A program made the position numbers and the translations under genes. A DNA stretch of 64,000 nt from Actinomycetota bacterium (lineage in GTDB: Bacteria > Actinomycetota > Acidimicrobiia > Acidimicrobiales > Ilumatobacteraceae): NCBI GenBank assembly GCA_009701715.1, contig WLJO01000007.1:1-64000 (forward strand), written 5' to 3'. The notes below the pieces were generated by a model. It ran no database searches, was not told where the DNA came from, and was given only the letters and a program-made list of their open reading frames with translations. This document shows, piece after piece, positions 1 through 64,000 of this stretch (position 1 is its first letter; each line of letters begins with the position of its first letter).

Positions 1-1806
<1,806 letters not shown>

Positions 1807-1809
<3 letters not shown>

Positions 1810-1877
1810 TCAGCGCTCCTCGCGAACGCTGATCAACACAAGAGTCAGGAACGACCCGGGCCCGGTGCCCGGGTCGT
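1807..1877 (+). terminator. Tandem hairpins ending the groESL operon
   Basis: Two inverted repeats follow the groEL coding sequence. The first is a 9-bp stem, TGATCAGCG (1807-1815) with CGCTGATCA (1827-1835), and it includes the stop codon. The second is an 11-bp stem, ACGACCCGGGC (1851-1861) with GCCCGGGTCGT (1867-1877), a 5-nt loop and a short run ending TTTC. The second looks like a rho-independent terminator with a weak U tract. Confidence 0.75.
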
Positions 1878-1925
1878 TTCGCGTCCGTCCAGCGTTCGCG
1901 TCCTGCTGTCGCTACGGTGTCGTGC

Positions 1926-2471
1926 GTGAAGCGAGGGTTTTGGGCGCACCAGTTTGTCGAGTACCTGCTCGGAGTCGCCGCAATCGCTACGGGGGCGAAC
2001 TCGCCCAAGCCGGCGCTGCCGTGCATCGCCGGTGCGCTCATGGTGCTGAACGGTGCGTCCACCGAGGGCCCGTTGTCCGCGTTCAAGCTCGTGCCACTCC
2101 GCCTGCACCGTTTCGCCGACTTCGGACTCATAGCGCTCATGCTGCTCGGCGCAGCAGCCGGGGGTAGTGCCGTCGATCCACAGGGGCGCGCCGTGCTCCT
2201 CGCACTCGCATTCATCCTCGGCTTCGTTACCTGGCGGACGAGCTTCGAGAAGCGGGTGAAGAAGGAGTCCGTACCGATGACGCGTGAGGAGGTCGGCCGC
2301 CTTGCTGGGCACGTGTCCGGGAATGCGTTCAAAGCGGTTCGCAAGCAGGGCCGCTCGGTGAGCGGAGTCGTCGGCAAGGCAGCGAGCAGCGCCACTGCCG
2401 ATGGCGCCAATGCCGCAGGTCGGATGTCCGCGAGTGCGGTCAACGCGCTGCGCAATCGCCATCGCAAGTAG
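1926..2471 (+). CDS. Small membrane protein of unknown function
   Basis: About 181 residues. The first 100 residues carry three hydrophobic stretches (F-V-E-Y-L-L-G-V-A-A-I, then A-L-P-C-I-A-G-A-L-M-V-L, then F-G-L-I-A-L-M-L-L-G-A-A-A), consistent with three or four membrane segments. The C-terminal part is basic and Ala/Gly/Ser-rich and probably cytoplasmic. I do not recognise the family. The GTG at 1926 is preferred over the in-frame GTG at 1917 because a TACGGT hexamer at 1913-1918 lies 7 nt upstream, the leaderless arrangement seen repeatedly here. It stands alone between the groEL terminator and a GC-rich hairpin. Confidence 0.7.
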   Translation: MKRGFWAHQFVEYLLGVAAIATGANSPKPALPCIAGALMVLNGASTEGPLSAFKLVPLRLHRFADFGLIALMLLGAAAGGSAVDPQGRAVLLALAFILGFVTWRTSFEKRVKKESVPMTREEVGRLAGHVSGNAFKAVRKQGRSVSGVVGKAASSATADGANAAGRMSASAVNALRNRHRK

Positions 2472-2477
2472 TGCGGG

Positions 2478-2504
2478 CCCCGCGCGGGTCGCCGAGCGCG
2501 GGGC
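2478..2504 (+). terminator. GC-rich hairpin after the small membrane protein gene
   Basis: CCCCGCGC (2478-2485) pairs with GCGCGGGG (2496-2503) around a 10-nt loop. There is no U tract, so it could be a transcript-end stabiliser rather than an intrinsic terminator. Confidence 0.4.
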
Positions 2505-2528
2505 GAACCGCGGCCCTAGCCTGAGTTC

Positions 2529-2696
2529 ATGAGTTTTGATCCCCCCGCACCGGACATCGCGAAGCTGCAGCTCGCCTGGGAGAAGTGGGAGCGTGGCGAG
2601 GAGGCTCCGGGTCGTGTGCTTGCGGACCTGAAGATCTCTGGCATGCGGGAACTCTTGGCGACCCTCGCCGAGTCCGGCTGGCAGTCGACGCGCTGA
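2529..2696 (+). CDS. Conserved small protein, 55 residues, unknown function
   Basis: A 55-codon frame: M-S-F-D-P-P-A-P-D-I-A-K-L-Q-L-A-W-E-K-W-E then R-G-E-E-A-P-G-R-V-L-A-D-L-K and a helical tail ending W-Q-S-T-R. It is compact, soluble and mostly helical, with no signal peptide or membrane segment. A TAGCCT hexamer at 2517-2522 sits 6 nt before the ATG, suggesting a leaderless transcript. It ends 15 nt before the Nudix gene, so the two may be co-transcribed. I know no function for it; the coding assignment rests on codon-like composition and the promoter position. Confidence 0.65.
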   Translation: MSFDPPAPDIAKLQLAWEKWERGEEAPGRVLADLKISGMRELLATLAESGWQSTR

Positions 2697-2711
2697 GCGT
2701 CGGCCACGGTC

Positions 2712-3410
2712 ATGGAGCGCACGTGGCGTCGCGGCGGTGACCAGATCATTCCGCGGCCGGAGCAATGGCGGCTCGGGGAGCCCCCGCACTGGGAGGGCCG
2801 TCACGATGGTCTGAGCCCGGTCGCGCTTCAACCGCTGCTGGACACGGTCCGCACCCGAGGTGGGGGTTCGTTGATCGACCCGGTGCCCACCGATGCGCGG
2901 GCCTCTGCGGTACTTGTGGCGCTCTGGGAGGACGACCGCGGCACCGAGGTGCTGCTCACCAAGCGTTCGTGGGAGATGCGAAACCACAAGGGCGAGATCA
3001 GCTTTCCCGGCGGTCGCCTCGACCCGGGTGAGACCCCCGTGGAGGCAGCCGTGCGCGAGGCGCACGAGGAGGTTGGTCTCGATCCCTCGCTCGTCGAGGT
3101 GATCGGCGAACTGGACCACATCTCCACGGTGGTGTCCAAGAGTTTCATCGTGCCGATCGTTGCCCGGCTGGAGCGCCGACCCGATGTTGCGCCGATGACC
3201 GGTGAGGTGCAGCGTGTTCTGCACCTGCCGCTGAGCGAGCTCTACCGGCCCGACACCTACCGGCAGGAGATCTGGTGGCGGCCGCCCGTGGAGTGGCCCA
3301 TTCACTTCTTCGAGCTCGACGACGAGACCATCTGGGGTGCCACCGGCCGGATGCTGGTGCAGCTGATGTCCCTCGCCGTCGGTGTCGACGCCCGCACCAC
3401 CGGCTACTGA
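2712..3410 (+). CDS. Nudix hydrolase, CoA pyrophosphatase-like
   Basis: A 232-residue cytoplasmic Nudix hydrolase. The full Nudix box is present: G101, E107, R115-E116, E119-E120 and G122, in the order G-x5-E-x7-R-E-x2-E-E-x-G. Just upstream, L-L-T-K-R-S-x-x-M-R-x-H-x-G-E-I-S-F-P-G-G resembles the signature of the CoA-pyrophosphatase subgroup (NudL/PCD1 type), which hydrolyses CoA to 4'-phosphopantetheine and 3',5'-ADP. The N-terminal 60 residues are not typical of the smallest members. Substrate specificity is inferred from that motif only. It follows the 55-residue gene and precedes an alpha/beta hydrolase on the same strand. Confidence 0.88.
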   Translation: MERTWRRGGDQIIPRPEQWRLGEPPHWEGRHDGLSPVALQPLLDTVRTRGGGSLIDPVPTDARASAVLVALWEDDRGTEVLLTKRSWEMRNHKGEISFPGGRLDPGETPVEAAVREAHEEVGLDPSLVEVIGELDHISTVVSKSFIVPIVARLERRPDVAPMTGEVQRVLHLPLSELYRPDTYRQEIWWRPPVEWPIHFFELDDETIWGATGRMLVQLMSLAVGVDARTTGY

Positions 3411-3441
3411 CGCGGGCCGCTCCGGTCGGTACGTTCTCTAC

Positions 3442-4401
3442 ATGACCGATCCGCGGGACATCGACCCGAGCCGCTTCGAGACTCACCACGCAACCGTTCG
3501 TGGTGTGCGCATTGCCTTTGTCCGGGAGGGAGTCGGCGGCGTGCCGCTGCTCTGCGTGCACGGTTGGCCGGAGACCAAGCGGGTGTTCTGGAAGGTCATC
3601 GAACCGCTCGCCGCTGCAGGGTTCGAGGTGATCGTCCCGGACCTTCGCGGGTTCGGTGAGAGCGGGGTGAGCCCCGACGGTCTGCACGACGTGTACGCCC
3701 ACAGCGCAGACCTCTACGCGCTCGTTCACGATGTACTGGGCCACGACCGTGTGGTGCTCGTTGGTGGTGATCTCGGTGGTCCCGTCGTCCAGGATCTCGC
3801 GCTGCGTCACCCGGACTGGGTGGACCGCATGGTGCTGTTCAACTCACCATTGCCGTATCTCAAGGACCGGATGGCGACCCTGCGCAACAGCCGTCCGGCT
3901 CGGGAGGCGAGTGACTACTTCATGCGGCAGGGGACCGATCCCGATGGTCTCGCGGCAGATCTCTCCACGCCCGAGCAGCGGCGCAGGTACATCGCCACCT
4001 TCTACACCTCCCGGTTCTGGGCACATCCCGGTGCATTTCTCGATCAGTCGCAGCCGCCCGGTCACCTCGGCGGCTCGGCGGAGGTGGACTTTCACACCGA
4101 GCCGTTCGCCGATGGGGCGAAGCTGCGCGCCAGTTTCGGCGGCTACGAGTCGAGCTTCCATGCTGCCCGACGCAGTGGGACGTCGATGATTGGCCACAAC
4201 CCGCACACCCAAACGCTGATCCTCTACGGAAGCAGCGACCACGTGATCTACCCGGACTTCGACCGAATGGCCGCCGCAACCTTCGACAACCACGTCGGTC
4301 CGTTCCTGCTACGCGACTGCGGGCATTTTGTGCCCTGGGAGGCCCCCCATGCGCTGGTGTCGGGCACGGGGATGTTCTGCTCGGACCTGCTGGCCCGCTG
4401 A
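3442..4401 (+). CDS. Alpha/beta hydrolase, epoxide hydrolase/dehalogenase-like
   Basis: A 319-residue alpha/beta-hydrolase fold protein. The oxyanion-hole motif H-G-W-P is at residues 40-43 and the nucleophile elbow V-G-G-D-L-G-G is at 107-113, so the nucleophile is Asp110, as in epoxide hydrolases and haloalkane dehalogenases rather than esterases. A D-H pair in S-S-D-H-V-I and the late C-G-H-F-V-P-W-E motif supply the acid and base. A longer frame begins at 3382, but it would overlap the Nudix gene. The ATG at 3442 has a TACGTT hexamer at 3430-3435, 6 nt upstream, so I prefer it. The physiological substrate is unknown. Confidence 0.85.
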   Translation: MTDPRDIDPSRFETHHATVRGVRIAFVREGVGGVPLLCVHGWPETKRVFWKVIEPLAAAGFEVIVPDLRGFGESGVSPDGLHDVYAHSADLYALVHDVLGHDRVVLVGGDLGGPVVQDLALRHPDWVDRMVLFNSPLPYLKDRMATLRNSRPAREASDYFMRQGTDPDGLAADLSTPEQRRRYIATFYTSRFWAHPGAFLDQSQPPGHLGGSAEVDFHTEPFADGAKLRASFGGYESSFHAARRSGTSMIGHNPHTQTLILYGSSDHVIYPDFDRMAAATFDNHVGPFLLRDCGHFVPWEAPHALVSGTGMFCSDLLAR

Positions 4402-4418
4402 CGGCTTGACGACGGTCG

Positions 4419-4757
4419 CTAGTTCCAGTTGCGGTCTGCGGCCTCGGCGGTCTTCTTCCGGTTGGTTCTCGCTGCAGACCTGAACACGACGCTGAAAACC
4501 ACAATGAGCCCGATGATAAGTACCACCCAGACCGTGTATTGGAGTACCCCTCCCCGGTCCCCGGCCTGCTGCGGCTTGACGCCACAGTTGGGGCGCACCA
4601 CGCCGGGCTGTGCGCAGGTGAGATCGCCTTCGTCCACAACCGAGTCCGCAGGCGCACCGCCCAGCGCAGGCTGCGAGGTGTCCGTCTGGGCGAACGCCGG
4701 GGCCGTGGGTACGGCGACGCAGAGGGTGATCAGGAGCACGAGCAGGGACCGACGCAC
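4419..4757 (-). CDS. Small exported protein with C-terminal membrane anchor
   Basis: About 112 residues. It begins with a classical signal peptide (R-R-S then L-L-V-L-L-I-T-L-C-V-A-V-P ending A-F-A), continues with a short extracellular region containing two Cys (D-L-T-C and P-N-C-G), and ends with one membrane helix (Y-T-V-W-V-V-L-I-I-G-L-I-V-V-F) and a basic cytoplasmic tail. The GTG at 4757 is preferred to the ATG at 4766 because TACGAT (4765-4770 on this strand) is 7 nt upstream. It is divergent from guaA, whose own TAGGGT hexamer lies at 4800-4805. Function unknown; the paired Cys may form a disulfide. Confidence 0.7.
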   Translation of the reverse strand: MRRSLLVLLITLCVAVPTAPAFAQTDTSQPALGGAPADSVVDEGDLTCAQPGVVRPNCGVKPQQAGDRGGVLQYTVWVVLIIGLIVVFSVVFRSAARTNRKKTAEAADRNWN

Positions 4758-4811
4758 GTCCTTCATCGTACGGGCAGGACCGGAGCGTGAAGCGCCGGGT
4801 AGGGTCGGGAT

Positions 4812-6365
4812 GTGACCGTCCAGCCCGAGATCACTCCGTTCGACACCGTCCTGGTCGTCGACTTCGGTGCGCAGTACGCACAGCTCATCGCACGCCGGGT
4901 GCGTGAGGCAAACGTGTACTCCGAGATCGTTCCGTACTCCATTTCTCCGGCAGAACTCAAAGCGCGGAACCCGAAGGGGATCATCTTCTCTGGCGGCCCC
5001 AAGAGCGTGCATGTCGAGGGCGCACCGGTGATCGACCCGGGTGTCTACGAACTCGGCATCCCCATCCTCGGCATCTGCTACGGCGCCCAACTCATCGCCC
5101 AGCAGCTTGGTGGCGAGGTTGCCCGCACCGGCCGTGGTGAGTACGGCGGCACGGAGCTGACCGTTGCTGACGAGAGCGGCACGCTCGGCGTCCGTAGTCA
5201 GCGCGTGTGGATGAGTCACTTCGACTCAATCGTGCAGGCCCCCGACGGCTTCCGCGTGGTTGCCAGCACGCCCGAGGCGAGGGTTGCTGTCCTCGAGAAC
5301 GACACCCGCAAGGTGTACGGCGTTCAGTACCACCCGGAGGTGGTGCACACCTCGTCGGGGCAGGCGCTCCTCCAGCGGTTCCTCACCGAGGTGTGTGAGT
5401 GCCGACAGTCCTGGACGATGTGGTCGATCATCGACACCGAGATCGACAAGGTCCGCAAACAGGTGGGCAATGAGCGGGTCATCTGTGGGCTCTCCGGGGG
5501 TGTGGACTCCGCGGTTGCCGCTGCGCTCGTGCACCGTGCCATCGGGAGCCAACTCACGTGTGTCTATGTGGACACGGGGCTCATGCGCAAGAACGAATCC
5601 GAGCAAGTGGTCGAGACGTTCAAACGCAACCTCGGCATCGAGCTCATCCATGTGAGCGCGGGCGATCGCTTCTTCGCCGCACTGGCGGGTGTGACGGAGC
5701 CCGAGACGAAGCGCAAGATCATCGGCGAGCTGTTCATTCGGATCTTCGAGGACTACACGGGCGGCGTGACCGATGCTGGGTTCCTCGTGCAGGGAACGCT
5801 CTATCCCGACATCATCGAGAGCGGTGGAACGGACGGCACGGCCTCGGTGATCAAGAGTCACCACAACGTGGGCGGCCTTCCCGACGACATGACACTCGAA
5901 CTCGTCGAGCCGCTGCGGGACCTCTTCAAGGACGAGGTTCGTAAGGTTGGTCACGAACTCGGACTGCCCGACGAGATCGTGTGGCGTCAGCCGTTCCCGG
6001 GGCCCGGACTCGGTGTGCGCATTATCGGTGAGGTCACGCCCGACAAGGTGGCGATCCTCCAGGAGGCAGACGCGATCGTTCGCGAGGAGATCGCGAACGC
6101 CGGTCTGGAGCGCGAGATCTGGCAGGCATTCGCAGTGCTGCCCGATATCCGTTCGGTCGGCGTGATGGGCGACCAGCGCACCTATGCGTACCCGATCATC
6201 ATCCGGGCGGTGACGAGTGACGACGCGATGACCGCTGACTGGGCTCGGTTGCCCCACGATCTTCTCGATCGGATGTCGAGCAGGATCGTGAACGAGGTGC
6301 GCGGCGTGAACCGCGTCGCCTACGACGTCACTTCCAAGCCGCCCGGCACCATTGAGTGGGAGTGA
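4812..6365 (+). CDS. guaA: GMP synthase (glutamine-hydrolysing)
   Basis: A 517-residue enzyme converting XMP to GMP with ATP and glutamine, the last step of guanine nucleotide synthesis. The N-terminal class I amidotransferase has the catalytic Cys89 in G-I-C-Y-G-A-Q and the H-x-E pair in Y-H-P-E-V. The PP-loop of the synthetase domain is L-S-G-G-V-D-S near residue 230, and the dimerisation domain ends in the family-typical P-P-G-T-I-E-W-E. The start is GTG; TAGGGT at 4800-4805 lies 6 nt upstream, implying a leaderless transcript. It is convergent with the copper ATPase gene. Confidence 0.98.
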
Positions 6366-6413
6366 CGCTCGCTCGGTGATCCGGGCTGATGCAACCGCCA
6401 CGGCTCGCCGAGG

Positions 6414-8714
6414 TTAGGGGAGGGGGCTGAAGCGGCGCAGGCGCAGGCTGTTCGACACCACGAACACACTCGAGCCGGCCATTGCGAACCCGGCAATCAC
6501 CGGATTCAACAGGCCCGCCGCAGCCAGTGGGAGCGCTGCAACGTTGTAGGCGAATGCCCAGAACAGGTTGCCCTTGATGATGGAGAGCGTTCGTCGGGAC
6601 AGCCGTACAGCGGTCGCGGCCGCCCGGAGGTCACCGCTGACGAGCGTGAGGTCTGATGCCTCGATCGCAACATCGGTCCCTGTCCCCATCGCGATACCGA
6701 GGTCCGCCTGCGCGAGCGCAGCAGCGTCGTTCACGCCGTCACCGATCATCGCCACGACGCGGCCGGCGTCCTGCAGGCGACGGACGACAGCAACCTTCTC
6801 GTCCGGCATCACCTGAGCGATCACCTCGTCAATATCTACCTCGGCCGCAACCGTTCGGGCGGTTGCCTCGTTGTCGCCGGTGAGCAGCACGGGGGACAGT
6901 CCGAGGGCACGTAGCGAAGCGATCGCTTCCTTGCTCGTCGCTTTGATGGTGTCGCTCACCACGAGCAGGCCCTGAACACGCTGATCCCAACCTGCAGCGA
7001 CCACAGTGTGGCCAAGTGACTCAGACGACGTTGTCTGCGAACGGGTCGAGTCATCGATGTGCCAGCCGAGTTCATCGAACCAGCGCAGGCGTCCAACAGC
7101 GACGGCGGTGCCCTCGATGTCCGCCCGGACTCCGAGACCAGGAACGTTCACGAATGAAGTTGGAGTCGGAATGGCACCGAATCGTTGCCGAGCCGCTTCG
7201 CTGATCGCCCGTGCGATCGGGTGTTCCGAGCCCGACTCGGCTGCGCCAGCGCGTCGAAGTGCTTCGTTCTCATCCGCGGCGATCACCGAGCGCAGGCTCA
7301 TGTGACCGGTGGTCACCGTGCCGGTTTTGTCGAGCACCACGGTGTCGACGGCGCGTGTGCTCTCGAGCACCTGTGGCCCCTTGATGAGGATTCCCAACTG
7401 TGCGCCACGGCCGGTGCCGACGAGCAGTGCCGTTGGCGTTGCAAGTCCGAGCGCGCAGGGGCAGGCGATGATGAGTACCGCAACTGCTGCGGTGAACGCA
7501 TTCGTTGCGCTGCCGTCCTTGATCCACCAGAACGCGAGCGTTGCGAGCGACAGGAGGATCACCACGGGCACGAACACCCCGGCAACCCGATCGGCTAACC
7601 GTTGCACCGGTGCCTTGCCGGACTGGGCGGCCTCGACGAGCCGTGCCATCTGGGCAAGCGCGGTGTCGCCGCCCACCCGCGTGGCGCGCACGGTGAGCAG
7701 ACCACTCGTGTTGACCGTGGCGCCGATGACAGATGACCGGGGCCCGACATCGACCGGCACGCTCTCACCCGTCACGAGCGATTGGTCGACAGCAGAGGTG
7801 CCTGATTCGACGATGCCGTCGGTCGCAATCTTCTCGCCCGGTCGCACGACGAACCGCTGGCCGACCACGAGAGCGTCGATCGGTGTCCGCACTTCCTCGC
7901 CGTTCGGCCTCAGCAGCGAAACCTCCTTCGCCCCGAGTTCGACGAGCGCGCGGAGCGCAGATCCTGCCCGGGACTTTGCTCGGGCCTCGAGATATCGACC
8001 GGCGAGGATGAACACGACGACCGCTGAAGCGACCTCGAGGTAGATGTGATCGGTGCCCGCCGATCGGTCCACCGAGATCGAGAAATCCATCTGCATATTG
8101 CTCATGCCTGCATGTCCGAAGAGCATCGCCCAGAGCGACCAGATGAATGCAGCGAGCACCCCGACACTGATGAGCGTGTCCATGGTGGCGGCGCGGTGCC
8201 GCAGGTTGGTGAACGCAGCGAGGTGGAACGGCCAGGCCCCCCACGTGGTCACGGGAGTGGCGAGTCCGAGGCAGACCCACTGCCAGTAGGGGAACTGCAA
8301 CGGGGGCACCATGGAGAGCGCGAGCACCGGCAGGCCCAGAACGGCAGACACCACGAGGCGACGGCGCAGCACAGACGCGCGAGCGAGGGCACCATCGGCC
8401 CGGTCCGCGTCCCCGGCGACGGGGGTCGTTGCGGGAAGTGACGCGCCGTAGCCCGTTGCCTCGACTGCGGCGATCAGTTCGTCCGGCCCGACCTGAGTCG
8501 GGTCGAAGGTGACGGCGGCTTTCTCCGTCGCGTAGTTGACCGTGGCGGTGACACCCTCGATCTTGTTGAGCCGCTTCTCGATGCGGAGCGCGCACGCCGC
8601 ACAGGTCATTCCGGTGACGACGAGGCTCACCCGGGCGTCGTGGAGGGGTGAGCCGGCCGGGTCTGCCGGGTTGGCCACGGGTTCGAGCGTGTTAAGAGAG
8701 TCCGACGGCTTCAT
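6414..8714 (-). CDS. copA: Copper-exporting P1B-type ATPase
   Basis: A roughly 766-residue heavy-metal P-type ATPase that exports Cu(I) across the membrane. In order: one N-terminal HMA domain with G-M-T-C-A-A-C; membrane helices; the actuator motif T-G-E-S; the metal-site C-P-C in I-A-C-P-C-A-L-G; the phosphorylation motif D-K-T-G-T; the S-E-H-P motif; M-I-G-D-G-V-N-D; and the last helices with Y-N and M-A-G-S-S-V-F-V-V-x-N. The C-P-C, Y-N and M-x-x-S-S set points to P1B-1 (copper) specificity. The ATG at 8714 overlaps the end of copZ by 23 nt, showing translational coupling; an ATG at 8738 is an alternative. Confidence 0.95.
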   Translation of the reverse strand: MKPSDSLNTLEPVANPADPAGSPLHDARVSLVVTGMTCAACALRIEKRLNKIEGVTATVNYATEKAAVTFDPTQVGPDELIAAVEATGYGASLPATTPVAGDADRADGALARASVLRRRLVVSAVLGLPVLALSMVPPLQFPYWQWVCLGLATPVTTWGAWPFHLAAFTNLRHRAATMDTLISVGVLAAFIWSLWAMLFGHAGMSNMQMDFSISVDRSAGTDHIYLEVASAVVVFILAGRYLEARAKSRAGSALRALVELGAKEVSLLRPNGEEVRTPIDALVVGQRFVVRPGEKIATDGIVESGTSAVDQSLVTGESVPVDVGPRSSVIGATVNTSGLLTVRATRVGGDTALAQMARLVEAAQSGKAPVQRLADRVAGVFVPVVILLSLATLAFWWIKDGSATNAFTAAVAVLIIACPCALGLATPTALLVGTGRGAQLGILIKGPQVLESTRAVDTVVLDKTGTVTTGHMSLRSVIAADENEALRRAGAAESGSEHPIARAISEAARQRFGAIPTPTSFVNVPGLGVRADIEGTAVAVGRLRWFDELGWHIDDSTRSQTTSSESLGHTVVAAGWDQRVQGLLVVSDTIKATSKEAIASLRALGLSPVLLTGDNEATARTVAAEVDIDEVIAQVMPDEKVAVVRRLQDAGRVVAMIGDGVNDAAALAQADLGIAMGTGTDVAIEASDLTLVSGDLRAAATAVRLSRRTLSIIKGNLFWAFAYNVAALPLAAAGLLNPVIAGFAMAGSSVFVVSNSLRLRRFSPLP

Positions 8715-8901
8715 ACCCGGCCTCGTCGACTGCGGCAATGAGGTCGTTCGGGTTGATCTGGGAGCCGTGCACCACGACCGTCTTCGTCTCGAGGTCCACC
8801 TCGACGGTCTCCACGCCGGGAACGCCCGAGAGCTCGGTGCTGACGGCGTTCACGCAGTGGCCGCAGGTCATCCCCGGAACCAGAAATCGGACTTCGCTCA
8901 T
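8692..8901 (-). CDS. copZ: Copper chaperone CopZ-like (HMA domain)
   Basis: A 69-residue single heavy-metal-associated domain. The Cu(I)-binding motif G-M-T-C-G-H-C is at residues 10-16, followed by the usual ferredoxin-like pattern V-N-A-V-S-T-E-L and D-L-E-T-K-T-V-V-V. It is expected to deliver Cu(I) to the ATPase encoded immediately downstream, with which it overlaps. The ATG at 8901 is chosen over an adjacent GTG because TAGGGT on this strand (8908-8913) lies 6 nt upstream. No CsoR-type repressor gene is visible nearby. Confidence 0.9.
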   Translation of the reverse strand: MSEVRFLVPGMTCGHCVNAVSTELSGVPGVETVEVDLETKTVVVHGSQINPNDLIAAVDEAGYEAVGLS

Positions 8902-8907
8902 CACTTC

Positions 8908-8943
8908 ACCCTAGGGCGGGAATAGTCCCCGGATAAGGGGCGT
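8908..8943 (-). promoter_or_regulatory. copZ-copA promoter with a possible operator
   Basis: On the minus strand TAGGGT (8908-8913) fits a -10 hexamer for a leaderless copZ. Just upstream, CCCC (8927-8930) and GGGG (8937-8940) form a small pseudo-palindrome around GGATAA. GC-rich dyads of this kind are bound by copper-responsive CsoR repressors, but the match is too short to name the regulator. Confidence 0.35.
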
Positions 8944-9048
8944 TAGACACTGCACCCCCCTGAATCATCCGGTCGGCCCCCAAGTCCCCCCTCTGGCGGG
9001 CCGGCCGGAGATCCGGTGCTCCATGGTGTCCGTGGGCTGAGGGCCGGC

Positions 9049-10296
9049 TCAGTTGCCGTTGGTGGACCAGTGCCATGCCTCACGGTGGGTGACGTCATTG
9101 TGGAGCCCTACTCGGGGTGCGTGTTCGACCATCCAGGCGAAGCATGGGTCCGAGTAGCGGCTGATAAGCCGCCCATTGCAGCGGACGTCGATCGCTAGGC
9201 CTTTCTCGTGCATTGAGCGACCCGGTCGGGCGGCCGGAGGGCTGCACTCCGACGGTGGGCGTAGCCAGATGTCGTAATCGGTGGGTCCGCAATTCCCGCG
9301 CCGGAGGTTGATCTGGGCCTGGGCTGATCGGTAGCCGCCACCGGTGAGGTTGATGCCGTCGGCTGCCGCCAGGGCCACGAGCCGGGCGAAGGCGTCACCG
9401 ATGCTCCGGTCCATGAGCACACCGTTCACCCGCACCAGCCCGTTCTGTGAGGTGGGAATCACCGGAACCTTGATCTTGCCCTTCTTGTCGACGGTTGCTC
9501 CCTTGATGCCCGCCGCACGCGCACGCGCGACGATCGCGCGCTCGCGAGCGGCAACTTGCTTGCTGAGGGTGGCGTCGAGATCGGCGAGGCCCTCGGCCTC
9601 GGAGAGTGCCTCGTCGAAGCGATCCTCGATCGACCGACCAAGCTGCTCCTGCTGGGCAAGTGCCGAATCGAGATCGGTAAGTTTCTGCTCAACACCCTCG
9701 CGCCGCTTCGTTGCTGCCCGAGCAGCCCGGTCCGCCTTGGCCCTTGCGCGCTGAAGCTGGTTCTGGGCTGCCTCGAGATCGTTGAGGGCGCTCTGGAGGT
9801 CACCCACTGCGAGGTTGTAATAGAGATCCTGAGAGGGTGCGTCGGTCGCGCCGCCGCCGAGCAAGCTCGAGAACAGTTCGGACTCGCCGCCCGAGGTGAA
9901 GGCCATGATGGCGGCCTTTTTCGCCGCCGCGCTCAGGGTGCTCATGCGCGCCATCACGGCGTCAACTTCTGCCTGGGCATCGGCGACGTTCCGATTGGCC
10001 TGCTGCTCGGCTGCCCGCGCGGTCGCGAGCTCGGACTCCCGTGTCCGCGTGTTTGCCCGCAGATCGTCGATTGCCCGGTCGACGTCGTCGGCGTCGGCCC
10101 GTAACGCGTCAAGCCTGGCGGCAGCGGCTGCCCGCTCCCGACGAACCTTGTCCCGCTTCGACCGGGGATCCTTGGGATCGGGCCGTGCAGTGACCCCGCG
10201 GCCAGCAGCAGACCCCGTACCGGTAGCGGAAGGAACGGCGGTGCCGATGGCCGTCAGCAGTACTGCGGCGAGGAGGAGGGGGAGGGCGCGCTTCAT
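9049..10296 (-). CDS. Secreted coiled-coil protein with M15 (VanY/DdcY-type) peptidase domain
   Basis: 415 residues: a signal peptide (A-L-P-L-L-L-A-A-V-L-L), a long Ala/Arg/Glu-rich coiled coil from about 40 to 260, and a C-terminal M15 domain. The peptidase shows S-M-H-E-K-G-L-A-I-D (zinc His and Asp) and R-E-A-W-H-W (catalytic Glu and zinc His), so the metal site looks intact. Members cleave D-Ala-D-Ala or related peptidoglycan cross-links. The coiled coil resembles the regulatory arms of RipC/EnvC-type hydrolases, suggesting control by a division complex; that is inference. A TAGAAT hexamer (10324-10329, minus strand) is a plausible -10. It is divergent from the phosphotransferase gene. 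Confidence 0.88.
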   Translation of the reverse strand: MKRALPLLLAAVLLTAIGTAVPSATGTGSAAGRGVTARPDPKDPRSKRDKVRRERAAAAARLDALRADADDVDRAIDDLRANTRTRESELATARAAEQQANRNVADAQAEVDAVMARMSTLSAAAKKAAIMAFTSGGESELFSSLLGGGATDAPSQDLYYNLAVGDLQSALNDLEAAQNQLQRARAKADRAARAATKRREGVEQKLTDLDSALAQQEQLGRSIEDRFDEALSEAEGLADLDATLSKQVAARERAIVARARAAGIKGATVDKKGKIKVPVIPTSQNGLVRVNGVLMDRSIGDAFARLVALAAADGINLTGGGYRSAQAQINLRRGNCGPTDYDIWLRPPSECSPPAARPGRSMHEKGLAIDVRCNGRLISRYSDPCFAWMVEHAPRVGLHNDVTHREAWHWSTNGN

Positions 10297-10323
10297 GTCG
10301 GAATCGCCGCCCGCGTCCCCCGT

Positions 10324-10354
10324 ATTCTAACCGGACGCCGGGGAGGGCTACGGT
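10324..10354. promoter_or_regulatory. Divergent promoter pair between the M15 peptidase and phosphotransferase genes
   Basis: TAGAAT on the minus strand (10324-10329) is a good -10 for the peptidase gene with a leader of roughly 20-25 nt. TACGGT on the plus strand (10349-10354) lies 7 nt before the GTG of the phosphotransferase and would give a leaderless mRNA. Confidence 0.5.
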
Positions 10355-10361
10355 TCACCCC

Positions 10362-11384
10362 GTGGTACTGGGAATCGATGAACCGAAGGTCACTGCCTGG
10401 CTCGACCAGCATGTCGAGGGCTTGACCGGTCCGTACACCTTCGAGCTGATTGCGGGTGGGCGCTCGAACGTCACCTACCGGGGCGCGGACTCCGGGGGAA
10501 CGAAGTTCGTGCTCAGACGCCCGCCGCTCGGCCACGTGCTCGCAACCGCTCACGACATGGCTCGCGAGCATCGTCTCATCACCGCCGTCGGAAAGACGCC
10601 GGTGCCGGTTCCGCGGACACTGGGGCTCTGCACCGATGTCGAGGTGAATGGGGCGCCGTTCTACGTGATGTCCTTCGTCGAGGGCACGGTCCTCGACTCC
10701 GCAGAGAAGGCCTCGGTGATGACTCTCGAGGCCCGTCGGGCAGCATCGTTCGACCTCATCGATGTGCTCGCTGAGTTGCACGCAGCGGATGTTGACGAGA
10801 TTGGTCTCGGGGATCTCGCCCGTCGGGACAGCTACATCGAGCGACAGCTGAAGCGCTGGACGACGCAGTGGGCGAACAGCAAGACCCGCGAGATGCCCGA
10901 GATGGACGTCCTCGTGAAGAAACTGCAGGACCACATGCCGGTGCAGCAGGGTGCAACCATTGCGCACGGCGACTACCGATTCGGCAACTGTCTCACGGAC
11001 ACGACAGCCGGCAAGATCGTTGGAGTGCTCGACTGGGAACTGTGCACACTCGGCGACCCCCTTGCAGACCTCGGGTACATCGGCATCTACTGGCGTGACC
11101 CAGGTGACACGATCGTGGGCGGTAACGACCCGACCGGCATTGAGGGATTCCCGTACTACAGCGAGCTCGTCGAGCGGTATGCGCTCCGGACGGGTCGGGA
11201 TGTCAGCCAGATTGCCTACTACCGGGCGTTCTCGGCGTATCGACTTGCCGTGATCGGCGAGGGCGTGTACTCCCGTTACCTGAACGGAGCAATGGCAGAT
11301 GAGCTGCCGGACATGGAGAGCATGAAGAACTCTGTGGACACGCGTGTGATCTGGGCCCTCGAACTGCTGCAGAACCTGAAGTAG
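10362..11384 (+). CDS. Phosphotransferase of the aminoglycoside/choline kinase-like superfamily
   Basis: A 340-residue kinase-fold protein. The catalytic loop I-A-H-G-D-Y-R-F-G-N and the metal-binding G-V-L-D-W-E-L-C-T-L-G-D-P-L-A-D-L-G-Y are intact. This spacing and the latter motif are typical of the ACAD10/ACAD11-like subgroup often found with acyl-CoA metabolism genes in actinobacteria, rather than drug-resistance enzymes. The substrate is unknown. The GTG start has TACGGT 7 nt upstream (10349-10354). A dienelactone hydrolase-like gene follows after 5 nt, so the pair is probably one operon. Confidence 0.85.
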   Translation: MVLGIDEPKVTAWLDQHVEGLTGPYTFELIAGGRSNVTYRGADSGGTKFVLRRPPLGHVLATAHDMAREHRLITAVGKTPVPVPRTLGLCTDVEVNGAPFYVMSFVEGTVLDSAEKASVMTLEARRAASFDLIDVLAELHAADVDEIGLGDLARRDSYIERQLKRWTTQWANSKTREMPEMDVLVKKLQDHMPVQQGATIAHGDYRFGNCLTDTTAGKIVGVLDWELCTLGDPLADLGYIGIYWRDPGDTIVGGNDPTGIEGFPYYSELVERYALRTGRDVSQIAYYRAFSAYRLAVIGEGVYSRYLNGAMADELPDMESMKNSVDTRVIWALELLQNLK

Positions 11385-11389
11385 CAGCC

Positions 11390-12130
11390 GTGTCGCCGCT
11401 CTCGGAATGGACGCTGGGGTCCTTCACGGGTGGCGGCATCACACGCGAGACGTACGTGCGCGGCAAGGGCCCCGGCGTCGTCATCATTCACGAGATTCCC
11501 GGCATCACCCCAAAGGTCATCGAGTTTGCGGATGCCGTTGTTGCCGCCGGATTCACCGTCGTCATGCCTGCTCTGGTGGGCAGGCCCGGCAAGGACATCT
11601 CCGGCTGGTACCTGATGCAATCGATGGCTCGGGTCTGTGTGGCGAGGGAGTTCACCACCTGGGCAACCGGTGAGTCATCCGCCGTCTCGCTCTTCCTCCG
11701 TGATCTTTCCCGAGACGTCCATGAGCAGTGCGGCGGCCCCGGGGTCGGGGCGATCGGCATGTGTTTCAGCGGTGGTTTCGCACTGGGGATGATGGTCAAC
11801 GGTCACGTCGTCGCCCCGGTCCTCAGCCAGCCGTCGTTGCCCTTCGCAGTTGGCGCACGCCGATCGGCGGACCTCAACCTGTCCCCGGCGGACCTCGAGG
11901 CGGTCAAGCGGCGTGCTGCGGAGGGATGTCAGGTCCTCGGGCTCCGCTTCGACCGGGACAGGCTGGTGGGCACCCGATTCGACTCGCTCCGCCGGGAGCT
12001 CGGGGACGCATTCATCGCCGTCGAGTACCCGAGCCGCTCGAAGAAGGACCACAGCGTCCTGACCGAGCACCGCGTCGACGACGGTGTCGAGCGCGTCCTC
12101 TCGTTCCTCCGGGACAAGCTGTCCCCTTGA
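11390..12130 (+). CDS. Dienelactone hydrolase family protein
   Basis: 246 residues with an alpha/beta-hydrolase fold. The nucleophile motif G-M-C-F-S-G-G contains Cys125, as in dienelactone hydrolases, and the oxyanion-side H-E-I-P-G-I is near residue 34. A late K-K-D-H-S-V-L-T-E-H segment supplies the candidate catalytic His, but the region that normally carries the acid Asp is less clear. It starts 5 nt after the phosphotransferase gene, implying co-expression. The natural substrate cannot be told from sequence; a general carboxylesterase or lactonase role is possible. Confidence 0.8.
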   Translation: MSPLSEWTLGSFTGGGITRETYVRGKGPGVVIIHEIPGITPKVIEFADAVVAAGFTVVMPALVGRPGKDISGWYLMQSMARVCVAREFTTWATGESSAVSLFLRDLSRDVHEQCGGPGVGAIGMCFSGGFALGMMVNGHVVAPVLSQPSLPFAVGARRSADLNLSPADLEAVKRRAAEGCQVLGLRFDRDRLVGTRFDSLRRELGDAFIAVEYPSRSKKDHSVLTEHRVDDGVERVLSFLRDKLSP

Positions 12131-12178
12131 CAGCGTCGGCCGGTGACGCCTCCACGCCGAACCGATAGCGTCTCGCTC

Positions 12179-13597
12179 ATGGCACAGGTCCGTGAGAATC
12201 TCCCGAGCACACTCGGCGCGTTGCAGGCATCAGGCTGGGAGTCGCTGCCGGTCAAGGAAGAGATCCGCAAGAATGCCGTTGCGAAGATCGCGGCCGGAGA
12301 GGCGCTGTTCGACGGTGTGCTCGGCTACGAGAACACCGTGATGCCGCAGCTGGAAAACGCCATCCTCGCCGGGCACGACGTCATCTTCCTCGGCGAGCGC
12401 GGTCAGGCCAAGACGCGCATGATCCGCTCCCTCACGGGACTGCTCGACGAGTGGATGCCAATCGTGGCTGGCTCCGAGATCAACGACGACCCGTATCACC
12501 CCGTCTCCAAGCACGCCCGCGACCTCGTGGCGTTCGAGGGTGAGGCCACGCCGATCGAGTGGGTGCACCGGGGTGATCGCTTCGGGGAGAAACTGGCAAC
12601 GCCGGACACCTCCATCGCCGATCTCATCGGTGAGGTGGATCCCATCAAGGTGGCCGAGGGTCGGTATCTGTCCGACGAGTTGACCCTGCACTACGGCCTC
12701 GTGCCGCGCACCAACCGGGGCATCTTCGCGATCAATGAGCTGCCCGACCTCTCGGAGCGAATCCAGGTGGGCTTGCTCAACGTGCTCGAGGAGCGCGACA
12801 TCCAGGTGCGCGGTTACAAGATCCGCCTGCCCCTCGACATCTTGTTGGTCGCATCGGCGAACCCGGACGACTACACCAACAGAGGCCGGATCATCACGCC
12901 GCTGAAGGACCGTTTCGGCAGCCAGATCCGCACGCACTACCCGCTCGAAGCGAGTACTGAGGTCTCGATCGTCCGTCAAGAGGCACGTCAGCCGAGCGTC
13001 GGGGGCGTGACAGTGCGCGTGCCCGATTACCTCGAGGATGTCATCGCCACGTTCTCCCAACTGGCGAGGACGAGCCCCAACATCAACCAGCGGAGCGGAG
13101 TGAGCGTTCGGCTCAGCGTGGCGAACTACGAGGTGCTGTGCGCTAATGCGCTGCGGCGTGCCCTGCACTCCGGCGAGCGCGACGTGGTGCCCCGTATCTG
13201 CGACCTTGAGGCGCTGCCGGCGTCAACACTGGGCAAGGTGGAGATCGAAGCGCTCGAGGAAGGCCGCGAAGGGTCGATCGTCGAGAACCTCCTGCGTCAG
13301 GCAGTCCTCACCGTGTTCAAGGATCGGCTTCCCTTCGATCAGGTCCGTGACGTCATCGCTGCGTTCGAAGAGGGGGTTGTCGCCCACGTCGGCGAGGACG
13401 TCTCATCCGTTGACGAAGCGGGCCTGCTCGAGCAGGTGCCGGCCCTGTTGGCCCCCGTGCGCGTCCTTGCCGGTGCCGACGAATCGGCCGCTGGTCTGGC
13501 GAGCGCTGTGGAGTTCGTGCTCGAGGGTCTGCACCTCTCGAAACGCCTGAACAAAGATGCGTCCGGAGCCAGGGCTACCTACCGCAGCCGGGGCTGA
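12179..13597 (+). CDS. MoxR/Mg-chelatase ChlI-type AAA+ ATPase
   Basis: 472 residues. The Walker A loop is G-E-R-G-Q-A-K-T. The Walker B-like segment is I-F-A-I-N-E-L-P-D-L, with Asn where many relatives have Asp but the catalytic Glu kept. Sensor I is in L-L-V-A-S-A-N-P-D-D-Y and the arginine-rich I-T-P-L-K-D-R-F-G motif follows. These are features of the MoxR/ChlI clade, which works with a VWA-domain partner to remodel targets. A VWA protein is encoded at 15715, only three genes away, and is the likely partner. The ATG at 12179 has TAGCGT 7 nt upstream (12166-12171). Specific target unknown; a bacteriochlorophyll role is unlikely without other bch genes. Confidence 0.85.
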   Translation: MAQVRENLPSTLGALQASGWESLPVKEEIRKNAVAKIAAGEALFDGVLGYENTVMPQLENAILAGHDVIFLGERGQAKTRMIRSLTGLLDEWMPIVAGSEINDDPYHPVSKHARDLVAFEGEATPIEWVHRGDRFGEKLATPDTSIADLIGEVDPIKVAEGRYLSDELTLHYGLVPRTNRGIFAINELPDLSERIQVGLLNVLEERDIQVRGYKIRLPLDILLVASANPDDYTNRGRIITPLKDRFGSQIRTHYPLEASTEVSIVRQEARQPSVGGVTVRVPDYLEDVIATFSQLARTSPNINQRSGVSVRLSVANYEVLCANALRRALHSGERDVVPRICDLEALPASTLGKVEIEALEEGREGSIVENLLRQAVLTVFKDRLPFDQVRDVIAAFEEGVVAHVGEDVSSVDEAGLLEQVPALLAPVRVLAGADESAAGLASAVEFVLEGLHLSKRLNKDASGARATYRSRG

Positions 13598-13661
13598 ATC
13601 CGCCCCTCCTTGGCCCGTCCAGGGGCCAGAATCCGCGAAAGCAACACCCGGAAAGTGTGAC

Positions 13662-13667
13662 TAATAT
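13662..13667 (+). promoter_or_regulatory. Possible -10 element for cspA
   Basis: TAATAT lies 44 nt before the cspA ATG, leaving a short untranslated leader that contains a weak C-rich/G-rich stem (CCCAC with GTGGG) just before the ribosome binding site. No clear -35 is visible. Confidence 0.4.
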
Positions 13668-13710
13668 CTCCCCAACCTCCCACGGGGGTGTGGGGGAAGT
13701 AGGAGTAGAC

Positions 13711-13911
13711 ATGGCTACGGGTACTGTCAAATTCTTCAATGACCAGAAGGGTTATGGCTTCATCAGTCGGGACGATGGCGAGGATCTCTTCGTTCACTTC
13801 TCGAACATCATTGGTTCCGGTCGGCGCACGCTCGTGCAGGACCAGAAGGTGAACTTCGAGATCGGGGAGGGCCGTAGGGGCCCCGAGGCCCGCAACGTCG
13901 AAGGACTCTGA
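13711..13911 (+). CDS. cspA: Cold-shock protein CspA family
   Basis: A 66-residue single cold-shock domain that binds single-stranded nucleic acid. RNP1 is K-G-Y-G-F-I and RNP2 is L-F-V-H-F, both intact, and the length is normal. A strong ribosome binding site (G-T-A-G-G-A-G) precedes the ATG by 5-6 nt. A longer in-frame extension upstream lacks family similarity and was not used. It sits alone between the AAA ATPase gene and the convergent GH1-like gene. It may act as an RNA chaperone at low temperature or constitutively; sequence does not decide which. Confidence 0.95.
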   Translation: MATGTVKFFNDQKGYGFISRDDGEDLFVHFSNIIGSGRRTLVQDQKVNFEIGEGRRGPEARNVEGL

Positions 13912-13952
13912 CGAGACGACGGGCCAACTGTCCGTCAGCACGCAGTCCGGGC

Positions 13953-15062
13953 TCAGCCGGTTCCTCGCGCTGGGGGCGTGAGGACCAACCAGGCGGCGGT
14001 CTCACCGGTCGGGTTCCGGTCACGGTCCACGAGTGACGCAACGTGGGCGTCACGCGGGCTGATGGCAGGATCGACGAAAACCGCGTCCAGCGGTATGCCG
14101 TCGGAGGTCGCGCCGCGGATTGCGTGCACCGTCGACTCCACGAACAGCCGGCGTTCCTCATTGTTGGCCCACCGCACGTCGATCCCGGCGAGCATCACGG
14201 GCCGATCCGGCCCCTCCTCGGCAGCACGCCGCAGCAGCGAGCCAAGGCGTTCCTCCCAGCGTCGTCGGGTGTCGTCGGTGATCGTCCCCTCGGGGACATC
14301 GAGCGACGTCACGATGCCGAGACGGTCGAGCGATCCGCCGAGGTCGGCCACCTCCCGCTCGGTGCCGTTGGGCAGGTAGATCGTCCCGTCACGCAGGCCG
14401 CGCAACCACATTGTCCAGCGCACGTGATCCTCGAAGCGCGCTGCGTTCTGCGCCGGAACGGTCCCGTCGGTCGGGCGCACCATGCGCACACTGAGGGCTG
14501 TCGATACCGGTGGCCCGCCCTGCAGGATCCTCCAGGCGTCCCGCCACGCAACGGCCATGTTGATCAGTGCTACTTCGTGCTTGCGCGTATCCGCCGTCCA
14601 GCGGGCGGCGGCACTGACCGGGTCGATGATCGGAAACCACCCTGCAACGTCGTCGCCGAAGAGTTCTGCGGCAGTCTCCACCCAACGCGGCCAGGCAAGA
14701 CCCGCAGTGCGACTGTCGGAGAATGAGCCCTCGTCGTCGAACCATGCCGGAACGGACCGTTCGTGCAGCGCTGCCCACACAGCGATGTCATTGTGCGCTG
14801 CTGCGACAAACACCGACTGGTACCACTCCCGCCAGTCGTCGTCGACCTTTCCCGGCACCGGCTGGAGCCGGGACCAGTCGAGGCCGAGGCGGATCGAGCG
14901 GACGCCGGTACCAGCGAGCAGTTCGAGGTCCTCCTCGTACCGGGTGAAGAAATCGTTCCCGGGAGAGGGGGGCCCGGCCCAATCCGAGTTCGGCGAGGTG
15001 CCGAGTATGCCGAGGGCCGAGAGGGCACCTCCGAGCTGCAGGGTGGGGACGGGCCGGGTCAC
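13953..15062 (-). CDS. GH1-like (beta-glucosidase fold) protein lacking catalytic glutamates
   Basis: About 369 residues. The early motif D-L-E-L-L-A-G-T-G-V-R-S-I-R-L-G-L-D-W-S-R-L-Q-P matches the GH1 segment containing S-I-x-W-S-R-I-x-P. However, the acid/base motif T-F-N-E-P appears as F-P-I-I-D-P, and the nucleophile motif T-E-N-G appears as A-G-I-D-V. Both catalytic Glu residues are therefore replaced, which suggests a sugar-binding or scaffold role. It is also shorter than active GH1 enzymes (about 450). The GTG at 15062 overlaps the cyclase stop by 4 bp (GTGA), so the two are translationally coupled. No signal peptide is seen. Confidence 0.65.
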   Translation of the reverse strand: MTRPVPTLQLGGALSALGILGTSPNSDWAGPPSPGNDFFTRYEEDLELLAGTGVRSIRLGLDWSRLQPVPGKVDDDWREWYQSVFVAAAHNDIAVWAALHERSVPAWFDDEGSFSDSRTAGLAWPRWVETAAELFGDDVAGWFPIIDPVSAAARWTADTRKHEVALINMAVAWRDAWRILQGGPPVSTALSVRMVRPTDGTVPAQNAARFEDHVRWTMWLRGLRDGTIYLPNGTEREVADLGGSLDRLGIVTSLDVPEGTITDDTRRRWEERLGSLLRRAAEEGPDRPVMLAGIDVRWANNEERRLFVESTVHAIRGATSDGIPLDAVFVDPAISPRDAHVASLVDRDRNPTGETAAWLVLTPPARGTG

Positions 15063-15604
15063 ATGAAGCGCGGACGCGTCCACAGTTCGCCTGTGTCCAC
15101 GCCGTCGGTCTCCAGCTTGCCCGCGAGCTGCATCACGTCGACCTCACCAGGGAAGCCCCGGAGTTCGAGCGGTTCGTGGGGGCGGGCGGAGACGCCCTGC
15201 GGCAGGCGCTCGATCTGCATCGTGGGGATGAGGATCTCGAAGGGTCCTGCCGCGTCGCACAGCCTGGCCGCCATGTTGACCTCCGAGCCGATGTAGTCGT
15301 CGCCCTCGAACAGCAACGCATAGCCGGTGGCCATGCCGATACGGGCGGTGAGCGGGGCGCAGGTCTCCCCTGCCCGGTCGGCGAGCTCGATCGCGAACTT
15401 GACGGCGGCCTCTTGGTCGACCGAGACGACCATGCAGCCGTCACCCAGCCACTTGGCCACCCGGACACCGCTCTCGGAGGCAACCTCACGGGTGATCGAG
15501 CGGAACGCGCCGAGAATCCGTCCGGCCGCGTCGTCGCCATAGGCTGCGGTGTAGTTCGTGAACCCGGAGAGGTCCACGAACACGAACGTTCTCGGTACTC
15601 GCAT
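15059..15604 (-). CDS. Class III adenylate/guanylate cyclase catalytic domain protein
   Basis: A 181-residue stand-alone cyclase homology domain. The metal Asp residues are present: Asp11 in V-F-V-D-L-S-G-F and Asp55 in K-W-L-G-D-G-C. Lys51 precedes the second, fitting the purine-specifying Lys of adenylate cyclases. The transition-state Asn/Arg pair is in G-S-E-V-N-M-A-A-R-L. No membrane or sensor domain is attached. It lies first in an operon with the GH1-like gene and diverges from the VWA gene. Probably makes cAMP in the cytoplasm; activity is inferred from the intact motifs. Confidence 0.85.
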   Translation of the reverse strand: MRVPRTFVFVDLSGFTNYTAAYGDDAAGRILGAFRSITREVASESGVRVAKWLGDGCMVVSVDQEAAVKFAIELADRAGETCAPLTARIGMATGYALLFEGDDYIGSEVNMAARLCDAAGPFEILIPTMQIERLPQGVSARPHEPLELRGFPGEVDVMQLAGKLETDGVDTGELWTRPRFM

Positions 15605-15714
15605 CTCGGGCCTGAGGCTACCGGGGATGTGTTGTCGGGGCGGCTAAATATCGTCTGCACGCTCGGTAAACGCGCGCCGAACAGAACGTGGTAGCGGCCG
15701 TGTACCCTCCGCTC

Positions 15715-17763
15715 ATGGCGGTTCGCTTCACGTACAGCAGGTGGGACGGGACTCAGAAGGGGTTCGATCTGGATGCCGACCAGATCATGGACGAGATCAC
15801 CGACGATCTCCTCTACCACGGCGACGTGAATGCGGCGCTTCGACGCATGCTGCAAAACGGCTTCCGCGATGCCGACGGTAACCGCATGCAAGGTCTTCGC
15901 GAGATGCTCCAGCAGCTTCGTGACCGCCGGCAGGAACTGAAGGACAGCGGCAATCTCGGCGGTGTCTACGACGAGATCGCCCAGGAACTGACGGACATCC
16001 TCGACGAGGAGCGGCACGGCATCGACCGCCAGCAGGCGCAGGCAGACAGTGCTAGTGACGAACGCCGTCAGGACCTCGCCCGGCAGGCCGCATCCGAGCG
16101 CCACCTGCAGCTGGACATGCTTCCCGAGGACCTCGCCGGTCGGGTACGAGAGCTTCAGAACTACGACTTCACGTCCGCTGAGGCACAGCAGCGCTTCGAG
16201 CAGCTGATGGACAAGTTGCGCGAGCAGCTGATGCAGCAGTACGTGGACCAGATGACCGACGGCGTGCAGAACGCGTCCCCCGAGCAGATGCAGCGCATGA
16301 AGGACATGATGTCCGAGCTGAACAACATGTTGGAGCGTCACCAGAGCGGCGAGAATGCCCGCTTCGAGGAGTTCATGCAGGAGTTCGGCGACTTCTTCCC
16401 CGAGAACCCTCAGAGCGTGGAGGAACTGCTCGAGAGCATCGCGAAGCGCATGGCCGCCGCTCAGGCGATGCTCAACTCGATGACGCCCGAGCAACGGGCT
16501 CAGTTGCAGCAACTGTCCGATCAGCTCATGCAGGACATGGACCTGCAGTGGCAGGCCGAGCAATTGTCACAGAACCTCCAGCAGATGTTCCCGAGCCTTC
16601 CCTGGGAGCGCGGCTACGACATGCAGGGTCAGGACCCGATGGGTTTCCAGCAGGGCATGCAGACGATGCAGGACCTCGGTGACCTCGACCAGATCGAGCA
16701 GATGCTCCGTGGTGCAACGTCGCCAGGGCAACTGGCAGAGGTGGACCTCGACCGCGTCAAGGACCTCATGGGCGATGACGCGGCGAAGTCGTTGGACCAG
16801 TTGTCGCAACTCGCCAAGATGCTCGAGGACGCAGGGCTGATCAACAACAAGGAGGGGCGGCTGGAACTCACGCCCAAGGGACTGCGTGCCATCGGCTCCA
16901 ACTCGCTGCGCGACCTGTTCTCGAAACTGGCCAAAGACAAGATGGGCACGCACCAGATCGATCGCCAGGGCATCGGTCACGAGCGCACCTACGAGTCCAA
17001 GCAGTACGAGTACGGCGACCCGTTCAACCTGGATCTACACCGCACGATCCGCAACGCAATCCGCCGGGGCGGTCAGGGAACGCCGGTATCGCTGCAGCCC
17101 GACGACTTCGAGATTGAGCGAACCGAAACCCTCACCAAGTCGTCCACGGTGCTCATGCTCGACCTCTCGATGTCCATGCCGATGAAGGGCAATTTCCTTC
17201 CTGCCAAGAAGGTCACGATGGCGCTGCACTCGCTCATCACCTCGCAGTTCCCGCGGGACTACATCGGCATCGTCGGCTTCAGCAAGGTTGCGCACGTCAT
17301 CCGCCCCGAGGACCTTCCCGAGGTCAGCTGGGACTTCGACTACGGCACGAACATGCAGCACGGCTTCCTGCTGTCTCGTCAGATGCTCGCCCGCCAGACG
17401 GGTACCAAGCAGATCATCATGATCACCGACGGGGAGCCGACGGCCCATATCGAGGCCGATGGCGGTGTGTTCTTCAACTATCCGCCGGTTGCCGAGACCA
17501 TCGAGGCGACGATGCGCGAGGTCATGCGCTGCACGCGAGACAACATCCGGATCAACACGTTCATGCTCGACCCCAACGCGTACCTCAAGCAGTTCATCGA
17601 GACGTTGAGCAGCATGAATGGCGGCCGGGCGTTCTTCACGAACCCCGAGACGCTGGGTGACTACGTACTGGTCGACTTCGTGGAGCACAAGCGGCAGATG
17701 TCACGCGGCGGCAACGGTGGCCGGGCGGCACGCATGGGCCGCGGCGACCGCCAGGCCGGCTAG
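15715..17763 (+). CDS. Large VWA-domain protein, probable partner of the MoxR-type ATPase
   Basis: About 682 residues. The first 450 residues are acidic, Gln/Met-rich and predicted helical, with repeated Q-L, M-Q and E-Q-M segments. The C-terminal von Willebrand A domain has an intact MIDAS: D-L-S-M-S, a Thr region, and I-T-D-G-E-P. There is no signal peptide, so it is probably cytoplasmic. Such VWA proteins act with MoxR/ChlI ATPases like the one at 12179 as metal-insertion or remodelling chaperones. The ATG at 15715 has TACCCT 6 nt upstream (15703-15708); an upstream in-frame GTG at 15688 is less likely. Confidence 0.82.
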   Translation: MAVRFTYSRWDGTQKGFDLDADQIMDEITDDLLYHGDVNAALRRMLQNGFRDADGNRMQGLREMLQQLRDRRQELKDSGNLGGVYDEIAQELTDILDEERHGIDRQQAQADSASDERRQDLARQAASERHLQLDMLPEDLAGRVRELQNYDFTSAEAQQRFEQLMDKLREQLMQQYVDQMTDGVQNASPEQMQRMKDMMSELNNMLERHQSGENARFEEFMQEFGDFFPENPQSVEELLESIAKRMAAAQAMLNSMTPEQRAQLQQLSDQLMQDMDLQWQAEQLSQNLQQMFPSLPWERGYDMQGQDPMGFQQGMQTMQDLGDLDQIEQMLRGATSPGQLAEVDLDRVKDLMGDDAAKSLDQLSQLAKMLEDAGLINNKEGRLELTPKGLRAIGSNSLRDLFSKLAKDKMGTHQIDRQGIGHERTYESKQYEYGDPFNLDLHRTIRNAIRRGGQGTPVSLQPDDFEIERTETLTKSSTVLMLDLSMSMPMKGNFLPAKKVTMALHSLITSQFPRDYIGIVGFSKVAHVIRPEDLPEVSWDFDYGTNMQHGFLLSRQMLARQTGTKQIIMITDGEPTAHIEADGGVFFNYPPVAETIEATMREVMRCTRDNIRINTFMLDPNAYLKQFIETLSSMNGGRAFFTNPETLGDYVLVDFVEHKRQMSRGGNGGRAARMGRGDRQAG

Positions 17764-18087
17764 CAGCGGATCGGGGAGCGAGCAGAGCGCTGCAACGGTT
17801 GAGGTCCTCGTTACTGAAGGCCGTGGGACGCACCATGAGTCCCACCGTCACCACGGGGCTGCACCGGTAGCAGCGTCGTGATGTCGCCCTTCCCGACGCG
17901 GATTCGGGGCCTGTTTGCCTCGGTTGCGGTAATCGTGTCAGGAAATCCTTCAAAAAACGGCATCCGCACTTGCCAAAGGCACATGTGATAGTGGACAATT
18001 GCACGGTTGTAATTACAGGCGTGGGTGTTGCACACGAGATTCGCATGCATCGGCATGCGAGCAGACCCAGTGACGGGAGGGCAACAG
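17764..18087 (+). promoter_or_regulatory. Intergenic region carrying the whiB promoter and dyad elements
   Basis: The first 170 nt show nothing I can name. Closer to whiB there are TTGCCA (near 17970) as a possible -35, a perfect palindrome TGTAATTACA at 18008-18017, flanking TTGCAC direct repeats (near 17999 and 18028), and an 8-bp inverted repeat TCGCATGC (18041-18048) / GCATGCGA (18053-18060) that would form a hairpin in the leader. The dyads are candidate operators for a developmental or redox regulator. This is pattern only; no binding protein is assigned. Confidence 0.4.
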
Positions 18088-18360
18088 ATGTACGACGACC
18101 GTAGACATGAGAGCGAACAAGATTGGCAGGATCAGGCGAACTGCCTGGGAGTGGACCCCGATCTCTTCTTTCCGGAGCGTGGAGCCTCCACTCGTGAGGC
18201 CAAGGAAGTGTGCCGTGGCTGTGTGGTGAGGCTTGATTGCCTTGAGTACGCGCTGGCCAACGGCGAGAAGTTCGGGATCTGGGGCGGACTGTCGGAGCGT
18301 GAGCGCCGGCGTCTGCGTCGTCAGCGTGCACTTTCCGTGCGTCAGACGGCGTCAGCCTGA
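18088..18360 (+). CDS. WhiB-family iron-sulfur regulator (WhiB2/WhiD-like)
   Basis: A 90-residue WhiB protein. Four Cys ligands of the [4Fe-4S] cluster are at 19, 42, 45 and 51 (C-x22-C-x2-C-x5-C), and the G-I-W-G-G turn is at 63-67, followed by an Arg-rich DNA-contacting tail. The segment G-x-S-T-R-E-A-K-x-V-C and L-S-E-R-E-R-R is most like WhiB2/WhiD, which controls septation and sporulation in other actinobacteria. The ATG at 18088 has a GGGAGG ribosome binding site; a longer upstream extension is not family-like. The leader has notable dyads. WhiB proteins act with the primary sigma factor. Confidence 0.92.
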   Translation: MYDDRRHESEQDWQDQANCLGVDPDLFFPERGASTREAKEVCRGCVVRLDCLEYALANGEKFGIWGGLSERERRRLRRQRALSVRQTASA

Positions 18361-18388
18361 TCCACCGATTCCGGGGCGTTATCGCGCC

Positions 18389-19270
18389 TCACCGTTCAAT
18401 CAGTTCGTAGGGCCCTCGCTGAGCGAGGGCCCTACGCATTCTGGACTCGATCGTTCGGTCCGGTGAGAGATCGAGTTCCTGCCAGCGCCAGCGCGGGACC
18501 ATGGCCAGAACCGATTCGGTGACCAGACCGACCAGTTCGGTTCCGGCGATCGCTGCATGGAGGGCCACGGCGTCGTATGCCTGAGCGGGTCCGGTCACTG
18601 CGGGTTCGATGAGGTTCATACTCACCTGAACGCGGTTACCCACCTGCAGGCCGAGGGCCCGTAGATGAGGGCCCCGTATAAGCGAAGCGACCTGCTTGGC
18701 CCGTTTAAGGTCGCTGTCGCGGAGGTATACGTTGTAGGCCACAAGAACCGGCCGAGCGCCGACGCAGATCGCCCCGGCGGTGCGGTGCGGAGTCGGTGGC
18801 CCGAAGTCGGGCGAGAGGTCCGACCACGCGTGCCGGCGAACCTCGGGCAGGGTTCGCTCCGGGCCGTAGAGGAAGCACGGCACGCCGAGAGCCGACGACG
18901 CCCACCGTGCAAAGGAGTCCCGTGCGGCGATCGCATCGGCAAGCGTGGAGCCCGGGAGGGCGACGAAGGGGACCACGTCGACCACCCCGAGGCGCGGGTG
19001 AACGCCTGTGTGATTCGCAAGGTCAAGTTCGGTTACCGCTGCGACGGTGAGGCGGCGAACAGCGTCAGTGCCGGCGAGGGTGAACACGCTGCGGTGGTGA
19101 AAAGAGTCGGAATGGACATCGAGTAGGTCGGATCCACAGTGCGAGCCCAGACGTGTCAGAACCGCGGGTCTGCGCCCTTCGCTCACATTGACCACGCACT
19201 CGAGCACTTTTCGCCTCGGCGATCTGTCCGAAGAATTGTCGACCCGGACTACCCGGCGGGCCATATTCAT
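18389..19270 (-). CDS. Glutamate formimidoyltransferase-like protein
   Basis: About 293 residues with the formiminotransferase N-terminal domain pattern: E-C-V-V-N-V-S-E-G-R, then L-L-D-V-H-S-D-x-x-H-H-R-S-V-F-T-L-A-G, then H-T-G-V-H-P-R-L-G-V-V-D-V-V-P-F. The classical enzyme moves a formimino group from formiminoglutamate to tetrahydrofolate in histidine breakdown. No hut genes or cyclodeaminase domain are visible here, so the role may be different (some actinobacteria carry such orphans). The ATG at 19270 is tentative; later GTG codons near the V-S-E-G-R motif are possible. It diverges from tatA by 14 nt. Confidence 0.82.
   Translation of the reverse strand: MNMARRVVRVDNSSDRSPRRKVLECVVNVSEGRRPAVLTRLGSHCGSDLLDVHSDSFHHRSVFTLAGTDAVRRLTVAAVTELDLANHTGVHPRLGVVDVVPFVALPGSTLADAIAARDSFARWASSALGVPCFLYGPERTLPEVRRHAWSDLSPDFGPPTPHRTAGAICVGARPVLVAYNVYLRDSDLKRAKQVASLIRGPHLRALGLQVGNRVQVSMNLIEPAVTGPAQAYDAVALHAAIAGTELVGLVTESVLAMVPRWRWQELDLSPDRTIESRMRRALAQRGPYELIER
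18407..18435. terminator. Perfect hairpin inside the 3' end of the formiminotransferase-like gene
   Basis: GTAGGGCCCTCGCT (18407-18420) and AGCGAGGGCCCTAC (18422-18435) form a 14-bp perfect inverted repeat with an almost closed loop. It lies 47 nt past the whiB stop but inside the last codons of the convergent gene. It may terminate whiB transcripts. There is no U tract on either side, so termination is inferred. Confidence 0.5.
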
Positions 19271-19284
19271 GGCAGACTACGGGA

Positions 19285-19518
19285 ATGCTAGGCATTTTAG
19301 AGTCGCCCTCCGACTGGGCAATCATCGTCATCGTGGTCGTTGTGCTGTTCGGCGGCGCTCAGCTTCCCAAACTGGCTCGGAACCTGGGGCAAGCCCAGAA
19401 AGAGTTCAAGAAGGGGCTGGCTGAGGGCCAAAAAAGCAAGGAAAAGGACAAGGCGGAGGCCGCCAAGGCTGAGTCCGCCGAGAGCGCCGAGAGCGCATCA
19501 ACCTCCGACGACAAGTGA
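19285..19518 (+). CDS. tatA: Sec-independent protein translocase subunit TatA
   Basis: A 77-residue protein with one N-terminal membrane helix (W-A-I-I-V-I-V-V-V-V-L-F-G-G), the F-G-x-x-x-L-P hinge, the amphipathic helix K-L-A-R-N-L-G-Q-A-Q-K-E-F-K-K, and a charged Lys/Glu/Ala/Ser tail. This is the TatA/E architecture; TatA oligomers form the pore through which folded twin-arginine proteins cross the membrane. No tatB or tatC is adjacent, which is common in actinobacteria. The start M-L-G-I-L-E is typical. A strong bidirectional terminator follows. Confidence 0.92.
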   Translation: MLGILESPSDWAIIVIVVVVLFGGAQLPKLARNLGQAQKEFKKGLAEGQKSKEKDKAEAAKAESAESAESASTSDDK

Positions 19519-19588
19519 TCGTTGCGCTGCGGCGCCTCGAACCATCTGAATCTTTGGGTCTGACCGAGGTGGCCAGACCCTGAACGTG

Positions 19589-19616
19589 AAACGAGCGCCC
19601 GTCCGGGCGCTCGTTT
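19589..19616. terminator. Bidirectional rho-independent terminator between tatA and whiB
   Basis: AAACGAGCGCCC (19589-19600) and GGGCGCTCGTTT (19605-19616) form a 12-bp perfect stem with a 4-nt loop. The A-rich 5' arm and T-rich 3' arm allow it to serve both convergent genes, tatA and the second whiB. It is the clearest intrinsic terminator in the window. Confidence 0.85.
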
Positions 19617-19672
19617 CGTAGTTTGCTATTACGTACAGCGGCGCCGGCTCGGGCCGCGCACGCGTGGATTGT

Positions 19673-19945
19673 TCAGATGCTGACGCCGAGTTCGACCCGG
19701 CGCCGCTTGAGGATGCGGCGACGCTCCCGCTCGGAAGCCCCACCCCAAACCCCGTGGTCAATGCGGTTTTCGAGGGCGTACTCCAAGCACGTGTCTGCCA
19801 CGGTGCAGGTTTTGCAGATCTTGCGGGCGCGGTCCACGCCGACGCCATCACTCGGGAAAAACACTGTTGGCGCGTAGGCACGGCAGTTGCCGAACGCCAT
19901 CCAAGAGGTGATCTCACTGGCCGGGGGGGTGTCGGTCAAGTCCAT
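19673..19945 (-). CDS. WhiB-family iron-sulfur regulator (second copy)
   Basis: A 90-residue WhiB protein distinct from the one at 18088. The cluster ligands are Cys21, 44, 47 and 53 (C-x22-C-x2-C-x5-C) and the turn is G-V-W-G-G at 65-69, followed by S-E-R-E-R-R-R-I-L-K-R-R-R. The N-terminus M-D-L-T-D-T-P-P-A-S is longer than in WhiB1. I cannot assign a subclass firmly. A ribosome binding site AAGGAGT precedes the ATG at 19945. It diverges from the small gene at 20198 across an AT-richer region with palindromes. Confidence 0.92.
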   Translation of the reverse strand: MDLTDTPPASEITSWMAFGNCRAYAPTVFFPSDGVGVDRARKICKTCTVADTCLEYALENRIDHGVWGGASERERRRILKRRRVELGVSI

Positions 19946-20197
19946 CGGGGGTTGTACTCCTTGCTCTGCGGCTCCGCCCAGAGCCTTGTGGGCACCGTCT
20001 CCGTGCCGGGTTACTCATTCAGACGTCTGAGCACCCCGATCGGTTCCGGCTCCCTTAGTCAAGCACCTGTCAAATTACATTGCAATGATTCCGTAATAAT
20101 TGTGACGACCGTCTCGCGGGAGAGCCCAAGCCGTAGAATTCTTACGTTCCGCTGTTCGGGAATCCTCCGACCAGCACCGTTCTTCCCAGGAGCCCTC
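19946..20197. promoter_or_regulatory. Divergent control region between whiB and the 87-residue gene
   Basis: This 252-nt spacer is locally AT-rich. It holds a perfect palindrome CATTGCAATG (20078-20087) flanked by ATTAC (20074-20078) and GTAAT (20093-20097), a TTGACA-like element on the minus strand, and TAGAAT (20134-20139) as a plausible plus-strand -10 for the downstream gene. The nested dyad may be an operator shared by both genes. No protein can be assigned. Confidence 0.4.
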
Positions 20198-20461
20198 ATG
20201 AGCGACGTCGCTGCCGAAGCCCCCCGAGCCCACGTGCGCATCGTGTATCTCGGTCCGGTGTCGCCGCACTGGGAGGTTTACGGCGACTACGGCGATCGTC
20301 AGGTCGTCGACGAGTTCCGCACCCGGATCCTCGCCCGACTGGTTCTGCTGCCCCGGGACGACCCGCAGTTCCGGCGCAACCGCGAGCGCATTGCGCGCGA
20401 TGCCGAGCGAGAGAACGTGACGGTGGAGTGGGATCTGGGCCTGGTGGAGGCCGAGGGCTGA
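20198..20461 (+). CDS. Small conserved protein upstream of ppk1, unknown function
   Basis: 87 residues: M-S-D-V-A-A-E-A-P-R-A-H, a compact core V-R-I-V-Y-L-G-P-V-S-P-H-W-E-V, then Y-G-D-R-Q-V-V-D-E-F-R-T-R and an Arg-rich stretch, ending in an acidic tail. It is soluble, without signal peptide. A longer in-frame extension begins far upstream through the whiB promoter and is rejected; the ATG at 20198 has an AGGAG ribosome binding site. It lies 78 nt before ppk1 on the same strand, so a link to polyphosphate metabolism is possible but unproven. Confidence 0.7.
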   Translation: MSDVAAEAPRAHVRIVYLGPVSPHWEVYGDYGDRQVVDEFRTRILARLVLLPRDDPQFRRNRERIARDAERENVTVEWDLGLVEAEG

Positions 20462-20539
20462 GTATCCGGCCGGGAACGAGGGGCTGAACGCTTCTGCTCC
20501 GGTCGCATCAGCGATCCGAACATCGGTACTCTCGTCCAG

Positions 20540-22585
20540 ATGGGGGATGTAGACGTTGACGCCCTGTTGAACAGGGAACTGTCCTGGCTGGATTTCAATT
20601 CGCGTGTTCTGGCCCAGGCACGCGAGCAGCAGGTTCCCCTGCTGGAACGCGTGAAATTCGTCGCTATCTGCTCGGCCAATCTCGACGAGTTTTTCCAGGT
20701 CCGGGTGTCCGCCCTCAAGAACCAAGTCGATGCGGGCATCACAGCGCCCGGTCCCGACGGACGGTCGCCCGCTCGGGTACTGCTCGAGGTGGGGGATCTT
20801 GTTGCAGATCTTGTTGCCGAACAGGAGCGGATCGTTATTGGGGACCTGCTCCCTGCGATGAGGGCTGAGGGGATCGAACTCGTCTCGCCAGCGTCGCTCG
20901 ACGATCGGGGTAGGGAAGAGATCGCTGCGCTGTTCCGTGACCGGCTTTTCCCGGTGCTGACCCCGCTCGCGGTCGACCCTGCACACCCGTTCCCCTACAT
21001 CTCCAACCTGTCGCTGAACCTCGCCGTGATGGTGAGTGACCCGGAGGACGGAGAGCGCCGCTTCGCCCGCGTCAAGGTGCCATCGTTGCTTCCGCGGCTC
21101 ATTGCGCTGTCGGACGGTGTTCGGTTTGTGCCACTCGAAGAGGTGATCGCAGCTCAGCTCGGGGACTTGTTCCCCGGGATGCGGATCGAGGAGCACTGGT
21201 TCTTCCGGGTGACTCGCAATACCGATTTCACTGTGGCTGAGGACGAAGCCGAGGACCTCCTCGAGGCGCTGGAGATCGAGTTGCGCCGTCGCAGGTTCGG
21301 CAGGGCTGTGAGGCTGGAGGCACAGGCCGGCATGCCCTCAGAGATGCTCAGTATGCTGCTCGACGAACTGGATCTCGACCAGGACGACGTCACACTGCAC
21401 CGGACGCTCATCGATCTCACAGCGCTCTTCCAACTCGCGGCGCTCGAACGCCCGGCATTGCGTGACGAACCGTGGAGGGGGACTACCCCGTCCAGAGCGC
21501 AGGCGATCGCCCGGGGCGAGAAGACCTGGTTCGAGGCGTTGCGCGAGCGCGATCTCTTTGTGCACCACCCGTACGAATCGTTCGGCAAGACCGTCGAGTC
21601 CTTCGTTGCTGCAGCGGCCGATGATCCCAAGGTGCAGTCGATCAAGATGACGCTGTACCGCATGTCCGACGACAGCGATATCGCTGACAGCCTTGCCCGC
21701 GCTGCCGAGCGCGGCGTGCAGGTAGCCGTTCTGGTGGAGCTCAAGGCGCGCTTCGACGAGCAGTCCAACATCACCTGGGCGCGCAAGCTTGAGCGCAGCG
21801 GTGTGCACGTGATGTTCGGCCTCGTGGGCCTCAAGACGCACTCGAAATGTGCGCTGGTCGTAAGGGACGACGAAGACGGTCTGCACCGGTACGCGCACAT
21901 CGGCACCGGCAACTACAACTCTCGGACCGCGCGGGTCTACGAGGACATTGGCCTCTTCACGGCGGATCCAGAGATCGGGGCGGACCTTGGTGAGCTGTTC
22001 AACCACCTCACCGGGTACTCGAAGGAGGAGAAGTACCGCAAGATCGTCGTTGCCCCGACACAACTGCGCCCGCGTCTCCACGAACTGATCGACAACGAGA
22101 TCGCGTGCGGGACGGCTGGGGAGATCACGGCCAAGGCCAACTCAATCGTGGACCCGGACCTCATTCGGGCTCTGTACCGCGCCAGCGCGGTGGGTGTCCG
22201 GATCAATCTGGTAGTGCGCGGGATCTGCTGCCTCCGACCCGGGGTTCCCGGGCTCTCGGAGAACATCCGTGTGCGGTCGGTGGTAGGTCGGTACCTCGAG
22301 CATTCCCGGATCCTTCGGTTCGCGAACGGATCCGGCAGGGGCAAGCCGCTGTACCTCATTGGCTCTGCAGACCTGATGGAGCGGAACCTCGATCGCCGGG
22401 TCGAGGTGCTCGTCCCGGTGCGCGACCGAGGGCACCGTACAAGGCTGGACAATGTGCTCGAGGAACTGCAGGCCGATGACGCGGCAGCATGGGAACTGGG
22501 CTCCGACGGGCAGTGGGTGCGCCGCGGTGATCCGTCGGCGGTACATCCGCAGACCCGGATTCACCGGCTCAACCAGCGCCGCTGA
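20540..22585 (+). CDS. ppk1: Polyphosphate kinase 1
   Basis: A 681-residue PPK1 that reversibly makes inorganic polyphosphate from ATP at the membrane. The N-domain begins L-L-N-R-E-L-S-W-L-D-F-N, followed by A-I-C-S-A-N-L-D-E-F-F-Q-V-R-V. The phosphorylated catalytic His434 is in G-L-K-T-H-S-K-C, equivalent to E. coli His435, and the second PLD-like half retains S-A-D-L-M-E-R-N-L-D-R-R-V-E. Length is normal. TACTCT (20527-20532) lies 7 nt before the ATG, pointing to a leaderless transcript. It is the first of a long series of phosphate-related genes to the right. Confidence 0.97.
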   Translation: MGDVDVDALLNRELSWLDFNSRVLAQAREQQVPLLERVKFVAICSANLDEFFQVRVSALKNQVDAGITAPGPDGRSPARVLLEVGDLVADLVAEQERIVIGDLLPAMRAEGIELVSPASLDDRGREEIAALFRDRLFPVLTPLAVDPAHPFPYISNLSLNLAVMVSDPEDGERRFARVKVPSLLPRLIALSDGVRFVPLEEVIAAQLGDLFPGMRIEEHWFFRVTRNTDFTVAEDEAEDLLEALEIELRRRRFGRAVRLEAQAGMPSEMLSMLLDELDLDQDDVTLHRTLIDLTALFQLAALERPALRDEPWRGTTPSRAQAIARGEKTWFEALRERDLFVHHPYESFGKTVESFVAAAADDPKVQSIKMTLYRMSDDSDIADSLARAAERGVQVAVLVELKARFDEQSNITWARKLERSGVHVMFGLVGLKTHSKCALVVRDDEDGLHRYAHIGTGNYNSRTARVYEDIGLFTADPEIGADLGELFNHLTGYSKEEKYRKIVVAPTQLRPRLHELIDNEIACGTAGEITAKANSIVDPDLIRALYRASAVGVRINLVVRGICCLRPGVPGLSENIRVRSVVGRYLEHSRILRFANGSGRGKPLYLIGSADLMERNLDRRVEVLVPVRDRGHRTRLDNVLEELQADDAAAWELGSDGQWVRRGDPSAVHPQTRIHRLNQRR

Positions 22586-22634
22586 GGCCCTATAACCGAC
22601 ACACCGGATGGTCGGCAACGAGTTGACGCCCAGC

Positions 22635-22667
22635 GTTCAGGTTCTGCACACCTTCCGGTCAGGCCGT
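22635..22667 (+). promoter_or_regulatory. PHO-box-like 11-bp repeats upstream of the FN3 surface protein gene
   Basis: Three consecutive 11-bp units are seen: GTTCAGGTTCT (22635-22645), GCACACCTTCC (22646-22656) and GGTCAGGCCGT (22657-22667). Their spacing and G-x-x-C-A-x-x core resemble actinobacterial PhoP/RegX3 boxes (consensus GTTCACC direct repeats every 11 bp). The match is weaker than the box before pstS, so assignment is tentative. Confidence 0.45.
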
Positions 22668-22727
22668 CGTTACATCTGTTCGACACGCTGACGTTGTTCT
22701 CGACCCCGTTCCGGAAGGTGCGTCAGC

Positions 22728-24743
22728 GTGCTTATCAAGCCGAAGTGTTTCGGATTGTCGATCTTGGCGGCTCTTGGTCTAGCCGTAGGTGCCGTGGGCC
22801 TCCACGGTGGGAGTGCCGCCCTAGCACTCGCGAGTGGCGTCGCCGCCGAGGGCACGGTGACGGTCGGTCCCACCTCGGGCAACAGCGATACGACCATCGC
22901 ACTCTCGTTCTCGACCTCCCAGAGCTGCCCGGGTGACTTCAACACCGGGTATCTCTGGCAGACGTTCATCGCCCCGCGCTCGTTGGACCCCGCAACGTTC
23001 ACCTACTACACCGGGCTTCCCCGTTCAAGCGACGGATCCGACGTTGGTGCCAAGGCCCTGCGCACCAACACCAGCACCTGGATCCGAAACAAGACCCCCG
23101 GTCTCACGGACGGTCAGATCGTCCCGCCGACCAACGTGGTCCTGTCCAATGCCACGTATTCGGGATTCGCCGGCGAATACTGGCTCGGAATCGCCTGTAC
23201 ACAGGACGATCTGTCGTTCGTGACCCAGACCGTCAAGTACTGGGCAACGCCGATCACCATCACGTCCGCTTCCGATCAAGGCGCGAACAACTTCACGTAT
23301 CAGACCGGCTTCACCCCGAAAGCGCCGACACTCGGAAGCCTGACGGCGGGCGAGGGTGAGGTGGACGTTGCGTTCACGCCCGCAGTAAAGGTGCCCGGCA
23401 ACCCGGATGACACCGGCTATACGGTCGTGGTGAAGGATGCGACGTGTACTACCGGGATCACCTCCGAGTCCGGCTCGAGCAGTCCGATCACCGTGAGCGG
23501 GCTGACCAATGGCACCACCTACTGCTTCGCCGTCAAGGCGACGAACCCCCGCGGCGACAGTGCGCTTTCGTCGACGAATACCGCAAGCCCGATTGTGCCG
23601 CTTGCTGCCACGCCCGGCAACAAGTCGGTAACGCTCTCTTGGAGCGCCGGGGCATGGCCCTCGCTCAGCCCGATCTCGGACTACAAGGTTGAGTACCGCA
23701 AGAACGGAGGGGCCTGGACGAACGCAAAGAGTGTCGTGTCGACGGCCACCACTTTCGTCGTGAGCAAGTTGACAAACGGCACCAACTACGAATTCCGGGT
23801 GGCGGCCAAGAAGGGTTCCGAAGTCGGGTCCTACCTCGTAACCGGCGTCGTTGTTCCCCGCAGCGTCCCCGGCAAGGTAAGCAGACTCAAGGCAGTTGCA
23901 CGCAATACGTCGGTCAGCGTTACGTGGAAGGCTCCGTCGAGTACCGGCGGGTCGGCACTGACCGACTACGTCATTGAGTATTCGTCGAACGGTGGCACCA
24001 CTTGGAGCACAGCGAGCGATGGCGTCTCCACCGACACGAGCTACACGATCCCGGGTCTGGTGAACGGAACCGGATACAAGGTGCGGGTGTCTGCACAGAA
24101 CGTCGCCGGTATTGGCGCAGCTGTCAAGACGGCGAAAGCAGTGAAGCCGTATCTGGTCCTGCCGACCGCTCCGCAGTCCGTGAAGGCGACTCCGCGCAAC
24201 CTGTCGGTAGTCGTGACGTGGAAAGCTCCGAAGGGTGACGGCGGTTCGGTGATCACCGACCACCTCGTCGAGTGGACCGTCGACGGTGTGACCTGGTCCA
24301 GCGCGAATGCAGGGACCGCACTCACGTACACGATCTCAGGTCTGGTGAACGGAACCGGATACAAGGTGCGGGTATCGGCCACGAACACCGTGTTCTCCGG
24401 CTACGGCAAGAAAGCCGGAACAGCGAAGGCCGTAAAGCCGTACCTGAGCCTGCCCGGCAAGGTCCGCTCGCTCAAGGCGACCGGAGCCTCCACATCGCTG
24501 AACGTGTCCTGGATCGCTCCCGCTGCCGACGGTGGTTCAGCGATCACCGATTACCTCATCGAGTGGTCGAGTAACGGTGGAATCACGTGGGTCCCGGTGA
24601 GCGACGGTGTCTCCACAGCAACCTCATACCGGATCACCGGCCTTGCGGCTGGCACGGCGTACAAGGTCCGTGTCTTGGCCAACAACCTTCTGGGAGCCGG
24701 CGCGGCACTGACCACAGCGAAGGCCGTGAAGCCGCTCGCCTAA
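22728..24743 (+). CDS. Secreted surface protein: C-x-G-D/G-V-A-C domain plus about five fibronectin type III domains
   Basis: 671 residues with a signal peptide (residues 1-40). Residues 41-180 form a domain I cannot name: C-P-G-D at 67-70, W-Q-T-F at 77-80, D-P-A at 87-89, P-G-L-T-D-G-Q at 124-130, G-E-Y-W-L-G-I-A-C at 149-157. The same domain occurs in the proteins at 31742, 32479 and 36809. About five FN3 repeats follow, with recurring T-I-x-G-L-V-N-G-T-x-Y-K-V-R-V and A-K-A-V-K-P-Y segments. No membrane anchor or LPxTG is present, so it is probably released or held non-covalently in the wall. The GTG start has a GGAAGG site upstream. PHO-box-like repeats suggest induction by phosphate limitation. 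Confidence 0.8.
   Translation: MLIKPKCFGLSILAALGLAVGAVGLHGGSAALALASGVAAEGTVTVGPTSGNSDTTIALSFSTSQSCPGDFNTGYLWQTFIAPRSLDPATFTYYTGLPRSSDGSDVGAKALRTNTSTWIRNKTPGLTDGQIVPPTNVVLSNATYSGFAGEYWLGIACTQDDLSFVTQTVKYWATPITITSASDQGANNFTYQTGFTPKAPTLGSLTAGEGEVDVAFTPAVKVPGNPDDTGYTVVVKDATCTTGITSESGSSSPITVSGLTNGTTYCFAVKATNPRGDSALSSTNTASPIVPLAATPGNKSVTLSWSAGAWPSLSPISDYKVEYRKNGGAWTNAKSVVSTATTFVVSKLTNGTNYEFRVAAKKGSEVGSYLVTGVVVPRSVPGKVSRLKAVARNTSVSVTWKAPSSTGGSALTDYVIEYSSNGGTTWSTASDGVSTDTSYTIPGLVNGTGYKVRVSAQNVAGIGAAVKTAKAVKPYLVLPTAPQSVKATPRNLSVVVTWKAPKGDGGSVITDHLVEWTVDGVTWSSANAGTALTYTISGLVNGTGYKVRVSATNTVFSGYGKKAGTAKAVKPYLSLPGKVRSLKATGASTSLNVSWIAPAADGGSAITDYLIEWSSNGGITWVPVSDGVSTATSYRITGLAAGTAYKVRVLANNLLGAGAALTTAKAVKPLA
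24054..24373 (+). repeat. Exact 35-bp direct repeat within the FN3 region
   Basis: An identical 35-bp stretch occurs at 24054-24088 and again at 24339-24373. Both copies encode G-L-V-N-G-T-G-Y-K-V-R-V in successive FN3 units. Exact identity at DNA level over 35 bp indicates a recent duplication or gene-conversion event between neighbouring repeats. Confidence 0.85.
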
Positions 24744-24828
24744 CACTGGCTGGGCGGAGAATTCGCTGGTGGTTTGACCTGCGAGGGCCGGGAATAGACA
24801 GCGAACATCCGCACGGGCGTTCCCTTCC

Positions 24829-24861
24829 GTTCACCTTGCGGTCACGTCTTCGGCTTACGTT
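24829..24861 (+). promoter_or_regulatory. PHO box and -10 of the second Pst-like operon
   Basis: Two 11-bp direct repeats, GTTCACCTTGC (24829-24839) and GGTCACGTCTT (24840-24850), match the actinobacterial PHO box (GTTCACC repeats). A further partial unit, GTTCCCTTCC, lies at 24819-24828. A TACGTT hexamer at 24856-24861 directly after the box can serve as -10. This places the whole 24918-35237 operon under probable PhoP/RegX3 control. Confidence 0.65.
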
Positions 24862-24917
24862 TCGTGGCGTATGTGGGATTCCCGGTGGGCGCAGGCGAGA
24901 AGTCAGGGGAATCGACG

Positions 24918-25187
24918 GTGATCAGTGGATCCGGAAACACACCCGGCAACCCGGAGCAAGATCGGCTGACGCTGAGCGACGCTGACATCGCGCGATTGGC
25001 TGCCGCGATTGCGGTGGTGCTTCGGGATGAAGGAGTCCTGCGGGGCAGAAGCACTGTCGGGAATCGGCAGGGCAAGGTAGAGAGTGGACGCAAGCGACGG
25101 CTATCGAGTCTCTTCCACGCAGACGTCATTTTAGCCAGTGTTGCCCTACTCATCGTGGTAATTGTCCTCATCGCCTGGACGGTCTAG
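24918..25187 (+). CDS. Small single-pass membrane protein, first gene of the second Pst-like operon
   Basis: 89 residues: a Gly/Asn/Pro-rich start, a predicted helix (L-S-D-A-D-I-A-R-L-A-A-A-I-A-V-V-L), a basic stretch (S-G-R-K-R-R-L), and one C-terminal membrane helix (V-I-L-A-S-V-A-L-L-I-V-V-I-V-L-I-A-W). The GTG at 24918 is chosen because AGGGGA lies 7 nt upstream; an earlier in-frame GTG at 24864 would put the -10 almost on the start. It ends 3 nt before the PstC-like gene. No known family. It could be an accessory subunit of the transporter, judged only by position. Confidence 0.65.
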   Translation: MISGSGNTPGNPEQDRLTLSDADIARLAAAIAVVLRDEGVLRGRSTVGNRQGKVESGRKRRLSSLFHADVILASVALLIVVIVLIAWTV

Positions 25188-25190
25188 ATC

Positions 25191-26213
25191 ATGCAGACAA
25201 AAACCGCGCTCCCCGTTCGAGACGACGAACGTCCGTCGCCCACGCCTCGCGAGATCAGCAGTCGACGCGGCCGCGGCGATCGGAACTTCAATCGCGGACT
25301 GTCCCTAACCGGCATCAGTGTGCTCGCTGTCATGGCTGCGGTCGGGCTCTTCCTCACTATTGAGGCGTGGGATGCCTTTCGCGCAGTCGGGTTCAAGTTC
25401 TTCACGACATCAACGTGGCAACCGGACCGGAGGGTGTTCGGCGTTGCCGCAGTGCTCCTCTTCACCGTCCTCATCGCACTCCTTGCAGTAGCGATTGCAC
25501 TCCCCCTCGCTATGGGGACCGCACTGTTCATTGTTGAGGTGGTCCCGAGTTGGCTTCGGTCCACCTTTATTGCAATTGTCGACCTCATGGCCGCAGTGCC
25601 GAGTGTGGTGTACGGGCTCTGGGGGCTCTTCTTCCTGCAGGGACAGATCATCGGGCTGTCACGGTGGCTGACCACCTGGTTCGGTTGGATTCCGCTTTTC
25701 AACGTGTCGGGGGATGACCCCACGAGCCCGCTCGCGAGCGGCACGGTCTACACGGCGTCCACCTTTATCGCAGGTGTTGTGGTGTCCATGATGGTGCTGC
25801 CCATCGCATGCTCGGTCATGCGTGAGGTGTTCTCCCAGGTTCCTCCCGGAGAACGAGAGGGCGCATTCGCGCTGGGATCGACACGTTGGGGAATGATCCG
25901 AACCGTGACCTTGCCCTTCGGTCGAGGGGGAATCATCGGCGGAACCATGTTGGGCCTCGGACGTGCCCTCGGTGAGACGATCGCCGTCTACCTCATCATT
26001 TCGCCACGCTTCGATGTCAGCTTCCACGTTCTCGAGAACGGCAGCAACTCGGTGTCCTCGCTGATTGCGCTGCGAACACCGGAGGCCACCGGATTCGGGC
26101 TTTCCGCGCTGATGGCGGCGGGGTTGACACTGTTCGTCATGACTCTGGTGGTGAACTTCGTTGCTTCGATTTTTGTTGCACGATCCCGCTCGGGTGCCGG
26201 GAGCGAAGCATGA
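25191..26213 (+). CDS. PstC-like phosphate ABC transporter permease (second system)
   Basis: 340 residues with a short cytoplasmic N-terminus and about six membrane helices. The ABC permease EAA loop appears as R-E-G-A-F-A-L-G-S-T-R-W-G-M-I-R-T-V-x-L-P. The motifs A-V-P-S-V-V-Y-G-L-W-G and G-R-A-L-G-E-T-I-A-V are characteristic of PstC. It overlaps the next gene by 4 bp (ATGA). With the PstA- and PstB-like proteins it should form a complete importer. It is clearly a paralogue of the PstC at 42250, not a copy, as the sequences differ greatly outside the motifs. Confidence 0.9.
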   Translation: MQTKTALPVRDDERPSPTPREISSRRGRGDRNFNRGLSLTGISVLAVMAAVGLFLTIEAWDAFRAVGFKFFTTSTWQPDRRVFGVAAVLLFTVLIALLAVAIALPLAMGTALFIVEVVPSWLRSTFIAIVDLMAAVPSVVYGLWGLFFLQGQIIGLSRWLTTWFGWIPLFNVSGDDPTSPLASGTVYTASTFIAGVVVSMMVLPIACSVMREVFSQVPPGEREGAFALGSTRWGMIRTVTLPFGRGGIIGGTMLGLGRALGETIAVYLIISPRFDVSFHVLENGSNSVSSLIALRTPEATGFGLSALMAAGLTLFVMTLVVNFVASIFVARSRSGAGSEA

Positions 26214-27427
26214 CCGACACCTCAAAGCAGATCAACGACGAAGCACGACTGAGGAGCCTGACTTCTACGACGGTTCCTCCACGGTTGGCACAGCCGGCAG
26301 CCCCCCAGGTCCGTCGGTCTATCGGTCGCATCTCGGGTCGGGATGTCGTGGTGCTGTTGGGCTCCGGTCTCACGGCTCTCGCTACGACCGAACTGCTCTT
26401 TGGCCGACTTGCCCCGTTTCGCGGACGACTCGGCTTTGTCGTGGTTGCGTTCGTCCTGTTCGTTGTTGTCTACGCGCTGTTGGTTTCCCTCACTGAGGAC
26501 CGACCGCAGGTCGTGGACCGTGTGATGGGCTCGCTGTTCTCTGCCGCCGCGGTCATCGCCGGCGCGGCACTTGTATCGGTCGTGGGGTTCACGCTGTGGC
26601 GCGGTCGTACGGCGCTGATGAAGTCGAACCTCTACGTCCAGGACATGAGCAACACAGGTCCGCTCGACCCACTCGAGAACGGCGGAATCCTGCACGCAAT
26701 GCTGGGAACCGTCATCATCGTTTCCCTGGCACTCGTGGTGACCGTACCCCTCGGCCTTGCCTGCGCTGTCTTCCTCAACGAGACCCGAAGCCGAATGCGC
26801 GGGCTTGTGCGCAGTGTGGTGACAGCAATGACGGCGCTGCCTTCGATTCTGGCAGGCCTCTTCATCTTCGCCACCTGGGTGCTCATCCTCGGGTTTGAGC
26901 GGTCGGGCTTCGCAGCTTCCCTCGCCATCAGCATCATGATGCTGCCCATCATTGTTCGGTCCGCCGAGGTAGTCCTGCGGCTGGTCCCCGGGAATCTCCG
27001 CGAAGCCTCCGAAGCAACGGGTGCTCCGCAGTGGCGAACCGTTTGGCACGTCGTGCTGCCTACGGCCAGGTCCGGTCTCGTCAACGCTGTGATCCTTGGC
27101 GTTGCGCGCGGTGTGGGTGAGACAGCACCGGTCCTGCTGGTCTCGGGTATTACGTCGACGACGAACTCGAATCCGCGAAGCAACCCGATGATGTCCCTGC
27201 CGCTAGCGGTGTTCGAGTTCGTTCGCTCCCCGCAGCCAGCGCTTATCCAGCGAGGCTTTGCAACTGCGGCGGTACTGATGGTGCTGGTGCTCGCCCTGTT
27301 CACCATTGCGCGTGTGATCGCCGGACGCCCCGTAGGCCGACAATCGAAACGCCAAGCCCGCCGCATGTTGCGCCGTTCGGCGAAGGATCTCGGGCGGATT
27401 GAGATAGTTGTAGGAGGAAGCAGATGA
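26210..27427 (+). CDS. PstA-like phosphate ABC transporter permease (second system)
   Basis: 405 residues, longer than usual PstA (about 300) because of an N-terminal region with extra helices (V-V-L-L-G-S-G-L-T-A-L-A, then L-G-F-V-V-V-A-F-V-L-F-V-V-V-Y-A-L-L). The permease core has L-P-S-I-L-A-G-L-F-I-F, the EAA loop R-E-A-S-E-A-T-G-A-P-Q-W-R-T-V-W-H-V-V-L-P and A-R-G-V-G-E-T-A-P-V-L-L, as in PstA. The ATG is embedded in the PstC stop (ATGA), and its own stop overlaps the next start the same way. The extra N-terminal helices might contact other operon products. Confidence 0.9.
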   Translation: MTDTSKQINDEARLRSLTSTTVPPRLAQPAAPQVRRSIGRISGRDVVVLLGSGLTALATTELLFGRLAPFRGRLGFVVVAFVLFVVVYALLVSLTEDRPQVVDRVMGSLFSAAAVIAGAALVSVVGFTLWRGRTALMKSNLYVQDMSNTGPLDPLENGGILHAMLGTVIIVSLALVVTVPLGLACAVFLNETRSRMRGLVRSVVTAMTALPSILAGLFIFATWVLILGFERSGFAASLAISIMMLPIIVRSAEVVLRLVPGNLREASEATGAPQWRTVWHVVLPTARSGLVNAVILGVARGVGETAPVLLVSGITSTTNSNPRSNPMMSLPLAVFEFVRSPQPALIQRGFATAAVLMVLVLALFTIARVIAGRPVGRQSKRQARRMLRRSAKDLGRIEIVVGGSR

Positions 27428-29106
27428 AGACGTTGCAGCGACGTAGTCGGGCCGGAAACATTGCGCGCGCCGTGGCGCTCGCCGTCGGTCTCGCCTGTGG
27501 CCTGAGTGTGGTTGCGACCTCCGCTTCGGCTGACGGTGGCTACCAGCGAATCTCGGGAGAAGGGTCCTCGTGGGCGGCGAATGCGATCGACGCGGTACGG
27601 GTGAACGTCCGTCAGTTCGGTATCACCATGGATTACAACCCGAGTGGCTCGACATCAGGGCGGAAGAACTTCCTGAACGGAACGGTTGACTTCGCGGCGT
27701 CGGATATCCCGTTCCAATTCGCGCCGGAGGACGGCTCGGCTCCGGAGAACCCAGCTCCGGGGAGTTACGCCTACATCCCTGTCGTCGCCGGCGGAACGTC
27801 CTTTATGTACAACCTGAAGATCAACGGCAAACGCGTGACCAATCTTCGCCTGTCCGGCGAGAACGTCGCAAAGATCTTCACCCGGGTGATCACCAAGTGG
27901 GACGACCCTGCTATCGCCGCCGATAACCCCGGTCTGACGCTTCCTCCGCGCGACATCGTGCCGGTGGTGCGCTCGGACGGTTCGGGATCGAGCGCGCAAT
28001 TCACCAAGTGGATGATTGCCATGCACAAGGCGATCTGGGATGACTATTGCCAGCGATCCGGTCGAGCGCCCGCATGCGGCTACACCTCCTTCTACCCAAC
28101 GGTGAAGGGTGTCGTCGCACAATCAGGGGACTTGGGTATCGCTGGCTACGTGAGCCAGAGTTTCGCCGAGGGAGCGATTGGCTATGTGAACTACTCGTAC
28201 GCGCTCGGCGTCCAGTTCCCGGTGGCGAAGGTCCTGAACAAGGCGGGCTTCTACACCGAGCCGACGCCACAGAACGTTGCCGTGTCCCTACTCAAGGCAA
28301 AGATCAACAAGGACGCGAGCAACCCAGCGGTGTATCTGACGCAGCAGCTCGAGGGTGTGTACACCGACGCCGACCCCCGCAGTTATCAGCTTTCCTCGTA
28401 CTCGTACTTCATTCTGCCGACGAAGGTTGCCGGCCAGTTCAACGAGGCGAAGGGACGCACGCTCGGCGCCGTGGCCTACTACATGATGTGCCAGGCCCAG
28501 CAGCAGTCCGCCTCCCTCGGCTACTCCCCGATGCCGGTCAACCTCGTTCGGGCAAGCCTCGAACAGATCGCAAAGATCCCGGGCGTCGAGGTGCAGTCGG
28601 TCGACATCTCGAAGTGCAACAACCCCACGTTCTCGTCGGATGGGGCCAACCTGCTCGCCAAGAAGGCACCGCAGCCCAAGGTGTGCGACAAGAAGGGTTC
28701 GCTGCAATGCCCGAACGGAACGGGTGGTTTGAAGAACGTGCCGACTGCGGTGAAGTCTGGCGCCAGCGGTGGCGGTTCCCCGAGCGGGGGAACGAGCTCG
28801 GGTGGCGACACGACAGTCGATGGAGCGACGGGACCGGGGGGAATTACCGATACCGGCGCTGATCCGGCGACTGGTGACACCGTTCCCAGTGGGGTTGACG
28901 GTCAAGGCGATGGGGGCACCCCGGAAGGCGGTAGCGCAGTGGACGGTTCGGCCGGTGCGGTGCCGGTCGGCGACGTCGTTACCACCACGCTGAAGCGTGA
29001 GTCCGCGGGGCTCGGAATCGGCTTGCTCGTGGGCCTCATGATTCTCGCAATGATCTTCGTACCTGGCTTCGCATGGCGACGCCTTGGCCGGCGGGGAGCC
29101 CAGTGA
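27424..29106 (+). CDS. Membrane-anchored PstS-like phosphate-binding protein (second system)
   Basis: 560 residues: a signal peptide ending near A-S-A, a PstS-type periplasmic-binding domain of about 360 residues, a Gly/Ser/Asp-rich linker and a C-terminal membrane helix (G-L-G-I-G-L-L-V-G-L-M-I-L-A-M-I-F-V) with an R-R-L-G-R-R stop-transfer end. PstS signatures include G-E-G-S-S-W-A, S-G-S-T-S-G-R-K-N-F, F-A-A-S-D-I-P-F, the L-S-G-E-N-V-A-K-I-F element and R-S-D-G-S-G-S-S-A. Phosphate is the likely ligand. C-terminal anchoring by a helix is unusual because classical PstS proteins are lipoproteins. ATGA overlap upstream and GTGA overlap downstream show tight coupling. Confidence 0.88.
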   Translation: MKTLQRRSRAGNIARAVALAVGLACGLSVVATSASADGGYQRISGEGSSWAANAIDAVRVNVRQFGITMDYNPSGSTSGRKNFLNGTVDFAASDIPFQFAPEDGSAPENPAPGSYAYIPVVAGGTSFMYNLKINGKRVTNLRLSGENVAKIFTRVITKWDDPAIAADNPGLTLPPRDIVPVVRSDGSGSSAQFTKWMIAMHKAIWDDYCQRSGRAPACGYTSFYPTVKGVVAQSGDLGIAGYVSQSFAEGAIGYVNYSYALGVQFPVAKVLNKAGFYTEPTPQNVAVSLLKAKINKDASNPAVYLTQQLEGVYTDADPRSYQLSSYSYFILPTKVAGQFNEAKGRTLGAVAYYMMCQAQQQSASLGYSPMPVNLVRASLEQIAKIPGVEVQSVDISKCNNPTFSSDGANLLAKKAPQPKVCDKKGSLQCPNGTGGLKNVPTAVKSGASGGGSPSGGTSSGGDTTVDGATGPGGITDTGADPATGDTVPSGVDGQGDGGTPEGGSAVDGSAGAVPVGDVVTTTLKRESAGLGIGLLVGLMILAMIFVPGFAWRRLGRRGAQ

Positions 29107-31745
29107 AACGACGAGGTGTTCTTGGCGCTGCTGCCCTTGCCGTATCGGCAGGCCTGACACTTGCGGCGACCGCAGGTGGTATTACGGCTTCCTTCGCAAC
29201 GGGCTCACCGGTGCCGGGGAGCCAGGGAACAGACACCGCGCTGCCCAATACTGCGTCGCGTGTCACCGTGAGCGGACGCGGGAGGTTCTCCAGCCTTCGG
29301 ATCTCGGTCAACCAGACGGAGAAGTTGGCAAACCAGGCTGTCTCCATCACCTGGACGGGTGGCGAACCAACGGTTCAAGGTCCCGGTCGTTTTGCGGCCA
29401 ATTTCATGCAGATCTTCCAGTGCTGGGGCGATGACGATGCTGCTATTCCGGACAACCCGGGACCACCGCCCGAACAGTGCGTGCAGGGCGCGGTGGGCGG
29501 CAACTACAACGGTCCGCCGGCCGGCGTGTATCCCAATGTGCTGGCTACGTCTCGCGTGATCTTCCGTTCCGATTGGGCTGGGTACGACCCTACAGTCGGC
29601 TTTACCGACTCCCGGACAACGAACGTGTGGAGGCCGTTTCGGTCGGTCACCGGCGACGTGGTGAACGTCCACGCGAACCCGAACTTCAATCCAGCCATCG
29701 TGGGTGGCAACTACTGGTTGAATTCGTATTTCAACGAGATCACTACCAACGAAATCGCTGGGGCGACCACGGATGCCCAGGGTAACGGTGCAGACCTGTT
29801 CCAGCTGAACACCGGTAACCAGTCCACAGGGCTCGGCTGCGGTCAGCGAGTGCAGCCTGTCGAAGGTGGCGGCAAGAAAGTTCCTCAGTGCTGGATCGTC
29901 GTCGTGCCTCGTGGAACTGCAGCAGAGGAGAACGCTGGCACGCCGTTTGGGGGGGCCCGTCCTGAACAGTTTGGTGTCGCCACCTCACCGCTCTCGCCAC
30001 TCGTTTGGGCCAATCGAATTGCGATCCCGCTCAGCTTCAACCCGGTGGACTCGCCTTGTGACATCCGCAAGCAGGACCGTCGCATTGCGGGTAGCGAAGT
30101 AGCGCTCACGGCGATCGGAAGTTGGCAGCCTGCGCTCTGCACAGGCGGTGGGCTACCTCCTTTTTCCTACGCAACGATCGGGGATGACGCTGCGCGTGGT
30201 CAGCTTGCAAACCCGGTTGAGGGTTCGCCGGGCCTCGTCGTGGTGTCGCGACCGCTCGCCTCGGGAACCTACGACACGACGAAGCCCATTGTGTACGCGC
30301 CGTTGACAGCATCCGGCCTCGTAGTTGGCTTCAACGTTGAGCGGGTCCCAAAAGTAGACGCCCCTCAGGAGGAACAAGAACTGGCAGGCGTGCGAGTTGC
30401 AACCATGAAGCTCACGCCCCGTTTGATCGCGAAGTTGTTGACGCAGTCGTACGTACGAAGTGTGGCGATCAACGGTGAGATCCCCAGCTTCTCTTGGTTG
30501 GCGGATAACGCACTCCACCTTGGAACTGACCCTGATTTCCTTCAGTTCAACCCCGAGTTCGCGCTCCTTCAGAACTCGAGCCCGCGAAACTTCAGCGGTA
30601 TGCAACTCCCTTCAGGTCCATCGGACGCTGCGAAACAGTTGTGGAACTACGTGCTCGACGATCCAGAGGCCAAGTCGTGGCTTTCGGGCGTGCCGGATCC
30701 GTGGGGAATGAAGGTGAACCCGGTGTACGCCGCCGATGTTGTGCTCAACCCGTCGGGAGTGGCGTTTGGGGAACCCGTGCCTAACTCATTCCCGAAGAGC
30801 GATCCGTACTGTTATCAGGCCCCTTCGCTCGGCTCGGTCGTCCCCGCCCCGCTCTGCGGAACGGAGTGGCTTCCGTATACCGGTGGGCTCATGAACGGTG
30901 CACAGATCACTCGTGCAGCCGCCGATGGTGCCCGGGTGGAGTTCAATATCTACGCAGCGACTCCGGCAGATGCCTGGAAACGAGAGGGACCCCAACTGGC
31001 CGGTTACCGCTCGATGCTGACGCTTACGGATACTCCCTCCGCATTCCAGTACGGATTGCAGACGGCATGGCTCAGCAGGCCCGGTGACAATGGTGAGTCC
31101 CGCCGGTTCATCGCGCCGACAAACGATGCACTGGTCGCTGGTGTGGCTGCGATGGCACCCGGCGAGGAACCCACGTTCCTCGAGCCGAAACTCAGCACGC
31201 CGGCGCCCGACGCCTATCCGCTGACGACCTTGACCTACGCGGCGATTTCCCCTCTGGCCATTTCCACCGCAGCCCGTGCCGACTACGCGGCGTTTCTTAA
31301 GTACGCAGCCGAGCAAGGCCAACAGGCAGGCTTGGCCCTCGGCGATCTACCGCCGGGCTACGTTCCACTCTCGGAGACCCTCAAGGCTCAGGCAACCGAA
31401 GCGGCCGCGAAGGTGCTGTCGATGCGCGCACCGCCCGGCGGCGGTGGCGGAGGGTTCTTCACCACGACAATCCCCGAAACGCTGGATTCGACCGTCCCCG
31501 ACACCTCGATACCGACATCAAGCACGGCCGCGGCGATTGGTACCTCGGTGCCGGAGACCTCGCTGGCCTTGGGCGGAGCCGAGCGGCCGCTCACACCGGG
31601 AACCTCGCTGGGTTCGAGTCGCCTCACGGCTCTGGTGTTGTTGGCGCTACTCGTCGGATCGGGGCTCGCCGCTGCACTGACATCAAGGGAGACGTTGATA
31701 CCTGCAGTCCGCCGTCGACTCCCTAGCAGATGGGTAGAGCAATGA
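29103..31745 (+). CDS. 880-residue exported protein with C-terminal anchor, distantly PstS-like
   Basis: A signal peptide (V-L-G-A-A-A-L-A-V-S-A-G-L-T-L-A-A) is followed by about 800 extracellular residues and a C-terminal helix (L-T-A-L-V-L-L-A-L-L-V-G-S-G-L-A-A-A-L) with a basic tail. Early residues resemble a beta-rich domain (S-I-T-W-T-G-G-E-P-T-V). In the middle, V-Y-A-P-L-T-A-S-G-L-V-V-G-F-N then M-K-L-T-P-R-L-I-A-K-L-L-T-Q recalls the PstS segment V-A-G-G-T-S-F-M-Y-N-L then L-R-L-S-G-E-N-V-A-K-I-F of its neighbour, so I infer a divergent binding-protein fold with insertions. A Thr/Pro/Ser linker precedes the anchor. The GTG at 29103 overlaps the previous stop (GTGA). Function unknown. 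Confidence 0.8.
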   Translation: MKRRGVLGAAALAVSAGLTLAATAGGITASFATGSPVPGSQGTDTALPNTASRVTVSGRGRFSSLRISVNQTEKLANQAVSITWTGGEPTVQGPGRFAANFMQIFQCWGDDDAAIPDNPGPPPEQCVQGAVGGNYNGPPAGVYPNVLATSRVIFRSDWAGYDPTVGFTDSRTTNVWRPFRSVTGDVVNVHANPNFNPAIVGGNYWLNSYFNEITTNEIAGATTDAQGNGADLFQLNTGNQSTGLGCGQRVQPVEGGGKKVPQCWIVVVPRGTAAEENAGTPFGGARPEQFGVATSPLSPLVWANRIAIPLSFNPVDSPCDIRKQDRRIAGSEVALTAIGSWQPALCTGGGLPPFSYATIGDDAARGQLANPVEGSPGLVVVSRPLASGTYDTTKPIVYAPLTASGLVVGFNVERVPKVDAPQEEQELAGVRVATMKLTPRLIAKLLTQSYVRSVAINGEIPSFSWLADNALHLGTDPDFLQFNPEFALLQNSSPRNFSGMQLPSGPSDAAKQLWNYVLDDPEAKSWLSGVPDPWGMKVNPVYAADVVLNPSGVAFGEPVPNSFPKSDPYCYQAPSLGSVVPAPLCGTEWLPYTGGLMNGAQITRAAADGARVEFNIYAATPADAWKREGPQLAGYRSMLTLTDTPSAFQYGLQTAWLSRPGDNGESRRFIAPTNDALVAGVAAMAPGEEPTFLEPKLSTPAPDAYPLTTLTYAAISPLAISTAARADYAAFLKYAAEQGQQAGLALGDLPPGYVPLSETLKAQATEAAAKVLSMRAPPGGGGGGFFTTTIPETLDSTVPDTSIPTSSTAAAIGTSVPETSLALGGAERPLTPGTSLGSSRLTALVLLALLVGSGLAAALTSRETLIPAVRRRLPSRWVEQ

Positions 31746-32482
31746 TCGTCAGGCTCCATACCGTTCGTCACCTCCTCGCGCTATTTGCAGTGGTGGTTGG
31801 TCTCCTTCTCCAGGGGCAACTCTCTGCTGGCACAGCAGTAGCGGCGGCTCGCAGATCGGGCGATGCCGAGGCGGTGCAGGCGAAGAACCGACTGCGTCCG
31901 TTCATCGAGGGCACGCACGAGTCAGCGTTCTCACTCCGGCTTCCCCGCGGCGCAACGTGTCCCGGGGACAGCATGAATGACGACTGGCGTGTGCAGAGTT
32001 TTGTCGTGCCGAGCACGGATGATCCCGGATCGTTGCGCTACATGGTGACCGGCCCGGAAGGCCCAGAGAACGACGCCCGCGTTGCGCTCTATACCTCCGA
32101 GGGCCGGCCGTACATGAACCAACTTCTCGGAGCAAACTCCGAGCCAGGCCAACCGGCACAGATCATCGAACTGCCATCGTTTAGCTTCAAACGCCTGCCG
32201 ATCAATTATCTGCCGAGCGGCGAGTACCGCATGGGGGTTGCGTGTACGGACGGTAAGGGCGTCACAGCCCAGTATTGGGACACGCTGATCTCTATTGAGT
32301 CGTCACCAACCACCATGCAGTGGAGGACCCTCCAGAAGGCAGAGAACCTCGACAAACGGTCCAACACCCTCTGGATTGTGCTCGCAGTGGTCTGCGTTCT
32401 GGTGCTGATCGTTTCTGTGGCAACATTCGTGCGGGCGTCGCGAGCACAGCGTGCAACGATCGAGAAAGATGTCCCAAGATGA
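31742..32482 (+). CDS. Membrane-anchored protein with the C-x-G-D/G-V-A-C domain (divergent copy)
   Basis: 246 residues: signal peptide (about 1-36), extracellular domain, C-terminal membrane helix (210-230) and basic tail. Domain landmarks: C-P-G-D at 73-76, V-Q-S-F at 84-87, D-P-G-S-L at 94-98, G-E-Y-R-M-G-V-A-C-T at 160-169 and Y-W-D-T-L-I-S-I at 178-185. These align in order with the proteins at 22728, 32479 and 36809, although the middle segment differs. The two conserved Cys residues could form a disulfide. The ATG at 31742 overlaps the preceding stop (ATGA), and its stop overlaps the next start likewise. Confidence 0.8.
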   Translation: MIVRLHTVRHLLALFAVVVGLLLQGQLSAGTAVAAARRSGDAEAVQAKNRLRPFIEGTHESAFSLRLPRGATCPGDSMNDDWRVQSFVVPSTDDPGSLRYMVTGPEGPENDARVALYTSEGRPYMNQLLGANSEPGQPAQIIELPSFSFKRLPINYLPSGEYRMGVACTDGKGVTAQYWDTLISIESSPTTMQWRTLQKAENLDKRSNTLWIVLAVVCVLVLIVSVATFVRASRAQRATIEKDVPR

Positions 32483-33393
32483 AGCCGCCGAAGTGGATCG
32501 GCTCCATCGCTGTCTTGGGCGTTGCACTGCTGATGTCGTTCGCTGGACTGCTGATCGTCGGTGTCGGTTCGGCACGGGCTGACACGGCGCCGGTTCTCCT
32601 GATTACACCTGAGCCCTCGCAGCGGGACGACGTGCTGTCGATGACGTTCGCTTCGCGGCAACGTTGTCAGGGCGACAGCGAGGCCGGGTACCTCTGGCAG
32701 ACCTTCCTCACGCCGATCGAGAATGATCCCGCGTCCTTGACGTACTCGCTCGGACTCCCGAAGGGCAGAGGCTTCACGAGCGGGCTGCGAGACACCACGC
32801 AGAGCTGGGTCCGCAACCGCAATCCGGGACTGACCGACGGACAGGTGATCCCTCCCGACGATCTGACGTTCTCGGGCAAGGCGTTCAATGCCATACCGGC
32901 AGGGGAGTACTGGATCGGTGTTGCCTGCACGAAGCAGGACGCCGAGGGAGTTACCCACACGACCCGATTCTGGGCTCGGCAGGTGGCCATCTCGTCACCA
33001 GCTAATCGAAGCGTCTTCATGTCGCTGCTTGATCAGCCGGCAGACACGTCCTCGGAAGGCGATAGCGCAGCAGTAGCAGGAAGCGAAACGGTCCAGTCCG
33101 TTGTGAGCACCGTGCAGCCGCCAACAACCCTCGCTGCCACAGCGAATGTGTTGGATGCAGAGCCAACCACTACGACCACCGCTGGTGTCCTCGCGCAGAC
33201 ACTCCCGGCTTCCAGCAACGAGCGGATCATCGGGGCAGGATCGTTGAGCGGCGGCGGCGCCTCGCCCGTTGCGAGCAAGGGACACAACCTGTTAACACCA
33301 CTTGGTGTCGCGCTTGGGGTGGCACTGGTGCTCGTCGTAGTGGTCGTATTCATCGCGCGCAGACGGCGAGTAAATCGGATGGTGCCGTCGTGA
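32479..33393 (+). CDS. Membrane-anchored protein with the C-x-G-D/G-V-A-C domain
   Basis: 304 residues. A signal peptide (about 1-35) precedes the domain: C-Q-G-D at 63-66, W-Q-T-F at 73-76, D-P-A-S-L at 83-87, N-P-G-L-T-D-G-Q at 115-122, G-E-Y-W-I-G-V-A-C at 142-150. A Thr/Ser/Ala-rich spacer (about 180-265) follows, then a membrane helix at 272-291 and R-R-R-R. This copy is closer to the one in the secreted FN3 protein at 22728 than is the neighbour at 31742. The spacer could lift the domain across the wall. Coupled by ATGA upstream and GTGA downstream overlaps. Confidence 0.82.
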   Translation: MKPPKWIGSIAVLGVALLMSFAGLLIVGVGSARADTAPVLLITPEPSQRDDVLSMTFASRQRCQGDSEAGYLWQTFLTPIENDPASLTYSLGLPKGRGFTSGLRDTTQSWVRNRNPGLTDGQVIPPDDLTFSGKAFNAIPAGEYWIGVACTKQDAEGVTHTTRFWARQVAISSPANRSVFMSLLDQPADTSSEGDSAAVAGSETVQSVVSTVQPPTTLAATANVLDAEPTTTTTAGVLAQTLPASSNERIIGAGSLSGGGASPVASKGHNLLTPLGVALGVALVLVVVVVFIARRRRVNRMVPS

Positions 33394-34340
33394 AGTCCTC
33401 ACTGATACTCACCGATGATGAGGAATCCATGGTTGTTGATCAAATCGAGGCGGAGACCAGCGGCTGGTCCGGTGTGCCATCGATCCGACTGTCGAGCGAA
33501 CGCGTTGCTCTCGTCCGCGGTGCTGTCCTGATGCTCTTTGTCCTGATGGTGTCGGCCGTCCTTCAACTCTTCGTGGCGAGCCGTATCCAGCACAGCGCGT
33601 CGCAACAGAGACTCCACGACCGCTTCCGCAGTGCATTAGCCACGGGCACCGCCCCGGTCGGTTCGCTGGACGGCGAGGGTCAACTCGTGAGCGCAGGTAC
33701 ACCCGTTGCGTACCTTCAGATTCCCGCGCTGGGTGTGGAGGAAGTTGTTGTTGAGGGGACGTCGGCTTCCAACCTCTATGCAGGCCCGGGACATCGCCGT
33801 GACACACCGCTTCCAGGGCAGGTCGGTCGCAGTGTGATCGTTGGTCGTCGAATGCTGTTCGGCGGGCCGTTTTCCTCGCTGAACCAGATCAAGCTAAGAA
33901 ACGAGATCCTCGCAACCACAGCACAAGGTGTCTTCCGGTTCGTCGTAATCGGCATTCGGCGAGCGGGGGATCCGCTCCCCGAGGTGCCACGCGGGCGTGC
34001 GTCCCGACTTGTGCTGGCGACCGCCGGCGGTAGTGGACTCAACCCGAGCGGGGTGCTGTGGGTGGACGCTGATCTACAGGGCGAAGCGGTAGGGGGACCG
34101 ACGAGAGTGCTGACGTCGGCAACACTGCCGGGCGAGGAACAGGCCGGATCGAGCGACTCCCGAACACTGTGGGCGCTCGTACTCTGGCTCCAGTTACTGT
34201 TGATATCCGTCATCGGCGCCCTGTGGTCATGGCACAGGTGGGGGCACGCGCTGACCTGGATCGTCGGTACACCAGTCCTGTTGCTCGTGAGCAATCTGGT
34301 GTGGGACGAATTCTTTCGATTGCTCCCCAACGTTGTCTGA
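33390..34340 (+). CDS. Sortase-fold membrane protein lacking the catalytic His, Cys and Arg
   Basis: 316 residues: an N-terminal helix (42-63), a class E/D-like sortase domain (about 103-230) and two C-terminal helices (about 260-280 and 289-305). Sortase landmarks are P-V-A-Y-L-Q-I-P-A-L-G at 105-115, V-V-V-E-G-T at 119-124, G-P-G-H at 132-135 and L-P-G-Q-x-G at 141-146. Where active enzymes have G-H-R-T the protein has V-G-R-R-M (Arg153), where they have T-L-T-T-C it has L-V-L-A-T-A (Ala212), and the catalytic Arg is absent too. It should therefore be inactive as a transpeptidase. It overlaps the gene before it by 4 bp. A structural or peptide-binding role in the surface assembly is inferred. 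Confidence 0.78.
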   Translation: MKSSLILTDDEESMVVDQIEAETSGWSGVPSIRLSSERVALVRGAVLMLFVLMVSAVLQLFVASRIQHSASQQRLHDRFRSALATGTAPVGSLDGEGQLVSAGTPVAYLQIPALGVEEVVVEGTSASNLYAGPGHRRDTPLPGQVGRSVIVGRRMLFGGPFSSLNQIKLRNEILATTAQGVFRFVVIGIRRAGDPLPEVPRGRASRLVLATAGGSGLNPSGVLWVDADLQGEAVGGPTRVLTSATLPGEEQAGSSDSRTLWALVLWLQLLLISVIGALWSWHRWGHALTWIVGTPVLLLVSNLVWDEFFRLLPNVV

Positions 34341-34361
34341 TCACCATCGAGTGAGGAACCC

Positions 34362-35237
34362 ATGATCACCGTACGAAACGAAAAGTCGGGTAACGAGGAT
34401 GCTCCGCGTAGCCGCGGACGCCGTTCGGACCACGGCACTGCCCAAGTCACCACCGCAAAGCCGTTGATCGGTATCGAGGCCCGGGAGATCTCCGCGTGGT
34501 TCTCGAGCCGGCAGGTCCTTGACCGTGTGTCGCTCGACATGGAGGCGGGTCAGGTGACCGCGCTCATTGGTCCGTCGGGCTGTGGCAAGTCAACGTTTCT
34601 GCGCATCCTGAACCGGATGCACGAGATGATTCCTTCGGCATCGCTCGCCGGGGAGGTGTTGCTCGACGGCGAGGATATTTACGACGCAACCCGTCGGCTA
34701 ACCGATGCAAGACGGCAGATTGGAATGGTGTTCCAGAAGCCAAACCCGTTCCCAGCGATGTCGATCTACGACAACGTTGTCGCGAGCCTTCGGCTAACTG
34801 GGCTGAAAGTACCGACCTCGGTCAGGGACGAGATCGTCGAGCAATGCCTCTCCAAGGCAGGGCTGTGGAGGGAAGTGCGCGACCGTCTGCGCCAGCCCGG
34901 CGGTGGACTTTCTGGAGGCCAGCAGCAGCGACTCTGCATCGCTCGAGCTCTCGCGATCCGGCCGCGAGTGCTGCTGATGGACGAACCCTGTTCGGCGCTC
35001 GATCCGACGTCGACGTTCCGTATTGAGGAAACCATCTCCGAGCTCAAGTCCGAGGTCACCATCGTGATTGTGACGCACAACATGCAGCAAGCGGCTCGCG
35101 TGTCTGACCAATGTGCGTTCTTTCTTGCGCAGGATGGGGCGCCCGGTCACATCGTTGAATACGGGCCGACGTCGGCAATGTTCGGGTCACCACAGGACAG
35201 CCGCACCGCTGCGTACGTCACTGGTCAATTTGGCTGA
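34362..35237 (+). CDS. PstB-like phosphate ABC transporter ATPase (second system)
   Basis: 291 residues. The ABC motifs are complete: Walker A G-P-S-G-C-G-K-S-T, Q-loop V-F-Q-K-P-N-P-F-P, signature [13 protein letters not shown], Walker [14 protein letters not shown] and the switch His in V-T-H-N-M-Q-Q-A. The phrase [10 protein letters not shown] and the [10 protein letters not shown] Walker B are diagnostic for PstB. The N-terminal 40 residues are charged and not part of the fold. It lies 21 nt after the sortase-like gene and closes the operon that starts at 24918. It is a paralogue of the PstB at 44126. Confidence 0.93.
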   Translation: MITVRNEKSGNEDAPRSRGRRSDHGTAQVTTAKPLIGIEAREISAWFSSRQVLDRVSLDMEAGQVTALIGPSGCGKSTFLRILNRMHEMIPSASLAGEVLLDGEDIYDATRRLTDARRQIGMVFQKPNPFPAMSIYDNVVASLRLTGLKVPTSVRDEIVEQCLSKAGLWREVRDRLRQPGGGLSGGQQQRLCIARALAIRPRVLLMDEPCSALDPTSTFRIEETISELKSEVTIVIVTHNMQQAARVSDQCAFFLAQDGAPGHIVEYGPTSAMFGSPQDSRTAAYVTGQFG

Positions 35238-35292
35238 CGCACAAGCGTCATCCAGATGAACTCATCGTTGAGAGATCCTGAGTACATAGTGC

Positions 35293-35314
35293 GGACACCT
35301 TGGTGACACCTTGC
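35293..35314 (+). promoter_or_regulatory. PHO-box-like pair upstream of the soluble PstS-like gene
   Basis: GGACACCTTGG (35293-35303) and TGACACCTTGC (35304-35314) are two 11-bp direct repeats with 8 identical positions in a row (GACACCTTG core). Their period and C-A-C-C core fit a PHO box. It lies about 95 nt before the start of the next gene and suggests an independent, phosphate-controlled promoter. Confidence 0.5.
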
Positions 35315-35408
35315 TCTGAGACAGTGCAAAGCGTTGGGTCGCGATTGACCTGGCCGACCGGGAACGACCCGGGCGCAACTCGCATGTCGAAAGGGAACGT
35401 TGACCACC

Positions 35409-36749
35409 ATGTCGTCACAGACCACAAAGAAAATCATCAGCCTCGTGGCTGGTGCTGCAGCGCTCGCCGGCCTGGCCGGTGCAGGGATCGCCGGTACGCA
35501 CACGGCAAACGCCGAGCCCCAGCAGTACAAGGCGCCGTTGTTCGGATTCGGCTCCGACACGACCCAGGACGTCGTTAACGCCCTTGGTGGGTTTGCGAAT
35601 GGAAAGACCTACACCCCCCTCGTGACCTCTGAGGCGACCGGCTACAAGCAGCTTGTCAACTTCGATGCCACGATCCCCGGTGAGGCGGATGCCACCAAAC
35701 GCGAGTGCATCGCCACCAAGCTCGGCTCGCCGCTCATCCTGCGCCCGAACGGCTCGGGTGAGGGTCAGAAGGTCCTCAGTCGTCAGGCCGGCGGCGTGTG
35801 GTACACCGGACTCACCGTGACCGCAGCCATCACTGCAGCGAGCTGCAACAGCAGCCGCAACATCGCGGGACTCGTCGACTTTGCACGCTCCTCCTCAAGC
35901 GTTTCGAACGCCGTTGGCACCGATATCACGGCTCTTCCGTTCGGCGTGGATGCGCTCACCTTCGCCTACAGCAAGCCGAAGACCTCGTCGGATTCCGTCT
36001 GCGGAACAGGAGCGGAGGCGTGCCACGACGCCGTCGACACACTCACGAAGGCGGAGCTGACCACCCTGTACACCAACGGCGTGCTCGTGAAGAACAACAC
36101 GGTGATCGTCCCCTGCGGAATCCAGACCTCCTCCGGTACCTACAAGACGTGGTACGGCAAGACGGGTAACACCTCGTCGCAGGAAGGAATCGGCACGGCC
36201 TTCTGCAATGGCATCGGCAACGGCTCCCGCCTCCAGGAGAACCACGGCCCGGAACTCAAGGCCAAGGCAGACGCCCTGCTCACCACAACGAACGCGATCT
36301 GCGATGGCGTTGCAGGCGACCCTGCAGTGTCATGCAAGGACGTGCAGGTGGTTGTCGGCTTCGCCGCAAGTGCTTGGGTCTCCAAGTCGAACGGGCTCTC
36401 CTCGCCTGCTCCGGGTACCGGTGTGTCCCTCGGCCTGGCCGGTGGCAAGACCTTCGTGACCTACACCGCCGGTAACGCTGTTGGCAGCAAGTGGTCGCCG
36501 AACACCGACGGATTCAACGACACGAACTGGAACCGCAACGTCTACAACATGGTGCTCAGCGCCAACCTCGACAACTCGACCGGCGACGCCGCCATTATCG
36601 AGATGTTCAAGGGCTCGACCTCGCTGATGTGTGGCAGCGCTGCACAGGCCATCGTGAACTCATTCGGCTTCCTCAGCCTCGGCAACGACGCGAGCACGGG
36701 CTGCGGAAACAGCACCACTAAGGGCGGCCTCGTCGCCAACAACGGCTGA
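35409..36749 (+). CDS. Secreted PstS-like substrate-binding protein, soluble type
   Basis: About 446 residues. A signal peptide (ending near A-N-A) is followed by a binding-protein domain starting G-F-G-S-D-T-T-Q-D-V. PstS-type elements are R-P-N-G-S-G-E-G, V-D-F-A-R-S-S-S, P-F-G-V-D-A-L-T-F-A and T-K-A-E-L-T-T-L-Y. Several Cys are present, probably as disulfides. There is no lipobox or C-terminal helix, so unlike the two other PstS proteins here it should be released or wall-trapped. The ATG at 35409 is chosen; a TTG at 35400 is too close to the AAAGGGA ribosome site. It probably shares a transcript with the gene at 36809, which has the same kind of leader. Confidence 0.82.
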   Translation: MSSQTTKKIISLVAGAAALAGLAGAGIAGTHTANAEPQQYKAPLFGFGSDTTQDVVNALGGFANGKTYTPLVTSEATGYKQLVNFDATIPGEADATKRECIATKLGSPLILRPNGSGEGQKVLSRQAGGVWYTGLTVTAAITAASCNSSRNIAGLVDFARSSSSVSNAVGTDITALPFGVDALTFAYSKPKTSSDSVCGTGAEACHDAVDTLTKAELTTLYTNGVLVKNNTVIVPCGIQTSSGTYKTWYGKTGNTSSQEGIGTAFCNGIGNGSRLQENHGPELKAKADALLTTTNAICDGVAGDPAVSCKDVQVVVGFAASAWVSKSNGLSSPAPGTGVSLGLAGGKTFVTYTAGNAVGSKWSPNTDGFNDTNWNRNVYNMVLSANLDNSTGDAAIIEMFKGSTSLMCGSAAQAIVNSFGFLSLGNDASTGCGNSTTKGGLVANNG

Positions 36750-36808
36750 CCCGGCTACGCAACACCAACTTTTCGACAACAGAACGAACTCTCCGAAAGG
36801 GAACCAAC

Positions 36809-38641
36809 TTGAAACGCAACGGAAAGCGCCTCGCGGCGACCCTGGCGGGGCTCTCAGCCCTCGCCGGCGGGCTGGTTGTGGTGGCAAACGCCACCACTGC
36901 CAGCGCCGCACAGACTGATCCATCCTCCGCAACCGGAACCGTCGATGTCACGCCCTCGAGCGGCAAGAGCGACGACAACTTCGCTCTCGGCTTCTCGAGT
37001 GGGCAGGTTTGCCCGGGTGATGCATCGAGCAACTACTCGGTCCAGACCTTCATCACGCCTCGCTCCGAGGATCCGGCGACAATGGTGTTCAACTTTGCCG
37101 CACCGACTGGTGCGAGCTTCACGGCGTACCTGCGCTACGCGAACGGTACGCAGGTCAAGAACATCAACCCGGGCCTCAGCACGGCAGATGTGCCCACCAG
37201 CCAACTCACGGGACTGTCGTTCAAGAACGCAGCGTTCTCGTCGGTGTCGGCGGGCCAGTACTGGATCGGTGTGGCCTGTGCCCTCAACGACGCCACGACC
37301 ACCGAGAATGTCAAGTACTGGAAGACGCCGCTCACGATCACTGCGGACAACAGCACGGGCGGCGTGAACAACTTCACCTACAAGGTGGGCTTCGTGCCCA
37401 ACGCCCCGACGCTCGGCGCACGGACTGCCGGGGACGGACAGGTGTCGGTTGCGTTCACCGCTGGCACGACGATCGACGGGAACCCGTCGACCACCGGCTA
37501 TACGGTCAAGGTGTACGACTCCACCTGCACGACAGAGGACAGCGCCAAAAACGTTACCGGTGCCTCGTCGCCCCTCGTCGTGACAGGTCTCACCAACGGC
37601 ACGACGTACTGCTTCAAGGCACTTGCCACGAACAGCGTCGGTAACAGCACGCTGTCCAGCACGGGTACCTCGACGCCGAACCCCGCTCAGCGTGGAGCGG
37701 TGACCAACCTGCAGGGAACCCCCGGAACGGAGCAGGTCGCCCTGACGTGGACTGCACCGAGCCCGGCCCCGACGACGTACACCATCACGGTTAGCCCGAA
37801 CACCGGAACTTCCGCCTTTGTCGCCGGTCCGTACACGGGTGTGAGCGGTACGTCGAGGACGATCACCGGCCTGACCGGTGGCGTGCTTTACACGTTCACC
37901 ATCACACCATCGGCGTACTCCGACAGCCCGACGGGTGGCGGTAGCTTCGCCGGTACAGCCGCACAGGTTCAGGCAACACCGAACTCCAACCAGGTCATCG
38001 GTCAGGACAACAGTGTCACTCGCCCGGCGGGTGCCCTGCTCATCTACGTGAAGTGCGGCGTGTACGGCGCTCTGGACTCGTTCACCGCAACGAGCGGTTT
38101 GTTCCCCGGATTCCCGAAGACCCTCACGTCGGCAACGGCAACGGGCTCGGGAACCGAGGCAGGCGGCGGCAGCGCGGCGTGTACCTTGGACATGGGCACG
38201 GCAGAACTTGTGCGCCTCGCTGATGACGCCAGCCTCGGCGGTAACTTCTTTACCGCCAACGGACGGCTCAGCCAGGTGACCGTGCTCGACACCCGCGACT
38301 CCGACCTCGGTTGGAGCGTCACCGCCACAGCCGGAAACCTCACGGGTTCGGTCAGCGGTTCGTTCAGTGGCAACTATCTCGGCTGGATCCCGAAGGTCAC
38401 CGCAACGTCCGCGGCATACGGCACGTACGATCAGGTTGCCACCGCAGGCGCAACCGTTCTCCCCGGTACCGGTGTATCGAGCGGTGACGGTCTCGGCGAT
38501 GCCACCCCGAACGTCCTCGCATCGGCTGCGGCCGGAGCAGGACTCGGCGAGGCGAAGATTGACGGACGACTGCTCATGCTCATCCCGGTCACGGCAGATG
38601 CTCAGGTCTACACGGGCAGCGTGACGCTGTCGCTCATCTGA
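36809..38641 (+). CDS. Secreted protein: C-x-G-D/G-V-A-C domain, two FN3 domains and a WxL-like C-terminus
   Basis: 610 residues, TTG start with AAAGGGA 6 nt upstream. After a signal peptide (1-34), residues 41-180 hold the shared domain: C-P-G-D 68-71, V-Q-T-F 78-81, D-P-A 88-90, G-Q-Y-W-I-G-V-A-C 149-157. Two FN3 domains follow (about 195-390). The C-terminal part (about 486-610) looks like a WxL wall-binding domain: V-T-V-L-D-T-R at 490-496, G-W-S-V-T-A at 501-506 and Y-T-G-S-V-T-L-S-L-I at the very end. WxL domains bind peptidoglycan non-covalently. The first two domains are clearly paralogous to those of the protein at 22728. The next gene encodes a WxL-interacting-type protein, supporting this reading. 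Confidence 0.78.
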   Translation: MKRNGKRLAATLAGLSALAGGLVVVANATTASAAQTDPSSATGTVDVTPSSGKSDDNFALGFSSGQVCPGDASSNYSVQTFITPRSEDPATMVFNFAAPTGASFTAYLRYANGTQVKNINPGLSTADVPTSQLTGLSFKNAAFSSVSAGQYWIGVACALNDATTTENVKYWKTPLTITADNSTGGVNNFTYKVGFVPNAPTLGARTAGDGQVSVAFTAGTTIDGNPSTTGYTVKVYDSTCTTEDSAKNVTGASSPLVVTGLTNGTTYCFKALATNSVGNSTLSSTGTSTPNPAQRGAVTNLQGTPGTEQVALTWTAPSPAPTTYTITVSPNTGTSAFVAGPYTGVSGTSRTITGLTGGVLYTFTITPSAYSDSPTGGGSFAGTAAQVQATPNSNQVIGQDNSVTRPAGALLIYVKCGVYGALDSFTATSGLFPGFPKTLTSATATGSGTEAGGGSAACTLDMGTAELVRLADDASLGGNFFTANGRLSQVTVLDTRDSDLGWSVTATAGNLTGSVSGSFSGNYLGWIPKVTATSAAYGTYDQVATAGATVLPGTGVSSGDGLGDATPNVLASAAAGAGLGEAKIDGRLLMLIPVTADAQVYTGSVTLSLI

Positions 38642-38673
38642 GCAAGACACACCTTCCAACTTCACTTCGGTTC

Positions 38674-38706
38674 GGCGGTATGGGGCGGCAGTCGCCCCAT
38701 ACCGCC
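38674..38706 (+). terminator. 14-bp perfect hairpin after the WxL-like gene
   Basis: GGCGGTATGGGGCG (38674-38687) pairs with CGCCCCATACCGCC (38693-38706) around a 5-nt loop. No U tract follows. It could partially terminate or protect the upstream transcript, allowing the secreted proteins at 35409 and 36809 to be made in excess over the membrane proteins that follow. Confidence 0.55.
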
Positions 38707-38730
38707 ACTGGCATTTACGGACGACACACC

Positions 38731-39864
38731 ATGCACGCACGATCCTTCACCGCTCCGCTCTCCCGGCTCACACTTGCAGCGCTCCTGGGCACCCTCGTTG
38801 CTTCCCTCAGCGCTGGGCCCGCCGTTGCCGCCGATCCGCCGGCAACGTCTTCGCCGACCGCTAGTTCACCGACTACCTCCTTGGCGCTGCCGAATGGTGC
38901 GCCGCTCAAGCCCGGCGACGAGGTCATCCAGAGCTGGACTATCGTTCCCGGCGGGGACGGCCAACGCGCCTACTTCTCCTACGACTCCGATGGCGGAGTA
39001 ACCGTCAAGGACTCCGTCAGCGTGCAGAACTACGGAAATGTGCCGCTGAATCTCCGCGTCTATGCCACCGACGGCCTCAACAATCCGGACGGCAGTTTTG
39101 CGTTGCTCTCGGGCGATGCGAAGCCAACTGACGTCGGCTCGTGGATCGCACTCGCACAAGAGAACGTCACCATCCCGGCGGGCAAGCAGTTGCTGATTCC
39201 CTACACCATCACCGTTCCGGCTGGCGCAAACCCCGGCGACCACGTGGGGGGCATCGTCGCATCAAACGAGACGCCCACCAAGCCCGGCAAGACGAACACG
39301 TTGTTGGTCTTCCGCCGGACCGGAGTCCGTCTCTATCTTCGAGTTCGCGGTCAGCTTCGGTCGAACCTTTCCACCGAGGCATTCCGGGTGTCCTACGATG
39401 GGGGCCTGAACCCCGCGGGCGGGAAGGTTCGGGTGCGCTTCCGCATCGCCAACCTCGGCAACGTCCGCCAAGCGGGCACGTACCGCCTTACGGTCAAGGG
39501 CGCATTCGGTACAGGCAAGCACGATCTCGGTGAGAGAGCGTTCCCAGAACTCCTGCCTGGCCAAAGTATTGAACTCGCCGAGGATGTGCGAGGTGTCCCC
39601 GCACTTTTTGTGGCCAAGGCGTCGGTTACCGTCACGCCGGCCGCAGGTGGGGACGAGGCAGCCTCTCAGCCAACACGTCGATCCGCCCAAACGTTTGCGC
39701 CTCCCCTTCTCCTCTTGCTTGTCCTTGTGGTGCTGCTGGCGTTGCTCGTTGTCTGGCGCATTGTGCGCCGATACCGGGATCCCGATGATTCCGATGGGAA
39801 CGAGATCGACGGGAACCCCGGCGGCGATTCAGGCTCTGACGAGCAGGAGCCCGTGCTCGTATGA
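38731..39864 (+). CDS. DUF916/WxL-interacting-type membrane protein
   Basis: 377 residues: signal peptide (1-34), an extracellular beta domain (about 75-180), a second beta domain (about 190-305), a membrane helix (323-345) and an acidic cytoplasmic tail. The first domain has the pattern of WxL-protein peptidoglycan-binding domains: V-S-V-Q-N-Y-G-N-V-P-L-N-L-R-V-Y at 96-111, D-G-x-F-A-L-L, V-T-I-P-A-G at 146-151 and V-P-A-G-A-N-P-G-D-H-V-G-G-I at 162-175. Such proteins partner with WxL proteins in Firmicutes, and a WxL-like protein is encoded just upstream. A longer reading from 38680 would start inside the hairpin and is rejected. ATGA overlap with the next gene. Confidence 0.83.
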   Translation: MHARSFTAPLSRLTLAALLGTLVASLSAGPAVAADPPATSSPTASSPTTSLALPNGAPLKPGDEVIQSWTIVPGGDGQRAYFSYDSDGGVTVKDSVSVQNYGNVPLNLRVYATDGLNNPDGSFALLSGDAKPTDVGSWIALAQENVTIPAGKQLLIPYTITVPAGANPGDHVGGIVASNETPTKPGKTNTLLVFRRTGVRLYLRVRGQLRSNLSTEAFRVSYDGGLNPAGGKVRVRFRIANLGNVRQAGTYRLTVKGAFGTGKHDLGERAFPELLPGQSIELAEDVRGVPALFVAKASVTVTPAAGGDEAASQPTRRSAQTFAPPLLLLLVLVVLLALLVVWRIVRRYRDPDDSDGNEIDGNPGGDSGSDEQEPVLV

Positions 39865-40883
39865 ATTGTCTCTCGGCTTCGATCCCTCGATTGCTCCGCC
39901 GTGTCATCGTGGTAGGTGCCTCGCTAGTGGTGTCCGCACTCGTGAACGCAATCGTGATGGCACCTGCGCATGCTGCTGATGCACCGACGACCACGGCTGC
40001 GACGGACTCAACGCCATCGACGACAGCGAGAGTTACGCCGGGGAAGCCCACGTCGAATGGCGGCGGTCCATCGGTCAGCCTCGTCGTCAAGGAGATTGCT
40101 GTCGGATCAACGGTTTCGATCAGGCTCAGCGACTTCACCGCGAAAGTCCTGACCGTCACCGTGTGCGGGAACGAAGGCCGGCGCGGTTCGGTCGACTGCA
40201 ACGTTCCTGACGCGAAGACCGTTGAGGTCCCGAGCGACAGCAAGGTCTTTCTCGCCGACTTCATCGTCACGAAGCCTCCCGCACCGTGCCCCTGCATCAT
40301 TCAGGCGGCCAGTGACCGGTTCGACGAGGTTGCGGTGGCTGCGTTCACGTTGCTTGGACACCCGATTGCGCCGGTAGTTGACAGCGGCAAGGGGATCATC
40401 CCGCTTCAGGTCTCCATCGTTGCCGAACCGGCCGACGACGGCCTGTGGGCGAGGGCACGCACGAGCCTTGCGGGTGCAACGTGGTACGACGTGACGGTCA
40501 TCCTGCAGAACACTTCTGCGTCTGTGCTGCAGGGCGCCGCGATCGCCGTTGAGGTTGGTCGGAACACCGAAGACTCGATCAGGGACGTGGCGTTTCCTAA
40601 GATTGACGACATCGGACCACGGGGCACCTGGCGTGAGACCGTTCGGCTCAGGCTGTCGTCCCCGGTCTACGGCACGTACGTGTGGCGAGCGACTACAACA
40701 GCATTCGGGCTGTCCACTACGGCGACCACGACAACCAAGAATCAACCGACGTTGTTCGTGGTACTCGCTGGAATCTTCGGTCTCGCCGTGCTGACGCTCG
40801 TCGTTCGACTGACGTTCCATCTGGTGCGTCGACTCTTGCGCCGGCGCAAGCGGCCGGCCATCGTTTCCCCACCGTTAACCTGA
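39861..40883 (+). CDS. Exported, membrane-anchored protein of unknown function, Cys-paired beta domain
   Basis: 340 residues: a signal peptide ending near A-H-A-A-D, a Thr/Pro-rich spacer, a beta-rich domain with V-T-V-C-G-N-E at its heart and D-C-N plus C-P-C-I-I-Q-A, a second beta domain (W-Y-D-V-T-V-I-L-Q-N-T-S), and a C-terminal helix (L-F-V-V-L-A-G-I-F-G-L-A-V-L-T-L-V-V) with a very basic tail. The spacing of the four Cys recalls neocarzinostatin-like immunoglobulin domains, but this is a weak resemblance. The ATG overlaps the preceding stop (ATGA), tying it to the DUF916-type protein. Probably part of the same surface complex. Confidence 0.72.
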   Translation: MNCLSASIPRLLRRVIVVGASLVVSALVNAIVMAPAHAADAPTTTAATDSTPSTTARVTPGKPTSNGGGPSVSLVVKEIAVGSTVSIRLSDFTAKVLTVTVCGNEGRRGSVDCNVPDAKTVEVPSDSKVFLADFIVTKPPAPCPCIIQAASDRFDEVAVAAFTLLGHPIAPVVDSGKGIIPLQVSIVAEPADDGLWARARTSLAGATWYDVTVILQNTSASVLQGAAIAVEVGRNTEDSIRDVAFPKIDDIGPRGTWRETVRLRLSSPVYGTYVWRATTTAFGLSTTATTTTKNQPTLFVVLAGIFGLAVLTLVVRLTFHLVRRLLRRRKRPAIVSPPLT

Positions 40884-40949
40884 GAAATCCCTGTTCAGAG
40901 GCAATATTGGTGATCGCTCGGCAGTTGGTTTCCCCGGCCGTTGCCGACC

Positions 40950-41004
40950 GTTCACCTTCTGTTCATTGTCGCAAAAGATGGCTGACACCCTGATTCTTTA
41001 GGTT
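40950..41004 (+). promoter_or_regulatory. PHO box and -10 of the pstSCAB-phoU operon
   Basis: GTTCACCTTCT (40950-40960) and GTTCATTGTCG (40961-40971) are adjacent 11-bp direct repeats, the best PHO box in the window. TAGGTT at 40999-41004 is a plausible -10, giving an mRNA leader of about 35 nt before the GTG of pstS. This strongly suggests activation by the RegX3/PhoP regulator encoded downstream. Confidence 0.78.
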
Positions 41005-41046
41005 CCGGAGTGCTTAACAACCCCCGATCAGGAGAAAAAGCACAAC

Positions 41047-42138
41047 GTGAATATTTCCAAGCGTGTTTCCTTCATCGGCGCAGCCGTAGCGCTCGCCCTC
41101 ACCGCCGCAGCGTGCGGCGACAAGAAGGAGTCCACCGAGACGACAGCCGCACCCGAGACCACGGCGGCCACCGAGACAACGGCGGCGACCGAGACGACCA
41201 CTGCCGGTGGGCTGGACCTCTCGGGTGTCAAGGGCAACGTGTTCGTTACGGGTTCTTCCACTGTCGAGCCGATCTCCATCAAGGTTGGCGAGCTTGCCAA
41301 GACCCTGAGCGGCGGCGGCCTTGCCGTCACCGTGGAGGGCCCCGGCACCGGCGACGGCTTCAAGACGTTCTGCGCCGGTGGTGCCGACATCTCCGACGCC
41401 AGTCGCAAGATCAAGGACACCGAGGCCGAGGCGTGCAAGACCGGTGGGGTGGAGTACATCGAACTGGCAATCGCTATCGACGGCCTGACAGTTGCCACGA
41501 GCCCGAAGAACACGACCGTTGATTGCCTGGATACCAAGGCGCTCTACGCGCTGCTCGGGCCGGAGTCCGAGGGCACCGTGAGCAAGTGGAGCGATGCGAA
41601 CGCATTGGCCACTGAGCTCGGCTCGAAGTACAACAACCTCCCGGATGCTGATCTCGTGGTGAGCGGCCCCGGCGAGGAGTCGGGCACCTACGACACCTTC
41701 GTCGAGTTCGCGATCAAGTCGATCGCCGCCGAGCGCAAGATCGAGAAGGCGGCTGTCCGTGCCGACTACTCGTCGAGCGCGAACGACAACCTGATTGTCG
41801 AGGGCATCGAGGGTTCGGATGACTCCCTCGGCTGGGTTGGGTATGCGTTCTACGTGGCCGAGGCAGCGCGGATGAAGGCGATTGCTATCGCGAACAAGGA
41901 AGGCGCCTGCGTCCTCCCGTCACCCGAGACCATCGCCGACGGCTCGTACCCGTTTAGCCGGACGCTGTACATCTACGTGAACAAGGCCAAGGCCGCAGCA
42001 AACCCGGCAGTGGTCGCTTACGTGAGCCTGTATCTGAGCGAGCAGGGCCTTGCTGAGGTCCCTGCTGCTGGCTACGTGCCGCTCGGTGCGGACAAGATCC
42101 AGGCCAGCGTCGCCGCTTGGACTGCCGCAAAAGCCTGA
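41047..42138 (+). CDS. pstS: Phosphate-binding lipoprotein PstS
   Basis: 363 residues. A lipoprotein signal ends in L-T-A-A-A-C, so Cys20-22 region is the acylated residue, followed by a Thr/Glu/Ala-rich tether (E-T-T-A-A repeats). The binding domain has V-T-G-S-S-T-V-E-P-I-S, G-T-G-D-G-F-K-T-F, G-A-D-I-S-D-A-S-R and G-P-G-E-E-S-G-T-Y, like SphX/PstS phosphate receptors. It captures phosphate outside the membrane and passes it to PstCA. GTG start with an AGGAG site. A strong hairpin after the gene probably limits read-through into pstC. Confidence 0.95.
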   Translation: MNISKRVSFIGAAVALALTAAACGDKKESTETTAAPETTAATETTAATETTTAGGLDLSGVKGNVFVTGSSTVEPISIKVGELAKTLSGGGLAVTVEGPGTGDGFKTFCAGGADISDASRKIKDTEAEACKTGGVEYIELAIAIDGLTVATSPKNTTVDCLDTKALYALLGPESEGTVSKWSDANALATELGSKYNNLPDADLVVSGPGEESGTYDTFVEFAIKSIAAERKIEKAAVRADYSSSANDNLIVEGIEGSDDSLGWVGYAFYVAEAARMKAIAIANKEGACVLPSPETIADGSYPFSRTLYIYVNKAKAAANPAVVAYVSLYLSEQGLAEVPAAGYVPLGADKIQASVAAWTAAKA

Positions 42139-42164
42139 CCAACAACAACGGAGTGATGCGAGGA

Positions 42165-42196
42165 GGGTTGGGCACCACGAAGGTGGTGCCCAACCC
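42165..42196 (+). terminator. Partial terminator between pstS and pstC
   Basis: GGGTTGGGCACCAC (42165-42178) and GTGGTGCCCAACCC (42183-42196) form a 14-bp perfect stem with a GAAG loop, then CCCTCGTTTG. It sits inside the pst operon and is a typical device for making more binding protein than permease. Confidence 0.75.
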
Positions 42197-42249
42197 CCTC
42201 GTTTGTAGCAAGATCAATACCGAAGCCGGATCGAGAGGGAGGGCAGGCA

Positions 42250-43179
42250 GTGACAACAGGAAACGTCAGAATCACGCTCGCCGACCTTCGCGGAAATGCT
42301 CGCCGACGGCGCAAAGAGCAGCGCATGAAGGCGACCTTCTTTGCAGCCGCAGGTGTGTCGGTGGTCATCGGAGGTCTCATCCTCTTTGTGCTCACGAGGG
42401 GAGCCATCCAGTTCCTCCGCCAGATCGATTTCGGTCAGCTGAAGGACTCGGGTTGGTTCCCCAGGCGCGACCGCTTCGACCTGACCACACTCTTGGTCGC
42501 GAGCGTCATCATGGGGCTCATCGCAATGGTCGTTGCCGTGCCTGTCGGCCTCGGCACAGCGATCTACCTGTCCGAGTACGCGAAGCCTCGCGTGCGCTCG
42601 GTCATCAAGCCGATCATTGAGGTCCTTGCGGGTATCCCGTCGGTGGTCGTGGGGTACTTCGCCCTGAGGTTCATCCAGCCCGAGATCGTGGAACGGCTGT
42701 TCGACCCCCGCTCCAACAAGTCCATGCTCGCCGGCGGTCTCGGTATCGGCATCCTCGTGATCCCGATCATGGCATCCATCTCTGAGGACGCGCTTCGAGC
42801 CGTCCCGCACCCCCTCCGCGAGGCGAGCTACGGGGTGGGCGCGCGCAAATCCACCACGACCGCCAAGATCGTGCTCCCGGCAGCGGTGTCCGGCCTCGTC
42901 GCCGCATTCGTGATCGCAGTGTCACGCGCCATCGGCGAGACAATGGTGGCCACGATGGCGGGCGGACCAGACGGTTCCGGCCCGTTCTCGAGGAACCCGC
43001 TCGAGGGCGGGCTCACCCTCACTGCCGCGATGACCAATGCCGCCGGCGGCACCGATCAAGCCGTCAAGGGAGCGTCGTTCAACGCGCTGTTCTTCCTCGG
43101 CCTCGTGCTGTTCTTACTGACTATGGTCCTGAACCTCATTGGAGACCGCTTTGTCCAGCGCGTCCGAATGAAGTACTGA
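42250..43179 (+). CDS. pstC: Phosphate ABC transporter permease PstC
   Basis: 309 residues with about six membrane helices. PstC features are E-V-L-A-G-I-P-S-V-V-V-G-Y, the EAA loop R-E-A-S-Y-G-V-G-A-R-K-S-T-T-T-A-K-I-V-L-P and S-R-A-I-G-E-T-M-V-A. The F-N-A-L-F-F-L-G-L-V-L-F segment is the last helix. A GTG start is preceded by a purine-rich GAGAGGGAGG site. It follows the hairpin after pstS and lies 14 nt before pstA. It pairs with PstA to form the membrane channel. Confidence 0.96.
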   Translation: MTTGNVRITLADLRGNARRRRKEQRMKATFFAAAGVSVVIGGLILFVLTRGAIQFLRQIDFGQLKDSGWFPRRDRFDLTTLLVASVIMGLIAMVVAVPVGLGTAIYLSEYAKPRVRSVIKPIIEVLAGIPSVVVGYFALRFIQPEIVERLFDPRSNKSMLAGGLGIGILVIPIMASISEDALRAVPHPLREASYGVGARKSTTTAKIVLPAAVSGLVAAFVIAVSRAIGETMVATMAGGPDGSGPFSRNPLEGGLTLTAAMTNAAGGTDQAVKGASFNALFFLGLVLFLLTMVLNLIGDRFVQRVRMKY

Positions 43180-43193
43180 GTGAGCGCCCGAAC

Positions 43194-44129
43194 ATGACCG
43201 CAACTCAGGCACCCGGAATCAAGTCCGTGAACATCCGTGAGGCGCTGACGCGTAAGCAGCGCAACCCCGCAGGGGTCGCGCTGCACGTGGCGCTCGTGCT
43301 CTCGATGCTGTTCGCGCTCCTCGTGCTCTTCACGCTCATCGGTCAGGTGATGGTTAAGGGCATCCCGATGCTGACCAATCGTGGCACCGGATTCCTTACC
43401 GGGACGATCGGCTCCGAGCCGACCAAGATCGGGCTGTGGCCCGGACTGTATGGCTCGTTCTTCATCGGTCTCGGCGTGATCGTGTTCGCCTTCCCCGTCG
43501 GGATAGCGGCAGCGATCTACCTGGAGGAGTACTCCAAGCAGGGGCCGCTTGCCCGTTTCGTCCGGATCAATATCCGGAACCTGGCGGGCGTGCCGGCTGT
43601 GATTTTCGGTGTGCTGGGGCTCATCATCTTCGTCCAGTGGCTCGATCCGGTAACCAAAGGCGAGACCGTCGTTGCCGCGGCGCTTACCCTCTCTGTCCTC
43701 GTGCTGCCCATCGTGATCATCACGGCGTCCGAGGCGATCCGCGCCGTCCCGCAGGGTCTCCGCGAGGCCGGCTACGGAGTCGGAGCGACGAAGTGGGAGG
43801 TCACCCGGGACATGACGCTGCCGTACGCGGCCCCCGGCATCCTCACCGGTCTCGTGCTGTCCGTGGCGCGGGCCCTCGGTGAGGCGGCCCCGCTCATCCT
43901 CGTCGGGGCAATTACGGGCCTGCTGCCGAGGACCGGACTCACCGAACGGTTCACAGCGCTTCCCATCCTCATCTACAACTGGTCCGGCCGCCCCGGCCGT
44001 CCCGGCAAGGTCGACTGGGAGAATGCTGCTGCTGGGGCCGCTCTCCTGCTCCTCCTGCTCGTCTTCCTGTTCAATGTGGTGGCGGTCGTCCTGCGCACCC
44101 GATTTGAGCGTCGGCGGTCCGGGCTGTGA
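43194..44129 (+). CDS. pstA: Phosphate ABC transporter permease PstA
   Basis: 311 residues, about six membrane helices. PstA motifs: [17 protein letters not shown], the EAA loop [21 protein letters not shown] and [14 protein letters not shown]. Length is normal, unlike the 405-residue paralogue at 26210. ATG start, 14 nt after pstC. Its stop overlaps the GTG of pstB by 4 bp. Forms the phosphate channel with PstC. Confidence 0.96.
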
Positions 44130-45031
44130 ATCAAGCCGTCATGAAGCAAGGAGCACCCCACACGGTGGACAACGAACAAACGAGCGATTCGCCGCTCCGA
44201 GGGCTCTCTGTACCCGTGTCCGGAACGGCTGATGCGAACCAGGCTGCAAGCACGGTATTCGACATTAAGGACCTCAGCGTTTTCTACGGGGACTTCAGGG
44301 CGGTCCGTGACGTCACCCTGACGATTCGTCAGCTCGAAGTAACGGCGTTCATCGGCCCGTCAGGCTGTGGCAAGACCACCGTGCTCCGCTGCCTCAACAG
44401 GATGAACGACTTCATCGAGTCGGCCCGGATCGAGGGGTCGGTGCTCTACCACGACGTTGACCTGTACGACCCCGCCGTGAACGCCACGGAGGTGCGTCGG
44501 CGGATCGGCATGGTGTTCCAGAAGCCGAACCCGTTCCCGAAGAGCATCTACGACAACGTTGCCTACGGCCCGCGATTGCTCGGCACGCGTAGCAAGAGCG
44601 AACTGGACGGAATCGTGGAGGAGTCGCTGCGGGGCGCAGCGCTCTGGGCCGAGGTGAAGGACCGCCTCAAGCAGTCCGGCACCGGCCTGTCGGGAGGTCA
44701 GCAGCAGCGACTCTGTATCGCGAGAGCGATCGCGGTGCAGCCGGAGGTGATCCTCATGGACGAGCCGTGCTCGGCGCTCGATCCGATCGCCACGGCGCGC
44801 ATCGAGGACCTCATGACCGAGATCAAGCAGAAGTACACGATCGTGATCGTCACGCACAACATGCAACAGGCCGCGCGAGTGAGCGACCGGACGGCCTTCT
44901 TCACCACCGAGATCAATCTGCAGGGAGACCGACGGACGGGTCGCCTCGTGGAGTTCGACGAGACCCGCAAGATCTTCTCTATGCCCTCGGACGAACGTAC
45001 CGAGGCTTACGTCACCGGGAGGTTCGGATGA
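44126..45031 (+). CDS. pstB: Phosphate ABC transporter ATP-binding protein PstB
   Basis: 301 residues. Walker A is G-P-S-G-C-G-K-T-T, the Q-loop is [12 protein letters not shown], the signature is [13 protein letters not shown], Walker B is [13 protein letters not shown], and the switch His is in V-T-H-N-M-Q-Q-A. About 45 extra N-terminal residues precede the fold. The GTG start overlaps the pstA stop (GTGA) and its stop overlaps the phoU start (ATGA). Drives phosphate import. Confidence 0.96.
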
Positions 45032-45777
45032 CCGAGCTGCGCAAGTCTTTTCATACCGAGCTTGCCGAGGTACATGCCGAGCTCATGCGGGTCGGCGCCC
45101 AGGTGATCGAGGCCATCCCGCGGGCGACACGGATCCTGCTGGACATGGATCTCGAGGGTGCGGACTACATGGTGCAGGGCGACGACGAGATCGACGCCCG
45201 CTGTATCGCGGTCGAGGAGCACTGTTACCGAATCCTCGCCCTGCAGGCCCCGGTGGCGAGCGACCTGCGTGCTGTTATCACGGCGCTCAAGATGACCGCC
45301 GAGCTCGAGCGTTCGGGCGATCTCACCGTCAACATTTGCAAGGCTGCGCGCCGGATCTACGGCCACGAGATGAACCCCAAGCTGCGGGGCATCATCGCCA
45401 AGATGAGCGAACAGGCCCAGCAGCTTTTCGCGAACGCGATGGAGGCGTACGACGAATCGGACCCGGCCAAGGCAGCCGCGCTCGACGACATGGACAATTT
45501 CCTCGATGCACTGCAGCGCCAGTTCATCCAGGTGATCTTCGAGAGCCATGCGGCCGGCAGTATTGACCTGCAGGTCGCAGTGCAGCTCGGAGTAGTTGCA
45601 CGTTTCTACGAACGAATCGGCGACCATGCCGTGAACATCGGAGAGAAGGTGCGATTCCTTGTCAGCGGCTGGATGCCTGAGCACGTCGGTGCCGTTCGGC
45701 ACCGGATGCGACAGGAAGCCACCCCTATGGCCGGGATCCCGATCCCCACCCAGGCAGACCGAAACCATGACTCCTGA
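45028..45777 (+). CDS. phoU: Phosphate regulator PhoU
   Basis: 249 residues, two repeats of a three-helix bundle with PhoU patterns: [11 protein letters not shown] at the start, [12 protein letters not shown] near residue 55, [11 protein letters not shown], and in the second half [14 protein letters not shown]. The E-x-x-x-D metal-site residues are in place. PhoU dampens the kinase and the transporter when phosphate is plentiful. Coupled to pstB by a 4-bp overlap; the sensor kinase gene starts 9 nt later. Confidence 0.95.
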
Positions 45778-45786
45778 GGACCGCTA

Positions 45787-46968
45787 ATGCCGGTGGTCTA
45801 CCTCATCGTCGGGCTAGCAGTCGGCCTGCTCGTCTCGTGGGTTGCCTGCCGACACAGGTCATCTTTCATCCCAGTAGCGGGACAAGCCCCGGTGCCGGTG
45901 TCTGCCCCCGCAGAGGTGATTGAACAGAGAGATGTACCCGAGGTGGCACCGCTGAGCGTCGTGCTGGACGCGCTGCCCATCGGGGTGGTGTACGCCGACC
46001 AGAACGGGCTTGTGGTGGTGCGCAACCGGATGGCCACTCATGCGGCCGGCGCACGTCATGGTGACATCATCGTGAACGAGGCTCTCGAGGGCTTGTTGAG
46101 GACGGCGTTGCAGGGGGAGGAGCGCCGTCAGACGCTCGACCTATTTGGTCCGCCAGCACGCGTGCTGCTCGTTCACGCCCAACCCGCCGAGGCCGGTGGG
46201 GCGATCGCCACCATCTCGGACATCACTGAACGTGCCCGGCTCGATGCAGTGCGTACGGACTTCGTGGCGAACATCAGCCATGAACTGAAGACTCCAGTGG
46301 GCGCACTGTCGCTGCTCGCCGAGGCTCTCGCTGATTCTGATGACCCTGACGTGGTGACACGCCTGTCGGGCAAGATCGTGAAGGAGGCTGAGCGCCTCAC
46401 GCTCGCGATCGAGGACCTTCTCGAGCTCTCGAGGATCGAACTGGGTGGTGATTCCAACCGCCAGGAGGTCGCAGCCGTGAGGATCCTGGAGGACGCTGCG
46501 GACCGGGTTCGCGGGCTCGCCGAGCGGCGTCACATTCGGCTGGAGATCCAGGACAACGGTCCGACGCTGGCCGTTGTCGGTGATCGGAGGCAACTGGTGT
46601 CCGCGATCGGCAACCTCGTGGACAACGCGGTGAAGTACTCCGAGATGGACAGCATTGTCCGGCTCGGTGTGCGCCTGGACGGTGATCGGGTGACGTTCTC
46701 GGTATCGGACAGCGGCATGGGTATTGCGTCCCAACATCTCGACCGCATTTTCGAGCGCTTCTACCGCGTGGACAGGGCTCGCTCCCGGGACACCGGTGGG
46801 GTGGGCCTCGGTCTGGCAATCGTGCGTCACGTGGCCGCGAATCATGGCGGCGAGGTGAAGGTGACCTCACAGGAAGGTGAAGGATCGACCTTCATGTTGT
46901 CAATTCCTGCTTCGCCCGCTTCGGTGGCGGCATCGCAGGCGGACAACCCTATATTGGCTGCCGGATGA
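45787..46968 (+). CDS. senX3: Phosphate sensor histidine kinase (SenX3/PhoR-type)
   Basis: 393 residues: an N-terminal membrane helix (Y-L-I-V-G-L-A-V-G-L-L-V-S-W-V), a PAS-like region, the dimerisation domain with phospho-acceptor His165 in N-I-S-H-E-L-K-T-P, and an ATPase domain with L-V-D-N-A-V-K-Y-S, D-S-G-M-G-I and G-V-G-L-G-L-A-I. Only one clear membrane helix is present and no large extracytoplasmic sensor, so it probably reads phosphate through PstSCAB and PhoU, as in SenX3. Adjacent regX3 is its partner. Confidence 0.93.
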   Translation: MPVVYLIVGLAVGLLVSWVACRHRSSFIPVAGQAPVPVSAPAEVIEQRDVPEVAPLSVVLDALPIGVVYADQNGLVVVRNRMATHAAGARHGDIIVNEALEGLLRTALQGEERRQTLDLFGPPARVLLVHAQPAEAGGAIATISDITERARLDAVRTDFVANISHELKTPVGALSLLAEALADSDDPDVVTRLSGKIVKEAERLTLAIEDLLELSRIELGGDSNRQEVAAVRILEDAADRVRGLAERRHIRLEIQDNGPTLAVVGDRRQLVSAIGNLVDNAVKYSEMDSIVRLGVRLDGDRVTFSVSDSGMGIASQHLDRIFERFYRVDRARSRDTGGVGLGLAIVRHVAANHGGEVKVTSQEGEGSTFMLSIPASPASVAASQADNPILAAG

Positions 46969-46978
46969 GGAGCTGTCG

Positions 46979-47677
46979 ATGACCGTTCAGACCGTGTTTG
47001 TCGTCGAGGACGAGGAGTCCTTCATCGACGCACTCACCGTCGGGCTGCAGCGAGAAGGCTTCCGAGTGGAGGTCGCCCGCGATGGCGCGGAGGCTCTGGC
47101 GCGCTTCGACGAGGTGAAGCCGGACATCGTGCTGCTCGACGTCATGCTCCCGCGGATCTCGGGTGTCGACGTCTGCAGGGAGCTCCGCAAGCGCTCACAG
47201 GTCCCGATCATCATGGTGACGGCGAAGTCCGCCGAGATCGATACGGTTGTCGGCCTCGAGGTCGGTGCCGATGACTACATCACCAAGCCCTACCGAATGC
47301 GCGAGCTCGTGGCCCGCATGCGGGCGGTGCTCCGCCGGACGCCGGGCGACCGGGGAGCGGACCTCACCGTCGGCGGCCTCACGGTCGGCGACGTGAGCCT
47401 CGACCCGGATCAACACGTCGTGGTCGTGCGCGGTGCAACAGTCAGTCTTCCGCTGAAGGAGTTCGATCTGCTCCGGCTGCTGCTGGCGAACGCAGGCAGG
47501 GTGCTGTCGAGGGACACTCTCATCGATCGGGTCTGGGGCGCCGACTACGTGGGTGACACCAAGACGCTCGACGTCCATATCAAGCGACTCCGTTCCCGCA
47601 TCGAGGCAGACCCGGCCAACCCAACCAGGGTCGTGACGATCCGCGGGCTCGGCTACAAGTACGAAAAGCCCCGCTAA
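46979..47677 (+). CDS. regX3: Phosphate response regulator (RegX3/PhoP-type, OmpR family)
   Basis: 232 residues: receiver domain with acidic pocket E10-D11-E12, phospho-acceptor Asp54 in V-L-L-D-V-M-L-P, conserved Thr (V-T-A-K) and Lys (I-T-K-P-Y-R); winged-helix DNA-binding domain with F-D-L-L-R-L-L-L, G-R-V-L-S-R-D-T-L, T-L-D-V-H-I-K-R-L-R and R-G-L-G-Y-K. It is expected to bind the PHO boxes seen at 40950, 24829 and possibly 22635 and 35293. A longer upstream in-frame reading overlaps the kinase gene and is rejected. Confidence 0.95.
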   Translation: MTVQTVFVVEDEESFIDALTVGLQREGFRVEVARDGAEALARFDEVKPDIVLLDVMLPRISGVDVCRELRKRSQVPIIMVTAKSAEIDTVVGLEVGADDYITKPYRMRELVARMRAVLRRTPGDRGADLTVGGLTVGDVSLDPDQHVVVVRGATVSLPLKEFDLLRLLLANAGRVLSRDTLIDRVWGADYVGDTKTLDVHIKRLRSRIEADPANPTRVVTIRGLGYKYEKPR

Positions 47678-47720
47678 CGGGACAATGCACCGTGAGCTGG
47701 CCCGGTCCTACAGTGACGCC

Positions 47721-49190
47721 GTGGTTGCACGCCGTGGCCCGGGTCACCGAGGCAGGATGCTGAGCATTACCGCGGGCGGTCGCGCCTCACGCTCTTCGGA
47801 CTCCGCGGTGGCCGAGTTCACGACGCTCCGGCGCTTCGAGGCCCTAGCAACCACCCACGCACTGATGATTGCGGCCGATGCCGTGATGCTCGTGGCGCTC
47901 GCCAGCACGGTGATCGGGCTCGATGCGAACGCCGCCCGCACGAAGGTGTTGCTTTACCAGCTAACCACGCTCGCCCCGTTCACGGTGATGGCGCCGTTCA
48001 TCGGCCCACTCATCGACCGAATGCGCGGTGGCCGGCGGCTCGTCGTGGAGCTGGCCGCGTTCGGCCGGATCATCGTGTCGATCGCGCTCGTGATGGTCCT
48101 TGACAGCCTGCTGCTCTACCCGGTTGCCCTCGCTGCGCTCGTCCTCAAGCAGACATATTCGGTGTCGAAGTCTGCACTCGTCCCGCTCGTCGTCGAGACG
48201 GAGGCCGACCTGATGGGGGCGAACGCGAAGCTGGGAGTGGTCGCCGGCATTGCCGCCGCCGCCGCCGCTGCACCCGCCGCGGTACTCCAGCACTTCAGCG
48301 CGAAGGCCACGCTCGTGCTGTCCGCGATCGGGTTCCTCGTGGCATTCGTATCGGCCACGAGACTGCCCCGTGAGGTCATTGCCCGCACGCGGGCGAACAG
48401 AGACGAGATCCATGAACTGCGCAGTCCCACCGTGCTCGTCGGGGCGAGCGCCATCGTGCTGCTGCGTGCATCGGTCGGCTTCATGCAGTTCCTCCTGTTC
48501 TTCTGGTTACGCGGCCAGGGTGCAGGCAAGTGGTTCGGCGTGGCGATTGCCGTCGGTGCGGCTTCCACAATGCTCGGCAACGTGTCGGGTCCGAGGATCC
48601 GTCGCTTCATGCGCGAAGAAGTGATGCTCATCTGTGGGCTGGGGTTCGTGTCGCTCAGCGGACTGTTCTGTGCGATCGCCGGTGGCAGGCGGGCTTCGGT
48701 TGTCCTGATGGGCACGGTGAGCTTCGGTGCGGCGATCGGCAAGCTCGCATTCGACTCGATCGTGCAGCGGGATGCTCACGAAGCCAACCAGGGTCGGGCC
48801 TTCGCCCGGTTCGAGAGTCGGTTCCAGTTGGCGTGGGTCCTCGCTGCGATCCCGCCGGTGATCTGGACACCGCCCGGCGAGGTGGGTTTCGTCGTGATCT
48901 CCGCAATCGCCGGCTTCGCGGCGGTCAGCTATTCCATCGGGATGAGGGCGGTCCATCTCGGTCGCCCGGTGCCGGAGCCGATCTCCCGCCGGGCGGGAAG
49001 GCGAATCGTGCGCAAGATTGATGAGCTGCGGACTCCGTCGGGCGGGATCGGGCGGCCTGATGGGGCAGGGACACCCTCGGCCGGGTTGCAGCGACGCATT
49101 CAGTACCTGCCACCGGAGCAGCGGGTGGCTACGCGTCGAGGTCGAGGCGGGCGAGCCAAAGACCGGGTGCGTCGACCTCGGCAGGGGTAG
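47721..49190 (+). CDS. MFS-type transporter
   Basis: About 489 residues with at least ten hydrophobic helices. The segment F-I-G-P-L-I-D-R-M-R-G-G-R-R after the second helix is a degenerate form of the MFS loop 2-3 signature (G-x-x-x-D-R-x-G-R-R). The C-terminal tail is basic and Pro-rich. Substrate unknown; the context (after regX3) does not tell. The GTG at 47721 is preferred over ATGs at 47685 and 47757 because TACAGT (47709-47714) lies 6 nt upstream. Its 3' end overlaps the convergent DUF2342 gene by about 60 bp. Confidence 0.78.
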   Translation: MVARRGPGHRGRMLSITAGGRASRSSDSAVAEFTTLRRFEALATTHALMIAADAVMLVALASTVIGLDANAARTKVLLYQLTTLAPFTVMAPFIGPLIDRMRGGRRLVVELAAFGRIIVSIALVMVLDSLLLYPVALAALVLKQTYSVSKSALVPLVVETEADLMGANAKLGVVAGIAAAAAAAPAAVLQHFSAKATLVLSAIGFLVAFVSATRLPREVIARTRANRDEIHELRSPTVLVGASAIVLLRASVGFMQFLLFFWLRGQGAGKWFGVAIAVGAASTMLGNVSGPRIRRFMREEVMLICGLGFVSLSGLFCAIAGGRRASVVLMGTVSFGAAIGKLAFDSIVQRDAHEANQGRAFARFESRFQLAWVLAAIPPVIWTPPGEVGFVVISAIAGFAAVSYSIGMRAVHLGRPVPEPISRRAGRRIVRKIDELRTPSGGIGRPDGAGTPSAGLQRRIQYLPPEQRVATRRGRGGRAKDRVRRPRQG

Positions 49191-50316
49191 GCAGCGACTC
49201 TGCTGAGTGGAAGAGCCGATTGAGGCCCTCCGGGCCGGAGCGCTCCACCACACCGTCCACAAAAGCCCGCCCGCGCTGGACGGCCTGTCGATCGAGATGC
49301 AGCCCGAGCAGACGTTCGACGAATGCGTCTTGGGCAGACGCCTCTACTCTGCGCCGCCGGACTGCCTCGGCGAGCTGAGCAGAGTTCGGGAGGAGCCGCG
49401 CGGATGCGAGGTCCACAACGTGGTCCACATAGCCGATGACAACGGCCACCAGTGCGTCGAGATGTGGCGCGAGTGCCTCTTGCTCGGGGCTGCGGACGGC
49501 ACCGAGCATGATGCCGGGATCGCTGAACGCCGACTGCAGCGTAGCCATCGGGTCGTTGCCGCCGGTGTCGAGGTCCGACATCCGTTCGAGGACAGCGGAG
49601 GGGTTCGGTCGGAACCCGCCGGCATGGCGCTTCACGAGGCTCGTCAACGTGGAGCGAATGTGCGCAACGTTCATGACCGAGTGCCCGGCCACCTCCTGGA
49701 GGACCACCCAGAGACGAAGCTCGTCGAGGGGCAGGCTCCAGTCCTGTGCAAAGGAGTCGATCGAAGCAGGTACCACGAGGATCTCCGGGCCCGCAGGGCG
49801 CGGGATCGGGAGGTCGTACTGACCGAACGCCCGCTTCGCGAGGTGTCCCACCATCGAGCCGACCGCCATGCCGAGCATCATTGGCTGCATGAGTGTGCCG
49901 AACTGGGCGATCATCGCCAGTGCCGGGTCCATCGGTTCGTCGGTTGACGGATGGGCACCCTGCCCGAGCGACGTGGCGAGCTCGGTGAACAGGGGCCGGT
50001 ACGCCTCAAGCGTGCGGTCCGCCCAGACCCCCGGCGTGACCGGAACGATCTCCGGCGAGCGGCCAGCGACAGTGGTGTCGAGACCGGTCAGGGAGCCGAT
50101 GTGTAGCTCAGCGATCCGCACGAGCTCCCCGAGCGCGAAGCGGATTGCCGGATCGACATTGCGTTCGGGCTTGCCCTCGGCTGCTGTGAGGGCAGCGAAC
50201 TGTCGGGCGGCGTCCCAGCTGAGTGGGCCCTGTCCGGAGAGGGCTTTCGCGATGTCGCCGAGGAAGGGGATCCCCGAGAAGGGGTTGCCGCTCACGCCGT
50301 CGCCGGGTTCGTCCAT
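49129..50316 (-). CDS. DUF2342 family protein (zincin-like), unknown function
   Basis: About 395 residues. The core follows the actinobacterial DUF2342 pattern: P-G-V-W-A-D-R-T-L-E near residue 95, M-Q-P-M-M-L-G-M-A-V-G-S-M-V-G-H-L-A, then I-L-V-V-P-A-S-I and the helix W-V-V-L-Q-E-V-A-G-H-S. The latter is where zincin relatives carry H-E-x-x-H; here it is Q-E-V-A-G-H, so metal binding is doubtful. The ATG at 50316 has TAGCCT (50324-50329, minus strand) 7 nt upstream. Homologues in actinobacteria are often near PDZ-Lon and UPF0182 genes, both of which occur 11 kb to the right. Confidence 0.8.
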   Translation of the reverse strand: MDEPGDGVSGNPFSGIPFLGDIAKALSGQGPLSWDAARQFAALTAAEGKPERNVDPAIRFALGELVRIAELHIGSLTGLDTTVAGRSPEIVPVTPGVWADRTLEAYRPLFTELATSLGQGAHPSTDEPMDPALAMIAQFGTLMQPMMLGMAVGSMVGHLAKRAFGQYDLPIPRPAGPEILVVPASIDSFAQDWSLPLDELRLWVVLQEVAGHSVMNVAHIRSTLTSLVKRHAGGFRPNPSAVLERMSDLDTGGNDPMATLQSAFSDPGIMLGAVRSPEQEALAPHLDALVAVVIGYVDHVVDLASARLLPNSAQLAEAVRRRRVEASAQDAFVERLLGLHLDRQAVQRGRAFVDGVVERSGPEGLNRLFHSAESLPTPAEVDAPGLWLARLDLDA

Positions 50317-50326
50317 GACTGGGAGG

Positions 50327-51157
50327 CTACGCCGAGTAGGGGTCGCGTTTGGCCGCAGATGCCGGGGTTCCCGACCCACCGCCCGTGACGGCTTCGCGCG
50401 CTTTTCCGGACTCGCCCCGCATGCCCGCAACGAGAGCGGAGTGGTCGGCCGAGACGGTGATCATCCGAAACCCCTGTTCATGCCGCTTCTGGGCGAGGGG
50501 AACCGCAGAGTGGATCCCGGGAACGATGTTGTGGCGACGGCAACCGTCGATGATCGTCTCGATCGCGCCGGTGAACCGCTCGTCGGCGTTGTCGAAGCCG
50601 GGGGCGAGCCCGAGCGTGATCGACAGGTCTGCCGGCCCGACGTAGATCGCGTCGATGCCGGGGACGGAGAGGATCTCGTCGATGCGTGACACTGCGGTGC
50701 CGGTCTCGATCATCGGGATGCAGATCACGTTGTCGTTGGCATTCGCGAAGTAGGAGCCGCCGTATCGCTGCGACGGCACGATCGGGCCCATGCTGCGCCG
50801 GCCGGCCGGCGCGTATCGGCAGGCAGCCACGGCGGCCTCGGCCTCCTCCTTGCTGTTCACCATCGGGATGATGACGCCCATCGCACCCATGTCGAGCACG
50901 CGCCCGATGATGCCCGGTTCGTTCCAGGGCACACGGACGATGGGGGTCGGGCTCTTGCCGTTCATGGCCTGCAGCTGTGCGAACACGTCGCTGATGTCGG
51001 AGAGTCCGTGCTGCATGTCGATGCACACGTAGTCGAAGTCCATCGAGGAGATTGCCTCGCTGGCCCACGGATCGCGGAGCGACAGCCAGGCGCCGGTTGC
51101 GGTTGCACCGGCGTCCCAGACCTGTCGCAGGTGGACGTGGTTCGTGTCGTTCTGCAC
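50327..51157 (-). CDS. HpcH/HpaI aldolase/citrate lyase family protein
   Basis: About 276 residues, TIM-barrel class II aldolase. Visible are D-F-D-Y-V-C-I-D-M-Q-H-G-L, I-V-R-V-P-W-N (catalytic Arg), D-M-G-A-M-G-V-I-I-P-M-V-N, Y-A-P-A-G-R-R-S-M-G-P, and metal ligands in P-M-I-E-T-G and V-G-P-A-D-L-S. Members cleave 4-hydroxy-2-oxo acids to pyruvate plus an aldehyde. A reading from 51310 would run through the divergent promoter and gene; the GTG at 51157 has TACGTT (51165-51170, minus strand) 7 nt upstream and is preferred. It precedes the DUF2342 gene by 10 nt. Confidence 0.88.
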   Translation of the reverse strand: MQNDTNHVHLRQVWDAGATATGAWLSLRDPWASEAISSMDFDYVCIDMQHGLSDISDVFAQLQAMNGKSPTPIVRVPWNEPGIIGRVLDMGAMGVIIPMVNSKEEAEAAVAACRYAPAGRRSMGPIVPSQRYGGSYFANANDNVICIPMIETGTAVSRIDEILSVPGIDAIYVGPADLSITLGLAPGFDNADERFTGAIETIIDGCRRHNIVPGIHSAVPLAQKRHEQGFRMITVSADHSALVAGMRGESGKAREAVTGGGSGTPASAAKRDPYSA

Positions 51158-51164
51158 GGGTGAG

Positions 51165-51174
51165 AACGTAGTGT
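51165..51174. promoter_or_regulatory. Overlapping divergent -10 elements
   Basis: On the minus strand TACGTT (51165-51170) lies 7 nt before the GTG of the aldolase gene. On the plus strand TAGTGT (51169-51174) lies 8 nt before the ATG of the SDR-like gene. They share two base pairs, so only one polymerase could bind at a time. Confidence 0.55.
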
Positions 51175-51182
51175 GTTCCTGG

Positions 51183-52160
51183 ATGAAGGTGTTACTGACC
51201 GCTGCACAGACCGGCCTGGGCCGCAGGGTTGCGGCCAGCCTTGCCGGCGACGGTGTGACCGTCAGGTCCGCTTCCGGTGCCATCCCCGCGCTGGAGGAGT
51301 TCCGTGACATCGATGTGGTAGTCCACCTCAGCGCCGGGGATCACGACGCACTCGCTGCTCGCGGGACGAACGCGATCGACGGATTCCCCGGGCTCATCGC
51401 CGGACTCAACAAGTTCGGTATCGAACGGATGGTTCTCCTCTCGTCGGCGATGGTCTACGGCGCGTGGCCCAACAATCCGGTCCCGCTCACCGAGGACTCC
51501 CCGCTGCGGCCCGACGCGTCGTTCGCGTTCGCGCACCAGTTGGCACAGGTGGAAGGGCTTCTCGATGGCTGGCGCTGCGAGGATCCTGCTCGTCAGGTGG
51601 CCGTTCTGCGCCCGGTCCTCGCGCTCGCGTCGGACAGCGAGAGCAGTGTGGTGCGGGCACTCGCGGCGGGGATGGGCCATCGCTTCGCGGAGGACGATGC
51701 GCCGGCGCAGTTCCTGCATCTCGACGATCTCGCCCAGGCCGTGAGGGTGGCGGTACTCGGCCATCTCGACGGGGTCTACAACGTCGCCCCGGACGGTTGG
51801 GTGACCGGCGAGCGCGTGCGGGCACTGTCGGGACAGGGCCCTCGCCTGAAGGTGCCCGACCGCATCTCGGACCTCATTGCCAACCTGGGCTGGAGGTTCC
51901 AGCGCGGCCCGCTGCCGCCCGGTCTCGTGCCGTACGTGAGGCATCCGTGGCTCGTCTCGAATGACCGTCTCCGTGAGGCCGGTTGGCAGCCGAGCATCAC
52001 CAACGAACAGAGCTACGTTGAGGGCACCGAGGCCAAGTGGTGGACCATGCTCACACCGAAGCGCAAGCAGGAGCTAGCGCTCGGTGGCATGGTGGCCGTC
52101 GTGGTTGCTGCAGTGATCCTGACGGTCGCTGCGGTGCGCCGTCGGCGGCGCACCCACTAA
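51183..52160 (+). CDS. NAD-dependent epimerase/dehydratase-like (SDR) protein with C-terminal helix
   Basis: About 325 residues. A Rossmann start (M-K-V-L-L-T-A-A-Q-T-G-L-G-R-R-V-A) replaces the usual T-G-x-x-G-x-x-G with a looser glycine pattern. V-V-H-L-S-A-G-D and L-L-S-S-A-M-V-Y-G-A are typical extended-SDR strands, but the Y-x-x-x-K pair is not seen (F-A-F-A-H-Q-L-A-Q-V-E at the expected place). A membrane helix (M-V-A-V-V-V-A-A-V-I-L-T-V) and R-R-R-R-R end the protein. Catalysis is doubtful; it may bind nucleotide or act as a scaffold. ATG at 51183 with TAGTGT upstream. Confidence 0.75.
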   Translation: MKVLLTAAQTGLGRRVAASLAGDGVTVRSASGAIPALEEFRDIDVVVHLSAGDHDALAARGTNAIDGFPGLIAGLNKFGIERMVLLSSAMVYGAWPNNPVPLTEDSPLRPDASFAFAHQLAQVEGLLDGWRCEDPARQVAVLRPVLALASDSESSVVRALAAGMGHRFAEDDAPAQFLHLDDLAQAVRVAVLGHLDGVYNVAPDGWVTGERVRALSGQGPRLKVPDRISDLIANLGWRFQRGPLPPGLVPYVRHPWLVSNDRLREAGWQPSITNEQSYVEGTEAKWWTMLTPKRKQELALGGMVAVVVAAVILTVAAVRRRRRTH

Positions 52161-52170
52161 CCCAGCCCGA

Positions 52171-53268
52171 TCAGGTCGGTCGCTCGGCGAGGGTGATGTC
52201 GATGTGCTGTGGTTCGTCCTGACGGACGAACTCGATACGGACCACCCTGCCGGCCTTCATGCCGGCGAGCTCGAGCCAGAGGTCGTCGATGCTGCTCAGT
52301 GACACACCGTCGATGGACGTGAGCGTGTCGCCGGCAACCATGCCGGCGAGCGCTGCCGGTGCGCCCGGTTGGGCCTCGGAGACGAGCAGGGTGGAGGGCT
52401 CGAAGCTGAGCCCGAGCCACACGTCGATGACGAGGACCGTTGCCTGGAGCGCCGCGAGTCTTGAGATTGTGATGAGCCTGAGCACACCGTCGCTACTGCG
52501 GGAGATAAGGCCAACCAGCTTGCCGCGCTCGTCCACCACCGGCTCGCCCTCCCGGGCTGTTGCCTCGGTATCCAGTTGCAGCCCGAGTGGGGTGACACGC
52601 ACGTACGCGTCGTTCGCTCCGGTGCCGACCATCACGCGGTCACCATCGGCCGGCGATTCGTAGGCGACCTGACGAACGACACCCGACATCACGCGCTCAA
52701 GTTCGAGCACCGCGAGGTGAGTTTCGTAGTTGACGCTGACTACACGGGCGCTGATGGTCACCCCGTCGGACACGAGGACCTCGACTTGCTGGTCGGTCTC
52801 GAGCGAGGCTGCGATGGTGAACGCGTGGCGACCATCGCCTACCGCCACCGCCACTGCAACCCGCTGTCCGTTGGCGAGCATCAGGGTGGACAGTGACTTG
52901 CCCGTTCGTGCCAACACTCTCGGCCGCCGGTTGCGCAACGTGGTCGCGGCGGTTGTTCGTCGCGGCTTGCGCACGGTGGTGCGGGTTGCAGCGATCTCCG
53001 GTTGCGAACCGGCATCGATGGACTGGCTTGAGGTACCGACCACTCGCGAGCCACCACGGGGTGCGAGCAGCTGGAACAGACCCGCTACGAGGACGACAGT
53101 TGCGACACCGGCGCCGACCATCATGTATCGGGGCGAGCGCCGTGGCGGGAGCCGGTGGAACTGGGCGTCGCCTCCGAGCTCAGACGGGTGTCGCCAGACG
53201 CGTTCATGCGGGGGTAATGGTGCACGGGGGTAATCCGGCTCGTCGTGGTCCCGTTCCTCGCTGTTCAC
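52171..53268 (-). CDS. HtrA-like membrane protein with degenerate protease domain and PDZ domain
   Basis: 365 residues: cytoplasmic Pro/Arg-rich N-terminus, one membrane helix (M-M-V-G-A-G-V-A-T-V-V-L-V-A-G-L-F), a trypsin-like region (about 130-260) and a PDZ domain (about 265-365, with L-G-L-S-F and G-A-P-A-A-L-A-G-M-V-A-G-D-T-L-T-S-I-D-G). In active HtrA the triad lies in A-A-H-V, D-L-A-V-L and G-N-S-G-G-P; here I read T-I-A-A-S, H-L-A-V-L-E-L and R-E-G-E-P-V, so the triad appears lost. It probably binds peptides without cutting. The GTG at 53268 has TAGTCT (53277-53282, minus strand) 8 nt upstream. Confidence 0.75.
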   Translation of the reverse strand: MNSEERDHDEPDYPRAPLPPHERVWRHPSELGGDAQFHRLPPRRSPRYMMVGAGVATVVLVAGLFQLLAPRGGSRVVGTSSQSIDAGSQPEIAATRTTVRKPRRTTAATTLRNRRPRVLARTGKSLSTLMLANGQRVAVAVAVGDGRHAFTIAASLETDQQVEVLVSDGVTISARVVSVNYETHLAVLELERVMSGVVRQVAYESPADGDRVMVGTGANDAYVRVTPLGLQLDTEATAREGEPVVDERGKLVGLISRSSDGVLRLITISRLAALQATVLVIDVWLGLSFEPSTLLVSEAQPGAPAALAGMVAGDTLTSIDGVSLSSIDDLWLELAGMKAGRVVRIEFVRQDEPQHIDITLAERPT

Positions 53269-53392
53269 CGTGGCGCAGACTAGTCACGGGTCCGAGTCGG
53301 ATGGCCGCGCCCGTCTCGCTCACCCGGAACAGAGGGCTCCAACGTTCCGGGCGGCAGGGAAGGTGCTGGTCACGGCGGCTACCATGACCTTC

Positions 53393-53893
53393 GTGCTGAC
53401 CCCCGCGGATGGTGATACGTGGCTCGCCCTCACTGTGGACGAGTTGACGGTCGGAACGGTGTACGACTGGGCGGTGCGGCCGGACTGTGGCGCGGTGGTG
53501 CTGTTCAGCGGAACCGTCCGGGACCACGCCGACGGCCGTGAAGGCGTGACGTCGCTTTCCTACGAGGCGTACGAGGAGCAGTGTGTTCACAAGTTCGCCG
53601 AGATCGCCGGGGAGATCCGCTCGCGCTGGCCGGACACCGGGCGTGTTGCCATCCTGCATCGCTTGGGCACCATGACACTCAACGAGTCCACGGTGCTCGT
53701 CGTCATCTCCTCGCCGCACCGGCCGAACGCGTTCGAGGCCGCACGCTTCGGGATTGATGCGCTCAAGGCAACGGCACCGATCTGGAAGCATGAGGAATGG
53801 CAGGGTGGCTCCGACTGGGGAACCCGGGCCCAGGTACCCCAGCACGTCTCCGGGGTGTCGAGCGCCCCCGACGCGAAGCCGTTGGGGAACTGA
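53393..53893 (+). CDS. moaE: Molybdopterin synthase catalytic subunit MoaE
   Basis: About 166 residues. MoaE patterns are G-A-V-V-L-F-S-G-T-V-R-D-H, L-S-Y-E-A-Y, R-V-A-I-L-H-R-L-G, V-V-I-S-S-P-H-R-x-x-A-F-E-A and P-I-W-K-H-E. The last is a variant of P-I-W-K-K-E, keeping the first catalytic Lys. MoaE with MoaD inserts sulfur into precursor Z to make molybdopterin. No other moa gene is in the window. The GTG at 53393 is preferred because TACCAT (53380-53385) lies 7 nt upstream; the ATG at 53384 is inside that hexamer. mreB follows after 6 nt. Confidence 0.88.
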   Translation: MLTPADGDTWLALTVDELTVGTVYDWAVRPDCGAVVLFSGTVRDHADGREGVTSLSYEAYEEQCVHKFAEIAGEIRSRWPDTGRVAILHRLGTMTLNESTVLVVISSPHRPNAFEAARFGIDALKATAPIWKHEEWQGGSDWGTRAQVPQHVSGVSSAPDAKPLGN

Positions 53894-53899
53894 CCAGTA

Positions 53900-54904
53900 A
53901 TGGCACGTGACCTCGCAATCGATCTCGGTACCGCCAACACGCTTGTCTACATGAAGGGCCGCGGCATCGTGCTCAACGAGCCGTCGGTGATCGCTCTCAA
54001 CAAGCAGACTGGTGAGGTGCTCGCAACGGGTCGCGAGGCCTGGCAGATGATCGGGCGGACGCCCGGGTACATCGTGGCGGTCCGTCCGCTGCGCGGCGGG
54101 GCGATCACGGACTTCGACATCACCGAGCGGATGATCCGATTGCTGCTCCAGCGGGTCGGTGTCACGCGGTGGAACCGACCCAAGGTGGTGATCTGCGTGC
54201 CCTCGGCAATCACCGAGGTGGAGCGTCGCGCCGTGACTGATGCCGCTCGCCGCGCCGGCGCCGCGGATGCTCAGCTCATCGAGCAGCCCCTGGCAGCAGC
54301 TATCGGAGCAGACCTCCCGATCGACGAGCCGGTCGGCAATATGGTCATCGATATCGGTGGCGGAACGGTGGAGACAGCGGTTATCAGCCTCGGCGGAGTG
54401 GTTGCCCTCGAGGCAGTGCGCGTGGGCAGTTTCGATATCGATGCGGCGATCCAGGGTTTCGCCCGTCGCGAGCACGGCATCGCGATCGGGGAGCGCACTG
54501 CGGAGGAGATCAAGATGGCGATCGGGTCTGCGGACCCGACCCCTGAGGAGGTGCAGGCCGAGGTGCGCGGACGCGACCTCATGACCGGGCTGCCCAAGAC
54601 GGTGTTGATGACCCCGGAGGAAGTGCGTCTCGCGATCGACGATGTCGTCACCACGATGGTGCAGTCGGTGCAGCGCTGCCTGTCGAAGTCGCCGCCCGAG
54701 CTTGCCCAGGACTTCATCTCGCGCGGGGTCCACCTCGTCGGCGGCGGCGCCATGCTGCGCGGCCTGAAGGAACGGATCGAGCGCGAGTGCGGGGTGCCGG
54801 TGATCATGTCGCCGATGCCGCTCGAGGCCGTGGTGCTCGGCGCCGGACACTGCATCGAGCACTACGATGCGCTGAAATACATGTTCATGGGGGCTAGACG
54901 ATGA
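53900..54904 (+). CDS. mreB: Rod shape-determining protein MreB
   Basis: 334 residues, full-length bacterial actin. Phosphate-1 motif is D-L-G-T-A-N-T-L-V; G-R-x-P-G-Y-I-V-A-V-R-P-L; E-Q-P-L-A-A-A-I-G; phosphate-2 M-V-I-D-I-G-G-G-T-V-E; adenosine motif V-G-G-G-A-M-L-R-G-L. It polymerises on the membrane to guide lateral wall synthesis. mreC and mreD do not follow; instead an enoyl-CoA hydratase gene overlaps it by 4 bp (ATGA). This orphan arrangement occurs in some actinobacteria. Confidence 0.95.
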   Translation: MARDLAIDLGTANTLVYMKGRGIVLNEPSVIALNKQTGEVLATGREAWQMIGRTPGYIVAVRPLRGGAITDFDITERMIRLLLQRVGVTRWNRPKVVICVPSAITEVERRAVTDAARRAGAADAQLIEQPLAAAIGADLPIDEPVGNMVIDIGGGTVETAVISLGGVVALEAVRVGSFDIDAAIQGFARREHGIAIGERTAEEIKMAIGSADPTPEEVQAEVRGRDLMTGLPKTVLMTPEEVRLAIDDVVTTMVQSVQRCLSKSPPELAQDFISRGVHLVGGGAMLRGLKERIERECGVPVIMSPMPLEAVVLGAGHCIEHYDALKYMFMGARR

Positions 54905-55689
54905 CCTTTACCGATGTGACCTGGGAACGCCGTGGCGATATCGGCGTGATCACACTGAACAAACCCGAGACGCGCAATGCCCTCACCTGGGAGATGTACG
55001 CAGAGCTTGAGCGGCTCGTGCGCGCCGCGGAGCCCGACGGCGTCCGCTGTCTCATCGTCACCGCTGCAGACCCGACTTTCTGTTCGGGTGACGACGTGAA
55101 ACAGGTGATGGGCGGTGGAGCCGAGGGTGCCGCTCCACTCGCCGGCTCGAGGGTGCCGCGGCTCACGCCGGCGGCCGATGCGCTGCTGCACACCAACGTG
55201 CCGGTGATCGCGGCCGTGAACGGCGCGGCGGTTGGTTGGGGCATGGAGCTGTCGATGATGGCGGACATCCGGGTGGCGAGCGAGAAGGCAAAGTTCGGGG
55301 AGTTGTTCGTGCTGCGCGGTCTCGTCACCGACGTATGCGGTCTCGGCCGGCTCACCCAATTGGTCGGGCGGGAGAAAGCGGCCGAGCTCGTCTTCACGGG
55401 TGAGATCATCCCGGCTGCCGAGGCGCTGCGTATCGGCCTCGTCTCCCGTGTGGTTCCCCATGAGGAGCTCATGGAGACCGCGATGGGCATCGCCACCAAG
55501 ATCGCCTCCAACCCGCCGCTCGCAGTGCGGGCGCTCAAGGCTGGGCTGCGGCGGGCGCAGGACCCCGACTGGAACGACCTCGGCGAATGGGTGTCCTCCA
55601 CGCTCGGCCGTCTCTTCCAGACTGAGGATCACCGCGAGGGTGTGCGCTCCTTCCTCGAGAAGCGCCCAGCGAACTACGTCGGTCGCTGA
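54901..55689 (+). CDS. Enoyl-CoA hydratase/isomerase family protein
   Basis: 262 residues, crotonase fold. N-K-P-E-T-R-N-A-L-T near residue 20 and the oxyanion-hole segment C-S-G-D-D-V-K are typical, followed by A-A-V-N-G-A-A-V-G-W-G-M-E-L-S. In classical hydratases two Glu residues follow; here E-L-S-M-M-A-D-I-R-V-A and L-F-V-L-R-G-L-V-T-D suggest one of them is replaced by Asp or absent, so isomerase or thioesterase-type activity is possible. Coupled to mreB by overlap. Confidence 0.88.
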   Translation: MTFTDVTWERRGDIGVITLNKPETRNALTWEMYAELERLVRAAEPDGVRCLIVTAADPTFCSGDDVKQVMGGGAEGAAPLAGSRVPRLTPAADALLHTNVPVIAAVNGAAVGWGMELSMMADIRVASEKAKFGELFVLRGLVTDVCGLGRLTQLVGREKAAELVFTGEIIPAAEALRIGLVSRVVPHEELMETAMGIATKIASNPPLAVRALKAGLRRAQDPDWNDLGEWVSSTLGRLFQTEDHREGVRSFLEKRPANYVGR

Positions 55690-55746
55690 CCCCTCTCGGT
55701 ACCCAACGCGAAGGAAACCGGACGTTCCAGCACCGGAGAGCAGTGC

Positions 55747-57048
55747 TCAGGGGGCGGGGGCGAGCCGGTACACCTTTCCGGGCGAGTACGACAGGGCGTA
55801 CAGCTCCCCGTCATGATCCTCACCGAACGACGAGACGGTATCCACGGAGCCCACACGGGCAACGTTGGTGTGGCCGTCCCCGTCGATCCGGAGCGCCGAG
55901 ATCGTGCCCGATGTGGTGTCCCCGAAGAGATACGCGCCGTACATCCCCGGGATCGCGCGGCCTCGGTAGACGAAGCCGCCGATCACCGACGCCGAGCGGC
56001 CCTCGTGTGAGTACTCGTGCACGGGGTTGATGCGCCCGCTTGCGTCCTGGTCCTCGTTGAAACGCGTCGTCCCTTCGTACGCGCTCCAGCCGAAGTTTGC
56101 GGCGCGTCCGGCTCCGTCGTCGGCGAGCACCACATCGATCTCCTCGCGGTTGAATTCGCCGACGTCGCCGATCCAGAGGTCTCCGGTGAGTCGGTCGAAC
56201 GAGAAGCGCCAGGGGTTGCGTAAGCCATACGCCCAGATCTCGTTGCGCTTGCTGTTCATCGCATAGAAGGGATTGTCGGCGGGGACGTTGTAGCCGCCCC
56301 GGGCCGTGGACGACACGTCGATACGCAGGATCTTGCCGAGCAGGCTCGTGAGGTTCTGTGCATTGCGCGATGGGTCACCCGAGCCGCCACCGTCCCCGGT
56401 ACCGATGTACAGCATGTTGTCGGGACCCATCACGAGGCTCCCCCCGTTGTGGTTGGCCTTGCCCGGGTGCGGGATCGTGATGACGATGCGACCTGAGTCG
56501 GGATCAAAGGTGCCGTCCGGGTCGACATCAAACGCCTCCACCTGACCACTGCCGTCGGCAATCGTCCGGTTCACGTACGCCGTGCCGCCGTCGGTGCTGA
56601 ACACGAGCCCGAGCAGTCCCTGCTCGCCGCCCGACAGCGTCTCTTCGGAGAGGTTGAGTACGGGCACGGGATCGGCACCCTGCCGTACTGCGTAGACGGT
56701 TCCCGGCTGTGACGTGATGAACAGCGTGGGATCACCCCGGCGCACGGCGAGCGCCGTGGGCAACTCGATATCGGCGATCTCGACGAGCGACAGGCGAAGA
56801 TCCTCGGGGGACAGTGTGGTGGTGGGGGCGCCTGCTGTTCCCGGGACGGTCGTTACCGGGGCGCTGACGGTGGTTGAGGGCGAGCCCGCAGGTGCCGTGG
56901 TCCCGGGCGATGTGGTTCCGGGTGCTGTGGGCATGGCGATCCCACCGTTGTCGCGAGTGGAGCACGCCAGCGGCACCAGGCTCACGCCGCTCACCGCGAG
57001 CGCCGCAACCGCGCGCCGGTACCGAGGTGTTCGGCGCTCCGGAGTCAC
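55747..57048 (-). CDS. PQQ-dependent sugar dehydrogenase-like lipoprotein
   Basis: 433 residues. A lipoprotein signal ends V-P-L-A-C, followed by a Thr/Pro/Gly-rich tether (about 25-80) and a six-bladed propeller of the glucose/sorbosone dehydrogenase family: G-G-E-Q-G-L-L-G-L-V-F, H-N-G-G-S-L-V-M-G-P-D-N-M-L-Y-I-G-T-G-D-G-G, G-K-I-L-R-I-D, Y-G-L-R-N-P-W-R-F-S and G-D-V-G-E-F-N-R-E-E-I-D. It would oxidise sugars outside the membrane with PQQ and calcium. The GTG at 57048 overlaps the thioesterase stop (GTGA); a longer reading is a shadow of that gene. Confidence 0.88.
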   Translation of the reverse strand: MTPERRTPRYRRAVAALAVSGVSLVPLACSTRDNGGIAMPTAPGTTSPGTTAPAGSPSTTVSAPVTTVPGTAGAPTTTLSPEDLRLSLVEIADIELPTALAVRRGDPTLFITSQPGTVYAVRQGADPVPVLNLSEETLSGGEQGLLGLVFSTDGGTAYVNRTIADGSGQVEAFDVDPDGTFDPDSGRIVITIPHPGKANHNGGSLVMGPDNMLYIGTGDGGGSGDPSRNAQNLTSLLGKILRIDVSSTARGGYNVPADNPFYAMNSKRNEIWAYGLRNPWRFSFDRLTGDLWIGDVGEFNREEIDVVLADDGAGRAANFGWSAYEGTTRFNEDQDASGRINPVHEYSHEGRSASVIGGFVYRGRAIPGMYGAYLFGDTTSGTISALRIDGDGHTNVARVGSVDTVSSFGEDHDGELYALSYSPGKVYRLAPAP

Positions 57049-57896
57049 TGGTGAACCCTCAGCAGCCCTTCCTGCACGACGGTGACGGCGAGTTGCCCAT
57101 CCGCGGTGTAGATCGAGCCGGTGGCGAGCCCACGGGCGTTGGAGGTTGACGGGGTGTGCTGGTCGTAGAGCAGCCAGCCGTCGGCACGGAACGGGCGGTG
57201 GAACCACATCGCGTGGTCGAGGCTCGCCATCTGTACACCCTTGTCGTCCCAAGAGATGCCGTGGGGGAGCGCGACGGTGTCGAGCAAGGTCATGTCGGAT
57301 GCGTACGTAACGATGCACTGATGCAGGACGTAGTTGTCCGGCAGGGTCCCGTCCGCTCGCAGCCACACGCGTTGGAACGACGACGGGTTCGACTTGCGCT
57401 CCATCGGGCCGCCATCGACGTGACGGACATCAATCGGTCTCGGACGGTCGTACCAGTCGCCCATTACCTCTTTGTACGGCGCCATGCGTGTCCGGAAGTC
57501 CGGCAGGGATTCCGGCGCGGGCACATCAGGCATGGGATCGTTGTGATTCAGCCCTTCCTCGATGACCTGGAAGCTCGCCTGCAGATTGAAGATTGCCTGC
57601 CCGTGCTGGATGGCGACGACACGGCGCGTGCTGAAGCTTCGGCCGTCGCGGATCCGGTCCACGAGGTAGAGGATGGGAACGGTGGGGTCGCCGGGGCGCA
57701 GGAAGTAGGCGTGGAGCGAGTGCACATGCCGACCATTGTCGTCAACGGTGCGGGTGGCCGCGACGAGTGCCTGACCGGCCACCTGGCCGCCGAACACGCG
57801 TTGGCGGTTCTCCTGTGGCGAGACGCCGCGGAACACGTTGACCTCGATGGCCTCGAGGTCCAGCAGGCGGATCAGGTCGTCCAGTGCTGTTTGCAT
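57045..57896 (-). CDS. Acyl-CoA thioesterase II (TesB-type)
   Basis: About 283 residues, double hot-dog fold. Family patterns: L-L-D-L-E-A-I-E-V-N-V-F-R-G, Q-R-V-F-G-G-Q-V-A-G-Q-A-L-V-A-A, S-L-H-A-Y-F-L-R-P-G, D-G-R-S-F-S-T-R-R-V-V-A-I-Q-H-G, and in the second half S-L-D-H-A-M-W-F-H-R-P-F-R-A-D-x-W-L-L-Y. The catalytic Asp (in S-L-D-H), Gln and Thr/Ser positions look conserved. It hydrolyses fatty acyl-CoA. The ATG at 57896 fits the family start; an ATG at 57914 is possible. Coupled to the sugar dehydrogenase gene by a 4-bp overlap. Confidence 0.92.
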   Translation of the reverse strand: MQTALDDLIRLLDLEAIEVNVFRGVSPQENRQRVFGGQVAGQALVAATRTVDDNGRHVHSLHAYFLRPGDPTVPILYLVDRIRDGRSFSTRRVVAIQHGQAIFNLQASFQVIEEGLNHNDPMPDVPAPESLPDFRTRMAPYKEVMGDWYDRPRPIDVRHVDGGPMERKSNPSSFQRVWLRADGTLPDNYVLHQCIVTYASDMTLLDTVALPHGISWDDKGVQMASLDHAMWFHRPFRADGWLLYDQHTPSTSNARGLATGSIYTADGQLAVTVVQEGLLRVHQ

Positions 57897-57997
57897 TTCC
57901 TCATTGTGGACCATCCTCCCCGCAAATCGGTGGCGTGCCGGTGGGAGGCCGCTGACGTATGCCCTTGCGCAGGGGGGGGCAGGGTAGGCCGGGTGTG

Positions 57998-58567
57998 TCA
58001 GCCGAGAAACGTGACGTGGAGCGCTGGGCGAACGGGGACCTCGACGTCGCCGCCGGGCCAACCGAGATAGACCACGCCCACGAGTTCGGTCCCGGCCGGG
58101 AAACCGCAGAGTGCGAGCGTGCGGGGGCCCCTACGGCCCGGGGGGGTGGACCAGAAGTTGGCGAGTCCGGCCGCTGTGGCTCCGAGCAGGAGGTTCTGGA
58201 TGCCAGCGGCAACGGCATCCCGGTTCTCGCCCGTCCGTTCCGTGCTGTCCCCGGGGTCAGCGCCGACCACGACACAGACCGGAGAGCGTCCGTACTTGCG
58301 GCGGCTCTTCTCGACGCGGACTAGGTCCGTCTCGCCAGCGTCTGCCTGGTCATCGGCAAAGGCATTACCGAGGGCAGCCCTGCTGTCCCCGGTGAAAACT
58401 GCCACACGCCAGGGCCAGGTGCGCTTGTGGTTCGGGGCCCAGGCGATGAGCCCGCAGAGGCGATCGACGAGTGTCGGGTCCACCGGTCGTGTGAGGTCCA
58501 TGATCAGGCTCGTCCGCCTCCGGCGCACGAGCGCCTCGAGGCCATCGAGGCCATCGACCCCGGCCAT
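57998..58567 (-). CDS. Nitroreductase family protein
   Basis: 189 residues. The N-terminus R-R-R-R-T-S-L-I-M-D then R-P-V-D-P-T-L-V-D-R-L-C-G-L-I-A-W-A-P-N-H-K-R-T-W-P-W-R-V fits FMN-dependent nitroreductases, as do G-I-Q-N-L-L-L-G-A-T-A-A-G-L-A-N-F-W and V-G-V-V-Y-L-G-W-P at the end. It likely reduces flavin or nitro/quinone substrates with NAD(P)H; some relatives have specialised roles. The ATG at 58567 comes 2 nt after the TetR stop, indicating one operon. Confidence 0.85.
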   Translation of the reverse strand: MAGVDGLDGLEALVRRRRTSLIMDLTRPVDPTLVDRLCGLIAWAPNHKRTWPWRVAVFTGDSRAALGNAFADDQADAGETDLVRVEKSRRKYGRSPVCVVVGADPGDSTERTGENRDAVAAGIQNLLLGATAAGLANFWSTPPGRRGPRTLALCGFPAGTELVGVVYLGWPGGDVEVPVRPALHVTFLG

Positions 58568-58569
58568 CG

Positions 58570-59151
58570 TCAGCGACGGATCCCGCGGAGACCGGCCCAC
58601 GCGAGCGCGCCGACCTGCTCGGCAAGCTCGTCGGGGTCGAAAGCAAGTCCGGAGTCGATCAGCTGGCGACTCGCTCCCTCGGCCATGCCGACCACGGCGT
58701 GCGCGAGTGTCTGGCGATGCTCCTCGGGGATGTCAACAGCGATCAGCGGCGCAATGGCGCTTGACACCTCGTCGGTCACCCGCCGCACGGCCGTGGCGAA
58801 CCCATCGTCGCTGCGCGATCCGCTGCCGAACAGCAGGAGGAACGCGTCGTGGTCCTCGGCTACCCAGCGAAAGTACGAACGGAAGCCCGCCAGAGTCTGT
58901 GCCCGGCCGTCGGCGGCGTCCGTGGTGGCCTTCGAGATCCGTGTGAGCAGTCGGTGGCCGACCTCGTCGAGCAATGCAAGGTAGAGATCTCGTTTCGACG
59001 CAAAGTGCTGGTAGAGCACCGGCTTGGTGACCCCCGCCGCCTCTGCGACGTCGTTCATCGAGGTGGTGTGGTACCCGTTGCGGGCGAACACGGCGATGGC
59101 GATGTCGACGAGCTGCTCACGACGAGCGGTTGCGGTCAGTCGGACGGACAC
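58570..59151 (-). CDS. TetR family transcriptional regulator
   Basis: 193 residues. The helix-turn-helix is A-V-F-A-R-N-G-Y-H-T-T-S-M-N-D-V-A-E-A-A-G-V-T-K-P, then V-L-Y-Q-H-F-A-S-K-R-D-L-Y. The C-terminal ligand domain has L-L-L-F-G-S-G-S-R and G-M-A-E-G-A-S-R-Q. The effector is unknown. The GTG at 59151 is preferred because TACCAT (59160-59165, minus strand) lies 8 nt upstream; longer readings are not family-like. It precedes the nitroreductase gene, which it may regulate. Confidence 0.9.
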   Translation of the reverse strand: MSVRLTATARREQLVDIAIAVFARNGYHTTSMNDVAEAAGVTKPVLYQHFASKRDLYLALLDEVGHRLLTRISKATTDAADGRAQTLAGFRSYFRWVAEDHDAFLLLFGSGSRSDDGFATAVRRVTDEVSSAIAPLIAVDIPEEHRQTLAHAVVGMAEGASRQLIDSGLAFDPDELAEQVGALAWAGLRGIRR

Positions 59152-59215
59152 GGAAAACGATGGTAACCGTGTGCCCACGACGATCCGCCCGCCCGCCGGA
59201 CGGGTGCGTGGTGGC

Positions 59216-59860
59216 CTAGGCGCTGTCGGTGGGTGCGTCAACGGACGGGCGCGCGTCCAGCAGGTCCTCGGCGATCTGGCGGGCCTGCCAATCGCGGTCG
59301 GTGAGTAGCTCGCGGAGGGCATTCTCAGCCTCGGGCTCATCGAACGGTGCGAGTGACACCGCGGCGCGCCGCCGGACGGGTGCGCGGTCGCGGGTTGCGG
59401 CGATGATCGTGGGGAGTCCGCGTGGGTCGCCGACCGCGCCGAGGGCAGCGACCGCTGCCTCTCGGACCAGCGATTCCTCGTGCTCGCGCCCGAGCCGGAT
59501 CAGCCGCTCAAGGGTCGCGTCGTCGGCAACCTCGTGTTCGCCGGTTGCCCAACACGCCATTTCCACCACGGACCAGTCGGGGTCGTGCAGTGCGCCCAGG
59601 AGTGCGACGTTGGCCAGGCCTGCTGAGAGTTCGGCGGCGCGACGGCGTACGAGCGGCGATGGCTCGGTTCGGGGGAACAGGTGGTGTTCCAGCAAGTCCG
59701 CGTGGAGCGCCCCGATCCGGGCGAGCGCGCCGAGGGCTGTCGCGCGTACGGACTCGTCGGGGTGGGCGAGCCCGGCACGGGCGGTATCCGCATCGTTGCG
59801 GTGACCGGAAACGGCGACGAGTTGTCGCGCCGCACGAACGTCATCCGGCAGGACGATCAC
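59216..59860 (-). CDS. HEAT-repeat protein
   Basis: 214 residues made of about five helical HEAT-like repeats: H-P-D-E-S-V-R-A-T-A-L-G-A-L-A-R-I-G, S-P-L-V-R-R-R-A-A-E-L, D-P-D-W-S-V-V-E-M-A-C-W-A, E-E-S-L-V-R-E-A-A-V-A-A-L-G-A-V-G-D, and R-A-P-V-R-R-R-A-A-V-S-L. These superhelical scaffolds bind other proteins. The GTG at 59860 overlaps the stop of the membrane protein gene upstream (GTGA), so the two are coupled. Partner unknown. Confidence 0.82.
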   Translation of the reverse strand: MIVLPDDVRAARQLVAVSGHRNDADTARAGLAHPDESVRATALGALARIGALHADLLEHHLFPRTEPSPLVRRRAAELSAGLANVALLGALHDPDWSVVEMACWATGEHEVADDATLERLIRLGREHEESLVREAAVAALGAVGDPRGLPTIIAATRDRAPVRRRAAVSLAPFDEPEAENALRELLTDRDWQARQIAEDLLDARPSVDAPTDSA

Positions 59861-60219
59861 TTCAGCCGGCCGGTGAGCGAGCCGACGAACCAGATTGCGG
59901 CTGCGCCGACCACGAGCGCGAGGACGCAGCCGACGAGGGCGCTCAGGCCGGCACCGAGCGCGAACGAGAGCAGGCGTCGCCACCGCGATGGGCGCCGGTA
60001 CAGCTCCACGGCTAGGTGGTCTACCTGCACCGGGACCTCAACACGTGGGTGGAGCCACGGTCGCAGCCCGGGGAACTTTTCCCACACCTGCCGTGTGAAG
60101 GTGCCCGTCGCCCTGACAGGCTTGACCACGCCGCTCGCAACGAGCAGCGCGAGAGCGACCGCAACGGTCCATCCCGACCGAAGGGTGAGGATCTGCTTCA
60201 GAATGCTCGACGACAACAC
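59857..60219 (-). CDS. Small membrane protein, unknown function
   Basis: About 120 residues: a first helix (W-T-V-A-V-A-L-A-L-L-V-A-S-G-V-V), a 60-residue loop with W-E-K-F-P-G-L-R-P-W-L-H-P-R-V-E-V-P-V-Q-V-D-H-L-A, and a hydrophobic C-terminal pair (L-L-S-F-A-L-G-A-G-L-S-A-L-V-G-C-V-L-A-L-V-V-G). The start is uncertain: a GTG at 60219 or an ATG at 60240 would overlap the divergent protease gene that starts at 60203. Coupled to the HEAT gene downstream, whose product may bind it. Confidence 0.6.
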   Translation of the reverse strand: MLSSSILKQILTLRSGWTVAVALALLVASGVVKPVRATGTFTRQVWEKFPGLRPWLHPRVEVPVQVDHLAVELYRRPSRWRRLLSFALGAGLSALVGCVLALVVGAAAIWFVGSLTGRLK

Positions 60220-61444
60220 GCAACTCCCGATCGTAACCACACCCCCACCGCACCCGAGGTCGGGTGACGTGGAGGACGTCGACGGGTTCGCGGGTGCGAT
60301 GCCGCTCGACGACGTGGTCCGTTTGCCGTCGAGGCGTCACCGTTGGTGGGGTGGGCCGCTCGCTCTCGTCGGCGTAGCGGTTCCCCTCGTTGCACTCGTC
60401 GGCAACGTGATTCGGGTGGACCATTGGGCGTACGCACCGGGAGCGGCCTCTCCGGTCGGGTCGCGCCTCGAGTTCGACAACCTCCCCGACAACATCGTCG
60501 AGGACGACTCCCCCGGCCAATTCCTCTTCGTGACGGTGAGCGGGGCGCACCTCAATGTGCTGCAGTTCACGCTCGGCCGTGGCGACAACGACGTCCGGAT
60601 CCTGAGTCGTGAGCAGCGCTTCGGGAGGGCGGACCCGTCCGAGGAGCGTCAGATCGACCTGCAGATGATGAGGGATGCCAAGGAGGTCGCGGAGTTCGTC
60701 GCGTACCGCCGCCTCGGCCTCGATGCCCGTCTCCGGGCGGGTGCCGTGGTCGTCGAGCAGCTGCTCTGCGTCAACGGAGAGGTAATCCGTTCCGATGCGT
60801 GTGACAAGGAGGCACCTGCAGGTGGGTTCCTCCAGCGTGGGGCAACCATTACCGCTGTCGATGGCGTGCCCACGCCGACAGTCGAGGACCTCGCCCCCGT
60901 CATGGCGAGACTCCGGCCGGGCGACGATGTGACGGTCACCTACCGATTGGCGCACGGCGAGGACGAAAAGACAGCAACCTTTGCAACGATCGCGTCGAGG
61001 GAGGCAGATGGGCGTCAGAGCCGGGCGCTCATCGGTTTTGCCGCCCACGACACGTACTCGGTGGTCCTTCCGTTCCGCGCAACGATCGACACCGATGCCA
61101 TCGGTGGGCCCTCTGCCGGTCTCGCCTTCACGCTCACGCTCATCGACCGGCTCAGTCCGGGCTCGCTCACCGGCGGCCGCCGCATTGCGGTGACCGGAAC
61201 GATCGAGACCGACGGTTCGATCGGGGCAATCGGTGGCCTTCGCCAGAAGGTCGCGGCGGTGCGCAGGACAGGCGCAGCATTTTTCCTCGTTCCCACGGCA
61301 CAGGGTGAGGACGGGATCGACGGCCTTGCAGAAGCACGAAAGGCGGCCGGTGACGGCCTGGAGATCGTGCCGGTCGCAACCCTCGAGGAGGCCCTGCAGG
61401 CGCTGGTCGAGCGCGGCGGTACACCGATACCCCCACCGCGCTGA
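60203..61444 (+). CDS. PDZ-domain Lon-type (S16) membrane serine protease, YlbL-like
   Basis: 413 residues: cytoplasmic N-terminus, one membrane helix (L-A-L-V-G-V-A-V-P-L-V-A-L-V-G), an extracytoplasmic PDZ domain (around G-A-T-I-T-A-V-D-G-V-P-T-P-T-V-E-D-L) and a Lon-type protease domain. The catalytic dyad is intact: Ser304 in G-G-P-S-A-G-L-A-F and Lys349 in G-L-R-Q-K-V-A-A-V. Homologues in actinobacteria are usually followed by UPF0182, as found here two genes on. Start ATG at 60203; earlier in-frame codons run through the opposite gene. Confidence 0.92.
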   Translation: MLDDNTQLPIVTTPPPHPRSGDVEDVDGFAGAMPLDDVVRLPSRRHRWWGGPLALVGVAVPLVALVGNVIRVDHWAYAPGAASPVGSRLEFDNLPDNIVEDDSPGQFLFVTVSGAHLNVLQFTLGRGDNDVRILSREQRFGRADPSEERQIDLQMMRDAKEVAEFVAYRRLGLDARLRAGAVVVEQLLCVNGEVIRSDACDKEAPAGGFLQRGATITAVDGVPTPTVEDLAPVMARLRPGDDVTVTYRLAHGEDEKTATFATIASREADGRQSRALIGFAAHDTYSVVLPFRATIDTDAIGGPSAGLAFTLTLIDRLSPGSLTGGRRIAVTGTIETDGSIGAIGGLRQKVAAVRRTGAAFFLVPTAQGEDGIDGLAEARKAAGDGLEIVPVATLEEALQALVERGGTPIPPPR

Positions 61445-61506
61445 GAGTCGCGCGTCGAGGGGTAATGCCACCTGCGGACCGGCAGCGAGCCGTACCATCT
61501 GCACTA

Positions 61507-63048
61507 ATGGCAGTTTCCTTCCCCCGGCCCGACCCCGAGTCGTCGCCGATCGGGTCTTTCCGTGTCGTCCGGCGGGGTTTCGACCCCGACGAGGTGCGTT
61601 CGAGGCTCCAGCAACTTGTGGACGAGATCGATCAGTCCCGGGAGCGCGAGCGCGTCCTCGAGCGTGAGTTCGCGAACGCGAGCCGTCCGAAGGTCGCGGT
61701 CGACCAACTCGACCGGGAGGTTTTGGTGAGCCTTGTCGGCGAGGAGACCGAGCGCCTGCTCAGCGACGCGCGGGACGAGGCGGCGCGTGTACGTGCGCGA
61801 GCCGAGGACGAAGCGGTGCAGCTCGTCGCTGTCGCCTACGAAGAAGTGGCACGCGTGCGTGAGTCCGTGCAGGAGGAAGTGACCTACCTGCAGGGCGTGA
61901 CCGCCGAGCAGGTGGAGACCGAGCTCGCCTCGGCCCGCGGACGCGGTCTCGAGATGGTCACCGAGGCACGCGAGTACCGCGAGAAGGTACTCGCCGACCT
62001 TGCGCAGCGCCGAGACCTCGCGAGGGAGCAGATCAGGGCGCTCATCGACGGCCGGGACCACCTCCTGCGGGCCTTCGAGGTAGCGAGACTTGCCGCTGTC
62101 GACATCATCGTCGAACTGGAGCAGGCCGCCCCCAGCGATGACCTGAGCGCGCCCGAACAGTTCATCTCCCGGCAGTCCGCAGAGTCCGCTATCTACGACG
62201 CCGACGATGACATCACACCGGTCAACGGGATCGAGCTGCCCGCTGTGGCATCCGGGGGGACCGTTGTGCCCGAGTACACAGTGCCGGTCCACGACGACTT
62301 CGAGCACCCTGGTGCGGGAACAGGCCCGGTCGACGCGACGATCAGGACCGCAACACTCGCGGACGGCGACACACAGCCAACACCGTCGACTGGGGTGGTT
62401 TTCGATCATTTCGCGGCCCGCCGAACCGTGCTCGCGCCGCTCATCGAGTCGCTCGTGAAGCAGTTCAAGCGCGTCGTTGTGGACGAACAGAACGATGTAC
62501 TCACAGCAATCCGGCGCACGGAGCGGGTGAGCGGCATCGCGGAACTGCTGCCGGACGAGGATTCGCATGTTGCGCGCTATTGCTCGTGCTCGCTCGCCGA
62601 GGCAGCCGACGCCTTTGTCGCCGGGGCGGCGTCGATGGACGGTGGTGCTGCCCCCGAGCCGCGCGGACCGGGCACAGCGGTTCTCGACCGTTTCGCCGAG
62701 GAACTCGTGCTCCCGATGCGTGAGCGACTCGAGCGCGTGATCGAGAGTTCGCAGGGCAACCGTTTCGAACTGAGCGCATTCGTCCGCAGCGCGTACCGGG
62801 AGTGGAAGCAGCGCTTCGACAGCCTCGCGGAGGAGTTGTTGCTGCACGCGTACGGTCTCGGCGCCTATTCGGTGCTCCCTGTGGGGAGTCTCGTCGTGTG
62901 GCAGCCCGACCCGAATGCACCGGGCTGTCCGGAGGTGTCGGCGAACGCCGGTGTGGTGATCCGGGTACCGGACACTTTCCCGAGCGGACATGTTCACCCG
63001 CCGGCTTCGGCATCGTGCCGGTGCATGATCCAACGCCTGCCGGAGTAG
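61507..63048 (+). CDS. DivIVA-like coiled-coil protein with C-terminal unknown domain
   Basis: About 513 residues. The start has I-G-S-F-R-V-V-R-R-G-F-D-P-D-E-V-R-S-R-L-Q-Q-L, the DivIVA N-terminal pattern that binds curved membranes at poles and septa. A long coiled coil follows (about 60-215) with A-R-D-E-A-A-R-V-R-A-R-A-E-D-E-A, as in DivIVA/Wag31. The remaining 250 residues are unusual: an acidic linker, then a helical region (L-A-P-L-I-E-S-L-V-K-Q-F-K) and a Cys-containing tail (P-G-C-P-E, S-C-R-C-M) that could bind metal. Cytoplasmic, no helix. ATG at 61507 with TACCAT (61493-61498) 8 nt upstream. Probably a polar-growth or division scaffold; inference. Confidence 0.75.
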   Translation: MAVSFPRPDPESSPIGSFRVVRRGFDPDEVRSRLQQLVDEIDQSRERERVLEREFANASRPKVAVDQLDREVLVSLVGEETERLLSDARDEAARVRARAEDEAVQLVAVAYEEVARVRESVQEEVTYLQGVTAEQVETELASARGRGLEMVTEAREYREKVLADLAQRRDLAREQIRALIDGRDHLLRAFEVARLAAVDIIVELEQAAPSDDLSAPEQFISRQSAESAIYDADDDITPVNGIELPAVASGGTVVPEYTVPVHDDFEHPGAGTGPVDATIRTATLADGDTQPTPSTGVVFDHFAARRTVLAPLIESLVKQFKRVVVDEQNDVLTAIRRTERVSGIAELLPDEDSHVARYCSCSLAEAADAFVAGAASMDGGAAPEPRGPGTAVLDRFAEELVLPMRERLERVIESSQGNRFELSAFVRSAYREWKQRFDSLAEELLLHAYGLGAYSVLPVGSLVVWQPDPNAPGCPEVSANAGVVIRVPDTFPSGHVHPPASASCRCMIQRLPE

Positions 63049-63058
63049 GTTTCACGGG

Positions 63059-64000
63059 GTGCGCAACCCCTCGGATATCCCTTCCCGTCGTCCAGGGCTG
63101 CCCAAGCTCCGTCTGAGCTCGCGAGGACGGATAGCGATCGCAGTCGGTGCGTTCGTCCTGATCATCGCGTTGTTCTCGGGGCGTGGAGTGGCGAGTTTCT
63201 ACGTCGATGCGCTCTGGTTCCGATCGGTCGGTCGTTCCGACGTGTTCTGGGGAACGTTCTGGGTGAAGGTCGTGCTCGCAGCGATCGGCGTGATCGCGTT
63301 CGCGGCGATGTCGTTCACGAGCCTGACCATTGCGGACCGCATCGCTCCGGAGGTGCGCATTGCCGGGCCGGAGGACGAGGTGCTCGACCGGGTGCGCAAG
63401 TTTGTCGGGGCACGCCGCAAGACGCTGCGGCTCGGTCTCTGTGCGATGTTCGCGTTGCTCGTCGGCATGCCCGCTGCCGGACACTGGAAGCAGTGGCTGA
63501 TGTTCCGCAACAGCGTGTCGTTCAACACGCCTGACCCTCAGTTCAACCAGGACGTGTCGTGGTACGTCTTCCGGTTGCCGTTCCTCAACTTCCTGTTCGG
63601 TTGGTTCTTCGCCGCAATCGTTCTCGTCACGGTGCTCACCGTGGTGGCCCACTACCTGAACGGCGGGATCCGTACGTCCGGGGCTGCTCCGCGCGTCACC
63701 CCCCAGGTCAAGCTTCACCTGTCGATCCTGCTGGTACTGCTGGCGGTCGTGAAGGCGGCGCAGTACTGGCTTCGCCGCTACACGCTCACCTCGTCAACTC
63801 GGGGGTTCGTGCAGGGCGCCGGCTACACCGACGTGAAGGCAACACTGCCGGCGCTGAACCTGCTCATCCTCATCTCCGTGGCCGCGGCCGTGCTGCTCAT
63901 CTGGAACGTTCGCCAACGCGGATGGCGCCTGCCGGTGATCGCCGTCGGTCTCTGGGCAGTGGTTGCGCTTGTTGCCGGGGCGATCTATCCGGCAATCGTC
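63059..64000 (+). CDS. UPF0182 family membrane protein, 5' part
   Basis: 314 residues are visible and the gene runs off the window. The start R-L-S-S-R-G-R-I-A-I-A-V-G-A-F-V-L-I-I-A-L-F-S-G-R then Y-V-D-A-L-W-F-R-S-V-G-R-S-D-V-F-W and F-N-T-P-D-P-Q-F-N-Q-D-V-S-W-Y-V-F-R-L-P-F matches COG1615/UPF0182, large seven-helix proteins of about 900 residues. Function is unknown in the family. The GTG at 63059 follows TAGGTT (63046-63051) by 7 nt; that hexamer contains the stop codon of the preceding gene. Confidence 0.92.
   Translation, partial: MRNPSDIPSRRPGLPKLRLSSRGRIAIAVGAFVLIIALFSGRGVASFYVDALWFRSVGRSDVFWGTFWVKVVLAAIGVIAFAAMSFTSLTIADRIAPEVRIAGPEDEVLDRVRKFVGARRKTLRLGLCAMFALLVGMPAAGHWKQWLMFRNSVSFNTPDPQFNQDVSWYVFRLPFLNFLFGWFFAAIVLVTVLTVVAHYLNGGIRTSGAAPRVTPQVKLHLSILLVLLAVVKAAQYWLRRYTLTSSTRGFVQGAGYTDVKATLPALNLLILISVAAAVLLIWNVRQRGWRLPVIAVGLWAVVALVAGAIYPAIV

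Follow-up and report, generated by a model that had tools for sequence, protein, structure and literature searches.

The gene at positions 33390–34340 (forward strand) of the window, by which we mean the whole stretch of 64,000 nucleotides of the actinobacterial contig analysed here, encodes a protein that is a member of the sortase superfamily by fold and homology and that, judging from its residues, is near certainly without catalysis. It belongs to an evidently old family of pseudosortases whose genes accompany those of the Pst phosphate importer. We lean, if only slightly, towards the view that the Pst-linked pseudosortase serves as a membrane scaffold or receptor that docks the tails of surface proteins uncut within a csc/WxL-like complex, so that it would probably hold these proteins in place rather than cut them.

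The open reading frame starts with GTG and specifies 316 amino acids, comprising an N-terminal transmembrane (TM) helix, a sortase domain at approximately residues 100–232 and two C-terminal TM helices. Residues 109–190 match PF04203 well above the cut-off (E=2.2e-11, 44 bits against 26.6), and the best NCBIfam model, class_E_sortase NF033747, scores 56.6 bits, far under its cut-off of 160. The AlphaFold2 model, based on six sequences, has moderate quality overall (mean pLDDT 68), with pLDDT of about 70–92 over most of the sortase domain. All 50 listed matches of this model in a Foldseek comparison with the PDB are sortases (E 1e-8 to 1e-6), including SrtE of S. avermitilis (5go5, TMt 0.66); the fold is therefore that of a sortase, as the earlier note had supposed from the sequence framework. 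No PHROG match indicating a phage origin was obtained.

Sortase catalysis requires Cys, His and Arg. In S. coelicolor SrtE1 the catalytic residues are His251, Cys320 and Arg329 (numbering and roles after PMC5148588), and alignment with active class E sortases places R153, A212 and V222 of the window protein at these positions, R153 falling in the column of the GHR motif and A212 in that of TLxTC. The replacement of all three residues, claimed by the earlier note, holds and recurs by column count in a comparison of 26 active sortases with 52 relatives of the window protein (the latter included). The His column contains H in 26/26 active sortases, and R in 51 and K in one of the 52 pseudosortases. 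Cys is likewise universal among the active sortases (26/26) and absent from the pseudosortases (0/52), which instead have A, S, G, V, M or T. The Arg column, R in 26/26 active sortases, contains it in 0/24 members of the core clade and in 22/28 of the remaining pseudosortases. The triad of the active sortases is thus missing from the window protein and its relatives, and no orthologue keeping it at the locus was found among them. Since the His column is R or K and the Cys column never C in all 52, the loss is a family trait rather than decay, and the substitutions are due neither to chance nor to sequencing error.

Drift at the Cys site contrasts with the fixation of Arg at the His site, a pattern suggesting that this Arg was selected; to judge by the distribution of residues, the old Arg seems to have disappeared from the core clade after His had given way to Arg. 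A further substitution escaped the earlier note. Tyr229 of SrtE1, the Y of the GHY motif in the beta3/beta4 loop, is the proposed substrate-recognition residue of class E, and the window protein has R136 at this site, so the groove need not accommodate an LAxTG/LPxTG peptide in the customary manner. His and Cys are intact in all five further sortase genes identified in the window's genome. Odd triads also occur in sortase-like genes from other lineages (L109 has F for H and T for C, L113 has N for H and S for C, and L114 has D for H with C kept), which possibly represent independent inactivations.

Relatives were sought in overlapping samples of 201 genomes from the window's family, 296 from its class and 396 from its phylum, and by a profile search of contigs. 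The 52 distinct relatives, nearly all full-length, come from several actinobacterial families and classes and include metagenome-assembled genomes labelled Microbacterium and Nocardioides; because the search profile was made from pseudosortases, the active sortases amount to a sample rather than a full count. A maximum-likelihood tree was inferred without the His and Cys columns, after eight long or duplicate rows had been dropped; in it one branch (ultrafast bootstrap 100, SH-aLRT 91) parts 51 pseudosortases from 24 active class E sortases. A quicker tree with more rows gives the same split with a single long-branch intruder, L113, whose own His and Cys are replaced as noted above. Compared with its closest relative, the window gene has a dN/dS of 0.142/0.619, or about 0.23, and is under purifying selection.

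The C-terminal helices tell a different story from the one first proposed. The earlier note regarded them as an addition, but active class E sortases carry the same pair with an end in ...RLLP, including two in the window's own genome that end in ...NVNRLLP; active enzymes of this kind occur in that genome and in no fewer than three relatives. The helix pair is thus ancestral, and its interpretation as a novelty of the pseudosortase is ruled out. Also rejected was a pairing between a Glu of the last pseudosortase helix and a conserved Arg in the TM segment of the upstream protein H, since G334 breaks it.

The pseudosortase gene lies in a cluster encoded on the forward strand. It opens with the permease genes pstC (25191–26213; TIGR02138 over cut-off) and pstA (26210–27427; TIGR00974 over cut-off), followed by E, a PstS with a C-terminal TM anchor (27424–29106; over cut-off for PBP_like_2, 172.7 bits against 205 for TIGR00975), and F, a large membrane-anchored PstS-like protein of the PBP superfamily (29073–31745). 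Next come the secreted, TM-anchored proteins G (31730–32482), which by eye resembles H and the N-terminal domains of A and L, and H (32479–33393). The start of H overlaps G in ATGA and its stop overlaps the pseudosortase start in the GTGA at 33390, so that the three frames are joined by overlapping stop and start codons. Downstream are the ATPase gene pstB (34362–35237; TIGR00972, 341.4 bits, just under the cut-off of 343.2), which makes the PstSCAB importer complete, and genes for K, a secreted protein without a TM tail whose distant profile match L117 has a PBP_like_2 domain (35400–36749), the secreted FN3 protein L (36809–38641), the WxLIP/DUF916-like protein M with a C-terminal TM helix (38680–39864), and N, a TM-anchored protein of unassigned family conserved in the cluster (39861–40883).

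Several features of the surroundings deserve mention in their own right. A (22728–24743), G and H (31730–33393) and L (36809–38641) have a similar extracellular domain, C..GD...GY.WQTF...GLP...AG.Y.IG.AC, for which no Pfam match was obtained, and a neocarzinostatin-like (Ig-type) domain opens the surface protein encoded ahead of the pseudosortase in L041 (639–2987) and L118 (7395–9221). Upstream of the cluster there is a gene for a polyphosphate kinase (20540–22585). Downstream there is a second, more ordinary PstSCAB with PhoU (41047–45777), followed by a PhoR-like histidine kinase and a response regulator (together 41047–47677), and the whole region looks Pho-related.

Gene order in the cluster is near-identical across the window's family. 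The constant core in distant lineages is the pseudosortase, usually with an anchored F-like PstS-like protein, and PstSCAB, the Pst genes often being divergent. Pst permease or ATPase genes were found nearby in 38/41 pseudosortase loci examined, and the three loci in which none were seen (G112, G213, G312) sit near contig ends. None of eight control regions around active sortases contained PstC, PstA, PstS or F, distant ABC ATPases being the only such genes there. Three genomes with gene F and no full-length pseudosortase match were inspected for an orthologue that keeps the triad; their contigs (L150, L151, L152) break off inside gene H/L or shortly beyond it, just short of where the pseudosortase would be expected, and the Thr-rich low-complexity stretch of H may be what breaks these assemblies. 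Genome G123 has two distinct Pst-pseudosortase clusters, which belong to different subfamilies (L047 and L153).

WxL proteins are known mostly from Firmicutes. Here, M matches DUF916/WxLIP in the window (28.4 bits) and in an orthologue (35.9 bits) over the cut-off of 27.3, and PF13731 (WxL) is matched below its cut-off by two orthologues of L (E=2e-4 and 1.2e-3); the window's own L has no WxL match in the Pfam profile search. The DUF916-like M and the weak WxL matches in L orthologues give the locus the look of a csc-type surface complex coupled to a Pst importer, and 36809–39864 possibly encodes an actinobacterial WxL-like complex. The csc/WxL clusters of Firmicutes (CscA–D) consist of DUF916, WxL and LPxTG proteins (PMC1534035, PMC9772566). 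The locus has in common with them the WxLIP/DUF916 TM protein M, the weakly WxL-like L orthologues and LPxTG-like H orthologues; it differs in having a pseudosortase and Pst genes, and its WxL match is below cut-off with no small/large WxL pair shown.

The absence of sorting signals from neighbouring proteins, as the earlier note had it, is true of the window and fails elsewhere. Outside the window's genus, H orthologues from all 16 readable genomes end in a [LVI][PASV]xTG motif, a TM segment in which a GR motif is conserved, and a basic tail. The motifs are LPGTG (twice), LPMTG, LPTTG, LPSTG (twice), LASTG, LSATG, LATTG, LANTG (twice), LVVTG (twice), VPVTG, IPVTG and IPRTG. This signal is of class E type, and thus a dead class E-type sortase adjoins a protein with a class E-type signal. 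H without the motif was found only in the window and in the sister genome G023; by these comparisons the window's genus is the exception, having evidently lost the H signal while keeping the pseudosortase. Signals are absent from the other TM-anchored proteins of the locus (E 0/52, M 0/15 and N 0/12 ORF entries, near-duplicate loci counted), and LP[GD]SG occurs in the upstream F protein of one other group, L030–L033. In several lineages (for example, L034–L036 and L093) the protein upstream of the pseudosortase has no recognisable signal. A PF00746 search located canonical LPxTG proteins elsewhere in the window's genome.

How might such a protein work? The docking model favoured here envisages a sortase domain derived from class E and accompanied by three membrane helices, unable to cut or join peptides, whose former substrate groove, with its near-invariant Arg at the old His position, would together with the helices grip the tail of the surface protein encoded upstream. 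The gripped tail would consist of a linker or sorting-like motif plus the TM segment and would belong to the anchored PstS-like F in most lineages and to the LPxTG-like H in the window's family. The assembly of PstS-like, FN3/WxL-like and WxLIP-like proteins would thereby stay tethered to PstCAB instead of being transferred to peptidoglycan. In modelling of SrtE1, Arg329 touches the carbonyl of the signal's P3 residue; speculatively, this contact could have passed to the Arg that replaced His, which would explain how Arg329 could later go. The tail signals of the H orthologues, the overlapping frames of G, H and the pseudosortase and the anchored PstS-like neighbour of distant lineages speak for this model. 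The window's own H, which lacks the motif while the pseudosortase is still kept, counts against it, as do the replaced recognition Tyr and the lineages whose upstream protein shows no signal. The earlier note had proposed a pseudosortase recruited as a binding or structural subunit of a phosphate-linked complex. That it is a non-catalytic component of such a complex has good support from the family-wide loss of the triad, the near-universal Pst linkage, purifying selection and the fold, and non-cleaving binding of tails is the function that we infer.

Other readings account for part of the same evidence. Dead paralogues of other enzymes act as partners or competitors, and the pseudosortase could similarly accompany an active class E sortase without catalysing anything itself, collecting H (or F) and handing it over, or competing with the enzyme. 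The active enzymes with matching C-terminal helices in the window's genome and in three or more relatives, and the plausible sorting signals of H orthologues, are what one would look for in this case; however, in the loci read the pseudosortase adjoins Pst genes and never an active sortase, and it persists in the window's genus where the H signal is gone, which leaves this explanation unlikely. We consider it quite doubtful that the Arg-rich old active site is instead an anion pocket, binding phosphate, polyphosphate, teichoic acid or another cell-wall phosphate and feeding or sensing for Pst. The adjoining phosphate importer fits this idea, as do the arginines of the core clade, found at the Tyr position in 19/24 members and at the next position in 23/24, with the His-position Arg in 51/52 across the family; yet in the pseudosortases beyond the core clade Leu or Val mostly occupies the Tyr position, the His-position Arg being the sole constant one, and no precedent for anion binding by sortases was found.

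The surroundings of the pocket are kept in the pseudosortases (H135, Q144, Q179, S148, R153), as might be expected had the site been rebuilt for a different chemistry to give a new enzyme. Two of these residues, H135 and Q144, are however conserved in active sortases as well, and there is no conserved nucleophile, given the drift of the Cys column, making a new activity very improbable. Annotation by PF04203 alone would say sortase, and one could imagine that the gene is a relic in decay or that an error of assembly or reading frame disguises an ordinary sortase; this deserves almost no credence in view of the same substitutions in 52 relatives, the open frames and the conserved gene order, and relic or decay is ruled out by the dN/dS, the relatives and the synteny.

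Compared with class E sortases (SrtE), the pseudosortase has the same fold, N-terminal TM helix and GxGH...LPGQ motifs, and the C-terminal helix pair of the active actinobacterial enzymes; it differs in that His, Cys, Arg and the recognition Tyr are all replaced and in its separate branch tied to Pst genes. Like high-affinity PstSCAB phosphate importers, the locus brings together PstC, PstA, PstB and PstS, but its PstS is anchored by a C-terminal TM helix and is accompanied by other surface proteins, PstS-like and adhesin-like. A full-text literature search, with subscription papers and preprints outside its scope, found no published pseudosortase family or family of inactive sortase homologues, and under this partial coverage no Pst-linked sortase family either.

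Sortases are usually regarded as enzymes, and domain-based annotation would label these proteins as such. A deep, conserved dead family tied to phosphate import would clearly exemplify the conversion of a sortase into a binding or scaffold protein, and it offers a natural design for a non-cleaving binder of sorting signals. We put forward only tentatively the fuller scenario, in which an ancient actinobacterial pseudosortase family arose by a single His-to-Arg change as a non-cleaving tail receptor, the new Arg holding the tail and taking over from the Arg329 later lost in the core clade, and serves an undescribed PstS/WxL-like phosphate-capture machine with a dedicated Pst importer. The data point to an undescribed actinobacterial surface system, and there is a minority chance that the pseudosortase is the key part of one that captures phosphate. 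The function of csc/WxL-type clusters would also become testable, because the neighbours here suggest a likely cargo, phosphate.
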